DNA from: Centroberyx gerrardi
Lineage: Eukaryota; Chordata; Actinopteri; Beryciformes; Berycidae
Length of the DNA: 64,000 nucleotides
Assembly: GCF_048128805.1 (NCBI RefSeq)
Contig: NC_136015.1
Coordinates: 25,691,903 to 25,755,902 of the forward strand
Direction: 5' to 3'
Part shown: piece after piece, positions 1 to 64,000 of the stretch
How positions within the stretch are numbered: position 1 is the first letter of the stretch
How the letters are laid out: each line of letters opens with the position of its first letter
Program-made: the position numbers and the translations under genes
The notes under the pieces: model-generated
Told to the model about the DNA's origin: nothing
Databases searched by the model: none
The model's input: the letters and a program-made list of their open reading frames with translations, nothing else

Positions 1-141
1 TGCTGCTGCTGCCGTCCACCTTCCAGGCCAGCCTCCAGTCTGAGGGGAAGCCCTTGTTGGCCAGGCACATGAGCGTGGCCTTCCCCTGCTGCAGCTCCAC
101 GCTGGAGGGGGGCAGCACCGTCAGGGTGGGACGGACATCAC
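1..141 (-). CDS. IgL constant exon C1, 5' part only
   Basis: This is the start of an immunoglobulin light-chain constant exon read on the minus strand and cut by the left edge of the window. The exon begins after a splice acceptor AG at 143-142 and reads [13 protein letters not shown], then the first domain cysteine ([13 protein letters not shown]) and an AGC-encoded serine run at the edge. It matches the complete copies C2 (41988-42319) and C3 (58535-58866) almost base for base. It would splice to J1 at 1127-1164 across a 985-bp intron, and the phase fits: the last J base is A and the exon starts GT. The second domain cysteine and the stop lie outside the window, so I cannot tell whether this copy is intact. 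Confidence 0.93.
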
Positions 142-1126
142 CTAGGAGACACCGATCAGCTTAGAGGACAGGAAGGCTGCGGCTGTCAATCAATCACCGG
201 GCGGTTTGACACCTTTACTGTGTGAGAGTGGATTTTCCCCTTTAAGGACTTTCTGTCAGATGGTTTTTATGCTCCACCAGTCACTCACTCACACATTGTT
301 TCACTTCCCTTTAAGAAGCCTCTCATGCATATCAGCACAGAAAGAGTCCTCATATGACCACGAATATATCAAACTACAGTGGAAATAAATTTGTCTGCAT
401 TTTGAAAATTTCCTCTAAATTTTCAAATCTTCTTTAACTGTACTTCATATAAAAAATGAGGTGGAAAAATATAAAGGAATCAGATTACCAATACATTTTC
501 AGATTTTCTATGATTCGGTTGAAATAATGTTTACATCATGGTCAAAATAGAAATGTATACTAACACATGGATTGTGTTGAAGAAAACTGTAAAAAAGCAA
601 CAGTGAGTTAGATTTAATGGTTTTGTATAGAAAAATTCAAAATGAAATGGCTACCATAACATAACTACCATACAATGGTGTTCATCAAAACAGATTTAAA
701 ACATCAATTAGAATTAGCAAACTGTCAAAATAATGTTCAAGTAGGCTACATTTGAAAGCGTGAGATTTGGCTACATTTTCAAATTTTCTTCTATATCGAA
801 ACGCTTGTTAGTTTAGTTTTAATTTGATTTACATTTATGGTAAAACTGGGAAATTAAAAAGGAATCTGCCAACCCATTTCAAAAATAGTATTTTTTTTCT
901 AAAACCTTTTCTAAAGCTCAAACTGTTGACTTTTGACAGTCCAACAATGTGTAAAGACAAGTGCAGTAAAGCAGCTGTAAGTTAGACTCCAAGGTTAAGT
1001 AGAGAAACAGAGAAAAGAAAAGGAGACTATAAGTCACAAGATATTTATATCGACTTCTAAAATTCAGACACAGGAATTAAAGTATTAATAAATTATATGA
1101 TGTTTAAAATTTGTGCAGAAACTTAC
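142..1126 (-). other. J1-C1 intron
   Basis: This AT-rich stretch separates the constant exon from J1 on the minus strand. Its first ~250 bases are nearly identical to the matching part of the C2 cassette (42320 onward) and the rest is more diverged. It lacks the 470-bp MITE found at the same place in the cassettes at 38.5, 46.0 and 51.2 kb. I see no coding region in it. In kappa-type loci this intron can hold an enhancer, but I see no clear site. Confidence 0.7.
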
Positions 1127-1164
1127 TTCCAACATCCAGTCTGGTTCCTCCACCAAAAGTCAAC
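1127..1164 (-). CDS. IgL joining segment J1
   Basis: A 38-bp J segment on the minus strand. It reads [12 protein letters not shown], which contains the FGxGT motif that all J segments need for the light-chain beta bulge. It ends with base A directly before the donor GTAAGT, and A plus the GT of the constant exon gives a serine codon. A 23-spacer recombination signal lies immediately upstream (1165-1203). J2 has tryptophan in place of the first leucine. It looks functional. Confidence 0.92.
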
Positions 1165-1203
1165 CACAGTGATACAAACTCATTGAGCCGCCGTACAGAA
1201 ACC
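1165..1203 (-). other. J1 recombination signal (23-RSS)
   Basis: On the minus strand this reads nonamer GGTTTCTGT, a 23-bp spacer (1172-1194) and heptamer CACTGTG (1165-1171) touching J1. The heptamer is consensus. The nonamer has one change from the J2 version, GGTTTTTGT. A 23-spacer on J paired with a 12-spacer on V is the kappa arrangement and satisfies the 12/23 rule for RAG1/RAG2. Confidence 0.93.
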
Positions 1204-1583
1204 TCTCACTCTAGAGAGACACGGCTCTCTCACTTTGACAACAACAAACTCACCAAAATCACTCTCAGTTTGTAAAGCTTTAGCTAACTGATGTAATAAC
1301 TAGATAAACTATCAAATTATGCGACAAAGTTCCAACATTAATAGTTTTTCATTTATTGTCTATTTTATCTTCTAGTGATACTGATTTCTCTAGCAGTAAA
1401 CTAAAAAATGACATGAGATATCGTTTAAGAAAATTTGTTTATAGACATCAAGCCAAATATACACATTAATTAGATAAATTGTTAATGAGAGTTTGTCAAA
1501 TTGATTGATCCATTTAGAAACAGCATCATCAGAGTAATCCAAGTCCCTGTTGGAGTCAGTCAGAGCATTTCCATAGAGAGCCA

Positions 1584-1630
1584 CTTTGCATCAGCAGCAC
1601 CATGCTCCAGTGCTCTGGGAGAGTTTATAG
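1584..1630 (+). promoter_or_regulatory. V1 promoter (octamer and TATA-like box)
   Basis: CTTTGCAT (1584-1591) is one mismatch from the immunoglobulin octamer ATTTGCAT bound by Oct-1/Oct-2 with OBF1. TTTATAG (1624-1630) lies about 33 bp downstream, and the leader ATG follows 79 bp after that. The same pair at the same spacing precedes V2 to V6, which argues that it is the working promoter. Confidence 0.75.
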
Positions 1631-1708
1631 TCCTGAGAGTTGAACACTGGATGACTGACAGCTGTCCTTCATGACAACAGAAGCCACAGAAATCCTCCTC
1701 ATCAAAAC

Positions 1709-2188
1709 ATGACTTTGATCTCCATCCTCATCTGGACTCTCCTCTGCTGCTGCTTCACAGGTAAAGTCCAGAGAATCAAACTCCTCTCCTCTATGAACAT
1801 CCGTCCCTCTGAAATGAAGCGGAGAAAACGATGACGGTGGTTTATGTTTTTGTCTCTGTATCCTCAGAGTCCAGAGGCCAGGTCACAGTGACTCAGCCTG
1901 GAGCAGTGAGGTCTGCTCCGGGAGGCTCCATCACCATCAGCTGTCGTACCAATCCTGCTGTATACTATGATGGTGACCACTATTTAGCCTGGTACCAACA
2001 GAGAGATGGACAAAATCCTAAACTCCTCATTTACTATGCTAATCAGCGAGCATCAGGGATTCCAGGTCGTTTTACAGGCAGTGGATCAGGGACTGACTTC
2101 ACTCTGACCATCAGTGGAGTCCAGGCTGAAGATGCAGCAGTTTACTACTGTCAGAGTTACCACTATATCAACAGTCAGCATCTGTTCA
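1709..2188 (+). CDS. IgL variable gene V1 (group A), kappa-like
   Basis: V1 encodes a germline light-chain variable region for the antigen-binding site of fish antibodies and B-cell receptors. The leader exon (1709-1760) reads [17 protein letters not shown] and splices GTAAAG to an acceptor at 1866-1867. The V exon is 1868-2188. It starts [14 protein letters not shown] and has the first cysteine in TISC, the core tryptophan in LAWYQQ and the second cysteine in VYYCQSYHY. The reading frame is open to the recombination signal, so the gene looks functional. An in-frame ATG at 1831 lies in the leader intron and is not the start. V1 lies on the strand opposite to J1/C1, only 0.5 kb away, so it can join J1 only by inversion. 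CDR1 is one codon shorter than in V2 and V4. Confidence 0.95.
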
Positions 2189-2216
2189 CACAGTGATAAA
2201 GCGTCGTACAAAAACC
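2189..2216 (+). other. V1 recombination signal (12-RSS)
   Basis: Heptamer CACAGTG (2189-2195), 12-bp spacer ATAAAGCGTCGT and nonamer ACAAAAACC (2208-2216). All three match consensus, and the spacer is identical in V2, V3 and V4. Confidence 0.95.
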
Positions 2217-2257
2217 TCCCTCAGTCAGACTGAACTGACTGCTGCAGCTGGAAGCTA

Positions 2258-2285
2258 CTGCAGGAACTGATACAGTTCACTGAGG

Positions 2286-2317
<32 letters not shown>

Positions 2318-2790
2318 ACTGTCACTACCAGTTTTCCTTCTGAAGTTAAAACAGCCCACCTCCCACCTCAACAACCTGAAAGTTCCCCCAAATGAAGAGG
2401 ACAGTTCCAGTGAAGAAGTCCAATCAGACCCATTAAAAGCACAACAACATCTAGCAAAGTAAGCCGTCCTGATGCCGACCCCCAAACCACTGCTGAATGA
2501 TCCAAACAGCTTATCCACGCTGGTCCTGGAATATCTGGACTGTCAGGATCCAAACAGATCAGGAGGATCATTCAGTCAACTGGATCAGGAAGCCTTATTT
2601 AGATAGAGGAAAGTCAAGAGAGTCTTTTTCTTGAAGGAAGGGAATAGTTGGGTGAACACATGTATCTATTGTACAGACACTGAGTCAGGCCAGAAGAGGG
2701 GAATGTGGTGTCAGACTGTAGAAGGAAACCTTGGCATCAGAAAATAAAGACAAGCCACTGGAAATACAGACAAGCACCAAGAACAAGGAA
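2258..2790 (+). repeat. V 3' flank block, copy 1, with CA repeat
   Basis: A non-coding block that follows V genes of this locus. It opens with a CA microsatellite (about 2287-2312). Near-identical copies are found at 51858-52450, where the V is missing, and at 60100-60458 plus 61978-62100, where a LINE splits it. Reading frames in it are shadows of the CA run and of non-coding DNA. Confidence 0.8.
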
Positions 2791-2899
2791 ACTCCTGAGG
2801 AAATGAGGGAAACTAAATATACTGAAAACAGGTTGGGGCATTTTACTGATATGGTTTAATAATAATTAAAATTTAATGAAAACCACTTTTAAATACAGC

Positions 2900-3216
2900 G
2901 ATACAACAATGAACCAAAACCATTAAGATGAATGATGAAGATTCCAGGATATAATAAAAATAGGATTATAGAAGAATCATACAGGAAAAAACAAGAGGAA
3001 TAGGTGAAACCAAATGACATTAAAAGCCTGTGTGTAATAAATAGTGTTTCTATCCTGATGGGAGTGTGGGAGTGGTCTCTTCTAGGATGACAACGCTCTG
3101 ACACTTTATTAAAACCTTCTATTAATCTCATGAACATGAGGATCATTTAAATAGTCAATGCTCCCAGCACTGAGGGGGAAACACCATGATATGCTCAGGA
3201 CAGCTACAGTTCACTG

Positions 3217-3255
<39 letters not shown>

Positions 3256-3288
3256 ATATCTGTCCTGCCTCTGCTCTCCACCCGTTAA
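2900..3288 (+). promoter_or_regulatory. Orphan upstream region of a V7-type gene
   Basis: This stretch is close to the DNA just upstream of V7 (62880-63215), including a GT repeat and the octamer-like GTTTGCAT at 3250-3257. In V7 the leader ATG follows about 100 bp later. Here the match stops at a TAA target site at 3286-3288 where a Harbinger-type element begins, and no leader or V exon follows. The V gene has been lost. Confidence 0.75.
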
Positions 3289-3850
3289 AGGCCCCTGACA
3301 CACCAGGGTCAGGCCGTCGGTAAGCGTCTGTGTCCCTAGTTTTTGCGGTGTGTCCCGCACCGCTGGCACTAGTCGGACCCCTGTTGGCGGCTTTTCGGCC
3401 GATTGAGCGTGTTGAATCGGCGGCGGAGCCCGTCGGTGAGAGAGATCACTCTGATTGGCACGAGAAGAGAAACGGAAGTGATGAAAGCAAGCAAACGACA
3501 AAGTCAAGAGGGCACACACAGAAGGCTCTTCTCCATTCTCCATCTCTATTCCAATACGCAAATATTTTCACAACGACATGGCCGTCTGGAATGAAGAAAC
3601 TGAAGACCAACTGATCAGCATGATTCAGGAGAGGCCAGCTCTGTACGACATTACAGAACAACCTGCTGGTATGGAGAGTTATTTCCCCTCACGCAGGTGC
3701 AGTACGTACGTGCTAGTTGGCCGTTGGCTGTAGTCTTTGCGGTGTGTTCAAGTGCAACTTTTTGGACCAGACACAGGCGAGGTGAGGCGACGCAACAGTC
3801 GGCCTTCCTCGCCGCTAGTTCTTTGATGCCGGTTTGTTGTGTCAGGGCCT
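3289..3850 (+). mobile_element. PIF/Harbinger-type non-autonomous element
   Basis: A 562-bp element with terminal inverted repeats AGGCCCCTGACAC and GTGTCAGGGCCT, flanked by a TAA duplication (3286-3288 and 3851-3853). A 3-bp TWA duplication is the hallmark of PIF/Harbinger transposons. Inside, from 3578, a short frame reads MAVWNEETEDQLISMIQERP, resembling the start of a MADF/Myb-like DNA-binding domain of the accessory protein of these elements. It is truncated after about 30 residues. There is no transposase, so the element would depend on an autonomous relative. Confidence 0.7.
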
Positions 3851-3853
3851 TAA

Positions 3854-4650
3854 AGGGTAACTTCGGTATTTTTCAACCTGGACCCTATTTTCCCAACTTT
3901 TTGTGTCTAAGTGACTAATGGGGACAACAATTTTTGAAATTGGTCCAGTATTGAGCAAGATCGCGTCAGCCGGCAGCCACGAAATGGGCTGCAATGTAAT
4001 CCGACGGGGCAATTGTGAACCGTTAATGTACGTCCACGGCGGGGAGGCGACGGGGCGGCTCGCCTGGTAAAGGGACCATTTCCCCGGTGGAGGACACTGC
4101 TGCCGGGCTCAGGGTAAGTAACAGTAGCCTCGGTAGTCCGGTAATCTCCCCGCTGGATGGCCGTTATGGTCCCTGAAAGTTGTATCGTGGTTTTGTCTAG
4201 AGAGTTGGACCGACTTGTTGGCCCCGGTCTTGGTTAAAACAGTGAATTAACGGAGCCAAATTAACGGAGCCAAAAGCTTGGTAAATACATGATGCATTGT
4301 AGTTTACTCTTTCTATAGGCTGGTGTTGTGTTTTTTAAGCGTAGGCTTTATTGTGAAATAGGCTATAAGCCTATAAGACTTGGTTACACACAATAACAAA
4401 CAGACTGGATCAAGCGAAAGGTAAAAAAAAACGTTTCATTTCTCTGTAGGGTCCTTTCCATAATGTTGTCAGACACTTATAATAACAATCTGAGTCAGTG
4501 GCAAAAATAAGAACTTTTAGTGGACGTACATTGACGGTGCGATTTGCCCCGTCGGATTACATTGCAGCTCGTTTCACGGCTGCCAGCTGAAGCGATCTCA
4601 CTCAATACTGGACCAATTTCAAAAATTGTTGTCCCCATTAGTGTGCATAT
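3854..4650. mobile_element. Palindromic MITE
   Basis: Two arms of about 122 bp, 3914-4036 and 4521-4642, are inverted copies of each other with roughly 85-90% identity by eye. They enclose a unique centre of about 480 bp. The outer left sequence (starting AGGGTAACTTCGG) is a motif I associate with dispersed teleost repeats. There is no coding capacity. It abuts the Harbinger-type element directly, so one probably inserted at the edge of the other. Confidence 0.65.
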
Positions 4651-6275
4651 TATGGGATGGAAAATTAGCCAACAAGTTGAAAAAGTAATTTTTCATTTCA
4701 TTGTGACTTTCCCATAGGATATTAAACGCGGATTTACCAACAGCTGAATGAAATACACACACACTTCCATGGTTCACATCTTTTCTCTTTGGGTTGTTGA
4801 AAGGCATTTTGGGAAATGTAGGAAATCACTAACTAAAGTAGAAAGCCTGGATGAGGCAGGCTGAAGAAAAGGTAAATCAAAAAAAGTTAATTAGGCTACA
4901 ATCACAAAATAAATCCTTGAATGCACCTGAACATCACAGATTGCCGATATATAACAGTGTTAGACTATCAGAGGGGGATTTCCCCTTTAAGTTAACAAGT
5001 TTTGTTTACCTAAAGTGTGACCAAGTCAACTTTGCTCAAGTCCCAAGTCAGTCTCAAGTCTTGAGGCACAAGTCTCAAGTCAAGTCCCAAGTCTAAATGT
5101 AGATTACCAAGTCAAGTCAAGTCCATGTCATTAATGTCAAGTCTCAAGTCTAACTGTAGAACAGCAAGTCAAGTCAGAACAAATCAAGAGTCCAGTATCA
5201 ATTTAATATCTTAAAGAAAACTAAATATCTAGGACTTTTCAATGCAATATGGTTTTAATAGAATAAAAACTACAAAACACCAATATTAAAATGGAAAATA
5301 TAATGAAGGAGGAACCTGTTCTGAATAACAACACAGTACCGAGGCTGCGAGCGGAAAGGTAAACAATGCAGCGGAGTTCCGAGAAAAGAAGAGGTTGGAG
5401 GGAAACAATGTCAGCGGATTATTGTTTCCGGATCCATACAGTTTATTTATTTTTTATATTAGGCTATTATCATCATTATTAGTATTAGTATTAGTATTTG
5501 TATTGGTAGTAGCAGTGGTAGCAGTAGTATCATTAGGAACTACTGGGGACCAGCCCATTAAACCTCCTTGGGGAAAAACTGCAAACAAAGCAGCAGAGCA
5601 GCTACGACAAAAAGGAATAACAATATTCAGGCTCAGGCTATTATATTATAAAGTATGTGGAATCAGAATCCATTGAAAATTGCTAATGATAATAATAATA
5701 ATAATAATAATTCTCAATTGCTGTTCAATACAGTGGCGTCCCGGAGTGTCATTGCCATATTTCCCAGAATGCCGTGCAGCATTCATTGTACAGCACTTAT
5801 AAATTGTGTCAATTACGTTATGGGAATGATTTGGTTAAAGTTGTTATTGTTGCGTTGGCTGCTACACAGGGTATGTGAAACTGACATAGTTTAGTTGATG
5901 TTAGGTAATGAGCACCATGAATGTGAGAGGTAGGTTCAAAAGTGACTTTCCTGCTGCGATTGTGAAACAGTGGGAGTGTTAAATTATACTTTGTGTGTGA
6001 CTAATGTTGAGAAATTATGTTAAAAATCATACGTACTCCTTTTAGTCTGGGGTTAACTGCAGTTTGTTACAACACTGCATCTGTGCTCAACTAATCTACC
6101 ATAGGTAAGTAAGGGCTAAATAATCTATAATTAAAGATTAACAGCAATATGGCATTCATGTAATTCTTGTCCTTGTTATTTCCTGTAATCAATTCAAGTG
6201 TTCTTTGACTGCATGAATTGTGAAGGCTGAGCGTGGGGATTATTCTGCCCACTGAGAGTCATTTAAACAAAAATA
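4643..6275. other. Non-coding stretch with low-complexity DNA
   Basis: No gene is recognised. It holds a degenerate AAGTC/TCAAGTC tandem run at about 5030-5180, ATT/GTA-rich sequence at 5455-5540 and an AAT microsatellite at 5688-5712. The short reading frames here show no recognisable protein. Confidence 0.6.
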
Positions 6276-6340
6276 TTCATAGAAACACAACTGATTTAAT
6301 GAAAGGGTCTTTATTGTCTTAGCATAAAAAGAATAACAGT
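6276..6340 (-). pseudogene. Relic of an IgL constant-gene 3' UTR
   Basis: About 60 bases match the DNA around the poly(A) signal downstream of C2 and C3: a CAACTGATTT motif followed by CTTTATTGTCTTA, which is an AATAAAG signal on the minus strand. No constant exon remains to its right. It indicates that a further J-C cassette once lay here. Confidence 0.5.
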
Positions 6341-6641
6341 ATTTGTAAGAGACAGTGTGCGTTTGCTCTCCTCGTTTCCACAGGTTTCACTACTGAACCA
6401 TAGAAACAGAAAGGCTTCATTACTGGAAATGAAGATGAACATGTTTGTTACTGAAATAGTTTTGCAAATGCACTTAATTAATCATAGTGCCACTGTATGT
6501 AGTTTAAATTGTATATTGATATTATATGATATTTATTGCGCTACTGAAGACAGTTCCCATAATGACAAATACATTTATGACCTTAAGAATGACAATTGGC
6601 ATGTTTGGTCAGCAGGTCATGCATTGTTCTATGTTATACAA

Positions 6642-7095
6642 GGTAGGCCCTCTTGACGTGAATACATATGCAAATTAGTTGAAATTCAGAATTTTCTAAA
6701 CTTAACTAAACTTAATAAACCCAAGCACATTGTGATTACATGAAAGCAGATATATTACGGTTGATAACATAACAACCCTCCTACCATTATCATGAATGCA
6801 AATTAGTTTAAATCATGAATTTTATGAACTAAATAAACCCAAGCACATTTTGATTATATGAAAGCAGATATATTGTGGCTGATATAATAAAGGCCCTCTT
6901 ACCATTATCATGAATGCAAATTAGTTTAAATCATGAATTTTCTAAACTTAATAAACCCAAGCACATTTTGATTACATGAAAGCAGATATATTACGGTTGA
7001 TAACATAACAACCCTCCTACCATTATCATGAAAGCAAATTAGTTCAAATTCTGAATTTTATGAACTAAATAAAACCAAGCACATTTTGACCTTTC
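6642..7095. repeat. 118-bp tandem repeat with octamer motifs
   Basis: About 3.7 copies with a 118-bp period; the word AAGCACAT occurs at 6723, 6841, 6959 and, partly, 7077. Most units carry the exact immunoglobulin octamer ATGCAAAT (6668-6675, 6796-6803, 6914-6921). The fourth has AAGCAAAT at 7032. A further partial unit appears near 7118-7160. The array lies between the first IgL cassette and the lipoxygenase gene. Confidence 0.85.
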
Positions 7096-7629
7096 AAATA
7101 AGTTTAGATTTTGCTAGACCCTGCGATTACATGAAAGCTGATATATTATGGTTGACTGAAACTGTGACAGAAAAAAAATGGTCCAATCATGGACATGGAA
7201 GAAAAGTGATCAAACTGAGCCACTTGGTCACTCTCTTTATTGAAGTGGTCCGTGTCTTCTCCCTCCTCATGTTGTGTGAATGATGAGACGTCTCTCTCCA
7301 GATGGACTGCAATGACAGAAAATGTGAAGTCACATGACAGGGATTGTTGTTGTGTGGCAACAGCAATACGCACTTGGATCCAAGCCAGACCAGGTAATTC
7401 TGTTAAGTATAAATCACAGTCAAAAAGTTTGGAATATGGTTAAATGACATGGTTTTTGAAATGCATAATGCTTTCAAAGTGAAATAAATGAATGTCTGCT
7501 CTTACAGGAAGACGATAATGAAAAAAGAAAATTAGCAAGAAATGAGACAGATTCTGAAGATGTTCACAAAGGTCTTCAATACAAGTTTAACAGAAATTAA
7601 GCTGTGCTTGCCTGTGTCCTCAAGCTCAT

Positions 7630-10600
7630 TTAAATGGCTATGCTGTTCTCCATTTGAGCAGGGTTTAAGTAGTTGTAGGGCACCACAAGCTTTGAGTTCC
7701 TCTTTGCAATGACCTCACTGAGGTCGGTCAAATTTGCTTGAAATTCCTTGATCATCTTCTTGGGTGCAGGCTCATCGAAGCGTTCAACTGGATATGTTCC
7801 CAGTAGAACCTGCCAAAAAGTAGAAATAGAAGCAGAAACCATGACTGACCACTGACAGCAGATTGTTTAAGGTGCAGGGCCTCAAGGCAGTTTCTAAATT
7901 GATAAGTGTATATTCATTCATGCCTGCCAAACTTACAACATCACTGTATGGGCTGGTAAGCAGCAAACCCAATGACATAAAGTTGACCGTCTCTCCAACA
8001 TTTGGGAGCGTCTCCAAAATGGTCTTCATGCTAGACTTCCCCTTGGTTGTTGGAGGAGGTTTGCGCATCAGGAGAGGGCTGTTAGGCGTCCAGGCGTTGT
8101 ATTCATACTAAAATTAGGAGAGAAGCTTCAGTATCTATTGCAGATGCATCAATTACTTTTAGGGTTGTGGGCTCATGTTTAACTGAAACATACTTTATTG
8201 AATTGAACATGAAACATTAAAATATAGAAGAAATGACATGCTTCCATTGCGCTGCTGCTTCTCTGATACCCCACTAGAAGGAAATAATACACAAAGATAA
8301 CAGGCACATGATCGATTGTACAATATTTGTATAATATTTCCCCAGCTCTTAATTGTCTCACCTGCCCATTGTTGACTGCAGCATGTTGGGCTGACACTCT
8401 GAAGATCACCATGGTGACGAACTTGATCACTTCCTCCACAGTTTGAAAGCTTGTAGGGATGCCTGTTGGGGTCCCCATCAGCAACCATTTGTTTTCAATA
8501 GAGACTACTATAGCTATTTGCTGTTTACACACCATTATACTACTGTTTACGGCTGTTTACAACATGATACTACTAGAGCATGAACTAAATTACCTGATTT
8601 TTTGTCCCCCAGGAAGCAGTGTGTGTATATCTCTTTGATCCATGCCTGGAGCTCAGAGTCTTTCTGCACCTCCGTGTCTGAGGGGTAATAGTGCTCCACC
8701 ATGGCCTTCACAAAGCTGGAGAGAAAAAACATAGGATGTTAATATTAGGTGTCAGTGGCCAGAGGTTGTATTTAGGCTATTTTTTTCTATTCAAAATAAA
8801 TGCCCTCGCTAATTAGCATTCTAAATAATAAATAAATAAATAATACATAAAACTCTGTTTCTTCTACAGCTCATCTGAAATATGGTGTTCCACAAGGGTC
8901 AATCTTAGGCCCTGCATTATTCTCCATTTATATGCTTCCGCTTGGGGACGTCATCCGCAAGCATCATATTCATTTTCACTGTTATGCAGATGACACTCAG
9001 ATATATATACGTATACAAGGTGGGGTGTTAAGTCTCGCCTTCCTTCAGTTCGAAAATATTCCCAAGATAAGGTCTTTTTTTATCCTTTCCTGACCTTGAA
9101 AAAATGATCCATGTTTTTATGTCTTCATGTTTAGACTACTGTAACTCCCTCTATTCCCTTCTAGTTCCCTCTCAACTAGTGCAAAATGCAGCAGCAAGGC
9201 TCTTACCTAGATCAAGAAGACGGGATCACATCACCCCCATTTTAGCAGCTTTACACTAGTTGTCTTGTTCGTTTTAGAATTGATTTCAAGATTTTACTTT
9301 TAGCTTTTAAGGCACGGCGTCGGTCTGGCACCCAGCTACGTATCAGACCTTTAATGCTACAAACTCGTCCAGCTGTATCCGATCTCGGTGACTAGTTTAT
9401 ATTCTGGTTTTCATGGCGGTCAAGTGCCAAATAAACCCCATGTTAAAACTACGTGGAATATTGCTTTAAAACCCTTAAAGGTCCTGAGGTCCTCTGGCAG
9501 AGCCCTACTGTTTGTTCCAAGGACTCGGCTGGTAACAAACGGTGGCTGGGCCTTTGCTGTCAGAGCTCCCAACCAAATCACTTTTTAAATCACTTTTCAA
9601 ATGTTTTTTTATGTCCCGTTTCATCCCTGTTCTAAGCTCGTCTGTCTACTTTCTATTCAAGTTTTTTAAGGATAAGTTCGGCGATTTTGGACCCATATTT
9701 AATTTGTCTCTTACATATAGTATCTGTAGTACTTGGACCCACAGACAATATTGGCTCCAGAGTAATATTTATATGGCAAACTATTCATGGTAACCTGCTG
9801 ATGATGCCCCACAGCTTCACTCCATCGTCTCTGTAGTAGAAGTTGGGGATGGACTCCAGTCCTCGTGCAGCGATGTCTTCTGGCAGACAGAGGGAGCTGT
9901 AGGTCATTTCAGACTGAGCCCTTCTCATCAGCTCCGTCAGGCTCTCTGTTCCTAGGGAACTCTACACAAATAAGTAGCATTAGACAACATTAGTTTTGCC
10001 AGGATCTCTTGCTGGCATACTGAAAATCAGAATCATAATTTTCACAATCTAATAATTCAAGATGAAGATCTGAATATTATCGAGAAAATCAGAGGAAAAG
10101 ATTCATACCTGACTTAAAACTCCATCAGGTCCCATGAGTAGTGGGCGGCCGGTAGTGTTTATTTGGAGAGTGTAACGGAAGTGCGGGATCAGCAGCTGCA
10201 TACACAACAGAGAGAAGAATCTAAATGTCAAACAATTATTTATGGGATGGCTTAAATCACATTTTACATAGGGACCAATCACAAAATACGACTCATGTTC
10301 TCATGTGATCTAATTTAGGTGTGCTGATAGGTGGTTCAGTTCAAAACTACCTCTTAAAAGCCCTCTCATATTCAGGTTTATTTGGTCTTATGTCATGATC
10401 AGTGGTCCAAGATTAGTACTCTCCGTTAAAGCTTAATGAATATAGTCTGAAAGGTTTTACTTTGAAAATGAACCAGCTACATGATCTCTGCTACATGATC
10501 ACACCTTGTAGAAGTTCATGTTCATGACTAGATCAATCGTCCAAGATTATGATTAAGATTAAGATTAAGATTAAGATTATGCTATAGTCAAAGTAAACAC

Positions 10601-13600
10601 AATTGCAGTAAAATAATCAGTATGGTGTTTACACAGGCTCTGCTTACTCGCATTATAATCACATTATTGGTGTGCATGTAAACGTAGCCATTGAGATCAT
10701 AAGACACGGGACCAAAGGAAAAACATATTAACCGATTATACCTTGTAGAGCGGATGAATCACAGGGAAGCTGCGAAGAGTGGCAACTGCAAAGGCTTCAG
10801 CCAGAAAGTGTGTCATCATCAGGTGATAAACAGTCTCGTATTCGATGACATCTGCATTTTTCAGAAACATCTTGGCGAGCAGCCAGTCGTTCTCAGGGTC
10901 ACTGGGCAGAAAAATTGGGTTCTGCTCAGAGGGTTGTTGATGCAGCTGGAATGTTGAAAAAGAGACAGGATTTTTAGATAGAAGATATTTCTTCAATACA
11001 TTATGGACTATGATACGTTGTTCATGAAAACATGGCCTTGTGATTCAATTTCAGTGCTTAACCTGCAAAAACTGACAAACTTGTTATTTTATCTTGTATC
11101 CAGACTTATCAAGCATCATTTTAGGATTTTGTTTAGTGAAATCATCTTACTGCACTGGCAGATAATTTTACCGGTTCCAACAAATTGGATTTTTTTTTCA
11201 GGAGAACATTTACTTGGTAAAAGTGATTTTCTTTATTGTTTTATGATGATTTATTGAAAGAAGGCATATTGGCATGTATCAAGTGAAGGTCTGGAAAAAA
11301 GATAAAATCACTGGACAGCTTGTCATTTTCTGTCAGTGTATATATTTTCAATATATTTACAGCATGAATGCAGCCACTGATTCACTGCATCAGTGAAATA
11401 CCTGTATTGCGATTGGCATCAGCTTGTTCTCTGGGTTCATGTAGAACAAGCAGAGACCAGCAGTCAGATGCAGCGGTTGATCATACTTCCTGGTGGGTAA
11501 TCCATCCATCCTCTTGTAGTCACGGAGGAATATATTGCCTTTCTGTATGGGAGATAAAGATCGATTAAAGGACATAAGACATGAAAAGGTAGGAAGAACT
11601 AGCACAAGAAATGGAGGTGATCAGTTCCCCACATGAACTAAAATGATCTCACTTTAAACCAAGAGAATATCAAGCAGTCAAACTGTTATCCAAATCATCA
11701 GTGTTCAAGAGGCACAGACGTTACAAGACTCACTGCTACACAAGCGAAGTTTCAAACCTACAAACAGTCTCCAAGACAAACATTATCACACATCTTAAGG
11801 CACTCTTCTTCTTCTTCTTCTTCTTCTTCTTCTTCCATACCTCCATTTCTCTCTGCAGAGAGCTGCCAGGTTGCAGGAAGGGCTTCACCATCTCCTCTGT
11901 GACTGGGAAGTTGGAGGGAAGCTCCGAGCAGCGCTGGATCACATTGGGGTTAGTTGCATTCAGAAACTGGAATCCAAAAAAGTCGTCTTCGCTCCAATGC
12001 TCTGAGACATACTCTGCAAGGTGGCAGTGGACAGAGACATTTTCCTCACGTCTTGAAGTGATGAAAATATAAGTAAACTCAACCAAGGTAAATGATCAAC
12101 ATATCGTTGCGGTCGGGTGAAACCTCTGTAACTCCAATTTTGGCAATTTTCATGTTTTAACTCTGAAGCACAGGTGACACAGTGGTTCAGTGTTTCACAC
12201 TGTCGCCTCACAGCAAGAAGGTCCTGGGTTTGAATCTCGACCCCGGTCCTTTCTGTGTGGAGTTTGTATGTTCTCCCTCTGTGTGTGTTGAGATATTTGA
12301 TACTGTATATGCATGTGCTGCCAGTGTATTTTATGTGGTATTATAGTATATTTTTGAAAAGTACACCAAAAGCTCAAAAGTACACTAATTCTTTTGCATA
12401 ACTTCAGCTAAATTAGTTTGTTTTATCCTACAGCATTAAGAGCATTTTTAGGATATTCTTCAATATCAAACTAAAACTACTACTTAACCTAAGCTGCATT
12501 ACAGTTTACTAGAGAGCACCGAACATGGTCAATTGTTATACATGCTGTAAATGCATGTAAGCATAATCATTTGTAATTATTATGAAACCATGACAATGAA
12601 AACATTTCAGTGGGTTCAGCTACAAAACTATGGGCAACTTCTACCTGCGATCGGTGTTTTATTGCACAGGAAGACCTTTTTCATGGCCTCGATGCTTTGC
12701 CATTGGTCAGTTGAGTCAGCCAGCCCCGTGAACTTGAGTTTAATAGCACTGAGGTAAAGGAAAGAAGGGGTAAAAATGACAGAAAAAGCATATTACAATG
12801 CAGGAGTCAAAACAATATTCCGACATTACTGTTTCTATACAGTTCTGTGGCTTAAAACAGGTGACGGATGTGACTGTATTGTTAAAGCAATATTCCACTT
12901 AGTTTTAACATGGGGTTCTTTGGCTCTTGACCGCCATGAAAACCAGAATATAATCTCCTCACCAAGATCAGATGCAGCTGGACGAGTTTGTAGTGTTCAG
13001 ATTTTTACTTCCCATTCATTTGAATGAAAACTGACATTGAACACGTTGGTGAACAGATTCAACAACAGATCCTGCTGTAAGACAACAAAGCATCCTGGGT
13101 CTGTTTTTCTATTGTTGGTTTACACAAAAATTAATATTTAAAAATAAAGCTAGATCCGGTCTCCCAAACAGGAACTCTCTCTCCTACATGGTATCCCTCC
13201 TCTGTGTTCTCTTCTATCAATAAAAAAGCTGTTTGGTGAGATTCTGTTCTGAAGCGTCGGACCAACAGTCAGCTGGACTCACAGCAGCAGATCTGATGCT
13301 GAATCTGTTCACCAGCGTGTTCAATGTCAGTTTCCATTCAAATGAATGGGAAGAAAAAATCTGAATGCTACAAACTGGTCCAGCTGCATCTGGCCTTGGT
13401 GAGGAGATTATATTCTGGTTTCCATGGCGGTCAAGAGCCAAATAACCCCCATGTTAAAACTAAGTGGAATATTGCTTCAAGTGGTTTTTACTATGAATAC
13501 ATAATGGAATAAACAGTGTGGCATTTCATCTTCAATATCTACATAGACTTACGTGTTTACTTTTACGGAAGCTAGTTCCACATTTTTTGACAAGGAGAAG

Positions 13601-14897
13601 CGCAATTCATCTGGGAGGTTAGAGGAATCTTTGAAATTGTTCATGTGTGGCAACCCAGCAGCATATACCCCCCATCTAAAAACAAAGAAAAATAGATAAC
13701 AGCATGTAAAGTTTTGTCTGGATAGACTCCTGACTCTGTAGCATCAGCCCTCATTAAGTTCTGTATCACTTTAGAAACTCACTTGAACAATTTCTGTCTA
13801 AGCATCACCTCCAGTTTCCGGTGGTCAATCAGAAGGGGATGCTCCTCCTCAAAAACCTTCATGGCTGAGAAGGTTCGGGACAAAATAGATCATATAAAAT
13901 CATACATTGAACTTCATTACCTAGGAAATTTCAATATCTTCTCAGATTTGATAGCTTATGAGACATCTTTTATCTTAAAATGGAGGGATGTCTGCACAAC
14001 CAAATGAATTATAAAAGTTTATTGTATGCACAGCAGCAAGCTAAGAAACAAACGTGTTTCAGCACTAAGCCTTCATGGGTTTGTTTCTTAGCTTGCTGCT
14101 GTGCGTACAATAAACTTTTATAATTAATTTGATTGTGCATCCCTCCTTTTTTGAATCTGTATGCACAAGAGTCTGCACCCTGAAGGCAACAAGAAGAGTT
14201 TAGAATTGAGCGGCTATTTCTTTATTCGTACTTCTTTTATCTCATGCATAACAATGTGTGACCAAAAAGATTTGAAGCAAACCTCTCCCTCCTCTCAGCT
14301 CCACCAGTTCCCCCCTGGACACCCATCTGTTGCAGGGGAACAGGATGCGATCTCCCTCTGGAGTTGTCACCACGATGTTGGAGCAGAACCACTCATTTTC
14401 TGGGAGAAGGAGGTAGGGATCTTTCTCCAGCTTGACCAGCAGAAGTTTCCCCAGAGATGCTTTGGGTTCCACAGTATAGATCCTTGTCTGTGGAGAATGG
14501 TTGGAGGAGGGTAGATGCTGTTTTTAATGGGCTAGATCTCCGACTCTTGACTGACCTTTTTGAAAAATTACCATCTATCAACCATCACAGTGCAAGACAA
14601 AAAATGGTGCACACATTCAAAATAATCATTACATGCTGACAAAAATTCTCTCACTCTCTCTCTCACACACAAAACAAAATAATTTCTATTGTCCCAGTCC
14701 TAATGTGAAACATACTAAATGAGCAACGCTGAATACTTGGATTAACTTACCATCCCAGTTGCAAAATCTTTGCCCCACTTGTCCAAGTTGGTACGCTCAG
14801 TCTCTCCCTCAGTTCCAAATAAAGTGACATGTATGTAGTCACGTGTTCCTGCATGTGTCATGTCACCTGTTGTCACCTGCACCTTGTACTCAGTCAT
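7630..14897 (-). CDS. Lipoxygenase, 14 exons, ALOX12B/ALOXE3-like
   Basis: This gene encodes a non-heme iron dioxygenase of polyunsaturated fatty acids. Coding exons from the 5' end are 14897-14751, 14487-14283, 13864-13783, 13675-13553, 12748-12645, 12013-11841, 11542-11402, 10945-10742, 10195-10109, 9961-9795, 8715-8594, 8462-8362, 8107-7937 and 7809-7630. They total 2007 nt, or 668 aa plus stop, with every splice phase consistent. Exon sizes such as 82, 123, 104, 173, 204, 87, 122, 101 and 171 match the known ALOX exon pattern. The N-terminal PLAT domain begins [20 protein letters not shown]. Iron ligands are present: HLMMTH (two His), [11 protein letters not shown] (His and Asn) and the terminal Ile of NSIAI. 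The stereo-control (Coffa) position is glycine in INTTGRPLL, as in R-lipoxygenases. The LGTYP and YYPSD segments resemble ALOX12B/ALOXE3. Introns hold a SINE, MITEs and a LINE fragment, but no exon is broken. The family is certain; the exact orthologue is not. Confidence 0.95.
8868..9372 (+). mobile_element. LINE reverse-transcriptase fragment in lipoxygenase intron 10
   Basis: A decayed plus-strand piece of a non-LTR retrotransposon. One part reads [18 protein letters not shown], then [10 protein letters not shown], the reverse-transcriptase catalytic box. After an internal deletion a second part reads SCLDYCNSL and [17 protein letters not shown], typical of the RT C-terminus in L2-like LINEs. 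Stops break the frame. It lies antisense within the intron. Confidence 0.8.
9391..9477 (+). repeat. Solo arm of the intron-4 MITE
   Basis: This 87-bp piece matches the right terminal repeat of the element at 12889-13478, including the GGCGGTCAAG and AATATTGCTT motifs. It is a single arm without a partner, directly after the LINE fragment. Confidence 0.7.
10547..10580. repeat. GATTAA hexanucleotide run
   Basis: A short tandem run of GATTAA/GATTAT units in lipoxygenase intron 8. Confidence 0.7.
11806..11836. repeat. TTC trinucleotide run beside lipoxygenase exon 6
   Basis: About ten TTC units (GAA on the gene strand) begin within a few bases of the exon 6 donor GTATGG. The intron 6 donor is therefore followed at once by a purine run, which may vary in length between individuals. 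Confidence 0.8.
12166..12292 (+). mobile_element. tRNA-derived SINE in lipoxygenase intron 5
   Basis: The sequence has a tRNA-like head with an A-box-like segment (CAGTGGTTCAGTG) and a B-box GGTTTGAATCTC. It is followed by the TTTCTGTGTGGAGTTTG tail found in many fish SINEs. It is antisense to the gene. Confidence 0.65.
12889..13478. mobile_element. Inverted-repeat MITE in lipoxygenase intron 4
   Basis: About 590 bp with long terminal inverted repeats of roughly 180-200 bp (12889-13080 and 13285-13478). Both ends carry AGCAATATTCCACTTAG on inward-facing strands. The centre has no open frame of note. A third, solo arm lies at 9391-9477 in the same gene. Confidence 0.75.
13976..14152. mobile_element. 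Hairpin MITE in lipoxygenase intron 2
   Basis: Two 77-78-bp arms (13976-14053 and 14075-14152) are near-perfect inverted copies around a 21-bp loop. The transcript would fold into a long hairpin. It lies between exons 2 and 3 and does not touch a splice site. Confidence 0.75.
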
Positions 14898-16950
14898 GAT
14901 CACTCAGTAGAAATACTGTCTGGAATAAAGCATGGAAATGTCAATTCTACAATGAAAATTAGATTTATAGATATACTGGTAGCTCTTTGCATGGCCAAAA
15001 CATGCATTGCAGTAAGATGAAAGTCTAATTGTCACTTCTCAATAGGACTTTGGCTCTCAGACATGAATAGATGTTAACCCCTGGAGAAAATTACATATAT
15101 TTTAAAGAAGAAATATGACAGCTTTCTGAAAATGTGGCAGCCTTACATTGACTCCACTGAAACCTTGCCTCTGTCAACAATGGAAAGGTCTAATACAGAT
15201 ATGATGAAGAGATTCTGTCCAAATTATCTCTCGTGAAATTGGTCTAAATGTCTCTACCTTGTATTTTTTTTAGGGGCCGGCAGCAGCTCCGCTGCCGGTC
15301 CCTATTGTATTTGTATGTATTATTATTATTCTATCTTTCTTTCTTTCTTACTAAAACTGCCTTCCCATGCATGAAAAATCAACAAACTTGGTACATAGCT
15401 CCAGTTCCATGCCAAACGACACTCACTAAAGTCTGGGGCAAACGGTACTGTACACAGCCACGGTGAATTGCTGCTTACTTGATGTCCAATCTTCATGTAA
15501 AAAATAGAAAATATTTTCCTGACTTAGATGAAACAAAATTTCAGACTTCTAACTCAAAAACTGAATTTTTAAAAATGATTTGAATTCTGCCTTTATGGAA
15601 ACCATAGTCAATGGAAAACAGAGCATCTTTAAACATCAGTTATTCGCTTATGGAGCATTCCATACTTGTACAAATAAATTACAGACATCTCTATGTTGTC
15701 TAGATAAAGTACGCAAATTCTCCGAATTTTATGTTGAAATGTTTATGTTGATATTTGACACTAGTTTGAAATCTGCCTTTGTATGGATGGACAGATCTTA
15801 TCATGCACCCCGCTGGTTGCCTCAGTAGCGTGACGCCTCCTCTCTTCAAACCACCAACAGATAGCTCAACAAGTTCATGATTTGCCCTTGGTGTCAAAGG
15901 TCGTGACTTTGATTCCTGGGTGATGCTGAATAAATGCGCTTTCTTTGTTGTAACTCTCTTTTTCCTCCTTACGCTGCATCTGCCGGCCCCGTCCACGACT
16001 GCATGCAGTCCTAGTTTCAGTGTTATGTTTGCTTATAAGTTTGTATGTTCTATCTTCTGAAAACCGAAAAATAAAATATTTTAAAAAAGCATGGAAATGT
16101 CTAACATGGCAAATGTTACTACGATAAGATACAGCTAAATACACTCAGATATAAATAGGATATGCAAAGTAAAACAGCACAAAAAAACAACACATACAAT
16201 TTCAACATTTCAAGAGCAAATAGAAATATACGTATATACATATACAATAAATATACAATATACAATACATATAAAAACACACTGGGAAAAAGGCAAATTA
16301 AATGAAAATATGTACAATGCAAATATACAAAAATCGATCAATATAATAAATATAAATATTTATATAAAGTATAAAAATATTGAGATACATGAAATAGCCT
16401 ATGTACAAATGAAAGAGAAATGTGTGAATTTGAGTTTACATACGAAATGTGCAGAACGCAAAACAATTCACCTTATCCAAAATAGTTTTCATGTTTAAAC
16501 TTAAATTAATAAATAATCAAATGAAAAGTTTGTAAAGCTTATAAACCATAACCCCACAGGAGGCCAAAGATCTTTTCAATATTTTTACCTTTCCTCGGCT
16601 TATCCTACTTTTTCAGTTAAGATGCAATTAGATTGTTTTGGTCGTCATTTCTCTCTAGTCAGATGATAGACGATAGTTGGGTAAAGTGATTACATATCCT
16701 GTAATATGAATCCCAATTTTTTGTCAAGAAGCAAAAGACCTGTGTATCCTGTGTATCACCTACCTCCTTGCTTTCGGTGCAGGTCCAGAGCCTTTTCTTC
16801 TCTTCTCTTCTTCTTCTTCTTCTTCTTCTCAGTTCTTCTGTGGTCTTTTATACCTTATATCTCACGTCCCTCCCACTTTTTTGCTTACCATTACTAGTAA
16901 CTACTCGGCACTTGGCTGGAATACAGTGCTGATTTTAACAATCACTACAC
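14898..16950. other. Intergenic DNA between lipoxygenase and the SET gene, part 1
   Basis: No gene is recognised. It includes the presumed lipoxygenase promoter just right of 14897, where I see no clear TATA box. A dispersed repeat at 15272-15990 begins GGGGCCGGCAGCAGC and ends CTGCCGGCCCC. AT-rich DNA and a TTC run (16808-16830) follow. Confidence 0.55.
15272..15990. repeat. Dispersed repeat with GGCCGGCAG ends
   Basis: The two ends are short inverted copies (GGGGCCGGCAG and CTGCCGGCCCC), and the inside is AT-rich with a TTTC run. No coding sequence is seen. I treat it as a non-autonomous element of unknown class. Confidence 0.45.
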
Positions 16951-16954
16951 GAGG

Positions 16955-16955
16955 G

Positions 16956-17014
<59 letters not shown>
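16955..17014. repeat. GT microsatellite
   Basis: An almost pure GT run of about 60 bases. A CA run of about 30 bases lies nearby at 17436-17465. Reading frames across both are artefacts. Confidence 0.95.
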
Positions 17015-17016
<2 letters not shown>

Positions 17017-17159
17017 ATGTGCACAGTTCCAACGAAAATCACAACTTGTGTTTGCCAACAGCTCAGCCTGTTTCTGTGGAAAGAAGGTGGTCAAGGTCAC
17101 TGATCTGCTGTGCTGAATTATTTTCTGTTAGGATAATAAATAATGGTATTAGTACGGAG

Positions 17160-17434
17160 TAGGGATGTGCAGAGAGTCCAGTATTTGTATTTGTATCTGT
17201 ATTTGTTGAGGCAGCAAAATTATTTGTATTTGTATTCGAATAAAAGTGGAAATAGGCGTAACAATCCTGTTTTTGTTTTTATTACACTTTTAATTTTAGG
17301 ATATTAAAGTGTTAAAGTAAGTGTTCTTCAATAAACTATTTTGCTAAGGAGAGTTCCCACAGCGGGTGTTGAACCCCGATCTCCCAGACCACGGACAACT
17401 ACGATGACCATTCAGCCAAAGATCAACTCCGCCA

Positions 17435-17467
<33 letters not shown>

Positions 17468-18909
17468 CACTGAAAAAAATCAGGCAGTATACTGGAGCGG
17501 GCATAAACAGAGATGTCACTTCAAATTATCAATCAGACAAAGTAGAAGTCCGTGAACTGACTAGACCCCACTTCCTGGGGACTTGTCAGGTATTTAGTTA
17601 TTAGTGGGGTCAGCATATACACACTATCTGGCTTTTCTGTCTTCCTGAGTACCACTTAACACACATTCAGGTTAAACTTACTTTGTAGAGCCACTTAACA
17701 CTTATGACTGGTGAGTGCCAAGATATTTGCTGGAGCTTAATTTCTGTACAACACAATTATATTCCATTTCTGAGTACTGATCAGGTTTAAATAAATATTT
17801 AGGCCAGTAGAGTATTATATTATTAGTCAACATGCTGTGACACCTGCACGGATGTAGTGCACCAGAAGTGTCCCTCTCATTAGTGAACTGTTTCCACTCT
17901 CCTTCGGTCAGAAAATAGGTCCCTTTCTCCAGGATGTCTGAGCTTGTTTGTGATTATTACAATTTCAATGCTACCATATGAAACCCAGTATTAAACGCAG
18001 ACAAAGGTATCACCATTAAGGTCAGCATTATTACAGGAGTCCCATGTTGGGACCAAACCACTCGTGTAGCATCTTACCCTAGCTATCGTTGTTGTATACC
18101 AGCAATAGGTTAACCTAGCAATTATGAGTGCTTGAAACTTGTTCTATTGACATCCTTACTGTACCGACAGCGATATATTGTTGTTTCATCTTCTTCTGAC
18201 AAATGTACTTACTGTAAGTCGCTTTGGACAAAAGCGTCTGCTAAATGCCCTACATGTAAATGTAGTGGGGGAGTGGTTAGGGGTGGAGTTAACCAGCTAT
18301 TGTTCCCACCCATTACCTGCCTGTGAGAAGTGTGAAAAAGCTCTAGATCTTTGAGGGGGATTTTCTCTGCTACTTGATTTTAGGTGTACCAACATTCAAA
18401 TAAGCATATCTTCTTCAAATATTTTCAGATTTCAATGTATGACATCATTTGAAAGCTTACAATAATCTGCACTTTCATAATCTGTAAAAAACTGAAAAAT
18501 GACCTCGCCCTACTTGGGAACGAAAACACCAGACGCTGTCACATTTTACCAATTTCAGTATTTTTACTTATTTTTTCAAGTTCTTGCACAGCTACTTGAG
18601 TGTAGACAACATTCTACATTTGAGAACTTCTTAGTTAAATGAACAAAACACAGGGTTCCCACGGACACAGATCAAGGTTAATTACTGTTACAACACTGAG
18701 AATTTTTATAATGAGCTGTGCTGTGTTACAGTGATGGCAGACTATGTGGTCTCTTGCCTTCTCTAACACAAATATATGAATTCAAGCACTTCCAATGACC
18801 CATGTCTATTTATGCCTATTTTCAAAAACTTTCAAGGCCTTGATTATGACCCGTGGGGACCTTGTAAACATGCGACACAACAAGCATAACAGGTGCCAAC
18901 AGGACAGTT
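17160..18909. other. Intergenic DNA, part 2, with a SINE-like tail
   Basis: No gene is recognised. The words TAGGGATGTGCAGAGAG (17160) and GTCGCTTTGGACAAAAGCG (18217) belong to dispersed fish repeats. The second is a common SINE-type 3' tail at about 18205-18265. Confidence 0.5.
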
Positions 18910-21900
18910 TTAAACTTTGTTCTTGAGAGCTGTGATTCGATTCTTAATGTAGAATTTAATGGCCAGCCAATTTCTGTTTTTAAGTGCTACTTTCTCCAGT
19001 TCAAGGCAGTTATCACAGTCACTTTTCCCTGGAACACGGCATGAAGTGATGAAGGATATCATGTGCTTCTCGACTGCAAGGATCTCTTCTTCCTCCCACA
19101 TCCTTCTCTTGAAAGGTTGGCGACCTGTACAGCAATTAACACAAACAAAGAATGTGGCACTCAAACATTACTTATTTTTGAGCAGTCAATCTTGAAAGAG
19201 CATACAGTAACAAAGTTTGATATCAAATAGAGGAAGTGCATTTTGTTCAAATTGTAAATTTCAATATAAAATTAAAATATCTAAAAACTTTACCTTTTTC
19301 CCTTTTTCGTGACTTGCGATGACGGCTGATGATGATGGCTTGTGGAGGTGTCATGGTGTCCTGCTTTGGTGCTGCATCGCTATGACTCACATCTGGCACT
19401 GTTGTCTCATTCTCTTCCCTCTGACTAGATGACACCTGACTCTCTGAAAACCAGAAGAAAACAAATTACAAAAAAATAACAATTATGAAGTATTAGTCAT
19501 ACGACAGTAAATTAGAGCCGTCCTGAGACAATCCTAAGTATCGGTATCAGGGCCAATCCGGGCATTTTTTAATGGATCGGCACTGGCTAAAATAAAGCCG
19601 ATCAAAATCTGATCCTTTCTTAACTGTACTCTAGTGTGTTTCTTTACTGTACTCTACTGTGTTTTGTCCACCTCAGTCTGCTAGTGTTGCAACACTGCTC
19701 TTCTTTACAACAGCCGCGCTGTACAGTACAACATTTCACTGCATATGAAAGTGAAAACTACAGTGTGTGAATGTGAAAAATTCTTTGGGCGCCCCGGTGA
19801 GTTAACCTGACGCGCCAGATGGTTTGTTACACAGAACCATCTGGGAAGTCGTCCTTTGAAACTGTTTGGAAAAGGGCAGGCACTTTCAAAAAATACCTGG
19901 CAGGTGATTGGATGAACCATCTGTCCATCACCGTCTATCACCTAACTACAACCAATCCGAAGACCAGCCGAAGAGGAAACACAACAACAAGCCGCAGTCT
20001 GAGGAACTTTGAAAGCTAGCAAGCACGCTGATTGGTCCGAACCACTGTGGCTCGGCCACAAGCGCATAGATTGAAGCTTGGCAAGATGGATTCTCGCTCT
20101 CGCGAATCCAGCTGCCTCACAAGGTTACTGGTGAGCGACTGAGTTCTGACACTCAACCAAAGATTATTTTGTGAAGTAGCTCCACTCTGAAACACCACTG
20201 TACAGTCAGAGTGGACTGAGTGTTTCTGTAGTTCCAACAAGGTGTGAGACGTCTTCGATATAGCTGATCGTGTCATGTCAATTTCAGGAGTGGCATTCCC
20301 CAAGTTAATCACTCATTTATATCATATCAGTAATTTAAGTTTATCAACTTAAGCTTTTTGAACCAGGACCTTCAGTATTTGGATCAAGTAGCTCGTGAAC
20401 AATAAGGTGTGTCAGATTTTGTATCTACAGATGTTATTTCAATGTTTCAGATACATATTAAATCAATATTTAGGAAAATATAAGTATCAGATTGGACTCA
20501 ATATCAGCAGATAATATTAAAGGGAAAAAAAGCCTTGATCGGAACATCCACATAGTAAATGGACAATTTTGTGGTTATCCTTGAATACATAAGCATGGTA
20601 AGATTTAGGACCATATGAAAATACTTACCTTCTAAGTCTGACTCACACACTGCCTCAGGGTCGCTGTCCAGGTGCACATTATCTGTGAAGGGTTGGAAGA
20701 GGGGAGGGAGGAGAATGACTGTTAGTGAAAGCAGAATGCAATTCATTTGATCCTGACACACTCCAATAATGCCTAAGAAAAACATGTATGACATGTATAA
20801 ACTATTGTTTAATCACTTTAGATAAGCAGATTTTCTTTTACCGTAATTTCCGGACTATTGAGCGCACCTGAATTTAAGACGCACCAACTAAATTTAGAAA
20901 GAAAAACAAATGTGTACATATACAGGCCGCACTTGACTATAAGCCGCAGGTGTCCACGTTGCAACGAGATATTTACGGTACACAGAAAGATGATACACAG
21001 AAAGATTTTTTAAATTTTTACTTACCGTATATTAATTTTTACTTACTGTAGGACGTGCCGTCCTCTTCATCACGCAGCAGTCCAGCCTTTCGAAACCCGT
21101 TGGTGATCGTGGATTTTTTCACACTGCTCCACGCTGTCAGGATCCACTGGCAGACGTGAGCAAAAGTTGCTCTTCGCATGCGACCAGTTTTGGTGAATGA
21201 TTTCTCGCTGCTAGTCATCCAAGCCTCCCACTGAACTCGTAGTGCCACTTTAAATGCATGATTCACACTGATGTCGAGTGGCTGCAAATTCTTCGTTGTG
21301 CCCCCAGGAATCACAGCTGGAATTGATTTGGCCTCTTGATGGCTGCTTTCACAGAATCTGTTATATGGGCCCTCATGCTGTCCAAAACGAGCAATGCTTT
21401 TTTTCTGTGAAAAAATCCTCCTCGTCGCTTGCCATAGCACTCCGTCAGCCATTCCTTCATTACACTTTCTATCATCCACCCTTTCCTGTTGACTTTCACG
21501 GCGATGTCTTTCGGGAGTTTTTCTTTTGGCATAGTCATCCGCTTAAAAATCACCATTGGTGGAAGCTTTAGTCCGGATGCTGTGCAGCTCAGAACACAAG
21601 TGAAATGCGTTCTCTCATGGCCAGTTGTTTTCAACGTGATGGACGATTCACCTTTCTTGTTAACAGTCCTAGTGAGAGGCAGGTCAAACGTCAAAGGGAC
21701 TTCATCCATATTTATGATCTCGTCCAGTCCGATGGAATTTTCGGCTATCTTTGTTTGTGTGAATTTGCGGAAGTTTGTAATTTTTTCCTCGTAGTCGGGA
21801 GGGAGTTGCTGACACAGAGTCGTCCGCGCCCTGATGGACAGGCCTTTTCGTCTCATAAATCTGAGACACCACGATGGTCCACCTCTAAAATCTTCAATCT

Positions 21901-24900
21901 TCATTTCGGTGGCGATTGTTTTGGCTTTCAGTCGGATCTGCACGGTGGAAACACCTCGGCCGTCTGCTCTCTGTGTGTTCACCCAGTCTTCAAGAACGTT
22001 TTCAAGTTCAGGCCATCTGCTTTTATTACCTCTGAAAGCTTTTGTCGTCTTTTTGCATTGAGTCAGTTCTTCACGCTGCCGTCTCCAACGTCTCACCATT
22101 GATTCATTGATGCTAAGCGTACGTGCAGCAGCTCTATTTCCTTCTTTGATAGCCAGATCGATTGCCTTTAACTTAAAAGCTGCATCATATGCATTTCTTC
22201 GTGTGTTTTCCATAATGAGGGTGTGTGCATGAAACGAAAAATGGCTGTTCAAAATACAATTGCTGTTCAAAATACAACTAGCGTCTTCCTTGGTGCGAAC
22301 TGTCTGTCTCGCTCTTGCGCTTCCTGCTAGAGCGCCCCTGGTGGCCGTTAGCTTGTATTGGCCGCGGGGTTCAAAGCATGTGAAAAAAGCTGCGGCTTAT
22401 AGTCCGGAAATTACGGTATGTAGAAATCTGTGTAGAACAATTAAATTAGTACCATCGGGATCAATTCTGATGTCATCCAGGGTCTTGCCCTTGAATTCTG
22501 CCATGCGTCCCTGGTCCAGAGCCATGAGAAGTTTGCTAATTTTGGCAAGTTGGAGGGTGCCCTCAGGAAGTCTGTAGAACTGCCGGTGCACTCTAATATC
22601 ATGGCCAAGAAAATCAGCTAACTGATCCAGCTCTGTATTACTGAGGTTGAGAACTTGAGACAGGGTTCCTGTTTGTTTGCGTAGTTTTGTAGAAGTGAGA
22701 CTTTCAGGAGTTTTTGCACCACAGACCTTGGCAAAGTGTCGAAGGCAATCAGACCCACGGTAGCAAGTCAAAGCGGATGGTCTTGCAAATAAGTATATGT
22801 TCTCCAGAGGAACCCCACTTTCCTGCCGTTTGCTGACGAGCAGATCCAATGTTTTCTGCATTGCTGGGGTCAAAAGCACAGGAACTTTTCTTCCCCTTTT
22901 TCCTCTTATCTCTATCCTCCTGAAATGCTGACAGAGTTTCTTCTCTAGATCTGAGAGGGCTTCATTCACATCTTCCTGTGGGTCTGATGGATTTTGAGAT
23001 AAATAAGCAGAAAGGGGAATTTTGGACACCTCCCCAGCTCTTCGTCGGTTGAACAAAATGACTTGTGTCAAAATTACCTTTGCCAGCTGTGTCCATGTCT
23101 GGGGGGATGTCTCTGTGGACAATTTACTGTGAAAATCTTGTTGTTGCACATCTAAATAGGAATGGAGAGTCTGGACATCTTTTGTGAATGGAAGCAACAG
23201 AGGAGTATTCCACTTGGACTCCTGAAGTGTTCTCAGTGATGCAGCTGATATCATTTCATTCCATCTGGTTTCATACACTCTGCGGAATGTACGAGCATCT
23301 TTTGCTGCACTGTGGTTGCTCTGTACATTTGCACGGCTTTCAGCAAGCATTGTGTCCAATTTTGAGAGCTAGACTTGGGCACCTGTATGCTTTGGTTTCA
23401 CTGTCATAGCCTGCCAGGTGTTTCACTGCTTGCACAACATGCATAAAATTGGCAGGTTTGATGTGATCTTGAATGGTCTTCAAGGGAGTGGTTTTCCTTG
23501 AGCATATCAGAAGCCTTCCCAGCTCTCTCAATTTCTGACGAATGTATTCATGTTTGCCAACATCATATCCAAGCCTGTTATACAGATGCTCACCATACTC
23601 CATGATACAGACATCAGATTTGACTAAAGAATATACTTCATCTTGAACCATGTTGTTTAGCAGCTTCCAAAATTCTACCATGACACCAGGTGGTGGAGGT
23701 ACAGCAAATGCGCAGAGGGCCTGGACACGTGTTTTGCCATGTTTTTGTGGAACACCAGGCTTGAACTTGCAGATCTTCATGTGCCTCCAAAGGACTTTCT
23801 TTGTGAAGAAGCCTTGGCAATATACACAATGCAGGAAATTCTGTGCTTGAGAATCCTGTTTTGGTTGCTTGCGAGGAACAAGATTTCCAACACCAGTATT
23901 TAATACCTCAACATTGTGTGCAAAGTTGCCCCTATTTCTCAAATGTTCCATATGCAGTCGTCTTTCTTTGGAGCCTTTTGGGAAGGACAGAGCCTGTGCA
24001 ACCTCTGGCTTATTGTGATGAGCACGCTCCAAATGCCTTGCCATTTTTACAAGTCCCAACTTGTACCAACAGTACAAACAATATTGCTTTTTGTTGTACA
24101 TTCTTGACCCATTCTTCTTTTTACAGACAGCAGGTATGGAAAGCGAACCATCAGCCACTCCATCTACTGTAAGGAGGGAAGAGGCACTGTCAGGAAGATT
24201 TTGCTCCCGATCAGGTGTTGAGTTTTCTAACAGGGCTCCAGTGTCTCCCCCTCCACACTGTTTTGTTGAATGACCACTACTTGTTCGTGTTGTAGGGCAG
24301 GATACACTGCTTAAACATCGCCTTTTACGTCTCATACCAGAGTTGTTTCCTTTTCTTGAAGGTGAGCATCCTCTGTTGCGCATTTGCTTTGAAGAGGCAT
24401 TGTTCAGTTCTGTCAGTGAGAGACATCTATCTCTGACGTCAGCCATCTTCCCTAAGTTTGGAAATCTGAGCATGCTCTCTTTCTGGTCGAATGGGTCAAT
24501 AGCTTCGCTTGTGTCTGTATCTTCAGAAGAATCCTCACTACTCTTAGGAATATATTCCTCTCCACTGTCGTCTGAGGTGAGGTCAAAAAGCTCATCTGAA
24601 TCAAAATCAATCTGTCTGTTCATCTTCAGAAAAGAAAAAGTAAATTCAATTAAAGTCAGCACACTGATTAAACATTTGCTATGCACAGTTTACTTAACAC
24701 AAGATGCAAACTATCAGTAAAGAAATGTTAAGCACATGCATTAATCTCTACATTGTGTGTGTTGCTTACCTGTATGCTTTTGGTCCTCCTCAACCTTGGA
24801 ATAGAATCTCTGTCCTGGTCGGTGAGGCTAAGTTGAGACTCAGAAGTCAGACTCCATGTCTAGAGTGTCCAAAAGATATGTAATTTGCATTTGTACCAAT

Positions 24901-27601
24901 GTACAAAAAGAACACATGTAAATGCTCAAAAAATGTATTAACATCACAATACCTGGCAGCTTGAATTAAACTGGGTAGGACTCGTGCATGGACTCTGAGA
25001 TTCGTCAGAATCGGTGTAGTCTACAAGGGAAGGCTTCATTCCAACATTGTTTGTTGGAGGAAGGGGTTCTGGTTCATCTGAGCCCTATAGAAGATCAAAG
25101 AAATAGTGAAGAAATAATATATGAATGACAACACACATACACAAATGTATACATATGTACATAAACTGGCATTTAAAAAACTTTGGAATCACCAAGACAT
25201 TTTCATATTTTTCAAAAAAAGTAATTAAATTGATTTAAATATATAGCGAAGACATTACTTTTCTTAAGAATTGCTATTAAAGCTGGAAATGACAGATTTA
25301 TAGATAATTACTCACATAAAACTGCAAAATACCATTTCAGCAAACATTACCTTAGTGTCCAGATTAGAAATTAATTTGGCTTATACTTAACTGGCAGAAC
25401 TGAATGTACCTGTGACCAACAGCTGGTATGACTGGCTCTATTTACATGTTTCATGTATCTGACTCAAAATCTAAGCAAACATTGCACATATTTGACTAAA
25501 ACTTCAACAAGTAATTAAACAGAAGAGGCTTAAAAACTAAAGTATGAACCAGTGAAAGACAGGAAAAAAAATTCAGACAAAAATTAGTACCTGCATCTTG
25601 GAGGATGAAGATCTCTCAGGAGTCTGCTCTGTTGTTCTGGAGATGTCAGCCTCGAAAGACTCAGTGGCATTCCACTGTCCTTCAACCTGAAGAATGAGTT
25701 CAACATTATTATTGAGTAGATGGTCAGCATTAAGAATAATAACCATAAGCAGTTTCAAAAAAGGTCCAAAAGAAAACTGGTGGTCTTAAGACACTTTGGG
25801 GCAAGTCTAATATACACACAAATTTATCACATGTAATACATGTATGTACTCTATGTGTGTCACGACCGTGCCTCCCTCACCTGCCCTTTTGTGTCTGCAC
25901 CCTGCCATTTTCCATCTGACCCTTCCTTGGACTGTCTTTGTTTGGACTCTCTAGTTTGGATTTTTCGTTTTTTGGACTTTCTCAGTTTGGACTTTCTCAG
26001 TTTGGACTTTCTTAGTTTGGACTTTCTTAGTTTGGATTCGCTACCATCAGTGTAAGCCTTGGTTTTGTTTTCTTTGTAAATCTGTGAACTGTTCCTGCCT
26101 GCCTGAGAGTCTGCATTTGGGTCCTTTCCCTCGTTGTCCCCAACCCTCACCTGTGATAATGTGGACATGTGTATAACACAACACCTAATGCCCAGAGCCG
26201 AAAGTTTCGACACACACCTCCACAAACAGATTCTTTTGATCTGTCTGCACTAATTCAAACCTGTTACTACATTGTTTAGACTGTATTTGGAAGCACAATC
26301 TTTGCAAAAAAATTACATTGTACAAGGCTCTATGTTTATGAAAGGCTGCAAAGTTATCCTGAACTAGGCAAATCTAGTCAGAGGCAGAAACACCAGTATT
26401 GGGTTAAATCTGAGAAAAAACAAATCTGCATCATTCTGATGTTCACATTTAAGCCAATATTCACAATCATTAATCTTTCTTTAACTGAATGACAGTTTTT
26501 CACACTGACATTTAGCAACTCATTTTTGACAAACCTGTTTCCTCCAAGGCCAATCAGTTCCACCATAGTCATACGTTATCTCTTCTCCTGCATTAATGTC
26601 CCTCAAAGCAAATAGACAGAGGTGTGGTTTGCCCTCTGTTATGACCCTCTTCATTTTGCAGTTTGGATGCTTGTGGTCATCATTAACTAGTCGTCCAAGG
26701 CTGCCATCTTCTCGAGCTGCATCAACACTTCAGAAAGGTAACAAATCACTGATTAGGCTTCATAAAATTAAATCACTGATTGTAATTTACCATCAGTCCT
26801 TAAGAAGAGAACTTCAGATACACAACACAGGCTACTTACTGATGGCTATAGTTGCTAACTAAATGACCATTTAATTATCACACATTTGTTTGAGATATGA
26901 AAAAACTCAATTGTTCAGAAATGTAAAATTCAATCTAAGCCTTACCACCATGTTTTTTCTTGCCAGTAGAAGTCAAACATGAAAACAACACATCTACTGT
27001 GATATGCCCTCCTCCTCCTTAGAGATTCTTCAGAATTTATTAATTCCCCTCTGTACTCCACCACAAAGTCTCCTTTTCTGAAATGGGCCTTGGCAAACAC
27101 CCCTCGACCTAGTGCACACACAGATACCACTACACTGTTGAAAGCTTTACAGTTATGTTATTTTTTAGTATCCCTAAAAGCTGCATATGCAGGAGCTATT
27201 TTTTTCATAAGACATCAATAACCACATGAAAGGATTAATAAAGGTTATAACTACAATAACCCCCAAAAAGTGAATAATAATTTTCTAGCTTTGGTTTGTG
27301 CATCCGCATCCAATCAGGCCACCAGACCAGAACTAATGTCATGCCCTAGTGTTGAGGATGGGAGAACAAAACGCAATGCCATTTCTATGCAACTTTCCAT
27401 TTCTTTTCTTTACTAAACCCCTGGGTACAAGTAAGAGGTAAGTTCTGCGAGAACAACAATGTATAATATAAACACACACACACACATACCTTTAAAAGAG
27501 TTAATGTATTGCACGTCCAAGTCTGCTGTCTTGTCCAGGACCTTGACAGCATGTTCTTCTGCATCCTGTAATGGTGGTTTCCTGCTTCTCCTTGCAGCCA
27601 T
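18910..27601 (-). CDS. SET-zinc finger-tyrosine recombinase-SANT fusion gene (frameshifted)
   Basis: I recognise no named gene. Coding exons from the 5' end are 27601-27490, 27108-26946, 26727-26535, 25686-25591, 25084-24953, 24859-24770, 24623-22453, 20682-20629, 19443-19294 and 19124-18910. All junctions agree in phase except inside exon 7. Exons 1-3 encode a KMT5A-like SET domain (GRGVFAKAHFRKGDFVVEY, CVDAARED, EEITYDYG). Exons 4-6 are acidic, serine-rich linkers. Exon 7 has a C2H2-like finger (YCLYCWYK..HLERAH), a C2HC-like finger (HCVYCQGF..HMKIC) and a tyrosine recombinase domain: Arg in RRRAGEVSK, KLRKQ, LGHDIRVHRQFYRL with the Tyr nucleophile. The last exon is a SANT/Myb-like tail (WEEEEILAVEKHM..KNRITALK). 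Such recombinases are the enzymes of Crypton transposons. Exon 7 is 2171 nt where phase demands 3n+1, so one base is in excess near 23345-23360. With that corrected the product would be about 1124 aa. It may be a domesticated gene, a decaying copy, or intact with a sequencing error. Confidence 0.8.
20841..22416 (-). mobile_element. pogo/Tigger-type DNA transposon
   Basis: A 1576-bp element with terminal inverted repeats beginning CCGTAATTTCCGGACTAT and ending ATAGTCCGGAAATTACGG, flanked by TA duplications (20839-20840 and 22417-22418). TA duplication and the encoded transposase place it in the pogo group of the Tc1/mariner superfamily. It lies in intron 7 of the SET-recombinase gene, only 36 bp past the exon 7 donor, in the same orientation. 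Confidence 0.88.
21039..22213 (-). pseudogene. pogo-type transposase, frameshifted
   Basis: The start MENTRRNAYDAAFKLKAIDL is a psq-type helix-turn-helix. It is followed by a CENP-B-like DNA-binding region and a DDE domain. The first aspartate is in IINMDEVPLTF and the second in LLVLDSMRAH. The third, in KNLQPLDISVN, lies in another frame, so there is a frameshift near 21310-21330. All three catalytic residues are visible, but the protein cannot be made as one chain. Frames on the opposite strand here are shadows. Confidence 0.82.
25945..26038. repeat. 15-bp tandem repeat in intron 3 of the SET gene
   Basis: About six units of TTTGGACTTTCTCAG or its TTAG variant. It reads as repeated SKLRK on the minus strand, but no splice sites support it as coding. 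Confidence 0.8.
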
Positions 27602-28047
27602 TGAAATCCTATAATTAAATACAGTGCAGTTTTAGTTATGTTAGACAACCAAATCTAGACCACTGGAGTGTTTGTCCAATGAATATGATGTAATCAGCGC
27701 GACAAAGTATTAAATGGCGGACACACGGGAGCTAACTAGCTAGTTAGCTAGCTAGCTAACTAAGCTATCCCGCTAGCTAGCTACTTCGCTAACGTTAACG
27801 TTATTTATTCTTCAGGTAGCTAACGTTATCCCTCAAGAGTAAAGAATATGCAATGCGCAAACTTTGTTGCTTTTTAACTTGTTTTAAACAGAACTACTCA
27901 TGTTATTTGTAAGAAATTATAATGTTTATTTTAATATTTTAATGTTAATTTAAGCTATCTGACTCATGTTCAGGTAAATGTGAGCTTTTACCAGGTAAAA
28001 AAAATGTTTCTTCATGATTTGACCACATGCTGCATTTCAATCATATC
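27602..28047 (-). promoter_or_regulatory. Presumed promoter region of the SET-recombinase gene
   Basis: This is the region 5' of the ATG at 27601. It holds a run of GCTAGCTA and TAACGTTAACGTTA words (about 27729-27825) that is strongly self-complementary. I see no TATA box. Assignment as promoter is by position only. Confidence 0.4.
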
Positions 28048-28787
28048 AACTGTTCAGTCTTCACAAGGAAGTGCCTATACCTCCCTATTCGGGAGTGAGG
28101 ACATTGTGCGTGTGTGTGTGTCTCATATCAGCATCACAAACACCATTTTCCAACGAAAATCTGTCATGCTTGGCAACAACTGAACCTGTTTCTGTGGAAA
28201 GAGCTCAAGTTGCTGAATGTCCCCGGTCAAACGGGAAATTATTTTCTGATATGAAATGTTATTGTCTTTTTTGTATGCAGAGGTGGAAAGTAAGTGTACT
28301 GTACTTCAGTACAGTTCTGGCACTTGAGTATTTCCATTTTGTGAGACTTTCTACTTTTTCCTCCACTACATTTATCTGACGACTGTAGTTACTAGTTATA
28401 TATAGTTATATCTATTAACTATATGTATAGATATATAGTTATAGTTATATATAGTTATATATATAACTAGTAACTATATGTATGGTTATATAGTTATAGT
28501 TATACATACTTATATAACTTTTAAACTCCTCAACAGTCCGTGGCGGCCGGCCCATTGGAGCGCAGTGGGCGGCGCACCAGTTGATTGACAGGCAGAAAAA
28601 ATATATATTTCTTTTTAAGATTTGGGGATTTTGCCTCTTAAATTGTGTTTAAAATATTAATAAAAGGTCCTAATCTTGTAAGTAAAATATTATGCTCTGA
28701 ATATGTGCTGGTACACTTTATAGACACTGACTGTCAGTTGCATTCTGAGACATGATGCTGTCGGGGCTCACTTGCTTGCATCCAAGC

Positions 28788-28959
28788 AGGCCAACGTTGA
28801 GTACACCCTAGTGGTTTAATAAAGAACAGCAGGCCAACGTTGAGTACACCCTAGTGGTTTAATAAAGAACAGCAGGCCAACGTTGAGTACACCCTAGTGG
28901 TTTAATAAAGAACAGCAGGCCAACGTTGAGTACACCCTAGTGGTTTAATAAAGAACAGC
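28788..28959. repeat. 43-bp tandem repeat, 4 copies
   Basis: Four near-identical 43-bp units start with AGGCCAACGTTGAGTACACC at 28788, 28831, 28874 and 28917. The twin block has three units. There are no spacers, so it is not a CRISPR array. Confidence 0.93.
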
Positions 28960-29869
28960 AGGCAGCGATCTATCAGCATGAGATGACAAGTGTACGGCTT
29001 TTGGGATGCAGAGATGTGCGCTCTGGCCACCCTGATGATAGAAACTTCACCAATCAAATTCACTGGAATGTTCCCGTCACCCGCAACAGAGAGGACGACC
29101 GAGTGTTTAACATCATGGCTGCTGATATTGCACCAAACAGCGTTGAATCTCTCAGAAATGTTGAATGGTGTAGTCTACAGGAAAAGCTTCATATCAAGCA
29201 GCTTGGCCCGGACAGAGCCGATCAGCATCAAACAGCGCTGTGGTGACAGAGAGAGAGCTACACCTGAGTATTCTGCAGAAGCTGCTATGAGAGCAAGCAC
29301 AGATCCTGTACAGACCCACGGCGCGCGTGTACAATTCAACTCAATTCAATTCAGTTCAATTCAGTTCAATTCAATTCAATTCAATTCAATGCATGGAAGC
29401 ACTGCAACACGCTTATCAGTTAAATAATTCCACTAACGTTACTTAAATACCACAAGGTAAAAATGTTACCTACTGTTAGAGTGGCGTTTTCCTATAATAA
29501 TGAAATCGCTAATATGGAAATATGACTTAATTTTGCTATATGAAACTAAGAGTGAATTTATAATTTAGACTAATATGTAGTAGTAGTTTGTATTATCATT
29601 TATGTTTTGTCAATCAATGAGGTGAGGTGATCTGGATCCTTGGAGTAACAGTATAAGATATTTTCGGTAAGTAATTCTAATCTATTGAACTGCATAAAAA
29701 GTAAAAACACTTTTATTTAAATTAATTAGAGAAGATAAATTTTGAGCATACAATGCAAATATGCCAAAATGAATGAAAATACACAAATATTAATCATGGA
29801 GCACACCTCATCAAGAATATACACAACACCATTAAATTCAAAACAAACATGTCTTTTTCTCTCTCTCAG

Positions 29870-29871
<2 letters not shown>

Positions 29872-29924
<53 letters not shown>
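29872..29924. repeat. CA microsatellite
   Basis: A pure CA run. Homologous runs of other lengths occur at 33694-33744, 36304-36350, 45101-45126 and 48583-48602, at the same place in related blocks. Confidence 0.95.
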
Positions 29925-29927
<3 letters not shown>

Positions 29928-30237
29928 AACAGTCAAACAACTCCTCCAAGTAGAAGTTATGGACCCTGAAACATCTGATGATGAACATCTGACTGTGTAT
30001 GAAAGAAACTTTGTACAAAATGGTCAAATCAAATGTATTTATAGAGCACATTTCTAATGGTGCAACCCAACATGATTTAAAGCTGCAATAAGTGACATTT
30101 TCTGACCACTAGAGGGCGACAAGAACAGCAACACATTTGTAAATAAACTCTCAGCAAAGCCACGTCTCCCTCCCTCCACTGCACTAGAGGCAAGACAATT
30201 ATTATAATAAAGCACAAGAAAGGCAATATAAAATTAA

Positions 30238-30857
30238 AGCTGCAAGCAGCGATGATCGGGCCCTCGCACTTTGCGCACGTCGGGGTGTGCTGTGTTCCTG
30301 TTTCGTGGCGAAACATGGAAATTCGACGCCTCACCACGCCCACGCCGTTGGACGAAAACTCAAGCTTATACTAACTTTTAATCGTCAAGGTCTGTTATAT
30401 ACGCTGACCAAGTTTGAGGTGGATCCGATTAACCTCCTAGGAGGAGTTCGTTAAAATATGACCCCTGTAAATGGCCAAAAATGCACAAAAATGCCACAAT
30501 AAATTCAAAATGGCTGACTTCCTGTTGGGTTTAGGTCATGGCACCTGTTGACGTTTTTTAAAGTCTGGACATGATACATGTGCCTACAAGATTTCGTACA
30601 TGTAGGTGAAACGTAGAGCGATGAGTATTTTTTTGAATTTTGTAGGGGGCGCTGTTGAGCCATTTTGCCACACTCATGCGCAAGAGCCATAAAATATCTA
30701 ATTTCCACCACTTCTGAGGCGTGTGCAAAGTTTCGCAACTATCCGAGCACCTTTAGCCCCTTAAAAATGCGATTCATTCGGCCCAAGAAGAAGAAAAATA
30801 ATAATAATTCCTTGCATTACAATAGGGCTTCGCATCGGTCGGTCCTCGGGCCCTAAA
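30238..30857. repeat. Dispersed repeat ending duplication copy A
   Basis: It starts AGCTGCAAGCAGCGATGA and ends TCGGTCGGTCCTCGGGCCCT, with an AAT-rich piece inside. It interrupts the block at the point where copy B continues with TGCAACAAATACATTTG. I know this type as a widespread teleost repeat of uncertain class. Confidence 0.55.
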
Positions 30858-31913
30858 TATTGGGCTCTCTGCACATCCCTAGTATGTATACACACATACT
30901 GTATATGTATGTTTTTACCATAATTCCGCAAAAACAAAACTCAGTGTTGATTTTCTGCAGGGAATTCCTTGACACGGAGTCGCATCTGCTCACCAAGTTG
31001 CAAGTTCATAGCTCTTGTGTAACACGAATAAGGGTCCGTGCTACAACCGTACTGCTGCTACAATCTCCCTACCTCTTCCATCACTGCTATTATGTTATTA
31101 TATCATTATATTGTTATCTATGAGGCTACACCACATGACTATTGTGGATTGATTAGGTGCATTAGATTTGTCTGCTATTAATTTGAGCACTTTACTGATG
31201 ACATCCTTATGCCAATATTCACACACTGTGAGGAACACAATGAAAAGCATCATAACCAAAATACTCCAAAACATAGTAACAAAAGTAATAGTGAAGTAGT
31301 TTCACGAAGGAATACCTGATGTATGTTACACAATGTGAGGTGATCTGGATCCTTGGAGTAACAGTATAAGATATTTTCGGTAAGTAATTCAAATCTATTG
31401 AACTGCATAAAAAGTAAAAACACTTTTATTTAAATTAATTAGAGAAGATGACATTTGAGCATACAATGCAAGTATGCAAAAATGAATGAAAATACACAAA
31501 TATTAATAATGGAGGTGGGGGTAGAGAATAAGGACTAGGTGGAAAATAACTAGAGTTATCGCTTTCGGTTTGGGAACATTATGTTGGGGCGGAACACAAG
31601 AACAGAAATGTTAAATATCAGTTCTGCTCAGAAAGAACAGATTGCAAAAATAAATCTGTTTCTTTTTTTAATGACGTGTAACTGCAGTGTGAGTGTTATT
31701 GTGTTGAAAGAACGTTTTAGTCACTTTTATGGTTCAACTGCAGTGGAGATTGCATTGGGTGTTTGTTGGACTGTGAACTAGAGGTGCCTAAGTGAAGTCA
31801 GTAACAAAATTTCAAACAATTAATCGTCATAATGGCAAAGTCTAGGAAAATAAGGTCTAGGTGGAAAATAACCAGATCTCTTATCTCTTTCTCTCACACA
31901 CCCATACACTTGG
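30858..31913. other. Spacer between duplication copies
   Basis: No gene is recognised. Positions 31333-31510 are a third, partial copy of the duplicated block, around the TGGATCCTTGGAGTAACAG motif. Confidence 0.6.
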
Positions 31914-33693
31914 ACTGTTCAGTCTTCACAAGGAAGTGCCTATACCTCCCTATTCGGGAGTGAGGACATTGTGCGTGTGTGTGTGTCTCATATCAGCATC
32001 ACAAACACCATTTTCCAACGAAAATCTGTCATGCTTGGCAACAACTGAACCTGTTTCTGTGGAAAGAGCTCAAGTTGCCGAATGTCCCCGGTCAAACGGG
32101 AAATTATTTTCTGATATGAAATGTTATTGTCTTTTGTTTATGCAGAGGTGGAAAGTAAGTGTACTGTACTTCAGTACAGTTCTGGCACTTTACTTGAGTA
32201 TTTCCATTTTGTGAGACTTTCTACTTTTTCCTCCACTACATTTATCTGACGACTGTAGTTACTAGTTATATATAGTTATATCTATTAACTATATGTATAG
32301 ATATATAGTTATAGTTATATATAGTTATATATATAACTAATAACTATATGTATGGTTATATAGTTATAGTTATACATACTTATATAACTTTTAAACTCCT
32401 CAACAGTCCGTGGCGGCCGGCCCATTGGAGCGCAGTGGGCGGCGCACCAGTTGATTGACAGGCAGAAAAAATATATATTTCTTTTTAAGATTTGGGGATT
32501 TTGCCTCTTAAATTGTGTTTAAAATATTAATAAAAGGTCCTAATCTTGTAAGTAAAATATTATGCTCTGAATATGTGCTAGTACACTTTATAGACACTGA
32601 CTGTCAGTTGCATTCTGAGACATGTGATCTGCTGTCGGGGCTCACTTGCTTGCATCCAAGCAGGCCAACGTTGAGTACACCCTAGTGGTTTAATAAAGAA
32701 CAGCAGGCCAACGTTGAGTACACCCTAGTGGTTTAATAAAGAACAGCAGGCCAACGTTGAGTACACCCTAGTGGTTTAATAAAGAACAGCAGGCAGCGAT
32801 CTATCAGCATGAGATGACAAGTGTACGGCTTTTGGGATGCAGAGATGTGCGCTCTGGCCACCCTGATGATAGAAACTTCACCAATCAAATTCACTGGAAT
32901 GTTCCCGTCACCCGCAACAGAGAGGACGACCGAGTGTTTAACATCATGGCTGCTGATATTGCACCAAACAGCGTTGAATCTCTCAGAAATGTTGAATGGT
33001 GTAGTCTACAGGAAAAGCTTCATATCAAGCAGCTTGGCCCGGACAGAGCCGATCAGCATCAAACAGCGCTGTGGTGACAGAGAGAGAGCTACACCTGAGT
33101 ATTCTGCAGAAGCTGCTATGAGAGCAAGCACAGATCCTGTACAGACCCACGGCGCGCGTGTACAATTCAACTCAATTCAATTCAGTTCAATTCAGTTCAA
33201 TTCAATTCAATTCAATGCTTGGAAGCACTGCAACACGCTTATCAGTTAAATAATTCCACTAACGTTACTTAAATACCACAGGGTAAAAATGTTACCTACT
33301 GTTAGAGTGGCGTTTTCCTATAATAATGAAATCGCTAATATGGAAATATGACTTAATTTTGCTATATGAAACTAAGAGTGAATTTATAATTTAGACTAAT
33401 ATGTAGTAGTAGTTTGTATTATCATTTATGTTTTGTCAATCAATGAGGTGAGGTGATCTGGATCCTTGGAGTAACAGTATAAGATATTTTCGGTAAGTAA
33501 TTCAAATCTATTGAACTGCATAAAAAGTAAAAACACTTTTATTTAAATTAATTAGAGAAGATACATTTTGAGCATACAATGCAAATGCAAATATGAATGA
33601 AAATACACAAATATTAATCATGGAGCACACCTCATCAAGAATATACACAACACCATTAAATTCAAAACAAACATGTCTTTTTCTCTCTCTCAG

Positions 33694-33747
<54 letters not shown>

Positions 33748-34057
33748 AACAGTCAAACAACTCCTCCAAGTAGAAGTTATGGACCCTGAAACATCTGATG
33801 ATGAACATCTGACTGTGTATGAAAGAAACTTTGTACAAAATGGTCAAATCAAATGTATTTATAGAGCACATTTCTAATGGTGCAACCCAACATGATTTAA
33901 AGCTGCAATAAGTGACATTTTCTGACCACTAGAGGGCGACAAGAACAGCAACACATTTGTAAATAAACTCTCAGCAAAGCCACGTCTCCCTCCCTCCACT
34001 GCACTAGAGGCAAGACAATTATTATAATAAAGCACAAGAAAGGCAATATAAAATTAT
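31914..34057. repeat. Segmental duplication, copy B
   Basis: The twin of 28048-30237, with only scattered substitutions and small length changes in its repeats. It runs directly into the upstream region of V2. Confidence 0.9.
32662..32790. repeat. 43-bp tandem repeat, 3 copies
   Basis: Units start at 32662, 32705 and 32748. This is one unit fewer than in copy A. Confidence 0.93.
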
Positions 34058-34604
34058 GCAACAAATACATTTGATTCTGATTCCGTTTTTTTTTTTACCA
34101 TCATATGAATACAGCATTATACCAGTCAAGCCCTCGATTTTCCCATAAGGACTTTCTGTCAGATGGTTTTTATGCTCCACCAGTCACTCACTCACACATT
34201 GTTTCACTTCCCTTTAAGAAGCCTCTCATGCATATCAGCACAGAAGTCATATAGCACAGAGTCCTCATATAACCAGGAATATATTAAACTACATTGGAAA
34301 TAAATTAACAAATACAAATTAGTTTTGTTCACTCACTGTGAAAAAAAAACCCAAACTGATCGAAATCAGTCTCAGTTTGTAAAACATTAGCTAGCTGATG
34401 TAATAATTACCTAACTTTCAATTTATGCCCCACATTTACAAGATTAATAACTTTTTGTTTGTGTTTGTGTTCGTTTGTAAAAATTTAGCTTACATAAATG
34501 CTTAGTCAAGAGTTTGTTAAATTGATTGATCCATTTAGAAACAGCATCATCAGAGTAATCCAAGTCCCTGTTGGAGTCAGTCAGAGCATTTCCATAGAGA
34601 GCCA

Positions 34605-34651
34605 CTTTGCATCAGCAGCACCATGCTCCAGTGCTCTGGGAGAGTTTATAG
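34605..34651 (+). promoter_or_regulatory. V2 promoter
   Basis: CTTTGCAT (34605-34612) and TTTATAG (34645-34651), with the same spacing and flanks as V1. Confidence 0.75.
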
Positions 34652-34729
34652 TCCTGAGAGTTGAACACTGGATGACTGACAGCTGTCCTTCATGACAACA
34701 GAAGCCACAGAAATCCTCCTCATCAAAAC

Positions 34730-35212
34730 ATGACTTTGATCTCCATCCTCATCTGGACTCTCCTCTGCTGCTGCTTCACAGGTAAAGTCCAGAGAATCAA
34801 ACTCCTCTCCTCTATGAACATCCGTCCCTCTGAAATGAAGCGGAGAAAACCATGACGGTGGTTTATGTTTTTGTCTCTGTATCCTCAGAGTCCAGAGGCC
34901 AGGTCACAGTGACTCAGCCTGGAGCAGTGAGGTCTGCTCCGGGAGGCTCCGTCACCATCAGCTGTCGAACCAGTCCCAAGGTTTATGTTTCGAGCAGCTA
35001 CCACCATTTAGCCTGGTACCAACAGAGATATGGAGAAACTCCTAAACTTCTCATTTACTATGCTAATCAGAGAGCATCAGGGATTCCAGCTCGTTTTACA
35101 GGCAGTGGATCAGGGACTGACTTCACTCTGACCATCAGTGGAGTCCAGGCTGAAGATGCAGCAGTTTACTACTGTCAGAGTTTCCACATTATCAACAGTC
35201 AAGCTCTGTTCA
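34730..35212 (+). CDS. IgL variable gene V2 (group A)
   Basis: Leader exon 34730-34781 and V exon 34889-35212, with the leader and splice sites of V1. The V exon keeps both cysteines (TISC and VYYC) and the LAWYQQ tryptophan. CDR1 contains VYVSSSYHH and the germline CDR3 is [12 protein letters not shown]. The frame is open to the signal, so it looks functional. No J or C exon is attached to this cassette: the plus-strand sequence joins duplicated DNA to a V upstream region at about 34135, where C and J would be. V2 could serve as a donor to J2 at 43.2 kb. Confidence 0.94.
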
Positions 35213-35240
35213 CACAGTGATAAAGCGTCGTACAAAAACC
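35213..35240 (+). other. V2 recombination signal (12-RSS)
   Basis: Heptamer CACAGTG, 12-bp spacer and nonamer ACAAAAACC, identical to V1. Confidence 0.95.
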
Positions 35241-35307
35241 TCCCTCAGTCAGACTGAACTGACTGCTGCAGCTGGAAGCTACTGCAGGAACTGATACAGT
35301 TCACTGA

Positions 35308-35347
<40 letters not shown>

Positions 35348-35551
35348 CCTTGGAACTGTTCAGTCTCCACATAGAAGTATTAATAATTCTCCATGTCAAG
35401 ACATTCTGTGGAAGTCAGGGTGTGTCTCTCTCTCTCTCTCTGTGTATGTGTGTGTGTGTGTGTGTGTACGCATGTGTGTGTGATATCAGCATCCCAACAG
35501 GGAACAACTCACCCTGTTTCTGTGGAAATTATTTGTCTTTTTACTATTATG

Positions 35552-35692
35552 CAGAGGTGGAAAGTAACTAAGTATATTTACTCAAGTACTGTACTTAAGT
35601 ACAATTTTGAGGTTCTGGCACTTTACTTGAGTATTTCCATTTTGTGAGACTTTCTACTTTTTCCTCCACTACATTTATCTGACGGCTGTAGT
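35552..35692. repeat. Dispersed AGGTGGAAAGTAACTAAG repeat
   Basis: This sequence, with the internal near-palindrome AAGTACTGTACTTAAGTAC, is a common fish repeat. Further copies lie at about 44598-44733 and 47831-47966, and shortened ones at 28282-28382 and 32145-32254. It marks the shared 3' flank of the V cassettes. Confidence 0.6.
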
Positions 35693-36303
35693 TACTAGTT
35701 ATATATAGATATATCTATTAACTATATGTATAGATATATAGTTAGTTATATATAGTTATGTAACTTATACTTTGCAGAATAAGATGCAAAACATATGATA
35801 AGCTTATAAAATATGTTGCATTGTTAGAGTTTAAACTCCCCAACAGTCCGTGGCGGCCGGCCCATTGGAGCGCAGTGGGCGACGCACCAGTTGATTGACA
35901 GGCAAAAAATATATATATTATATATATATGTGAAGTGTTTTCCTATAATAGTTAAATCGGCAATGAGGAAATATGACTTAATTTCGCTATATGAAACTAA
36001 GAGTGAATTTATAATTTAGACTAATATGTAGTAGTAGTTTGTATTATCATTTATGTTTTGTCAATCAATGAGGTGAGGTGATCTGGATCCTTGGAGTAAC
36101 AGTATGAAATATTTTCAGTAAGTAATTCAAATCTATAACTGCATAAAAATACTTTTATTTAAATTCATTACAGAAGATCAAATTTGAACATGCAATGCAA
36201 AAATGAATGAAAATACACAAATATTAATCATGGAGCACACCTCATCAAGAATATACACAACACCATTAAATTCAAAACAAACATGTCTTTTTCTCTCTCT
36301 CAG

Positions 36304-36353
<50 letters not shown>

Positions 36354-36793
36354 AACAGTCAAACAACTCCTCCAAGTAGAAGTTATGGACCCTGAAACAT
36401 CTGATGATGAACATCTGACTGTGTATGAAAGAAACTTTGTACAAAATGGTCAAATCAAATTTATTTATAGAGCACATTTCTAATGGTGCAACCCAACATG
36501 ATTTAAAGCTGCAATAAGTGACATTTTCTGACCACTAGAGGGCGACAAGAACAGCAACACATTGTAAATAAACTCTCAGCAAAGCCACGTCTCCCTCCCT
36601 CCACTGCACTAGAGGCAAGACAATTATTATAATAAAGCACAAGAAAGGCAATATAAAATTATGCAACAAATACATTTGATTCTGATTTCGTTTTTTTTTT
36701 AACCATCATATGAATACAGCATTATACCAGTCAAGCCCACCATCTATTGGATGTGGATGTGTTTACTGGATGTGTGATGATGCATTACATAAT

Positions 36794-38098
36794 CCCTCCC
36801 ATCCATAGAACCCCCGCAAAGCAGCCGGGCCAGACTCTGTCTCTCCATCCACCCTGAAGCACTGTGCTGATCAGCTGTCTCCGGTGTTCACAGACATTTT
36901 CAACACCTCACTGGAGACATGCCACGTACCAGCCTGCTTCAAGACCTCCACCATCATCCCCATCCCCAAAAAGCCAAGGACCACAGGACTTAACGACTAC
37001 AGACCCGTCGCCCTGACATCTGTGGTGATGAACTCATTTGAGCGCCTTGTGCTGTCACACCTCAAAAACATCACTGACCCACTCCTGGACCCCCTGCAGT
37101 TCGCCTACAGAGCCAACAGGTCTGTAGACGATGCAGTAAACATGGCCCTCCACTTCATCCTCCAGCACCTGGACTCCTCAGGAACCTACGCCAGGATCCT
37201 GTTTGTGGACTTCAGCTCTGCCTTTAACACAATCATCCCGGCTCTGCTACAGGACAAGCTCTCCCAGCTGAGTGTGCCTGACTCCACCTGCAGGTGGATC
37301 ACAGACTTCCTGTCGGACAGGAAGCAGCACGTGAAGCTGGGAAAACACGTCTCTGACTCCCGGACCATCAGCACCGGTTCCCCTCAAGGCTGCGTTCTTT
37401 CCCCTCTACTCTTCTCCCTGTACACCAACAGCTGCACCTCCAGTCATCAGTCTGTCAAGCTCTTGAAGTTCGCGGACGACACCACCCTCATTGGGCTCAT
37501 CTCTGGTGGGACCCTGAGGCGAGCAGGAACGATTGTGGACGACCCCTCCCACCCTGGACACAAACTCTTTGAAAAACTCCCCTCTGGCAGGAGGCTGCGG
37601 TCCATCAGGACCAAAACCTCACGCCACAAGAACAGTTTCTTCCCGTCTGCAGCCGGCCTCATCAACAAGGCCCGGGACCCCCACTGACACGGACCCTTGC
37701 CCCCTCCCCCCATAGGCACCACACGCTACAGTAACCACAGTCTCCACATCTGACTCAATGCGTTCATTTACGCATTCTGTACAGTAAACATTCCTCTGGT
37801 CAATATTTTGCACATCCCTGCACTAACTGTACAGCTTTTCCATTTCACTTCAATAGCAGATACATTGCACATTTTTTTATTATATTTTTTCATATTCTGT
37901 ATTGTAAATATCTCTTTTTGTTTTTTATATTTATATTCTTGACTTTGACTTACAGTACTTGTTGTGTTTTTTTACTTCTACTTTCTATTTTTCTCCATGT
38001 TTATTGTATGCACCTACATACCAAGGCAAATTCCTTGTATTGTGAACTTTACTTGGCAATAAACCTGATTCTGATTCTGATTCTGATTCTGGTTCTGA
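36794..38098 (+). mobile_element. Rex1/Babar-like LINE, copy 1, 5'-truncated
   Basis: A non-LTR retrotransposon remnant. Its reverse transcriptase reads [42 protein letters not shown] and [14 protein letters not shown]. Its 3' end has AATAAACCTGATTCTGATTC, a tail I associate with Rex1. The frame (36884-37687) jumps from SGG to TLRRAG, losing 158 codons present in copy 2. It lacks the 5' half, so it is dead. The Rex1 label is from memory. Confidence 0.8.
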
Positions 38099-38271
38099 TC
38101 ATTACTTAACTGTCTCAAACTATCACCAGTAATTGTAAACTCCTAGTCACTTTACCCTGAGACAAGCTCAGTCTCTGTGGATTTAATGGAACCACTGTTA
38201 CCATTAAGAAAGCAACATAAAACATCTGTTATTTTTATATTAATATCCATGCAAGGAGACACAACTGATTT

Positions 38272-38400
38272 TGTGGAAAAGTCTTTATTGTCTTAACATA
38301 TTAAGAATAGCGGCGTTACTGTTGTTGCTGTCCAGGCACATGAGGGTGACCTTCATCAGCTTAGAGGACAGGAAGGCTGCAGCTGTCAATCAATCACCAG
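38272..38400 (-). pseudogene. Residual IgL constant gene (1)
   Basis: The 3' UTR with its poly(A) signal (TTTATTGTCTTAACAT on the plus strand) is followed by only a short piece of constant exon (GTCCAGGCACATGAGGGTGA, about 38330-38356). The sequence then jumps to the J-C intron (CAGCTTAGAGGACAGG). Nearly the whole exon is deleted. The same junction occurs at 45.8 and 51.05 kb, so the deletion preceded their duplication. Confidence 0.75.
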
Positions 38401-38501
38401 GCGGTTTGACACCTTTACTGTGTGAGAGTCGATTTTCCCCTTTAAGGAGTTTCTGTCAGATGGTTTTTATGCTCCACCAGTCACTCACTCACACATTGTT
38501 T

Positions 38502-38971
38502 TAGCCTGATATTCAGACTGAACGGCCATTTCGTTCCCGCTTCATTATTCAGTCTGACATTTCCTCCTTGTTAGCCGTTTTCTGTGTGGGGGGGTTTGAT
38601 TTTCCCCGAACCGATCACTAGTGACTGACGTATCCGGCCGCTCTGACGTTATTTTCAGTTACACTGATGCTGGGCGTATTTACTAACTTTACCAAGAATG
38701 TCGGTCGTTTTTGACAAAAAATATCATCTTTGTAAAGACAATATGTTGGTTAAGGAATGATTTCAACAAATATTATTCTGCCGAAACGCAAAATGAAAAA
38801 CCCGTTGCACGAACGGTTCAAACTTTAGTCCCGCCCACAAAGGCGCTGATTGGTCCGATCGTTTTTCCGATGGAGAAATCGCCGTTGAATAGAGCAACAC
38901 CAGACTCTCTGAATCACTCGACAAATCTGAAGAGTGGGCGGGTCGCGATTCAGGAGTCGGGAACCAGGCTA
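38502..38971. mobile_element. 470-bp MITE, copy 1
   Basis: It begins TAGCCTGATATTC and ends GGAACCAGGCTA, a 7-bp inverted end, and is flanked by the 9-bp duplication ACATTGTTT (38493-38501 and 38972-38980). The empty site is seen in the cassettes at 0.29, 34.2, 42.5 and 59.0 kb. It is probably hAT-like or of another class with 8-9-bp duplications. Confidence 0.88.
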
Positions 38972-39367
38972 ACATTGTTTCACTTCCCTTTAAGAAGCCT
39001 CTCATGCATATCAGCACAGAAAGAGTCCTCATATGACCAGGAATATATTAAACTACGTTGGAAATAAATTAACAAATTCAAATTAGTTTTGTTCACTCAC
39101 TGTGAAAAAAACCCCAAACTGATCGAAATCAGTCTCAGTTTGTAAAACATTAGCTAGCTGATGTAATAACTACCTAACTTTCAATTTATGGCCCAAATTT
39201 ACAAGATTAATAACTTTTTGTTTGTGTTTGTGTTCGTTTGTAAAAATGTAGCTTACATAAATGCTTAGTCAAGAGTTTGTTAAATTGATTGATCCATTTA
39301 GAAACAGCATCATCAGAGTAATCCAAGTCCCTGTTGGAGTCAGTCAGAGCATTTCCATAGAGAGCCA

Positions 39368-39414
39368 CTTTGCATCAGCAGCACCATGCTCCAGTGCTCT
39401 GGGAGAGTTTATAG
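39368..39414 (+). promoter_or_regulatory. V3 promoter
   Basis: CTTTGCAT and TTTATAG as in V1, although the V gene belongs to another group. Confidence 0.75.
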
Positions 39415-39492
39415 TCCTGAGAGTTGAACACTGGATGACTGACAGCTGTCCTTCATGACAACAGAAGCCACAGAAATCCTCCTCATCAAAAC

Positions 39493-39981
39493 ATGACTTT
39501 GATCTCCATCCTCATCTGGACTCTCCTCTGCTTCACTCAGGGTGAGAAAAAAAAAATCTATTTTTTCTATATTGTGAAAATCATTTGGAGTGTAGCTGAG
39601 TTTCACCTCTCCATCTCATGTCCAATGTTTCTTCTCTCTCCTCAGGGTCTTTTGGTCAAAACGTTGTCTTGACTCAGCCAGCAGCAAAATCAGTCCAGCT
39701 TGGTCAAACTGTCTCTATGGACTGTAAGGCCAGTCCAAAAGTTACACACCACTCTGGCTCCCAATATTACCTTGCTTGGTACCATCAGAAAACTGGAGAA
39801 GCTCCTAAACTTCTGATCTACCTAACATCAGACAGATTTTCTGGAATCTCCTCCAGATTCACTGGAAGTGGAGGAGGGAATGGAGTTGACTTCACTCTGA
39901 CCATCAGTGGAGTCCAGGCTGAAGATGCAGCAGTTTACTACTGTCAGAGTCACCACTCTATCAACAGTCAAGCTCTGTTCA
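39493..39981 (+). CDS. IgL variable gene V3 (group B)
   Basis: Leader exon 39493-39541 ([16 protein letters not shown]) and V exon 39646-39981. The V exon reads [20 protein letters not shown], with cysteine in SMDC, tryptophan in LAWYHQK and cysteine in VYYCQSHHS. The core differs clearly from group A ([25 protein letters not shown]). The leader start, the last ~80 bases of the V exon and the flanks are almost identical to group A. It is open to the signal and looks functional. Confidence 0.94.
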
Positions 39982-40009
39982 CACAGTGATAAAGCGTCGT
40001 ACAAAAACC
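39982..40009 (+). other. V3 recombination signal (12-RSS)
   Basis: CACAGTG, 12-bp spacer and ACAAAAACC, the same as V1 and V2. Confidence 0.95.
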
Positions 40010-40079
40010 TCCCTCAGTCAGACTGAACTGACTGCTGCAGCTGGAAGCTACTGCAGGAACTGATACAGTTCACTGAGGA

Positions 40080-40097
40080 CACACACACACACACACA

Positions 40098-40167
<70 letters not shown>
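40080..40167. repeat. CA microsatellite after V3
   Basis: The longest CA run of the window, about 88 bases with one CAT interruption. Each V gene is followed by such a run about 70-100 bp past its signal. Confidence 0.95.
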
Positions 40168-40169
<2 letters not shown>

Positions 40170-40987
40170 TGAGAATTTATGATGTTGTTCATAGTGTCTG
40201 TGTTCACAGACCAAGACTGGGAAGACTGGGAAGACTGGTTCAGTCCAAACTCAAACACACAGTAGTCTTGTTGTGCTCCATTCAGCCTCAGGTCAGAAAA
40301 CTGAACAACACTCTGTCAATCATGATGTTTCCTTTTAATGTTCAGGGACGACTTTATAAAATGGAAACATCATGCTCCACCGGCAGTACTTACAGGTTTA
40401 CAGTCTTATAGCTTTTACTTGGAATTTGAATGAATTCTGAATTAAATGAATGAATAAATTGTATTTATTAAAAGTGTCCTTCACCGGTTGGATGCCCAGC
40501 CCACATGGGCTTACAAGACAGAAAAGAAAAATGATAAAATGAATTATTTTTTCAACCTCAGACTCATTGACCTTGGCTCATTTTCTGTGAAGAACATATA
40601 AAAGAACACATTTTCATTGAGTGCACACTGTGCACCCCCATACACATTTATATTACATATGTGGTGATCAGGTCCACTGGACCCGAGGGTAATACAAGTG
40701 TGGAAAAGTGTGTGTGTAGGTGAAAGCAAGTAAAAATGAAATAAAAAGGTTTGCTGTGTGCCTTCACTCTGCCTGCTGTTTCAACACAGCACCAAGAACC
40801 TGTCTGCTCCCGCTTTATCCGCACTCTTTACCCTCTGCAGTGTGTGAAACTACACTAAATCTTGTGGGAACCTGCACAGTGTTATTTTGAAACATTTTAA
40901 ACATTCAGTATTTTTCCACACTCTGCTAAAATAGAGGAGACACACAACACATAAACAGCTTTGCGTGTGTTACCGCAGTCGATCAGT

Positions 40988-41176
40988 ATGGCAAAAAGAC
41001 TCTCTGCTCAGAGGGCCTTAGAAATCATTTTTGCAGAGAGAGAAGCTAGTGTGGAAGGAGCGTCTTCCACTTTGGAAGATGAAGAATTTTCCAAATATGA
41101 GGATCATGTCTCTGTCAATTCGGAGTCTGACAGTGTGTTGGAAGAAGAGGATGAGATTGACCCTATTTTTACATAA
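40988..41176 (+). pseudogene. Possible piggyBac-type transposase N-terminus
   Basis: A 62-residue frame beginning MAKRLSAQRALEIIFAERE and continuing as an acidic stretch (SVLEEEDEIDP) ends at a stop. This style of start recalls the acidic N-terminus of fish piggyBac transposases, but no catalytic domain follows. The flanks carry matched GGTCCACTGGACCCG and GGGTCCACCAGACCCGC words about 530 bp apart. The identity is tentative. Confidence 0.4.
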
Positions 41177-41780
41177 ATTGTTATGGCTGTATTGTTTTAA
41201 AAACCCAATAATGTTGTGGGTCCACCAGACCCGCAAACATTGGGTGAATAACAAAAACATGAACGCCACACAAGGGTGGAGAGAACTTAGGGGTACAAGA
41301 AATCCTGCCTTCTCTTCCACGCTTTCTCCAGAAATCTCACCAAAACAAAAACCTCTTCCTTGAACAGCCACCTCAACATATCACCCTCACAAGACCAGAA
41401 CAAATCAGGGTTTTTCTCCTGTATTATTTTAAACAAAAGATTTCTCAGGTCACTGTACCTTGTAGAATAAAAAGAAAGAATGAAATTTGTCCTCAACAAC
41501 ACCCAAATCACAAAAATAACTTTAGGAAACCACTGAGAAACAGAACCACTGTCATGTTGCTCTCACAGAGTTACTGGATATGTGAGAAAAGAATTACATA
41601 ATCCCATCTTTTCCTTCTCAGATCATCACCAGCATTTATAAAATCCTAGCAAATTAACCCTGAGACGAGTTCAGTCTCTGTGGATTTAATGGAACCAGTG
41701 TTACCATTAAGACAGCATCATAAGACATCTGTTATTTTTATAATAATATCCATGGAAACAACTGATTTGGTGAAAAGATC

Positions 41781-41786
41781 TTTATT
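41781..41786 (-). terminator. Poly(A) signal of C2
   Basis: TTTATT on the plus strand gives AATAAA on the minus strand, about 200 bp past the C2 stop. The same motif sits at 58344-58349 for C3. Confidence 0.7.
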
Positions 41787-41861
41787 GTCTTAACATATCA
41801 AGAAAAGCGGCTTTACTGTAATCAAGAAAACAATACTATTTAAACATGTAATGACTCCGGT

Positions 41862-41865
41862 GAGA

Positions 41866-41917
<52 letters not shown>
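41862..41917. repeat. GA microsatellite in the C2 3' UTR
   Basis: A GA run between the C2 stop and its poly(A) signal. C3 has an equivalent run at 58428-58464. Confidence 0.9.
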
Positions 41918-41919
<2 letters not shown>

Positions 41920-41987
41920 ACAGTGCTGAGTGCAGACTGAGAGCAGTAGCAGAGTAAAACCAGTAGCAGAAGTCCCAGTGAGTCAGG

Positions 41988-42319
41988 TCAGGACTGGGAA
42001 CACCGGTCTCTCCTCAGTGTCTCCGAGAGCGGAGACTGGGAGCCCTGGGTGGCCTCACAGGTCACAGAGCCCACCTTCCTCCACTGCTCTGCAGGGAGCC
42101 TCAGGGTGCTGCTCCAGCTGTAGCGGCCGTCCTTCTCCAGCACCCCGGGGCTCCTGCTCTCCTCCCAGCTGCTGCTGCTGCTGCTGCTGCCGTCCACCTT
42201 CCAGGCCAGCCTCCAGTCTGAGGGGAAGCCCTTGTTGGCCAGGCACATGAGCGTGGCCTTCCCCTGCTGCAGCTCCACGCTGGAGGGGGGCAGCACCGTC
42301 AGGGTGGGACGGACATCAC
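41988..42319 (-). CDS. IgL constant exon C2, complete
   Basis: A 332-bp exon encoding one immunoglobulin C1-set domain, kappa-like. It starts [19 protein letters not shown]. The domain cysteines are in [13 protein letters not shown] and SVTCEATQG, with the core tryptophan in LAWKVDG. The last cysteine, in RRDRCSQS, is placed for the disulfide to the heavy chain. Seven serines in a row follow WKVDG, six or seven of them AGC codons. The acceptor AG is at 42321-42320, and J2 lies 854 bp upstream on the same strand with matching phase. This is the only complete J-C pair in the window. A long frame on the plus strand here is a shadow. Confidence 0.97.
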
Positions 42320-43173
42320 CTAGGAGACACCGATCAGCTTAGAGGACAGGAAGGCTGCGGCTGTCAATCAATCACCGGGCGGTTTGACACCTTTACTGTG
42401 TGAGAGTGGATTTTCCCCTTTAAGGACTTTCTGTCAGATGCTTTTTATGCTCCACCAGTCACTCACTCACACATTGTTTCACTTCCCTTTAAGAAGCCTC
42501 TCATGCATATCAGCACAGAAAGAGTCCTCATATGACCACGAATATATCAAACTACATAATAAAAGGAGTACAGATTTGGAAACATTTTAAAATTTCTTTT
42601 CTAAATCAGCAAACATTTCTAACTGTATTTTAAATTAAACTAGAAACTGGAAAAATTGCAAACAAATTGGATTACAAATACATTTTTAAATAGGATTTTT
42701 TTCTTGAGGTTTGTTGAAACATAACTCTGCGTTTCTGTAAAGTTTAAACCAAAAAGAAACATGACCATAAAATTAGAAAATGTTGAAATAGCTTTTGAAA
42801 CCGTACGCCTACTTGAAGCGACAAAATAAGACATTTGTCTACATTTTCAAATATTCACAAGTTGTCAACAATCATTTAAGTGAAAATTGAAGATTAAAAA
42901 GCAATTTTGGAAAGTAGTAATGTTTTTCATTTATCTTTTCTAAAGGTCAAGTTGTTGACTTTTCACAGTATGTCTACAATGTGTAAAAACAAAAGTGTAG
43001 TCAAGCAGCTGTAAGTTAGACTCCATGGTTAAGGAGAGAAACAGAGAAAAGAAAGCTAACTGTAAGTGATGTAAGTCAACACACTGGATATTTATATCTA
43101 CTTCTAAAATTCAGACACAGGAATAAAAGCCTTAATAAATAATATGATGTTTAAAATTTGTGCAGAAACTTAC
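42320..43173 (-). other. J2-C2 intron
   Basis: AT-rich and non-coding. It begins like the C1 intron and then diverges. Confidence 0.75.
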
Positions 43174-43211
43174 TTCCAACATCCAGTCTGGTTCCTCCAC
43201 CAAAAGTCCAC
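43174..43211 (-). CDS. IgL joining segment J2
   Basis: A 38-bp J encoding [12 protein letters not shown]. The donor GTAAGT lies at 43173-43168 and the phase matches the C2 exon. The WTFG start is what kappa J segments usually have. Confidence 0.94.
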
Positions 43212-43250
43212 CACAGTGATACAAACTCATTGAGCCGCCGTACAAAAACC
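43212..43250 (-). other. J2 recombination signal (23-RSS)
   Basis: Heptamer CACTGTG (43212-43218), 23-bp spacer and nonamer GGTTTTTGT (43242-43250) on the minus strand. The nonamer is the exact complement of the V nonamer. Confidence 0.95.
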
Positions 43251-43638
43251 TCTCACTCTAGAGAGACACGGCTCTCTCACTTTGACAACAACAAACTCAC
43301 CAAAATCAGGCTGAATTTGTAAAACCTAGCTAGCTCATGTAATAACTAGCTAAATTATCACAAATAGCACAACATTCCTACATTAATCACTTTTGGTTTG
43401 TATACTGTTAAATTTGTCTTGTAGTGATATTTAATTCTCTAGCAGTGAACTTAAACAAGACAAAAGAAATTCTTGAAAAACACTTGTTTATAGACATCAA
43501 ACCAAATCTACATATTAATTAGATTAGATACATTGATAATCAAGAGTTTGTTAAATTGATTGATCCATTTAGAAACAGCATCATCAGAGTAATCCAAGTC
43601 CCTGTTGGAGTCAGTCAGAGCATTTCCATAGAGAGCCA

Positions 43639-43685
43639 CTTTGCATCAGCAGCACCATGCTCCAGTGCTCTGGGAGAGTTTATAG
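43639..43685 (+). promoter_or_regulatory. V4 promoter
   Basis: CTTTGCAT (43639-43646) and TTTATAG as in V1. It lies 0.4 kb from J2. Confidence 0.75.
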
Positions 43686-43763
43686 TCCTGAGAGTTGAAC
43701 ACTGGATGACTGACAGCTGTCCTTCATGACAACAGAAGCCACAGAAATCCTCCTCATCAAAAC

Positions 43764-44246
43764 ATGACTTTGATCTCCATCCTCATCTGGACTCTCCTCT
43801 GCTGCTGCTTCACAGGTAAAGTCCAGAGAATCAAACTCCTCTCCTCTATGAACATCCGTCCCTCTGAAATGAAGCGGAGAAAACCATGACGGTGGTTTAT
43901 GTTTTTGTCTCTGTATCCTCAGAGTCCAGAGGCCAGGTCACAGTGACTCAGCCTGGAGCAGTGAGGTCTGCTCCGGGAGGCTCCGTCACCATCAGCTGTC
44001 GAACCAGTCCCAAGGTTTATGTTAATAGCGGCAACCACTATTTAGCCTGGTACCAACAGAGATATGGAGAAACTCCTAAACTGCTCATTTACAGGGCTAA
44101 TCAGAGAGCATCAGGGATTCCAGGTCGTTTTACAGGCAGTGGATCAGGGACTGACTTCACTCTGACCATCAGTGGAGTCCAGGCTGAAGATGCAGCAGTT
44201 TATTACTGTCAGAGTTTCCACTATCTCAACAGTCAGAATCTGTTCA
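43764..44246 (+). CDS. IgL variable gene V4 (group A)
   Basis: Leader exon 43764-43815 and V exon 43923-44246, with the same leader as V1. Both cysteines and the tryptophan are present. CDR1 contains VYVNSGNHY and the germline CDR3 is [13 protein letters not shown]4 is the nearest V to J2/C2, in opposite orientation. Joining would invert about 1 kb (43212-44246). It looks functional and is the best candidate for expression with C2. Confidence 0.95.
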
Positions 44247-44274
44247 CACAGTGATAAAGCGTCGTACAAAAACC
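44247..44274 (+). other. V4 recombination signal (12-RSS)
   Basis: CACAGTG, 12-bp spacer and ACAAAAACC, identical to V1. Confidence 0.95.
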
Positions 44275-44341
44275 TCCCTCAGTCAGACTGAACTGACTGC
44301 TGCAGCTGGAAGCTACTGCAGGAACTGATACAGTTCACTGA

Positions 44342-44395
<54 letters not shown>

Positions 44396-44451
44396 CCTTG
44401 GAAGTATTAATAATTCTCCATGTCAAGACATTCTGTGGAGGTCAGGGTGTG

Positions 44452-44496
<45 letters not shown>

Positions 44497-45562
44497 ACAT
44501 GTGTGTGTGATATCAGCATCCCAACAGGGAACAACTCACCCTGTTTCTGTGGAAATCCTTCTCTGATATGAAATGTTATTGTCTTTTTACTATTATGCAG
44601 AGGTGGAAAGTAACTAAGTATATTTACTCAAGTACTGTACTTAAGTACAATTTTGAGGTTCTGGCACTTTACTTGAGTATTTCCATTTTGTGAGACTTTC
44701 TACTTTTTCCTCCACTACATTTATCTGACGGCTGTAATTACTAGTTATATATAGTTATATCTATTAACTACTTATATAGTTATAGTTATATATAGTTATG
44801 TAACTTATATATATTACTAATATGTAGTAGTAGTTTGTATTATCATTTATGTTTTGTCAATCAATGAGGTGAGGTGATCTGGATCCTTGGAGTAACAGTA
44901 TGAAATATTTTCAGTAAGTAATTCAAATCTATAACTGCATAAAAATACTTTTATTTAAATTCATTACAGAAGATCAAATTTGAGCATGCAATGCAAATAT
45001 GAATGAAAATACACAAATATTAATCATGGAGCACACCTCATCAAGAATATACACAACACCATTAAATTCAAAAGAAACATGTCTTTTTCTCTCTCTCAGA
45101 ACACACACACACACACACACACACACATAAACAGTCAAACAACTCCTCCAAGTAGAAGTTATGGACCCTGAAACATCTGATGATGAACATCTGACTGTGT
45201 ATGAAAGAAACTCTGTACAAAATGGTCAAATCAAATTTATTTATAGAACACATTTCTAATGGTGCAACCCAACATGATTTAAAGCTGCAATAAGTGACAT
45301 TTTCTGACCACTAGAGGGCGACAAGAACAGCAACACATTTGTAAATAAACTCTCAGCAAAGCCACGTCTCCCTCCCTCCACTGCACTAGAGGCAAGACAA
45401 TTATTATAATAAAGCACAAGAAAGGCAATATAAAATTATGCAACAAATACATTTGATTCTGATTCCGTTTTTTTTTTTTTTACCATCATATGAATACAGC
45501 ATTATACCAGTCAAGCCCACCATCTATTGGATGTGGATGTGTTTACTGGATGTGTGATGATG

Positions 45563-45584
45563 CATTACATAATCATTACATAAC
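45563..45584. repeat. Doubled 11-mer at a LINE-free site
   Basis: CATTACATAAT and CATTACATAAC lie in tandem here. In the related blocks at 36.8-38.1 kb and 49.0-50.8 kb the two words flank a Rex1-like LINE. Confidence 0.8.
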
Positions 45585-45749
45585 TGTCTCAAACTATCAC
45601 CAGTAATTGTAAACTCCTAGTCACTTTACCCTGAGACAAGCTCAGTCTCTGTGGATTTAATGGAACCACTGTTACCATTAAGAAAGCAACATAAAACATC
45701 TGTTATTTTTATATTAATATCCATGCATGGAGACACAACTGATTTTGTG

Positions 45750-45880
45750 GAAAAGTCTTTATTGTCTTAACATATTAAGAATAGCGGCGTTACTGTTGTT
45801 GTTGTCCAGGCACATGAGGGTGACCTTCATCAGCTTAGAGGACAGGAAGGCTGCAGCTGTCAATCAATCACCAGGCGGTT
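45750..45880 (-). pseudogene. Residual IgL constant gene (2)
   Basis: The same structure and the same deletion junction as at 38272-38400: a 3' UTR with poly(A) signal and a short constant-exon stub only. Confidence 0.75.
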
Positions 45881-45975
45881 TGACACCTTTACTGTGTGAG
45901 AGTGGATTTTCCCCTTTAAGGAGTTTCTGTCAGATGGTTTTTATGCTCCACCAGTCACTCACTCACACATTGTTT

Positions 45976-46445
45976 TAGCCTGATATTCAGACTGAATGGC
46001 CATTTCGTTCCCACTTCATTATTCAGTCTGACATTTCCTCCTTGTTAGCCGTTTTCTGTGTGGGGGGGTTTGATTTTCCCCGAACCGATCACTAGTGACT
46101 GACGTATCCGGCCGCTCTGACGTTATTTTCAGTTACACTGATGCTGGGCGTATTTACTAACTTTACCAAGAATGTCGGTCGTTTTTGACAAAAAATATCG
46201 TCTTTGTAAAGACAATATGTTGGTTAAGGAATGATTTCAACAAATATTATTCTGCCGAAACGCAAAATGAAAAACCCGTTGCACGAACGGTTCAAACTTT
46301 AGTCCCGCCCTCAAAGGCGCTGATTGGTCCGATCGTTTTTCCGATGGAGAAATCGCCGTTGAATAGAGCAACACCAGACTCTCTGAATCACTCGACAAAT
46401 CTGAAAAGTGGGCGGGTCGCGATTCAGGAGTCGGGAACCAGGCTA
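45976..46445. mobile_element. 470-bp MITE, copy 2
   Basis: The same element, end sequences and flanking ACATTGTTT words as copy 1. It was carried along by cassette duplication, not inserted anew. Confidence 0.88.
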
Positions 46446-46841
46446 ACATTGTTTCACTTCCCTTTAAGAAGCCTCTCATGCATATCAGCACAGAAAGAGT
46501 CCTCATATGACCAGGAATATATTAAACTACGTTGGAAATAAATTAACAAATTCAAATTAATTTTGTTCACTCACTGTGAAAAAAACCCCAAACTGATCGA
46601 AATCAGTCTCAGTTTGTAAAACATTAGCTAGCTGATGTAATAACTACCTAACTTTCAATTTATGCCCCAAATTTACAAGATTAATAACTTTTTGTTTGTG
46701 TTTGTGTTCGTTTGTAAAAATTTAGCTTATATAAATGCTTAGTCAAGAGTTTGTTAAATTGATTGATCCATTTAGAAACAGCATCATCAGAGTAATCCAA
46801 GTCCCTGTTGGAGTCAGTCAGAGCATTTCCATAGAGAGCCA

Positions 46842-46888
46842 CTTTGCATCAGCAGCACCATGCTCCAGTGCTCTGGGAGAGTTTATAG
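46842..46888 (+). promoter_or_regulatory. V5 promoter
   Basis: CTTTGCAT and TTTATAG as in V1. Confidence 0.75.
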
Positions 46889-46966
46889 TCCTGAGAGTTG
46901 AACACTGGATGACTGACAGCTGTCCTTCATGACAACAGAAGCCACAGAAATCCTCCTCATCAAAAC

Positions 46967-47452
46967 ATGACTTTGATCTCCATCCTCATCTGGACTCTCC
47001 TCTGCTGCTGCTTCACAGGTAAAGTCCAGAGAATCAAACTCCTCTCCTCTATGAACATCCGTCCCTCTGAAATGAAGCGGAGAAAACCATGACGGTGGTT
47101 TATGTTTTTGTCTCTGTATCCTCAGAGTCCAGAGGCCAGGTCACAGTGACTCAGCCTGGAGCAGTGAGGTCTGCTCCGGGAGGCTCCGTCACCATCAGCT
47201 GTCGAACCAGTCCCAAGGTTTATTTTAGTTTTAGTAGCTCCCACCGTTTAGCCTGGTACCAACAGAGAGATGGAGAAACTCCTAAACTGCTCATTTATAA
47301 TGCTAATACTCGAGCATCAGGGATTCCAGGTCGTTTTACAGGCAGTGGATCAGGGACTGACTTCACTCTGACCATCAGTGGAGTCCAGGCTGAAGATGCA
47401 GCAGTTTACTACTGTCAGAGTGAACACTATATCAACAGTCAGTATCTGTTCA
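46967..47452 (+). CDS. IgL variable gene V5 (group A)
   Basis: Leader exon 46967-47018 and V exon 47126-47452. Both cysteines and the tryptophan are kept. CDR1 is the longest of group A ([10 protein letters not shown]) and the germline CDR3 is [12 protein letters not shown]. The frame is open, so it looks functional. Its own cassette has no J, and only the residual constant exon at 45.8 kb. Confidence 0.94.
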
Positions 47453-47480
47453 CACAGTGATAAAGCATCGTACAAAAACC
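47453..47480 (+). other. V5 recombination signal (12-RSS)
   Basis: CACAGTG, spacer ATAAAGCATCGT (one change) and ACAAAAACC. Confidence 0.95.
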
Positions 47481-47547
47481 TCCCTCAGTCAGACTGAACT
47501 GACTGCTGCAGCTGGAAGCTACTGCAGGAACTGATACAGTTCACTGA

Positions 47548-47550
<3 letters not shown>

Positions 47551-47617
<67 letters not shown>
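47551..47617. repeat. CA microsatellite after V5
   Basis: A pure CA run of 67 bases. Confidence 0.95.
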
Positions 47618-47621
<4 letters not shown>

Positions 47622-47713
47622 CCTTGGAACTGTTCAGTCTCCACATAGAAGTATTAATAATTCTCCATGTCAAGACATTCTGTGGAAGTCAGGGTGTGTC
47701 TCTCTCTCTCTCT

Positions 47714-47745
<32 letters not shown>

Positions 47746-49044
47746 ACGCATGTGTGTGTGATATCAGCATCCCAACAGGGAACAACTCACCCTGTTTCTG
47801 TGGAAATTATTTGTCTTTTTACTATTATGCAGAGGTGGAAAGTAACTAAGTATATTTACTCAAGTACTGTACTTAAGTACAATTTTGAGGTTCTGGCACT
47901 TTACTTGAGTATTTCCATTTTGTGAGACTTTCTACTTTTTCCTCCACTGCATTTATCTGACGGCTGTAGTTACTAGTTATATATAGTTGTATCTACTAAC
48001 TAGTTATATAGTTATAGTTATATATAGTTATGTAACTTATACTTTGCAGAATAAGGTTTTACATGCAAAACATATGATAAGCTTATAAAATATGTTGCAT
48101 TGTTAGAGTTTAAACTCCCCAACAGTCCGTGGCGGCCGGCCCATTGGAGCACAGTGGGCGGCGCACCAGTTGATTGACAGGCAAAAAATATATATATTAT
48201 ATATATATGTGAAGAGTTTTCCTATAACAATGAAATCGGCAATGAGGAAATATGACTTAATTTCTCTATATGAAACTAAGAGTGAATTTATAATTTAGAC
48301 TAATATGTAGTAGTAGTTTGTATTATCATTCATGTTTTGTCAATCAATGAGGTGAGGTGATCTGGATCCTTGGAGTAACAGTATGAAATATTTTCAGTAA
48401 GTAATTCAAATCTATAACTGCATAAAAATACTTTTATTTAAATTCATTACAGAAGATCAAATTTGAGCATGCAATGCAAATATGAATGAAAATACACAAA
48501 TATTAATCATGGAGCACACCTCATCAAGAATATACACAACACCATTAAATTCAAAACAAACATGTCTTTTTCTCTCTCTCAGAACACACACACACACACA
48601 CATAAACAGTCAAACAACTCCTCCAAGTAGAAGTTATGGACCCTGAAACATCTGATGATGAACATCTGACTGTGTATGAAAGAAACTTTGTACAAAATGG
48701 TCAAATCAAATTTATTTATAGAACACATTTCTAATGGTGCAACCCAACATGATTTAAAGCTGCAATAAGTGACATTTTCTGACCACTAGAGGGCGACAAG
48801 AACAGCAACACATTTGTAAATAAACTCTCAGCAAAGCCACGTCTCCCTCCCTCCACTGCACTAGAGGCAAGACAATTATTATAATAAAGCACAAGAAAGG
48901 AAATATAAAATTATGCAACAAATACATTTGATTCTGATTCTGTTTTTTTTTTACCATCATATGAATACAGCATTATACCAGTCAAGCCCACCATCTATTG
49001 GATGTGGATGTGTTTACTGGATGTGTGATGATGCATTACATAAT

Positions 49045-50819
49045 CCCTCCCATCCATAGAACCCCCGCAAAGCAGCCGGGCCAGACTCTGTCTCTCCATC
49101 CACCCTGAAGCACTGTGCGGATCAGCTGTCTCCGGTGTTCACAGACATTTTCAACACCTCACTGGAGACATGCCACGTACCAGCCTGCTTCAAGACCTCC
49201 ACCATCATCCCCGTCCCCAAAAAGACAAGGACCACAGGACTTAACGACTACAGACCCGTCGCCCTGACATCTGTGGTGATGAAGTCATTTGAGCGCCTTG
49301 TGCTGTCACACCTCAAAAACATCACTGACCCACTCCTGGACCCCCTGCAGTTCGTCTACAGAGCCAACAGGTCTGTAGACGATGCAGTAAACATGGCCCT
49401 CCACTTCATCCTCCAGCACCTGGACTCCTCAGGAACCTACGCCAGGATCCTGTTTGTGGACTTCAGCTCTGCCTTTAACACAATCATCCCGGCTCTGCTA
49501 CAGGACAAGCTCTCCCAGCTGAGTGTGCCTGACTCCACCTGCAGGTGGATCACAGACTTCCTGTCGGACAGGAAGCAGCACGTGAAGCTGGGAAAACACG
49601 TCTCTGACTCCCGGACCATCAGCACCGGTTCCCCTCAAGGCTGCGTTCTTTCCCCTCTACTCTTCTCCCTGTACACCAACAGCTACACCTCCAGTCACCA
49701 GTCTGTCAAGCTCTTGAAGTTCGCGGACGACACCACCCTCATTGGGCTCATCTCTGGTGGGGATGAGTCAGCCTACAGGCGGGAGATCGACCGCCTGGTG
49801 TCCTGGTGCGGACTGAACAACTTAGAGCTCAACGCTGTAAAGACAGTGGAGATGGTTGTGGACTTCAGGAAGAACCCGGCCCCACTCACCCCCGTCACCC
49901 TGAGAGACTCCCCAGTCGACACTGTGGAGTCCGTCCGCTTCCTGGGCACCATCATCACCCAGGACCTCAAGTGGGAGCTGAACATCAGCTCCCTCACCAA
50001 GAAAGCACAACAGGGGATGTACTTCCTGCGGCAGCTGAGGAAGTTCAACCTGCCAAAGACGATGATGGCGCACTTCTACACCTCCATCGTTGAGTCCATC
50101 CTCACCTCCTCCATCACCATCTGGCACGCTGCTGCTACTGCCGAGGACAAGAGCAGACTGCAGCGTATCATTCGCTCCGCTGAGAAGGTGATTGGCTGCA
50201 ATCTGCCTTCTCTCCAGGACCTGTATGCCTCCAGGACCCTGAGGCGAGCAGGAACGATTGTGGACGACCCCTCCCACCCTGGACACAAACTCTTTGAAAA
50301 ACTCCCCTCTGGCAGGAGGCTGCGGTCCATCAGGACCAAAACCTCACGCCACAAGAACAGTTTCTTCCCGTCTGCAGCTGGCCTCATCAACAAGGCCCGG
50401 GACCCCCACTGACACGGAGCCTCGCCCCCTCCCCCCATAGGCACCACACGCTACAGTAACACACAGTCTCCACATCTGACTCAATGCGTTCATTTATGCA
50501 TTCTGTACAGTAAACATTCCTCTGGTCAGTATTTTGCACATCCCTGCACTGACTGTACAGCTTTTCCATTTCACTTCAATAGCAGATATATTGCACATTT
50601 TTTTATTATATTTTTTCATATTCTGTATTGCAAATATCTCTTTTTGTTTTTTATATTTATATTCTTGACTTTGATTTACAGTACTTGTTGTGTTTTTTTA
50701 CTTCTACTTTCTATTTTTCTCCATGTTTATTGTATGCACCTACATACCAAGGCAAAATCCTTGTATTGTGAACTTTACTTGGCAATAAACCTGATTCTGA
50801 TTCTGATTCTGATTCTGAT
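49045..50819 (+). mobile_element. Rex1/Babar-like LINE, copy 2
   Basis: Nearly identical to copy 1 but without its internal deletion. One frame (49135-50412) covers the reverse transcriptase with [20 protein letters not shown] and the C-terminal region to a stop. The 5' half (endonuclease) is missing, so it is not autonomous. It ends with the GATTCT repeat tail. The intact frame suggests a fairly recent insertion or duplication. Confidence 0.85.
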
Positions 50820-50994
50820 CATTACATAACTGTCTCAAACTATCACCAGTAATTGTAAACTCCTAGTCACTTTACCCTGAGACAAGCTCAGTCTCTGTGG
50901 ATTTAATGGAACCACTGTTACCATTAAGAAAGCAACATAAAACATCTGTTATTTTTACATTAATATCCATGCATGGAGACACAACTGATTTTGT

Positions 50995-51125
50995 GGAAAA
51001 GTCTTTATTGTCTTAACATATTAAGAATAGTGGCGTTACTGTTGTTGCTGTCCAGGCACATGAGGGTGACCTTCATCAGCTTAGAGGACAGGAAGGCTGC
51101 AGCTGTCAATCAATCACCAGGCGGT
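50995..51125 (-). pseudogene. Residual IgL constant gene (3)
   Basis: Shares the deletion junction of the copies at 38.3 and 45.8 kb. Confidence 0.75.
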
Positions 51126-51221
51126 TTGACACCTTTACTGTGTGAGAGTGGATTTTCCCCTTTAAGGAGTTTCTGTCAGATGGTTTTTATGCTCCACCAG
51201 TCACTCACTCACACATTGTTT

Positions 51222-51691
51222 TAGCCTGATATTCAGACTGAACGGCCATTTCGTTCCCGCTTCATTATTCAGTCTGACATTTCCTCCTTGTTAGCCGTTT
51301 TCTGTGTGGGGGGGTTTGATTTTCCCCGAACCGATCACTAGTGACTGACGTATCCGGCCGCTCTGACGTTATTTTCAGTTACACTGATGCTGGGCATATT
51401 TACTAACTTTACCAAGAATGTCGGTCGTTTTTGACAAAAAATATCATCTTTGTAAAGACAATATGTTGGTTAAGGAATGATTTCAACAAATATTATTCTG
51501 CCGAAACGCAAAATGAAAAACCCGTTGCACGAACGGTTCAAACTTTAGTCCCGCCCACAAAGGCGCTGATTGGTCCGATCGTTTTTCCGATGGAGAAATC
51601 GCCGTTGAATAGAGCAACACCAGACTCTCTGAATCACTCGACAAATCTGAAGAGTGGGCGGGTCGCGATTCAGGAGTCGGGAACCAGGCTA
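51222..51691. mobile_element. 470-bp MITE, copy 3
   Basis: Same as copies 1 and 2, with flanking ACATTGTTT words. Confidence 0.88.
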
Positions 51692-52450
51692 ACATTGTTT
51701 CACTTCCCTTTAAGAAGCCTCTCATGCATATCAGCACAGAAAGAGTCCTCATATGACCAGGAATATATTAAACTACGTTGGAAATAAATTAACAAATTCA
51801 AATTAGTTTTGTTCACTCACTGTGAAAAAAACCCCAAACTGATTGAAATCAGTCTCAGCTACTGCAGGAACTGATACAGTTCACTGAAGACACACACTGT
51901 ACACACACACACACATACACAAAATTGATAATTCATGATGTTGTTCATAGTGTCTCTACCAGTTTGCCTTCTGAAGTTAAAACAGCCCACCTCCCACCTC
52001 AACAACCTGAAAGTTCCCCCAAATGAAGAGGACAGTTCCAGTGAAGAAGCCCAATCAGACCCATTAAAAGCACAACAACATCTAGCAAAGTAAGCTGTCC
52101 TGATGCCGACCCCCAAACCACTGCTGAATGATCCAAACAGCTTATCCACGCTGGTCCTGGAATATCTGGACTGTCAGGATCCAAACAGATCAGGAGGATC
52201 ATTCAGTCAACTGGATCAGGAAGCCTTATTTAGATAGAGGAAAGTCAAGAGAGTCTTTTTCTCGAAGGAAGGGAATAGTTGGGTGAACACATGTATCTAT
52301 TGTACAGACACTGAGTCAGGCCAGAAGAGGGGAATGTGGTGTCAGACTGTAGAAGGAAACCTTGGCATCAGAAAATAAAGACAAGCCACTGGAAATACAG
52401 ACAAGCACCAAGAACAAGGAAACTCCTGAGGAAATGAAGGGAAACTAAAT
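51692..52450 (+). pseudogene. IgL cassette with the V gene deleted
   Basis: The upstream flank of a V cassette (to AAATCAGTCTCAG, about 51858) joins directly to the downstream flank (CTACTGCAGGAACTG). In V1 to V6 these two points are separated by promoter, leader, V exon and recombination signal. The junction shares only AG. The 3' flank block then follows as after V1. Confidence 0.8.
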
Positions 52451-52556
52451 ATATTGAATATTGACATGGTGTAATAATAAATCACATTAAACTTTATTGT
52501 ATAGCACTTTTCAAAGCAGAACTATAAACTAAATAACAATGAACCAAAACCATTAA

Positions 52557-53171
52557 AGGATAACGATGGTGTTTTTTAATGCTTTTCTTACCGTCAACAA
52601 ATCCTATGAAAATAACAAAATCAACAATGCGTTTGCTCTACTCCCGTTACTTTCCCACTTCCCACGTTCCCTTTTTAGCCTTCAAACCGGAAGTCATTGG
52701 CTCCAATTGTAAGCTAGAAACCTTTAAATACAGCTCACAAAGACATGGTTTGAATTTTAAAAATCGCTAACTGTCACCATGAAAAGTCAGACTGTTGTAG
52801 TTATTACCAAATCAAATTCAAATGGGAACAAATTCTTCATTATGCCGGGGACTATTTTCTGTGCTACGGAACTACTTTCCTGAGATGGAAAACGTGTTTA
52901 CGGTCGGCTTATTAAGTTGTTTGAGGAAAAAGTCGTCCGGCCCGGTGCATCGTGATGATGAAATATGCTGCAGAGCAGCAGCATGGCTCTGTGACAGGTT
53001 TTTTATAGTTTTTAATACAATGGAGTTCTATGGCTGCTGGGACATGAGGCTTTACTGGGCACCGGCTACATGGACGAGACTTGTTAGCGAAACAAATTCA
53101 TTGCTGATTTTGTTATTTTCATAGGATTTGCTGACGGTAAGAAATGCATTAAAAAACACCAGCCTTCTCCT
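52557..53171. mobile_element. 615-bp MITE with TTAA target
   Basis: Ends AGGATAACGATGG and CCAGCCTTCTCCT are imperfect inverted repeats inside longer arms of about 80 bp. TTAA is duplicated at 52553-52556 and 53172-53175. The unoccupied sites with a single TTAA are at 2923-2926 and near 62891. TTAA duplication is the piggyBac signature. Confidence 0.85.
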
Positions 53172-53302
53172 TTAAGATGAAAGATGATGATCAACTCCCA
53201 GGATAATTATAAGGGTTAATAAATAACAGGATTACAGAAGAATAAGAAAAACAAGATTAATACGTAAAAACAAATGACATTAAAAGTTGTGATTTTTTTT
53301 TT
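53172..53302 (+). pseudogene. Second orphan V7-type upstream flank
   Basis: Continues the match to 2927-3040 and 62890-62960 after the MITE, then ends at a T run that is the tail of a minus-strand LINE. Neither octamer nor V follows. Confidence 0.6.
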
Positions 53303-53482
53303 TTAAAAGTTAGCAAATTCCTCACATTTTGCATCAGAGGCTTGGCTTAAAATGTCAGAGACAGGGGCAGGATTCAGCAGTTGGTCAGTGGTGGAAAACA
53401 GTATTCTAGGATCACTCCCGCTCTCTGTAATGATCTTTGAAAAATAGACTTTTCTTGCAGCATGTACAGCATTGTTAAATGC

Positions 53483-53520
<38 letters not shown>

Positions 53521-56500
53521 CATTAGACTTGTATAGCACTTTTCTAGGTACTCAAAGACGCTTCACATACAGGGTAAAATCATTTAATAGGTACATTTAT
53601 AATAATAAAAAAATAAAAGACAAGAATAAAAGTAGGTTAAAAACTAGAGGAATCATGAGATGGAGGGAAGGGAGAGGAGGTTAACAGGTGAAAGCAAGCT
53701 TGAAGAGATGGGTTTTGAGGGCCTGTTTGAAAGATGGTAGGGTCTTAGCCTGTCGGATGTGGATGGAGAGGGCGTTCCAGAGGGAGGGTGCAGCAACTGA
53801 AAAGGCCCTGTCACCCCAGGTCCGGAGCTTGGTCCTGGTGGTCTTTACAGTGGTTGCGTCCGCGGACCTGAGGCATCGGGTAGGGGTGTGGCGGGGGATG
53901 AGGTCGGAGAGGTATGGAGGGGCCAGGTTGTGTATGGCTTTGTAGGTGGTGAGTAGTATTTTAAAGTCAATCCTATATTGAACCGGGAGCCAGTGGAGGT
54001 CGTGAAGGACAGGGGTGATGTGATCTCGGCGGCGGGTGGAGGTGAGCATGCGGGCAGCGGGGTTCTGGACATATTGAAGTTTATTAAGGGTTTTGTTAGG
54101 TAAGCCGTAGAGGATGCTATTGCAGTAATCGAGTCTGGAAGTTATGAGGGCATGGATAAGTGTTTCGGCAGCGGCAAAGGACAGGGAGGGCCGGAGGCGG
54201 GCAATGTTCCTGAGGTGGAAGAAAGCAGTTTTTGTGACCTGGTTGACATGAGGTAGAAATGAGAGGGTGGGATCAAGGATGATTCTGAGGTTGCGGACCT
54301 GGGTGGAGGGGGTGACGATGGAGCCATCGATGTTGAGTGAGAAGGTCTGGGCGGAGCGGGTGAGGGAGTTTGGGCCGATGATGAGGATTTCGGATTTATT
54401 GCAGTTGAGTTTGAGAAAGTTCCATTGCATCCATGATTTTATGTCTGCAAGGCAGGTGGTGAGGGTGGAGTGGGTGGTTGAGGTGATGGTCTTGGAGGAG
54501 AGGTAAAGTTGAGTGTCATCGGCGTAGCAGTGGAAACGGAGGCCATGTCGGCGGAGGATCTGTCCAAGAGGAAGGATGTACAGGATGAAGAGGAGGGGAC
54601 CAAGCACTGAACCCTGGGGGACACCATGGGTGACTGGGGCGGTGGAGGATTTGCAGTTGTTTATGGAGATGTATTGATGTCTATCAGAGAGATATGAGGT
54701 AAGCCAGGAGAGGGCGGTGCCGGTTATGCCGAGGGAGTGTTGAAGGCGTGTGAGGAGGATGGAATGGTTGATGGTATCAAAGGCGCCGCTGAGGTCAAGG
54801 AGGATGAGGATGGTGAGGAAGCCAGAGTCAGCAGAGAGTATGTCGTTGGTGATTTTCAGTAGGGCAGTTTCAGTGCTGTGTTTGGAGCGGAAGCCAGATT
54901 GGAAAGGTTCATAGAGGTTATTGGAGTCGAGGTGGGATTTGATTTGAGCAGCGACAACTCGCTCAAGGATTTTGGACAGAAAGGGGAGTTTGGAGATGGG
55001 CCGGTAGTTGTTGGGGATGTCAGGGTCAAGACCAGGTTAAGGATTCTTTATAAATGCTACGATGGACCTCAAGTCCAGATTTTCTCCACTTCCTTTCTGC
55101 TGCTCTACATGTTCTCTTGAGCTCACGGACAGAGTTATTTATCCATGGTGATATTTTGCCACTTAAACTCTTTTTGACCTTGAGTGGGGCCACTTTGTTC
55201 AGTGTATTACTCAGATTGTTACTGAAAGCATCATCCATTTCATGTACTGACCCGTTTATATGACATGAGTCCAATTCTCTTACAAGCTCTGAGAACTCAA
55301 GTTCTGCTGTTGCATCTCGGGACCGCTTTTGAACAACAATTTCTTTCAGCCTGTTCATTTAGCCTGTTCCTAGTCAAAACAGGAATGGGGCCAGCAAGAA
55401 CACGGGGTCCCGGCTTGATATGGGAGCAGTCACGGGTGCCATCTCTACAGCAGCAGGGACCCTAAACATATCAGTTATGTTTTCTGGGTTTGATATCAGC
55501 ACTGTTGGCTCGACACACAGTACTTGATGCAGCCTGTGAGGATAAACGCCAGGGAAGAGGAAGTGGGGGGGGGGGAGGCTGTTGTGGTGGTGTCTTGACC
55601 GGGGGGAGAGATGGAGCTGGGGGGCACAGCTTTGAGTGTGGAAGGGTGCTACATAGGAAGGAGCGGGCAATGGGTCGGGGGGTGAGTTTGATCCCAGCAT
55701 CAACGAGTTCTTCCATTTTGTCGGTAAACCCTAGATGAGCGCCGGTGGGAGAAAGGATTAGGAAAGGGGGGAGGATGATCTGGAGGACTGGAGAGACTGG
55801 GGCCGACAGTTGTTGTCCAACGGCTCTGGCAGGTCACATGGAATATCTTGGCTCTGAGAGTGCTGCTGATCTGTTTGTTGTGGATAGACAGGAGGCAACT
55901 CAGTGTGGTTGACCTTGGGCTGCTGATATCGGGACTTCAGCGCATTAGGGCGGCGGGCAGATGGGAAGATTCCCCATTAGTAGTTTCTTCCCAAATCTGT
56001 TTGGATGTAGGCCATCAGGTTTGAAAAGGTTTTTGCGTGAAATTATCAGTAATGTTCAGTCCTTTTGAACTGCACGATGTGGAAAGCCATGAGTTCAGTG
56101 CTAGGAGTCTGCTGAACTTGTTGATTCCTCTGTCCACTGTTGGTAGGGGACCACTGATAAATGATTGCATCTTTAGTGCCGACATGCCCTCATTTTCTAA
56201 TTCATGCAGATATTGTAAAGGTTCAAACCTGTTCTCCAGTCAGAAGGTTGATAGTGACTGCAGTCTCTGATTTTTTGCATCTTTAGTTGTCTGTCTGCTG
56301 GTGCAGGTGCCCGGTGTCGAATGAGCTGGCTTCCTTAGCTGTGTTCCATGCTGGACTACGGTTCTGCTTTTATTCTTGGGCTTTGCGCCAAACTTGTGCC
56401 AGCAGTTAGTATTCTCTTTATTCTCAGAGGCTTCCCTTGTACTGGTTCACTTTTACCAAGCTTTGGAAAAGTTATAGTATCATTTATACACAATTCTTCA

Positions 56501-56700
56501 TTTGGAGCCTGCTTAGCTGTGCTAGGTTGTATCAGCTCACCGATAGGAGACATTTGTAGTGTGTCATGAAGTTCTCCAGCTTTTTCCAATGCGAGAATCC
56601 TGGTTTCAAGTACAGCAATCTTCTGAAACAGTCGAAAGCAGTCCGTGCATCTTGAAGACTCTGATCCGAGGGGAGCCATGTGTTTTCCACACTGCAGTTA
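53290..56700 (-). mobile_element. Non-LTR retrotransposon X, split and decayed
   Basis: Minus-strand pieces are an ORF1-like start at 56679 (MAPLGSESSRCTDCF), a proline-rich part (55374-55716) and a segment reading SPWINNSVRELKRTC (55026-55358). After an insertion it continues with AVHAARKVYFSKI (53303-53480). The last two are what lies between endonuclease and reverse transcriptase in many fish LINEs. The T run at 53288-53302 would be its poly(A) end. It is broken by many frameshifts. Confidence 0.65.
53484..55035 (-). mobile_element. L2-like LINE nested in retrotransposon X
   Basis: A reverse-transcriptase region with [46 protein letters not shown] and [16 protein letters not shown]. The frame is open over 53681-54607 and continues upstream without an obvious stop. 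The 3' end is an ATT repeat (53484-53519 on the plus strand), as in L2/Maui-like elements. It splits element X, so it is the younger of the two. Confidence 0.82.
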
Positions 56701-57290
56701 ACTATCCGGAAAGAAAGTTTGAAAATAAGTGATCATGACCTCTGATCACTTTAATCCTGTAGAATTAGTCATTAACAGGAACCCCCACTCATAGTTTTGA
56801 GCAATATTGCCAAAAATAGATAAGCAGGCAAGGAGCAAAGCAGAGAGCGTCTGATCGGGCAGAAAGCAGAAAGCAGTCCTGCTTTGTACCAGCTATCTTT
56901 CAGTCAAATATACTCAACAAAATCAAACTCAGTGTAGAATTACACTACAATTACAATTAATTTAATCTTTTAACATCAAATAATTTAATGCATAATGTCA
57001 TAAGAAAAATATTGATTTCTATATATACATTTGTTAGTCAAACGTACTGAGTATCTCATAGTTAAAAAAAACAACCAACTCACTCATCACAATTTCTCAA
57101 AAAAAATTAAGACAATTTAATCCTTTCAGCCTCAGGTCAGAAATGTGAACAACATTCTGTCAATGATGATGTTTCCTTTTAATTTATAGGGAAGACTTCA
57201 TGAAATGGATATAATTACTACATCATGTCCCGCAGGCCTCAGTATTTACAAATGGGTTACAATCTTCTAGCTTTTACTTGGACAGGGGGA
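56701..57290. other. Intergenic DNA, no gene
   Basis: AT-rich. Positions 57120-57280 match 40280-40425 downstream of V3 (GATGTTTCCTTTTAAT motif), an older V-cassette flank. Confidence 0.55.
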
Positions 57291-57291
57291 A

Positions 57292-57640
57292 ACATCAAGG
57301 GTTTCCTTTGTCACCACATGTTTTTGCCTCAGTGCTTGAACCCTTTGCAGAGACAGAACACTGACATGTAAATATTTCAGGGGTCAAAACTGGAGATCAC
57401 ACTCATGTTATATCACTTTATGCTGATGATATCCTGCTTTTTATTTCTAATCCTGAAATTTCTTTTACTACTTTTGTAGATTTATTACAAAGATTCAGCA
57501 TATTATCTGGATACAGTATAAACATGACAACATCCGAAGCCTTACCAATAGGACACTTTGGTAATGAAGGATTATTGGGTTAAAACATTGTATTGCCTAT
57601 GTAGGTGTAACCATACAGAGAAATTTGCAAACAATAAATG
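57292..57640 (+). mobile_element. L1-like LINE reverse-transcriptase fragment
   Basis: In shifting frames it reads GFPLSPHVFASVLEPFAE-like sequence, then ISLYADDILLFISNPE and LLQRFSILSGYSINM. This order is typical of the L1 clade. It is short and decayed. Confidence 0.65.
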
Positions 57641-57854
57641 AGAGCAATGATGAAAGTGGTCTCCTTTCATCCTTACATCCACACCTAGCTCCTGCCTATC
57701 TTTAGGAAACCACTGGTAAACACAGTCACTGTCATGTGGCACTCACAGAGTTAATGAATGTGTGACAATGCATTACATAACCCATCATTTATTTTTAAAT
57801 CATCACCAGTAAATATAAAATCCTAGTCACCTTACCCTGAGACAAGCTCAGTCT

Positions 57855-58034
57855 GTGTATTTAATGGAACAACTGTTACCATTAAGACAGCATCAAAGGA
57901 TATCTGATATTTTTATAATAATATCCATGGAAACACAACTGATTTGGTGAAAAAGTATTTATTGTCTTAACATATCAAGAACATTGGCATTACTGCGAGC
58001 AAGAAAACATTACTATTTAAAGATGTAATGACTC

Positions 58035-58112
<78 letters not shown>

Positions 58113-58147
58113 ACAGTGCTGAGTGCAGACTGAGAGCAGTAGCAGAG
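57855..58147 (-). pseudogene. Orphan IgL constant-gene 3' UTR
   Basis: A second copy of the C3 3' flank: poly(A) motif TTTATTGTCTTAACAT and the GA run (58037-58110), up to GAGCAGTAGCAGAG. It then jumps to the DNA that lies past the poly(A) site. The constant exon is missing. It was probably made by unequal crossing-over. Confidence 0.75.
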
Positions 58148-58426
58148 ATATGTGAGAAGAGAATTACATAATCCCATCGTTTCCTTCTCAGATCATCACC
58201 AGCATTTATAAAATCGTAGCAAATTTACCCTGAGACGAGTTCAGTCTCTGAATGGAACCACTGTTACCATTAAGACAGTATCATAAGACATCTTTTATTT
58301 TTATAATAATATTCATGGAAACAACTGATTTGGTGAAAAGATCTTTATTGTCTTAACATATCAAGAATAGCGGCTTTACTGCAATCAAGAAAACAATACT
58401 ATTTAAAGATGTAATGACTCTGGTGA

Positions 58427-58466
<40 letters not shown>

Positions 58467-58534
58467 ACAGTACTGAGTGCAGACTGAGAGCAGTAGCAGA
58501 GTAAAACCAGTAGCAGAAGTCCCAGTGAGTCAGG

Positions 58535-58866
58535 TCAGGACTGGGAACACTGGTCTCTCCTCAGTGTCTCCGAGAGCGGAGACTGGGAGCCCTGGGTGGC
58601 CTCACAGGTCACAGAGCCCACCTTCCTCCACTGCTCTGCAGGGAGCCTCAGGGTGCTGCTCCAGCTGTAGCGGCCGTCCTTCTCCAGCACCCCGGGGCTC
58701 CTGCTCTCCTCCCAGCTGCTGCTGCTGCTGCTGCTGCCGTCCACCTTCCAGGCCAGCCTCCAGTCTGAGGGGAAGCCCTTGTTGGCCAGGCACATGAGCG
58801 TGGCCTTCCCCTGCTGCAGCTCCACGCTGGAGGGGGGCAGCACCGTCAGGGTGGGACGGACATCAC
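58535..58866 (-). CDS. IgL constant exon C3, complete but without J
   Basis: 332 bp, almost identical to C2; the tail reads RRDQCSQS instead of RRDRCSQS. The acceptor AG is at 58868-58867. Domain cysteines, tryptophan and the serine run are all present, so the exon itself is intact. Unlike C1 and C2, no J segment or 23-RSS lies to its right: the intron runs into the J-less flank (ACAAATTCAAATTAGTTTTG) seen before V2, V3 and V5. Without a J further right, beyond the window, it cannot be expressed. Confidence 0.95.
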
Positions 58867-59415
58867 CTAGGAGACACCGATCAGCTTAGAGGACAGGAAG
58901 GCTGCGGCTGTCAATCAATCACCGGGCGGTTTGACACCTTTACTGTGTGAGAGTGGATTTTCCCCTTTAAGGACTTTCTGTCAGATGGTTTTTATGCTCC
59001 ACCAGTCACTCACTCACACATTGTTTCACTTCCCTTTAAGAAGCCTCTCATGCATATCAGCACAGAAAGAGTCCTCATATGACCACGAATATATTAAACT
59101 ACGTTGGAAATAAATTAACAAATTCAAATTAGTTTTGTTCACTCACTGTGAAAAAACCCCCAAACTGATCGAAATCAGCCTCAGTTTGTAAAACATTAGC
59201 TAGCTCATGTAATAACTAGCTAAACTTTCAATTCATGCCCCAAATTTACAAGATTAATAACATTTTGTTTGTGTTTGTGCTCTTTTTAAAAAAATTTACC
59301 TTACATAAATGCTTAGTCAAGAGTTTGTTAAATTGATTGATCCATTTAGAAACAGCATCATCAGAGTAATCCAAGTCCCTGTTGGAGTCAGTCAGAGCAT
59401 TTCCATAGAGAGCCA

Positions 59416-59462
59416 CTTTGCATCAGCAGCACCATGCTCCAGTGCTCTGGGAGAGTTTATAG
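59416..59462 (+). promoter_or_regulatory. V6 promoter
   Basis: CTTTGCAT and TTTATAG as in V1. Confidence 0.75.
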
Positions 59463-59540
59463 TCCTGAGAGTTGAACACTGGATGACTGACAGCTGTCCT
59501 TCATGACAACAGAAGCCACAGAAATCCTCCTCATCAAAAC

Positions 59541-60029
59541 ATGACTTTGATCTCCATCCTCATCTGGACTCTCCTCTGCTCCACTCAGGGTGAGAAAAAA
59601 AATCGATCTTTTTTCTATATTGTGAAAATCATTTGGAGTGTAGCTGAGTTTCACCTCTCCATCTCATGTCCAATGTTTCTTCTCTCTCCTCAGGGTCTTT
59701 TGGTCAAAACATTGTCTTGACTCAGCCAGCAGCAAAATCAGTTCAGCTTGGTCAAACTGTCTCTATGGACTGTAAGGCCAGTCCAAAAGTTAACCAGTAC
59801 TCTGGCTCAAAATATTACCTTGCTTGGTACCATCAGAAAACTGGAGAAGCTCCTAAACTTCTGATCTACAGAACATCAGAGAGATTTTCGGGAATCTCCT
59901 CCAGGTTCACTGGAAGTGGAGGAGGGAATGGAGTTGACTTCACTCTGACCATCAGTGGAGTCCAGGCTGAAGACACGGGAGTTTATTACTGTCAGAGTTA
60001 CCACTATATCAACAGTCAGGATCTGTTCA
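59541..60029 (+). CDS. IgL variable gene V6 (group B)
   Basis: Leader exon 59541-59589 ([16 protein letters not shown]) and V exon 59694-60029, which begins [16 protein letters not shown]. Cysteines (SMDC, VYYC) and the LAWYHQK tryptophan are present. CDR1 contains NQYSGSKYY and the germline CDR3 is [12 protein letters not shown]. It differs from V3 mainly in CDR1, CDR2 and CDR3, and near the second cysteine (EDTGVYYC rather than EDAAVYYC). It looks functional. Confidence 0.94.
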
Positions 60030-60057
60030 CACAGTGATAAAGCATCGTACAAAAACC
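60030..60057 (+). other. V6 recombination signal (12-RSS)
   Basis: CACAGTG, spacer ATAAAGCATCGT (as V5) and ACAAAAACC. Confidence 0.95.
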
Positions 60058-60460
60058 TCCCTCAGTCAGACTGAACTAACTGCTGCAGCTGGAAGCTACT
60101 GCAGGAACTGATACAGTTCACTGAGCACACACACATACACACACACACACACACACACAATTGATAATTCATGATGTTGTTCATAGTGTCTCTACCAGTT
60201 TTCCTTCTGAAGTTAAAACAGCCCACCTCCCACCTCAACAACCTGAAAGTTCCCCCAAATGAAGAGGACACTTCCTGTGAAGAAGCCCAGTCAGACCCAT
60301 TAAAAGCACAACAACATCTAGCAAAGTAAGCTGTCCTGATGCCGACCCCCAAACCACTGCTGAATGATCCAAACAGCTTATCCACGCTGGTCCTGGAATA
60401 TCTGGACTGTCAGGATCCAAACAGATCAGGAGGATCATTCAGTCAACTGGATCAGGAAGT

Positions 60461-61977
60461 TAGGGTTGGTCATGCCTTTGTAGCTGCCACGCTCACTCCT
60501 ACTGTCAGCCCTGCTGACTCAGTTTCGAGCACTGGTCCTCTCCCCCAGACACCCTCCACTTCTCCTTCCAGCCAGTGCAGGAGAATGAGGTGCTTGGGGA
60601 GCTGCTCAAACTGGATCCTTATAAATCAGCTGGGCTCGATGCTCTAGACCCTTTCTTCTTGAAGTTACTGGCTCATATTATCTCAACTCCCATCACCTGT
60701 CTGTTCAACCTCTCCCTGCAGACCTATGAATTCCCCCAGGACTGGAAATCTGCTGCTGTCATCCCACTCTTCAAGGGAGGTGACAAGTTAGACCTCAGTT
60801 GTTACAGGCCCATATCCATCTTGCCTTGCCTCTCCAAAGTCTTTGAGAAATTGGTCAACAAACAGCTCACCCACCACCTGGAGTCCCACAGTATTCTCAC
60901 CATCATGCAGTCTGGCTTTAGAACCGGCTATGGGTGTGTCTCTGCAACACTTAAAGTGTTAAACGACATCATATGTGCCATCGACAGCAAAGAGTACTGT
61001 GTGGCTGCATTTATTGACCTGGCAAAGGCTTTTGATTCTGTGGACCACTGTATCCTGCTTGACAGGCTCAAGGACATAGGATTCACAGAGGAATGTCTGG
61101 CATGGTTCAACAGCTACTTCTCTGGTCGTGTACAGTCTGTGAGAGCTGAGGGTTTCCTGTCTGACACACTGTCCCTGTCCATGGGTGTCCCTCAGGGGTC
61201 CATTCTAGGTCCAACCCTATTCAAGATCTACATAAATAATGTTGCTCATGCTGCTGGCAGCTCTCACATCCACCTGTATGCTGACGACACCATTTTGTAC
61301 ACATCCAGCCCCTCCCTGAACACTGCCCTGACTTCCCTGCAGCACAGCTTCAACAGTATCCAATTTGCCTTCTCCAACCTTCACCTTCTGCTAAATACTA
61401 AAAAAACAAAATGCATGGTCTTCAACCGGAACCTACCCCAAGTCGCCTGCCCCCTCAAAATCTCCTCCCTGGATGGGTCAGAACTTGAATTCGTCAACTC
61501 CTATAAATACCTGGGTATCTGGCTCAACAGTTCACTCTCCTTTCAAACTCACATCAACACACTGCTCTCCAAAGTCAGAGCAAGAATTGGTTTCCTGTAC
61601 CGTAATAAAGCATCTTTCACCCATTCTGCAAAGCACACCCTGGTTAAGATGACCATTCTCCCAATCCTGGATTATGGCAACTTAATCTACAGGATTGCCC
61701 CCAAAAACCTTCTCAGTAAACTGGACGTCATCTACCACACTGCCATCCGCTTTGTCACCGGTTGCTTTTGACTTCTGGTCCATAGTACATAGATTTTTGT
61801 TGTTGTATATACTGTATATATTGTGATGTCTTAAATTTGACTAATGTTGTTATGTACTTGCTGTATTTATGTGTTAATGTCTTGCACCGACTTGCCTTCT
61901 GTTTCTGCCTCTTGGCCAGGTCGTCATTGTAAATGAGAATTGGTTCTCAATTGACTTATCTGGTTAAATAAAGGTGA
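60461..61977 (+). mobile_element. Non-LTR retrotransposon with an intact RT frame
   Basis: The frame 60575-61771 encodes a reverse transcriptase: [47 protein letters not shown] and HLYADDTILYTSS, then a C-terminal region ending at a stop. The 3' end reads GGTTAAATAAAGGTGAAG. It is 5'-truncated and has replaced about 30 bp of the V 3' flank block (compare 2590-2625). The clade is uncertain, jockey- or I-like by eye. Confidence 0.85.
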
Positions 61978-62880
61978 AGTCTTTTTCTTGAAGGAAGGGA
62001 ATAGTTGGGTGAACACATGTATCTATTGTACAGACACTGAGTCAGGCCAGAAGAGGGGAATGTGGTGTCAGACTGTAGAAGGAAACCTTGGCATCAGAAA
62101 ACAAGGCAACAGTAAACATGTCGTCCCACATGAATTACGAAGTCCCCACCTCGGCCAATCACCTTGTTTTGAGCTGTAATTGTTCTTTTGCCCTTGGGTC
62201 AATCAATGTACTTTTGAATGCTGGAGTGCAGCAGATAGATGCATTAGTTTCCCAAGTTTGATCAAAATCAAATCAGTGATATCTGCAATTTTGTGTGTGA
62301 CACATGGATGAGTGAACAAACCAGGTAATGTGTTCCCCCTTCAGCTGATCAGTGTCATTTTGAAAATGTGAGAATGCAGTGGTCAGATGCATCATTCCCC
62401 CAAATTTCCCTCAAAAAGCAAAATCCAACAAGTAAACATTGTAATGCCCTCCTTACTCCAGCACAATGTGAAAAATTCCAGAATGTTGTAATGAGACGCA
62501 TCATTCCTTTAAATTTCCTGAAATTCTGATCAGCAGCGTCTGAAATATTGTGCGTGACGTACAATTAAACTAAGTTTATAGTGCCCCCCTGAGGCTGACC
62601 AATGTAATTATGGAAATGCTGGAATGGAGCAATAACATGCATCATCAACTGAGGTTTCATCAAAAACCAATCAGTGGCATCTGAGATATTGTGCATGATG
62701 GACGGACGGTCAAATGTACCGTCCTTAGTCCTTCCTCCAATTTCATTTTGGGGAACCGTAAAGCCAAGCCACTGGATTTAAAGACTAACTCCAAAAACAG
62801 GGAAACTCCTGAAGACATGGGAAACTCATTTGAAAGCAGTTTTTAAATCAGAGTTGCCGACAAAATAAAAACAAATACAA
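61978..62880. other. Rest of the V 3' flank block and non-coding DNA
   Basis: 61978-62100 continues the V 3' flank block after the LINE. The remainder shows no gene. Several similar TCAAATTTCCT-like sentences suggest an old degenerate repeat. Confidence 0.55.
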
Positions 62881-63176
62881 CCCATTAAGATAAACAATGA
62901 AGATGCCAGGTTTTAATTTAAAAAGGGATTGTAGAAGAATCATACAGTCAAATTAAAAGCCTGTGTGTAATAAATAGTGTTTCTATCCTGATGGGAGTGT
63001 GGGAGTGGTCTCTTCTAGGATGACAACGCTCTGACACTTTATTAAGACCTTCTATTAATCTCATGAACATGAGGATCATTTAAATAGTCAATGCTCCCAG
63101 CACTGAGGGGGAAACACCATGATATGCTCAGGACAGCTACAGTTCACTGACTCTGTGTGTGTGTGTGTGTGTGTGT

Positions 63177-63184
63177 GTTTGCAT
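63177..63184 (+). promoter_or_regulatory. V7 octamer
   Basis: GTTTGCAT, one mismatch from the consensus octamer, directly after a GT run and 96 bp before the V7 leader ATG. The relic at 3250-3257 carries the same motif. Confidence 0.7.
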
Positions 63185-63279
63185 ATCAGTCCTGCCTCTC
63201 TGCTCTCCACCCGTTAAGAGGCCAGTGTTGATCAGTGGCTGTCCAGGCCTTTCAGAGCCACTGACACGCCGGCAGCACA

Positions 63280-63844
63280 ATGATGATGTCACAGATTCTA
63301 CTGCTGGGCACCCTGGGGCTCCTTGTTCAGGGTGAGACTCTCTTCTGAAAACTTTGCTTCAGGATGCAACCAGGTTTCCCAGAATGATGTTCTGCTATGA
63401 TGGAGAAACACTGAAACAACCAGCATTTACCTTCTTCCATCTATTCTCCATGTTAAAGAAATTATACTCTTCTGTTTTGATATTGATCATCTTTCTCCAA
63501 GCTGTATTTGTCTCAATAACCCTTCTCTTCTTTTTCATATTTTTCAGATTCAACAGGAGAAATCATTCTGACTCAGTCTCCTGAATCTCAGTCTGTTGAA
63601 CCAGGACAGACTGTCTCTATCAGATGTAAAACCAGTTCAGCTGTTACCTACCTCAGCTGGTACCTTCAGAAACCTGGAGAAACTCCTAAACTTCTGATTC
63701 ATACTGCTACAACCCGTCAGTCTGGGGTTTCAGATCGTTTTAGTGGTAGTAGATCTGGGACTGACTACACTCTGACCATCAGTGGAGTCCAGACTGAAGA
63801 TACAGGAGTTTACTACTGTCAGCAGGGTCAGAGCTTCCCGTTCA
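63280..63844 (+). CDS. IgL variable gene V7 (group C)
   Basis: Leader exon 63280-63331 with three in-frame ATGs in a row ([17 protein letters not shown]) and V exon 63548-63844, which reads [20 protein letters not shown]. Cysteine is in SIRC, tryptophan in [10 protein letters not shown] and cysteine in [15 protein letters not shown]1 is short (SSAVTY) and CDR3 is shorter than in groups A and B. It is the most mammalian-kappa-like V here. The promoter and flanks differ from the other groups. It is open to the signal and looks functional. The first ATG is used here by convention. Confidence 0.95.
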
Positions 63845-63872
63845 CACAGTGATACAACGTCGTACAAAAACC
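63845..63872 (+). other. V7 recombination signal (12-RSS)
   Basis: CACAGTG, spacer ATACAACGTCGT and ACAAAAACC. The heptamer and nonamer are the same as in the other groups. Confidence 0.95.
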
Positions 63873-64000
63873 TCCCTCAGCTGGAGAGGAACTGATCTGA
63901 CTCAACAGCTGCAGAGAAATGAAAACATTAGAGGTTTGACTAAAATACAGTTCATAATAGCATACAAAAATTACATTTTCATCATGAAAACACTGTATTT

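Follow-up and report, generated by a model that had tools for sequence, protein, structure and literature searches.

A predicted Crypton-like transposon family that joins a KMT5A-like SET domain to a divergent tyrosine recombinase and sits in CA microsatellites

Introduction

The gene described here is very probably the sole long gene of an autonomous DNA transposon, present as a decayed copy. It joins a SET domain to a tyrosine recombinase, and the transposon probably integrates at CA repeats in a Crypton-like manner. It occupies the minus strand of the window, by which the whole stretch of 64,000 nucleotides under analysis is meant. As read from the sequence, its product would begin with a KMT5A-like SET domain and continue with a 32-aa module repeated a variable number of times, motifs resembling zinc fingers, and a tyrosine recombinase, before ending in a conserved C-terminal tail. 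The family has apparently been mobile in recent times, and the window copy is evidently one broken and truncated member of it. Because near-identical copies occupy CA-repeat sites around the genome, the element appears to take a chromatin-writing domain of its own along as it moves. The novelty would lie in a Crypton-like element having an unexpected SET domain and a CA-microsatellite target.

The evidence is laid out below from the structure of the gene, through its dispersed copies and their ends, to the two enzymatic domains. Rival readings are weighed where the relevant observations appear.

Structure of the fused gene

Ten exons can be read in the window copy, and all nine junctions are of the GT-AG type (Table 1). 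Exons 4 to 6 are short, rich in serine and acidic residues, and uniformly in phase 0. The splice phases match as far as exon 7 and, provided that this exon is read in two frames, beyond it as well. The first of these is open from 24623 to 23343 and meets a stop at 23342; the second, which covers the recombinase part, is open between about 23370 and 22453. The cause of the break is a 17-nt deletion, which is private to the window copy and absent from nine of the nine others. The first-pass annotation had described ten phase-matched exons; the exons and their junctions hold, whereas a continuous frame in the window copy does not, and the deletion had gone unmentioned there. Both frames of exon 7 are considered relics of coding sequence, since their open runs (427 codons in the first and about 305 in the second) exceed the longest run of 272 obtained in 2,000 first-order Markov simulations. 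As its sequence stands, the window copy would be unable to make the full protein in one frame.

An internal intron skipping the frameshift was also considered, and 292 GT-AG choices would restore the frame. As the nine other copies reveal a plain 17-nt deletion in the window, no bypass intron is needed. Sequencing error is an unlikely source of the loss.

Table 1. Features of the window copy and its surroundings (window coordinates)
Feature	Position	Strand	Evidence or remark
Footprint of window copy	17464-28049 (about)	-	blastn vs other copies
(AC)n tract adjoining left end of window copy	17436-17466	.	TRF and end sequences
Exon 1	27490-27601	-	start ATG; N-terminal flank of SET
Exon 2	26946-27108	-	SET domain; GRGVFA, FVVEYRGEL
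Exon 3	26535-26727	-	SET domain; RLVNDDHKHPN where NHS motif expected, YDYG
Exon 4	25591-25686	-	32-aa module; single copy in window
Exon 5	24953-25084	-	acidic/serine-rich linker
Exon 6	24770-24859	-	linker
Exon 7	22453-24623	-	zinc-finger region and tyrosine recombinase; 17-nt deletion near 23353
Two CxxC...H(H/C) zinc-finger-like motifs	23742-24110	-	sequence, weak Pfam matches, kept in relatives
Recombinase catalytic boxes	22574-23047	-	profile alignments
RRRAGE box	23030-23047	-	
GKRGRK box	22886-22903	-	
KLRKQ box	22673-22687	-	
LGHDIRVHRQFY box	22574-22609	-	
Pogo/Tigger-type transposon in intron 7, foreign to the element	20841-22416	-	Pfam HTH_Tnp_Tc5 and DDE_1; terminal repeats
Exon 8	20629-20682	-	
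Exon 9	19294-19443	-	
Exon 10 and stop	18910-19124	-	conserved tail

The complete arrangement is found in the copy on contig C8. There, SET and recombinase are joined in a single frame of 1,223 aa, which is spread over 13 exons and closed by one terminal stop; exon 4 is read four times, GT-AG stands at all internal borders, and the phases match. The earlier proposal that one gene joins a SET domain to a tyrosine-recombinase-like domain is supported by this copy, which is predicted to read through both. Two adjacent genes, i.e., a SET gene followed by a recombinase gene starting in exon 7, are accordingly an improbable reading in view of C8. Such an arrangement would explain why exon 7 opens exactly with an ATG and why a stop is met at once past exon 3, and because of this stop a SET-only product is possible. 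Against it stand the one frame of C8, with its correct phases and splice sites, and the phase-0 exons 4 to 6, which are kept at 95-100% in nine of nine copies.

Two further domain assignments of the first-pass annotation fared differently. The C..C...H...H/C spacing of the two zinc fingers is largely kept among relatives, and the motifs are retained as zinc-finger-like, with every Pfam match of the region below cut-off (E 0.059 to 5.1). The SANT/Myb-like tail found no support, as the protein of exons 9-10 matched no Pfam family at E<=10.

The pogo-type transposon in intron 7 is itself split over two frames and is absent from nine of nine other copies. The window as a whole is an immunoglobulin light-chain cluster, with V and C frames read by eye; together with the first-pass annotation, this suggests a teleost. 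In a self-comparison of the window, the light-chain units are repeated, and a second copy of the SET-recombinase gene was not found within it.

Dispersed copies and related families

A search of the genome contigs (779 Mb, 278 contigs) with the recombinase gave 45 matches, the window copy among them. Nine other copies, on contigs C2, C4, C6, C8, C14, C16, C19, C104, and C149, show 99% protein identity over query residues 6-307, with intact recombinase frames of 768 aa in eight and 770 aa in one. A second family at 58% identity comprises five copies with 737-aa frames, and the other 30 matches are partial or more distant. At the DNA level, the window copy is about 96-98% identical to the nine over the main blocks, exons and introns alike (blastn). 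The C14 copy is 99.3-99.8% identical to the other eight over 7.5-8.9 kb.

The SET exons and introns travel with the element wherever they can be read. Exons 2-3 are 99-100% identical to those of the window in C8 and C14, the two copies in which they were reached; they are readable only there because the exon-4 array filled the other stretches, and in the other seven copies the fetched stretch ended inside the array, before exons 2-3. In six of these seven, exon 1 alone was seen, via the right end, and the C104 stretch reached neither SET nor right end. Moreover, exon 1 adjoins the right end at nine of nine loci having a 100% right-end match, namely C2, C4, C6, C8, C14, C16, a second site on C16, C19, and C149 (in C149 the contig stops 191 bases into the 200 of the right end). 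Exon 1 of C14 carries a 41-nt deletion, due to which this copy has no read-through frame.

Exon 4 sits in a 790-bp unit that occurs three times in C14, four times in C8, and at least five times in the other seven copies. This array is the main length difference between copies: the element measures 11,360 bp in C14, those on C16 and C19 span about 13.8 kb, and those on C2 and C6 about 14.6 kb. The second C16 site constitutes a tenth site, where both ends lie about 15.9 kb apart and exon 1 is present; no recombinase match among the 45 listed for the genome falls there. Besides the recombinase frame of 768 aa, the C14 element contains four frames of at least 100 aa, which measure 101-147 aa. The 768-aa frame alone exceeds 150 aa, and no reverse-transcriptase-sized frame was found in this copy.

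In the 58% family, neither a SET domain (10-kb stretches) nor a (CA)n run of seven or more was found in the stretches fetched, at the edge of which its copies were still identical. In a more distant family, L036, with about 41% recombinase identity, a SET exon persists in decayed form; it is 51% identical and shares the VNDD motif. Relatives were found neither in IMG/VR, by protein scans and a DNA pattern, nor in a scan of bacterial and archaeal genomes.

Element ends and their CA-repeat surroundings

The element exceeds the span of 18910-27601 given at first pass. Compared with the other copies, the window copy is short of about 76 bp of the left (3') terminus, where its match covers query bases 77-159 of 163, and of about 1 kb of the right (5') terminus. 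Left ends follow a CA tract in six of six readable cases (C14, C6, C16, C2, C104, and C19), those of C4, C8, and C149 being left out for the runs of N there. Right ends run into a CA tract at all eight readable loci, with an interrupted tract in C19. The CA is always on the non-coding strand, at every readable end, and the outer flanks are similar in none of 15 left pairs and none of 28 right pairs. For comparison, 682 of the 64,000 bases of the window fall within (CA)n or (TG)n runs of at least eight. A right end on C11, 75% identical, also lies beside a TG/CA tract.

The left terminus is complete to within one base at seven sites, and the right terminus is common to the eight readable loci. 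Together they form an imperfect inverted repeat, with a score of 44 against a best of 32 in 1,000 shuffles; TTGTCTTT adjoins the CA tract and ACACCTGACAG lies further in. The presence of (CA)n at both ends is as expected of a Crypton, yet imperfect inverted subterminal arms exist as well.

Insertion at CA tracts driven by the recombinase is considered likely. The same CA tracts could be taken to indicate segmental gene duplication by recombination between microsatellites in which transposase activity plays no part, given that ectopic recombination could start from the (CA)n tract at each end and that such tracts are plentiful in the window. Copies made in this way should differ in how much flanking DNA they include, and what is seen instead is an identical left terminus, within one base, at the seven sites and an identical right terminus at every readable locus, along with inverted terminal arms, one CA strand throughout, and an encoded recombinase. 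Duplication without transposition is deemed highly improbable.

The dispersal of the copies likewise bears on the first-pass view of the gene as an unusual chromatin factor or a domesticated transposon, which has been replaced by that of a recently mobile repeat family with nine near-identical copies. A SET-recombinase fusion that was domesticated from a transposon, retained by the host as a chromatin factor, and then duplicated would account for the introns, the conserved coding frame, and the substitution pattern. Additionally, the distant relative L038 (contig C10) combines an 852-aa open frame with the loss of recombinase residues, as might be expected after domestication. A domesticated gene should be a single fixed, non-mobile, and constrained copy. 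Instead, nine near-identical copies are dispersed over the genome and a tenth site exists, the ends are sharp and embedded in (CA)n, the flanks are unrelated, and the window copy itself is broken. A host factor is hence highly improbable. Both this reading and that of two genes were rejected, on the dispersed CA-bounded copies and the single frame of C8. A mobile, CA-inserted element is the reading followed below.

The recombinase domain

Searches of Pfam, NCBIfam, and PDB with the recombinase of the window copy alone gave no match, and no integrase was hit among the PHROGs families. The window protein scored 7.0 bits when compared with a profile of 12 phage integrases, a value reached by 23 of 20,000 shuffles, with left-out true integrases at 56.6-155.4. 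Only one of seven family members, L035, matched Phage_integrase (PF00589), with E 2.8e-4 and 21.1 bits, below the curated cut-off of 27.1.

A stronger signal is obtained from the family as a whole, which has relatives on contigs C5, C10, C19, and C20. A six-member family profile compared with the 12 phage integrases yielded a probability of 69, a score of 37.7, and E 4.4e-5 for one target; once the sixth member, which is catalytically dead, had been dropped, the values were 20.7, 29.0, and 0.0011. The real profile beat all of 200 column-shuffled six-member alignments, which reached at most a probability of 1.56 and a score of 20.1. No recombinase was found when PDB sequences were searched with the family profile.

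The catalytic Arg, Lys, second Arg, His (LGH), and Tyr occur in order, the boxes RRRAGE, GKRGRK, KLRKQ, and LGHDIRVHRQFY aligning with phage-integrase columns. These boxes are kept in L033 and L035 and partly lost in L036, L037, and L038. The first His of the R-H-R-Y tetrad is replaced by Thr in the window copy, C14 (L026), L033, L035, L036, and L037, and by Ser in L038. Regular-expression tests of the boxes were tried and no reliance was placed on them, as the loose form accepted 818 of 20,000 shuffles along with 9 of the 12 integrases, and the tight form, which accepted 21 of 20,000 shuffles, recovered only 5 of the 12 integrases. An AlphaFold model made from the single sequence was too poor to use (pLDDT 38.9).

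Taken together, these comparisons support the view that the C-terminal part is a divergent tyrosine recombinase, with the superfamily match reached, if weakly, at the level of the family. The first-pass term of a Crypton-type recombinase seems fair for how the element would work and less apt for the tetrad, the first His of which is Thr even in active-looking copies.

The SET domain, its constraint and its age

The protein of exons 1-3 matches Pfam SET at E 1.3e-23. Among solved structures, its best PDB relative is KMT5A/SETD8 (E 1.2e-28), with the others at 7.9e-19 for one protein and about 1e-16 for the next families. The KMT5A-like assignment made from the letters alone is therefore confirmed. 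In the alignment, ND(D) stands opposite NH(S) of KMT5A, and the NHS motif is absent. This motif is placed at the cofactor/substrate site, and SET catalysis is uncertain because the element has NDD instead. As VNDD recurs in the distant L036 family, NDD seems to be characteristic of the family and not a product of decay.

Constraint is seen when the coding region is taken as a whole. When the window copy is compared with C14, 14 of 2217 sites at codon positions 1+2 have changed, against 71 of 4827 noncoding sites (p 0.002). Within SET, positions 1+2 changed at 0 of 284 (C14) and 1 of 312 (C8), and the constraint on SET alone is not significant (1/312 against 79/4812 in C8, p 0.09). Exons 8-10 display no constraint pattern, with 4 changes in 279 at positions 1+2 and 1 in 140 at position 3.

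The pairing of SET and recombinase looks older than the present burst, because the L036 family keeps a decayed SET exon with VNDD. This age weighs on the question of whether the SET exons are a captured passenger without a role in the life cycle, the recombinase alone being of importance. Such a passenger would be in line with the 737-aa family, which is without SET in the 10-kb stretches fetched, with the change from NHS to NDD, with the p value of 0.09 for SET alone, and with the deletion in exon 1 of C14. The old pairing in L036, at a recombinase identity of about 41%, and the near-absence of change at SET positions 1+2 in C14 and C8 speak against it, and a mere passenger is deemed rather unlikely. 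That an active SET domain helps the element is itself a somewhat doubtful proposition, held with less than even confidence.

Proposed mechanism and significance

According to the preferred reading of a mobile SET-recombinase element, the recombinase would excise the element as a circle, the junction of which would be a (CA)n core between inverted arms. With the termini brought end to end, the CA core would be flanked much as by the two arms of a recombinase site, with AAAGACAA / TTGTCTTT and CTGTCAGGTGT / ACACCTGACAG as the inverted arms. The CA core of the circle may then recombine with genomic CA microsatellites, as proposed for Cryptons. With less certainty, the SET domain might methylate a histone or another chromatin protein at the donor or target site, thereby favouring expression or integration. 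H4K20 would be a candidate substrate by family resemblance.

If this is right, the poorly known tyrosine-recombinase elements of eukaryotes gain a site-directed class, which targets CA microsatellites in one orientation. Furthermore, as the transposon encodes a SET-recombinase fusion, its target choice or its escape from silencing could be tested directly against histone modification.

Comparison with known systems

SETMAR represents a host fusion of a SET domain to a mariner transposase. The present element resembles it in joining a SET domain to a mobility enzyme and differs in that the fusion itself appears to be the moving gene and the enzyme a tyrosine recombinase. DIRS and Ngaro retrotransposons combine a tyrosine recombinase with a reverse transcriptase, and some of them possess a methyltransferase-type domain. 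The use of a tyrosine recombinase is shared with them, whereas the sole frame above 150 aa in the C14 copy is the 768-aa one. Compared with KMT5A/SETD8, its nearest solved relatives, the SET domain of the element lies at the extreme N terminus rather than at the C terminus, has NDD for NHS along with other differing pocket residues, and is fused to a recombinase and mobile.

Cryptons are described, in the accessible part of PMC3212892, as DNA elements with a tyrosine recombinase and a proposed circular intermediate, known in fish and sea urchin, and the R-H-R-Y tetrad is named there for their recombinases. They account for 0.9% of the zebrafish genome (PMC9341512, accessible part). As found for Cryptons, the present family is a multicopy mobile DNA element that has a predicted tyrosine recombinase as the only mobility enzyme seen and is devoid of a reverse-transcriptase-sized frame, as judged in C14. 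It also has direct repeats at both ends, here CA units, and a circular intermediate is likewise proposed for it. It departs from Cryptons in carrying a SET domain, in its ten types of exon and its inverted subterminal arms, in inserting into (CA)n, and in having Thr for the first His. The SET domain and methyltransferase are never mentioned in PMC3212892, and reviews naming crypton, SET domain, tyrosine recombinase, and methyltransferase together treat them, in their accessible parts, as separate matters. No paper on a Crypton with SETD8 or KMT5A, or on KMT5A with a tyrosine recombinase, was found in the full-text literature, a scope mostly outside subscription journals. The element may be catalogued elsewhere.

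A further parallel may come from other animals. In the accessible part of PMC10368294, up to 65 KMT5A-like genes are reported for Hydractinia, 24 for Hydra, and 61 for sea urchin, mostly with an N-terminal SET domain, and the longer ones have C-terminal ends conserved between hydrozoans and urchin with E below 3e-43. Nematostella has a single KMT5A gene according to the same source, so that the expansion is patchy. Compared by description alone, these genes share with the element their dispersed and divergent copies, the N-terminal SET, and the long C-terminal part; unlike the element as read here, they are described as H4K20 methyltransferases. The words recombinase, integrase, crypton, and transposase are absent from the main text of that paper. 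Since their architecture matches that of the element, the long "KMT5A" genes that have expanded in Hydractinia and sea urchin might themselves be elements of this sort. The broader proposal falls only slightly short of an even call: SET-recombinase transposons would be an old animal class that supplies a histone-modifying domain of its own and inserts into CA microsatellites, and the embryonic "H4K20 methyltransferase" genes of Hydractinia and urchin would be members of it rather than host regulators. If true, the supposed methyltransferase expression at genome activation in hydrozoans and sea urchins would be transposon expression, and the reported KMT5A expansions in both groups would have an alternative reading.

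The transposon copy and its surroundings

The window's copy of the SET-recombinase transposon stops at position 28049, which is also the start of an immunoglobulin light chain (IgL) unit, repeated at 31914. Since this unit starts at the end of the copy, the 5' end of the element was probably removed by rearrangement of the IgL cluster. The Pogo/Tigger-type insert has termini identical over 20 bp (TACCGTAATTTCCGGACTAT) and a transposase divided between two frames. The UnaL2 match falls in a block alignable to other element copies. The reverse-transcriptase frames were called by eye from translations, not by family search.

Features of the window and of the distant relative L038
Feature	Position	Remark
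IgL V (+) and C (-) frames	window 1813-63849	duplicated units
UnaL2 LINE 3'-end RNA family match	window 18201-18254	within element's 3' region
Pogo/Tigger-type transposon	window 20841-22416	inside intron 7; window copy of element only
LINE-type reverse-transcriptase frames	window 36809-37684, 49060-50409, 53684-55036, 60518-61768	spread across IgL cluster
L038	G000:C10:4167304-4177303, 4884-7439	852-aa open frame

Related elements and their tandem arrays

The open frame of L038 lacks the recombinase LGH box, with two tail-like domains following; it is a candidate domesticated host gene. In the nine other near-identical element copies (L022-L030), 790-bp units containing exon 4 and its splice sites are repeated in tandem 3 to at least 5 times, and every unit would add one more near-identical 32-aa module to the protein. 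The copies of the second recombinase family (L031-L034; 58% identity) are ~99.9% alike across up to 12.8 kb, and two of them lie ~6 kb apart on contig C10 in opposite orientations. Upstream of their recombinase exon is a 400-bp tandem array, which parallels the exon-4 array of the window's family.
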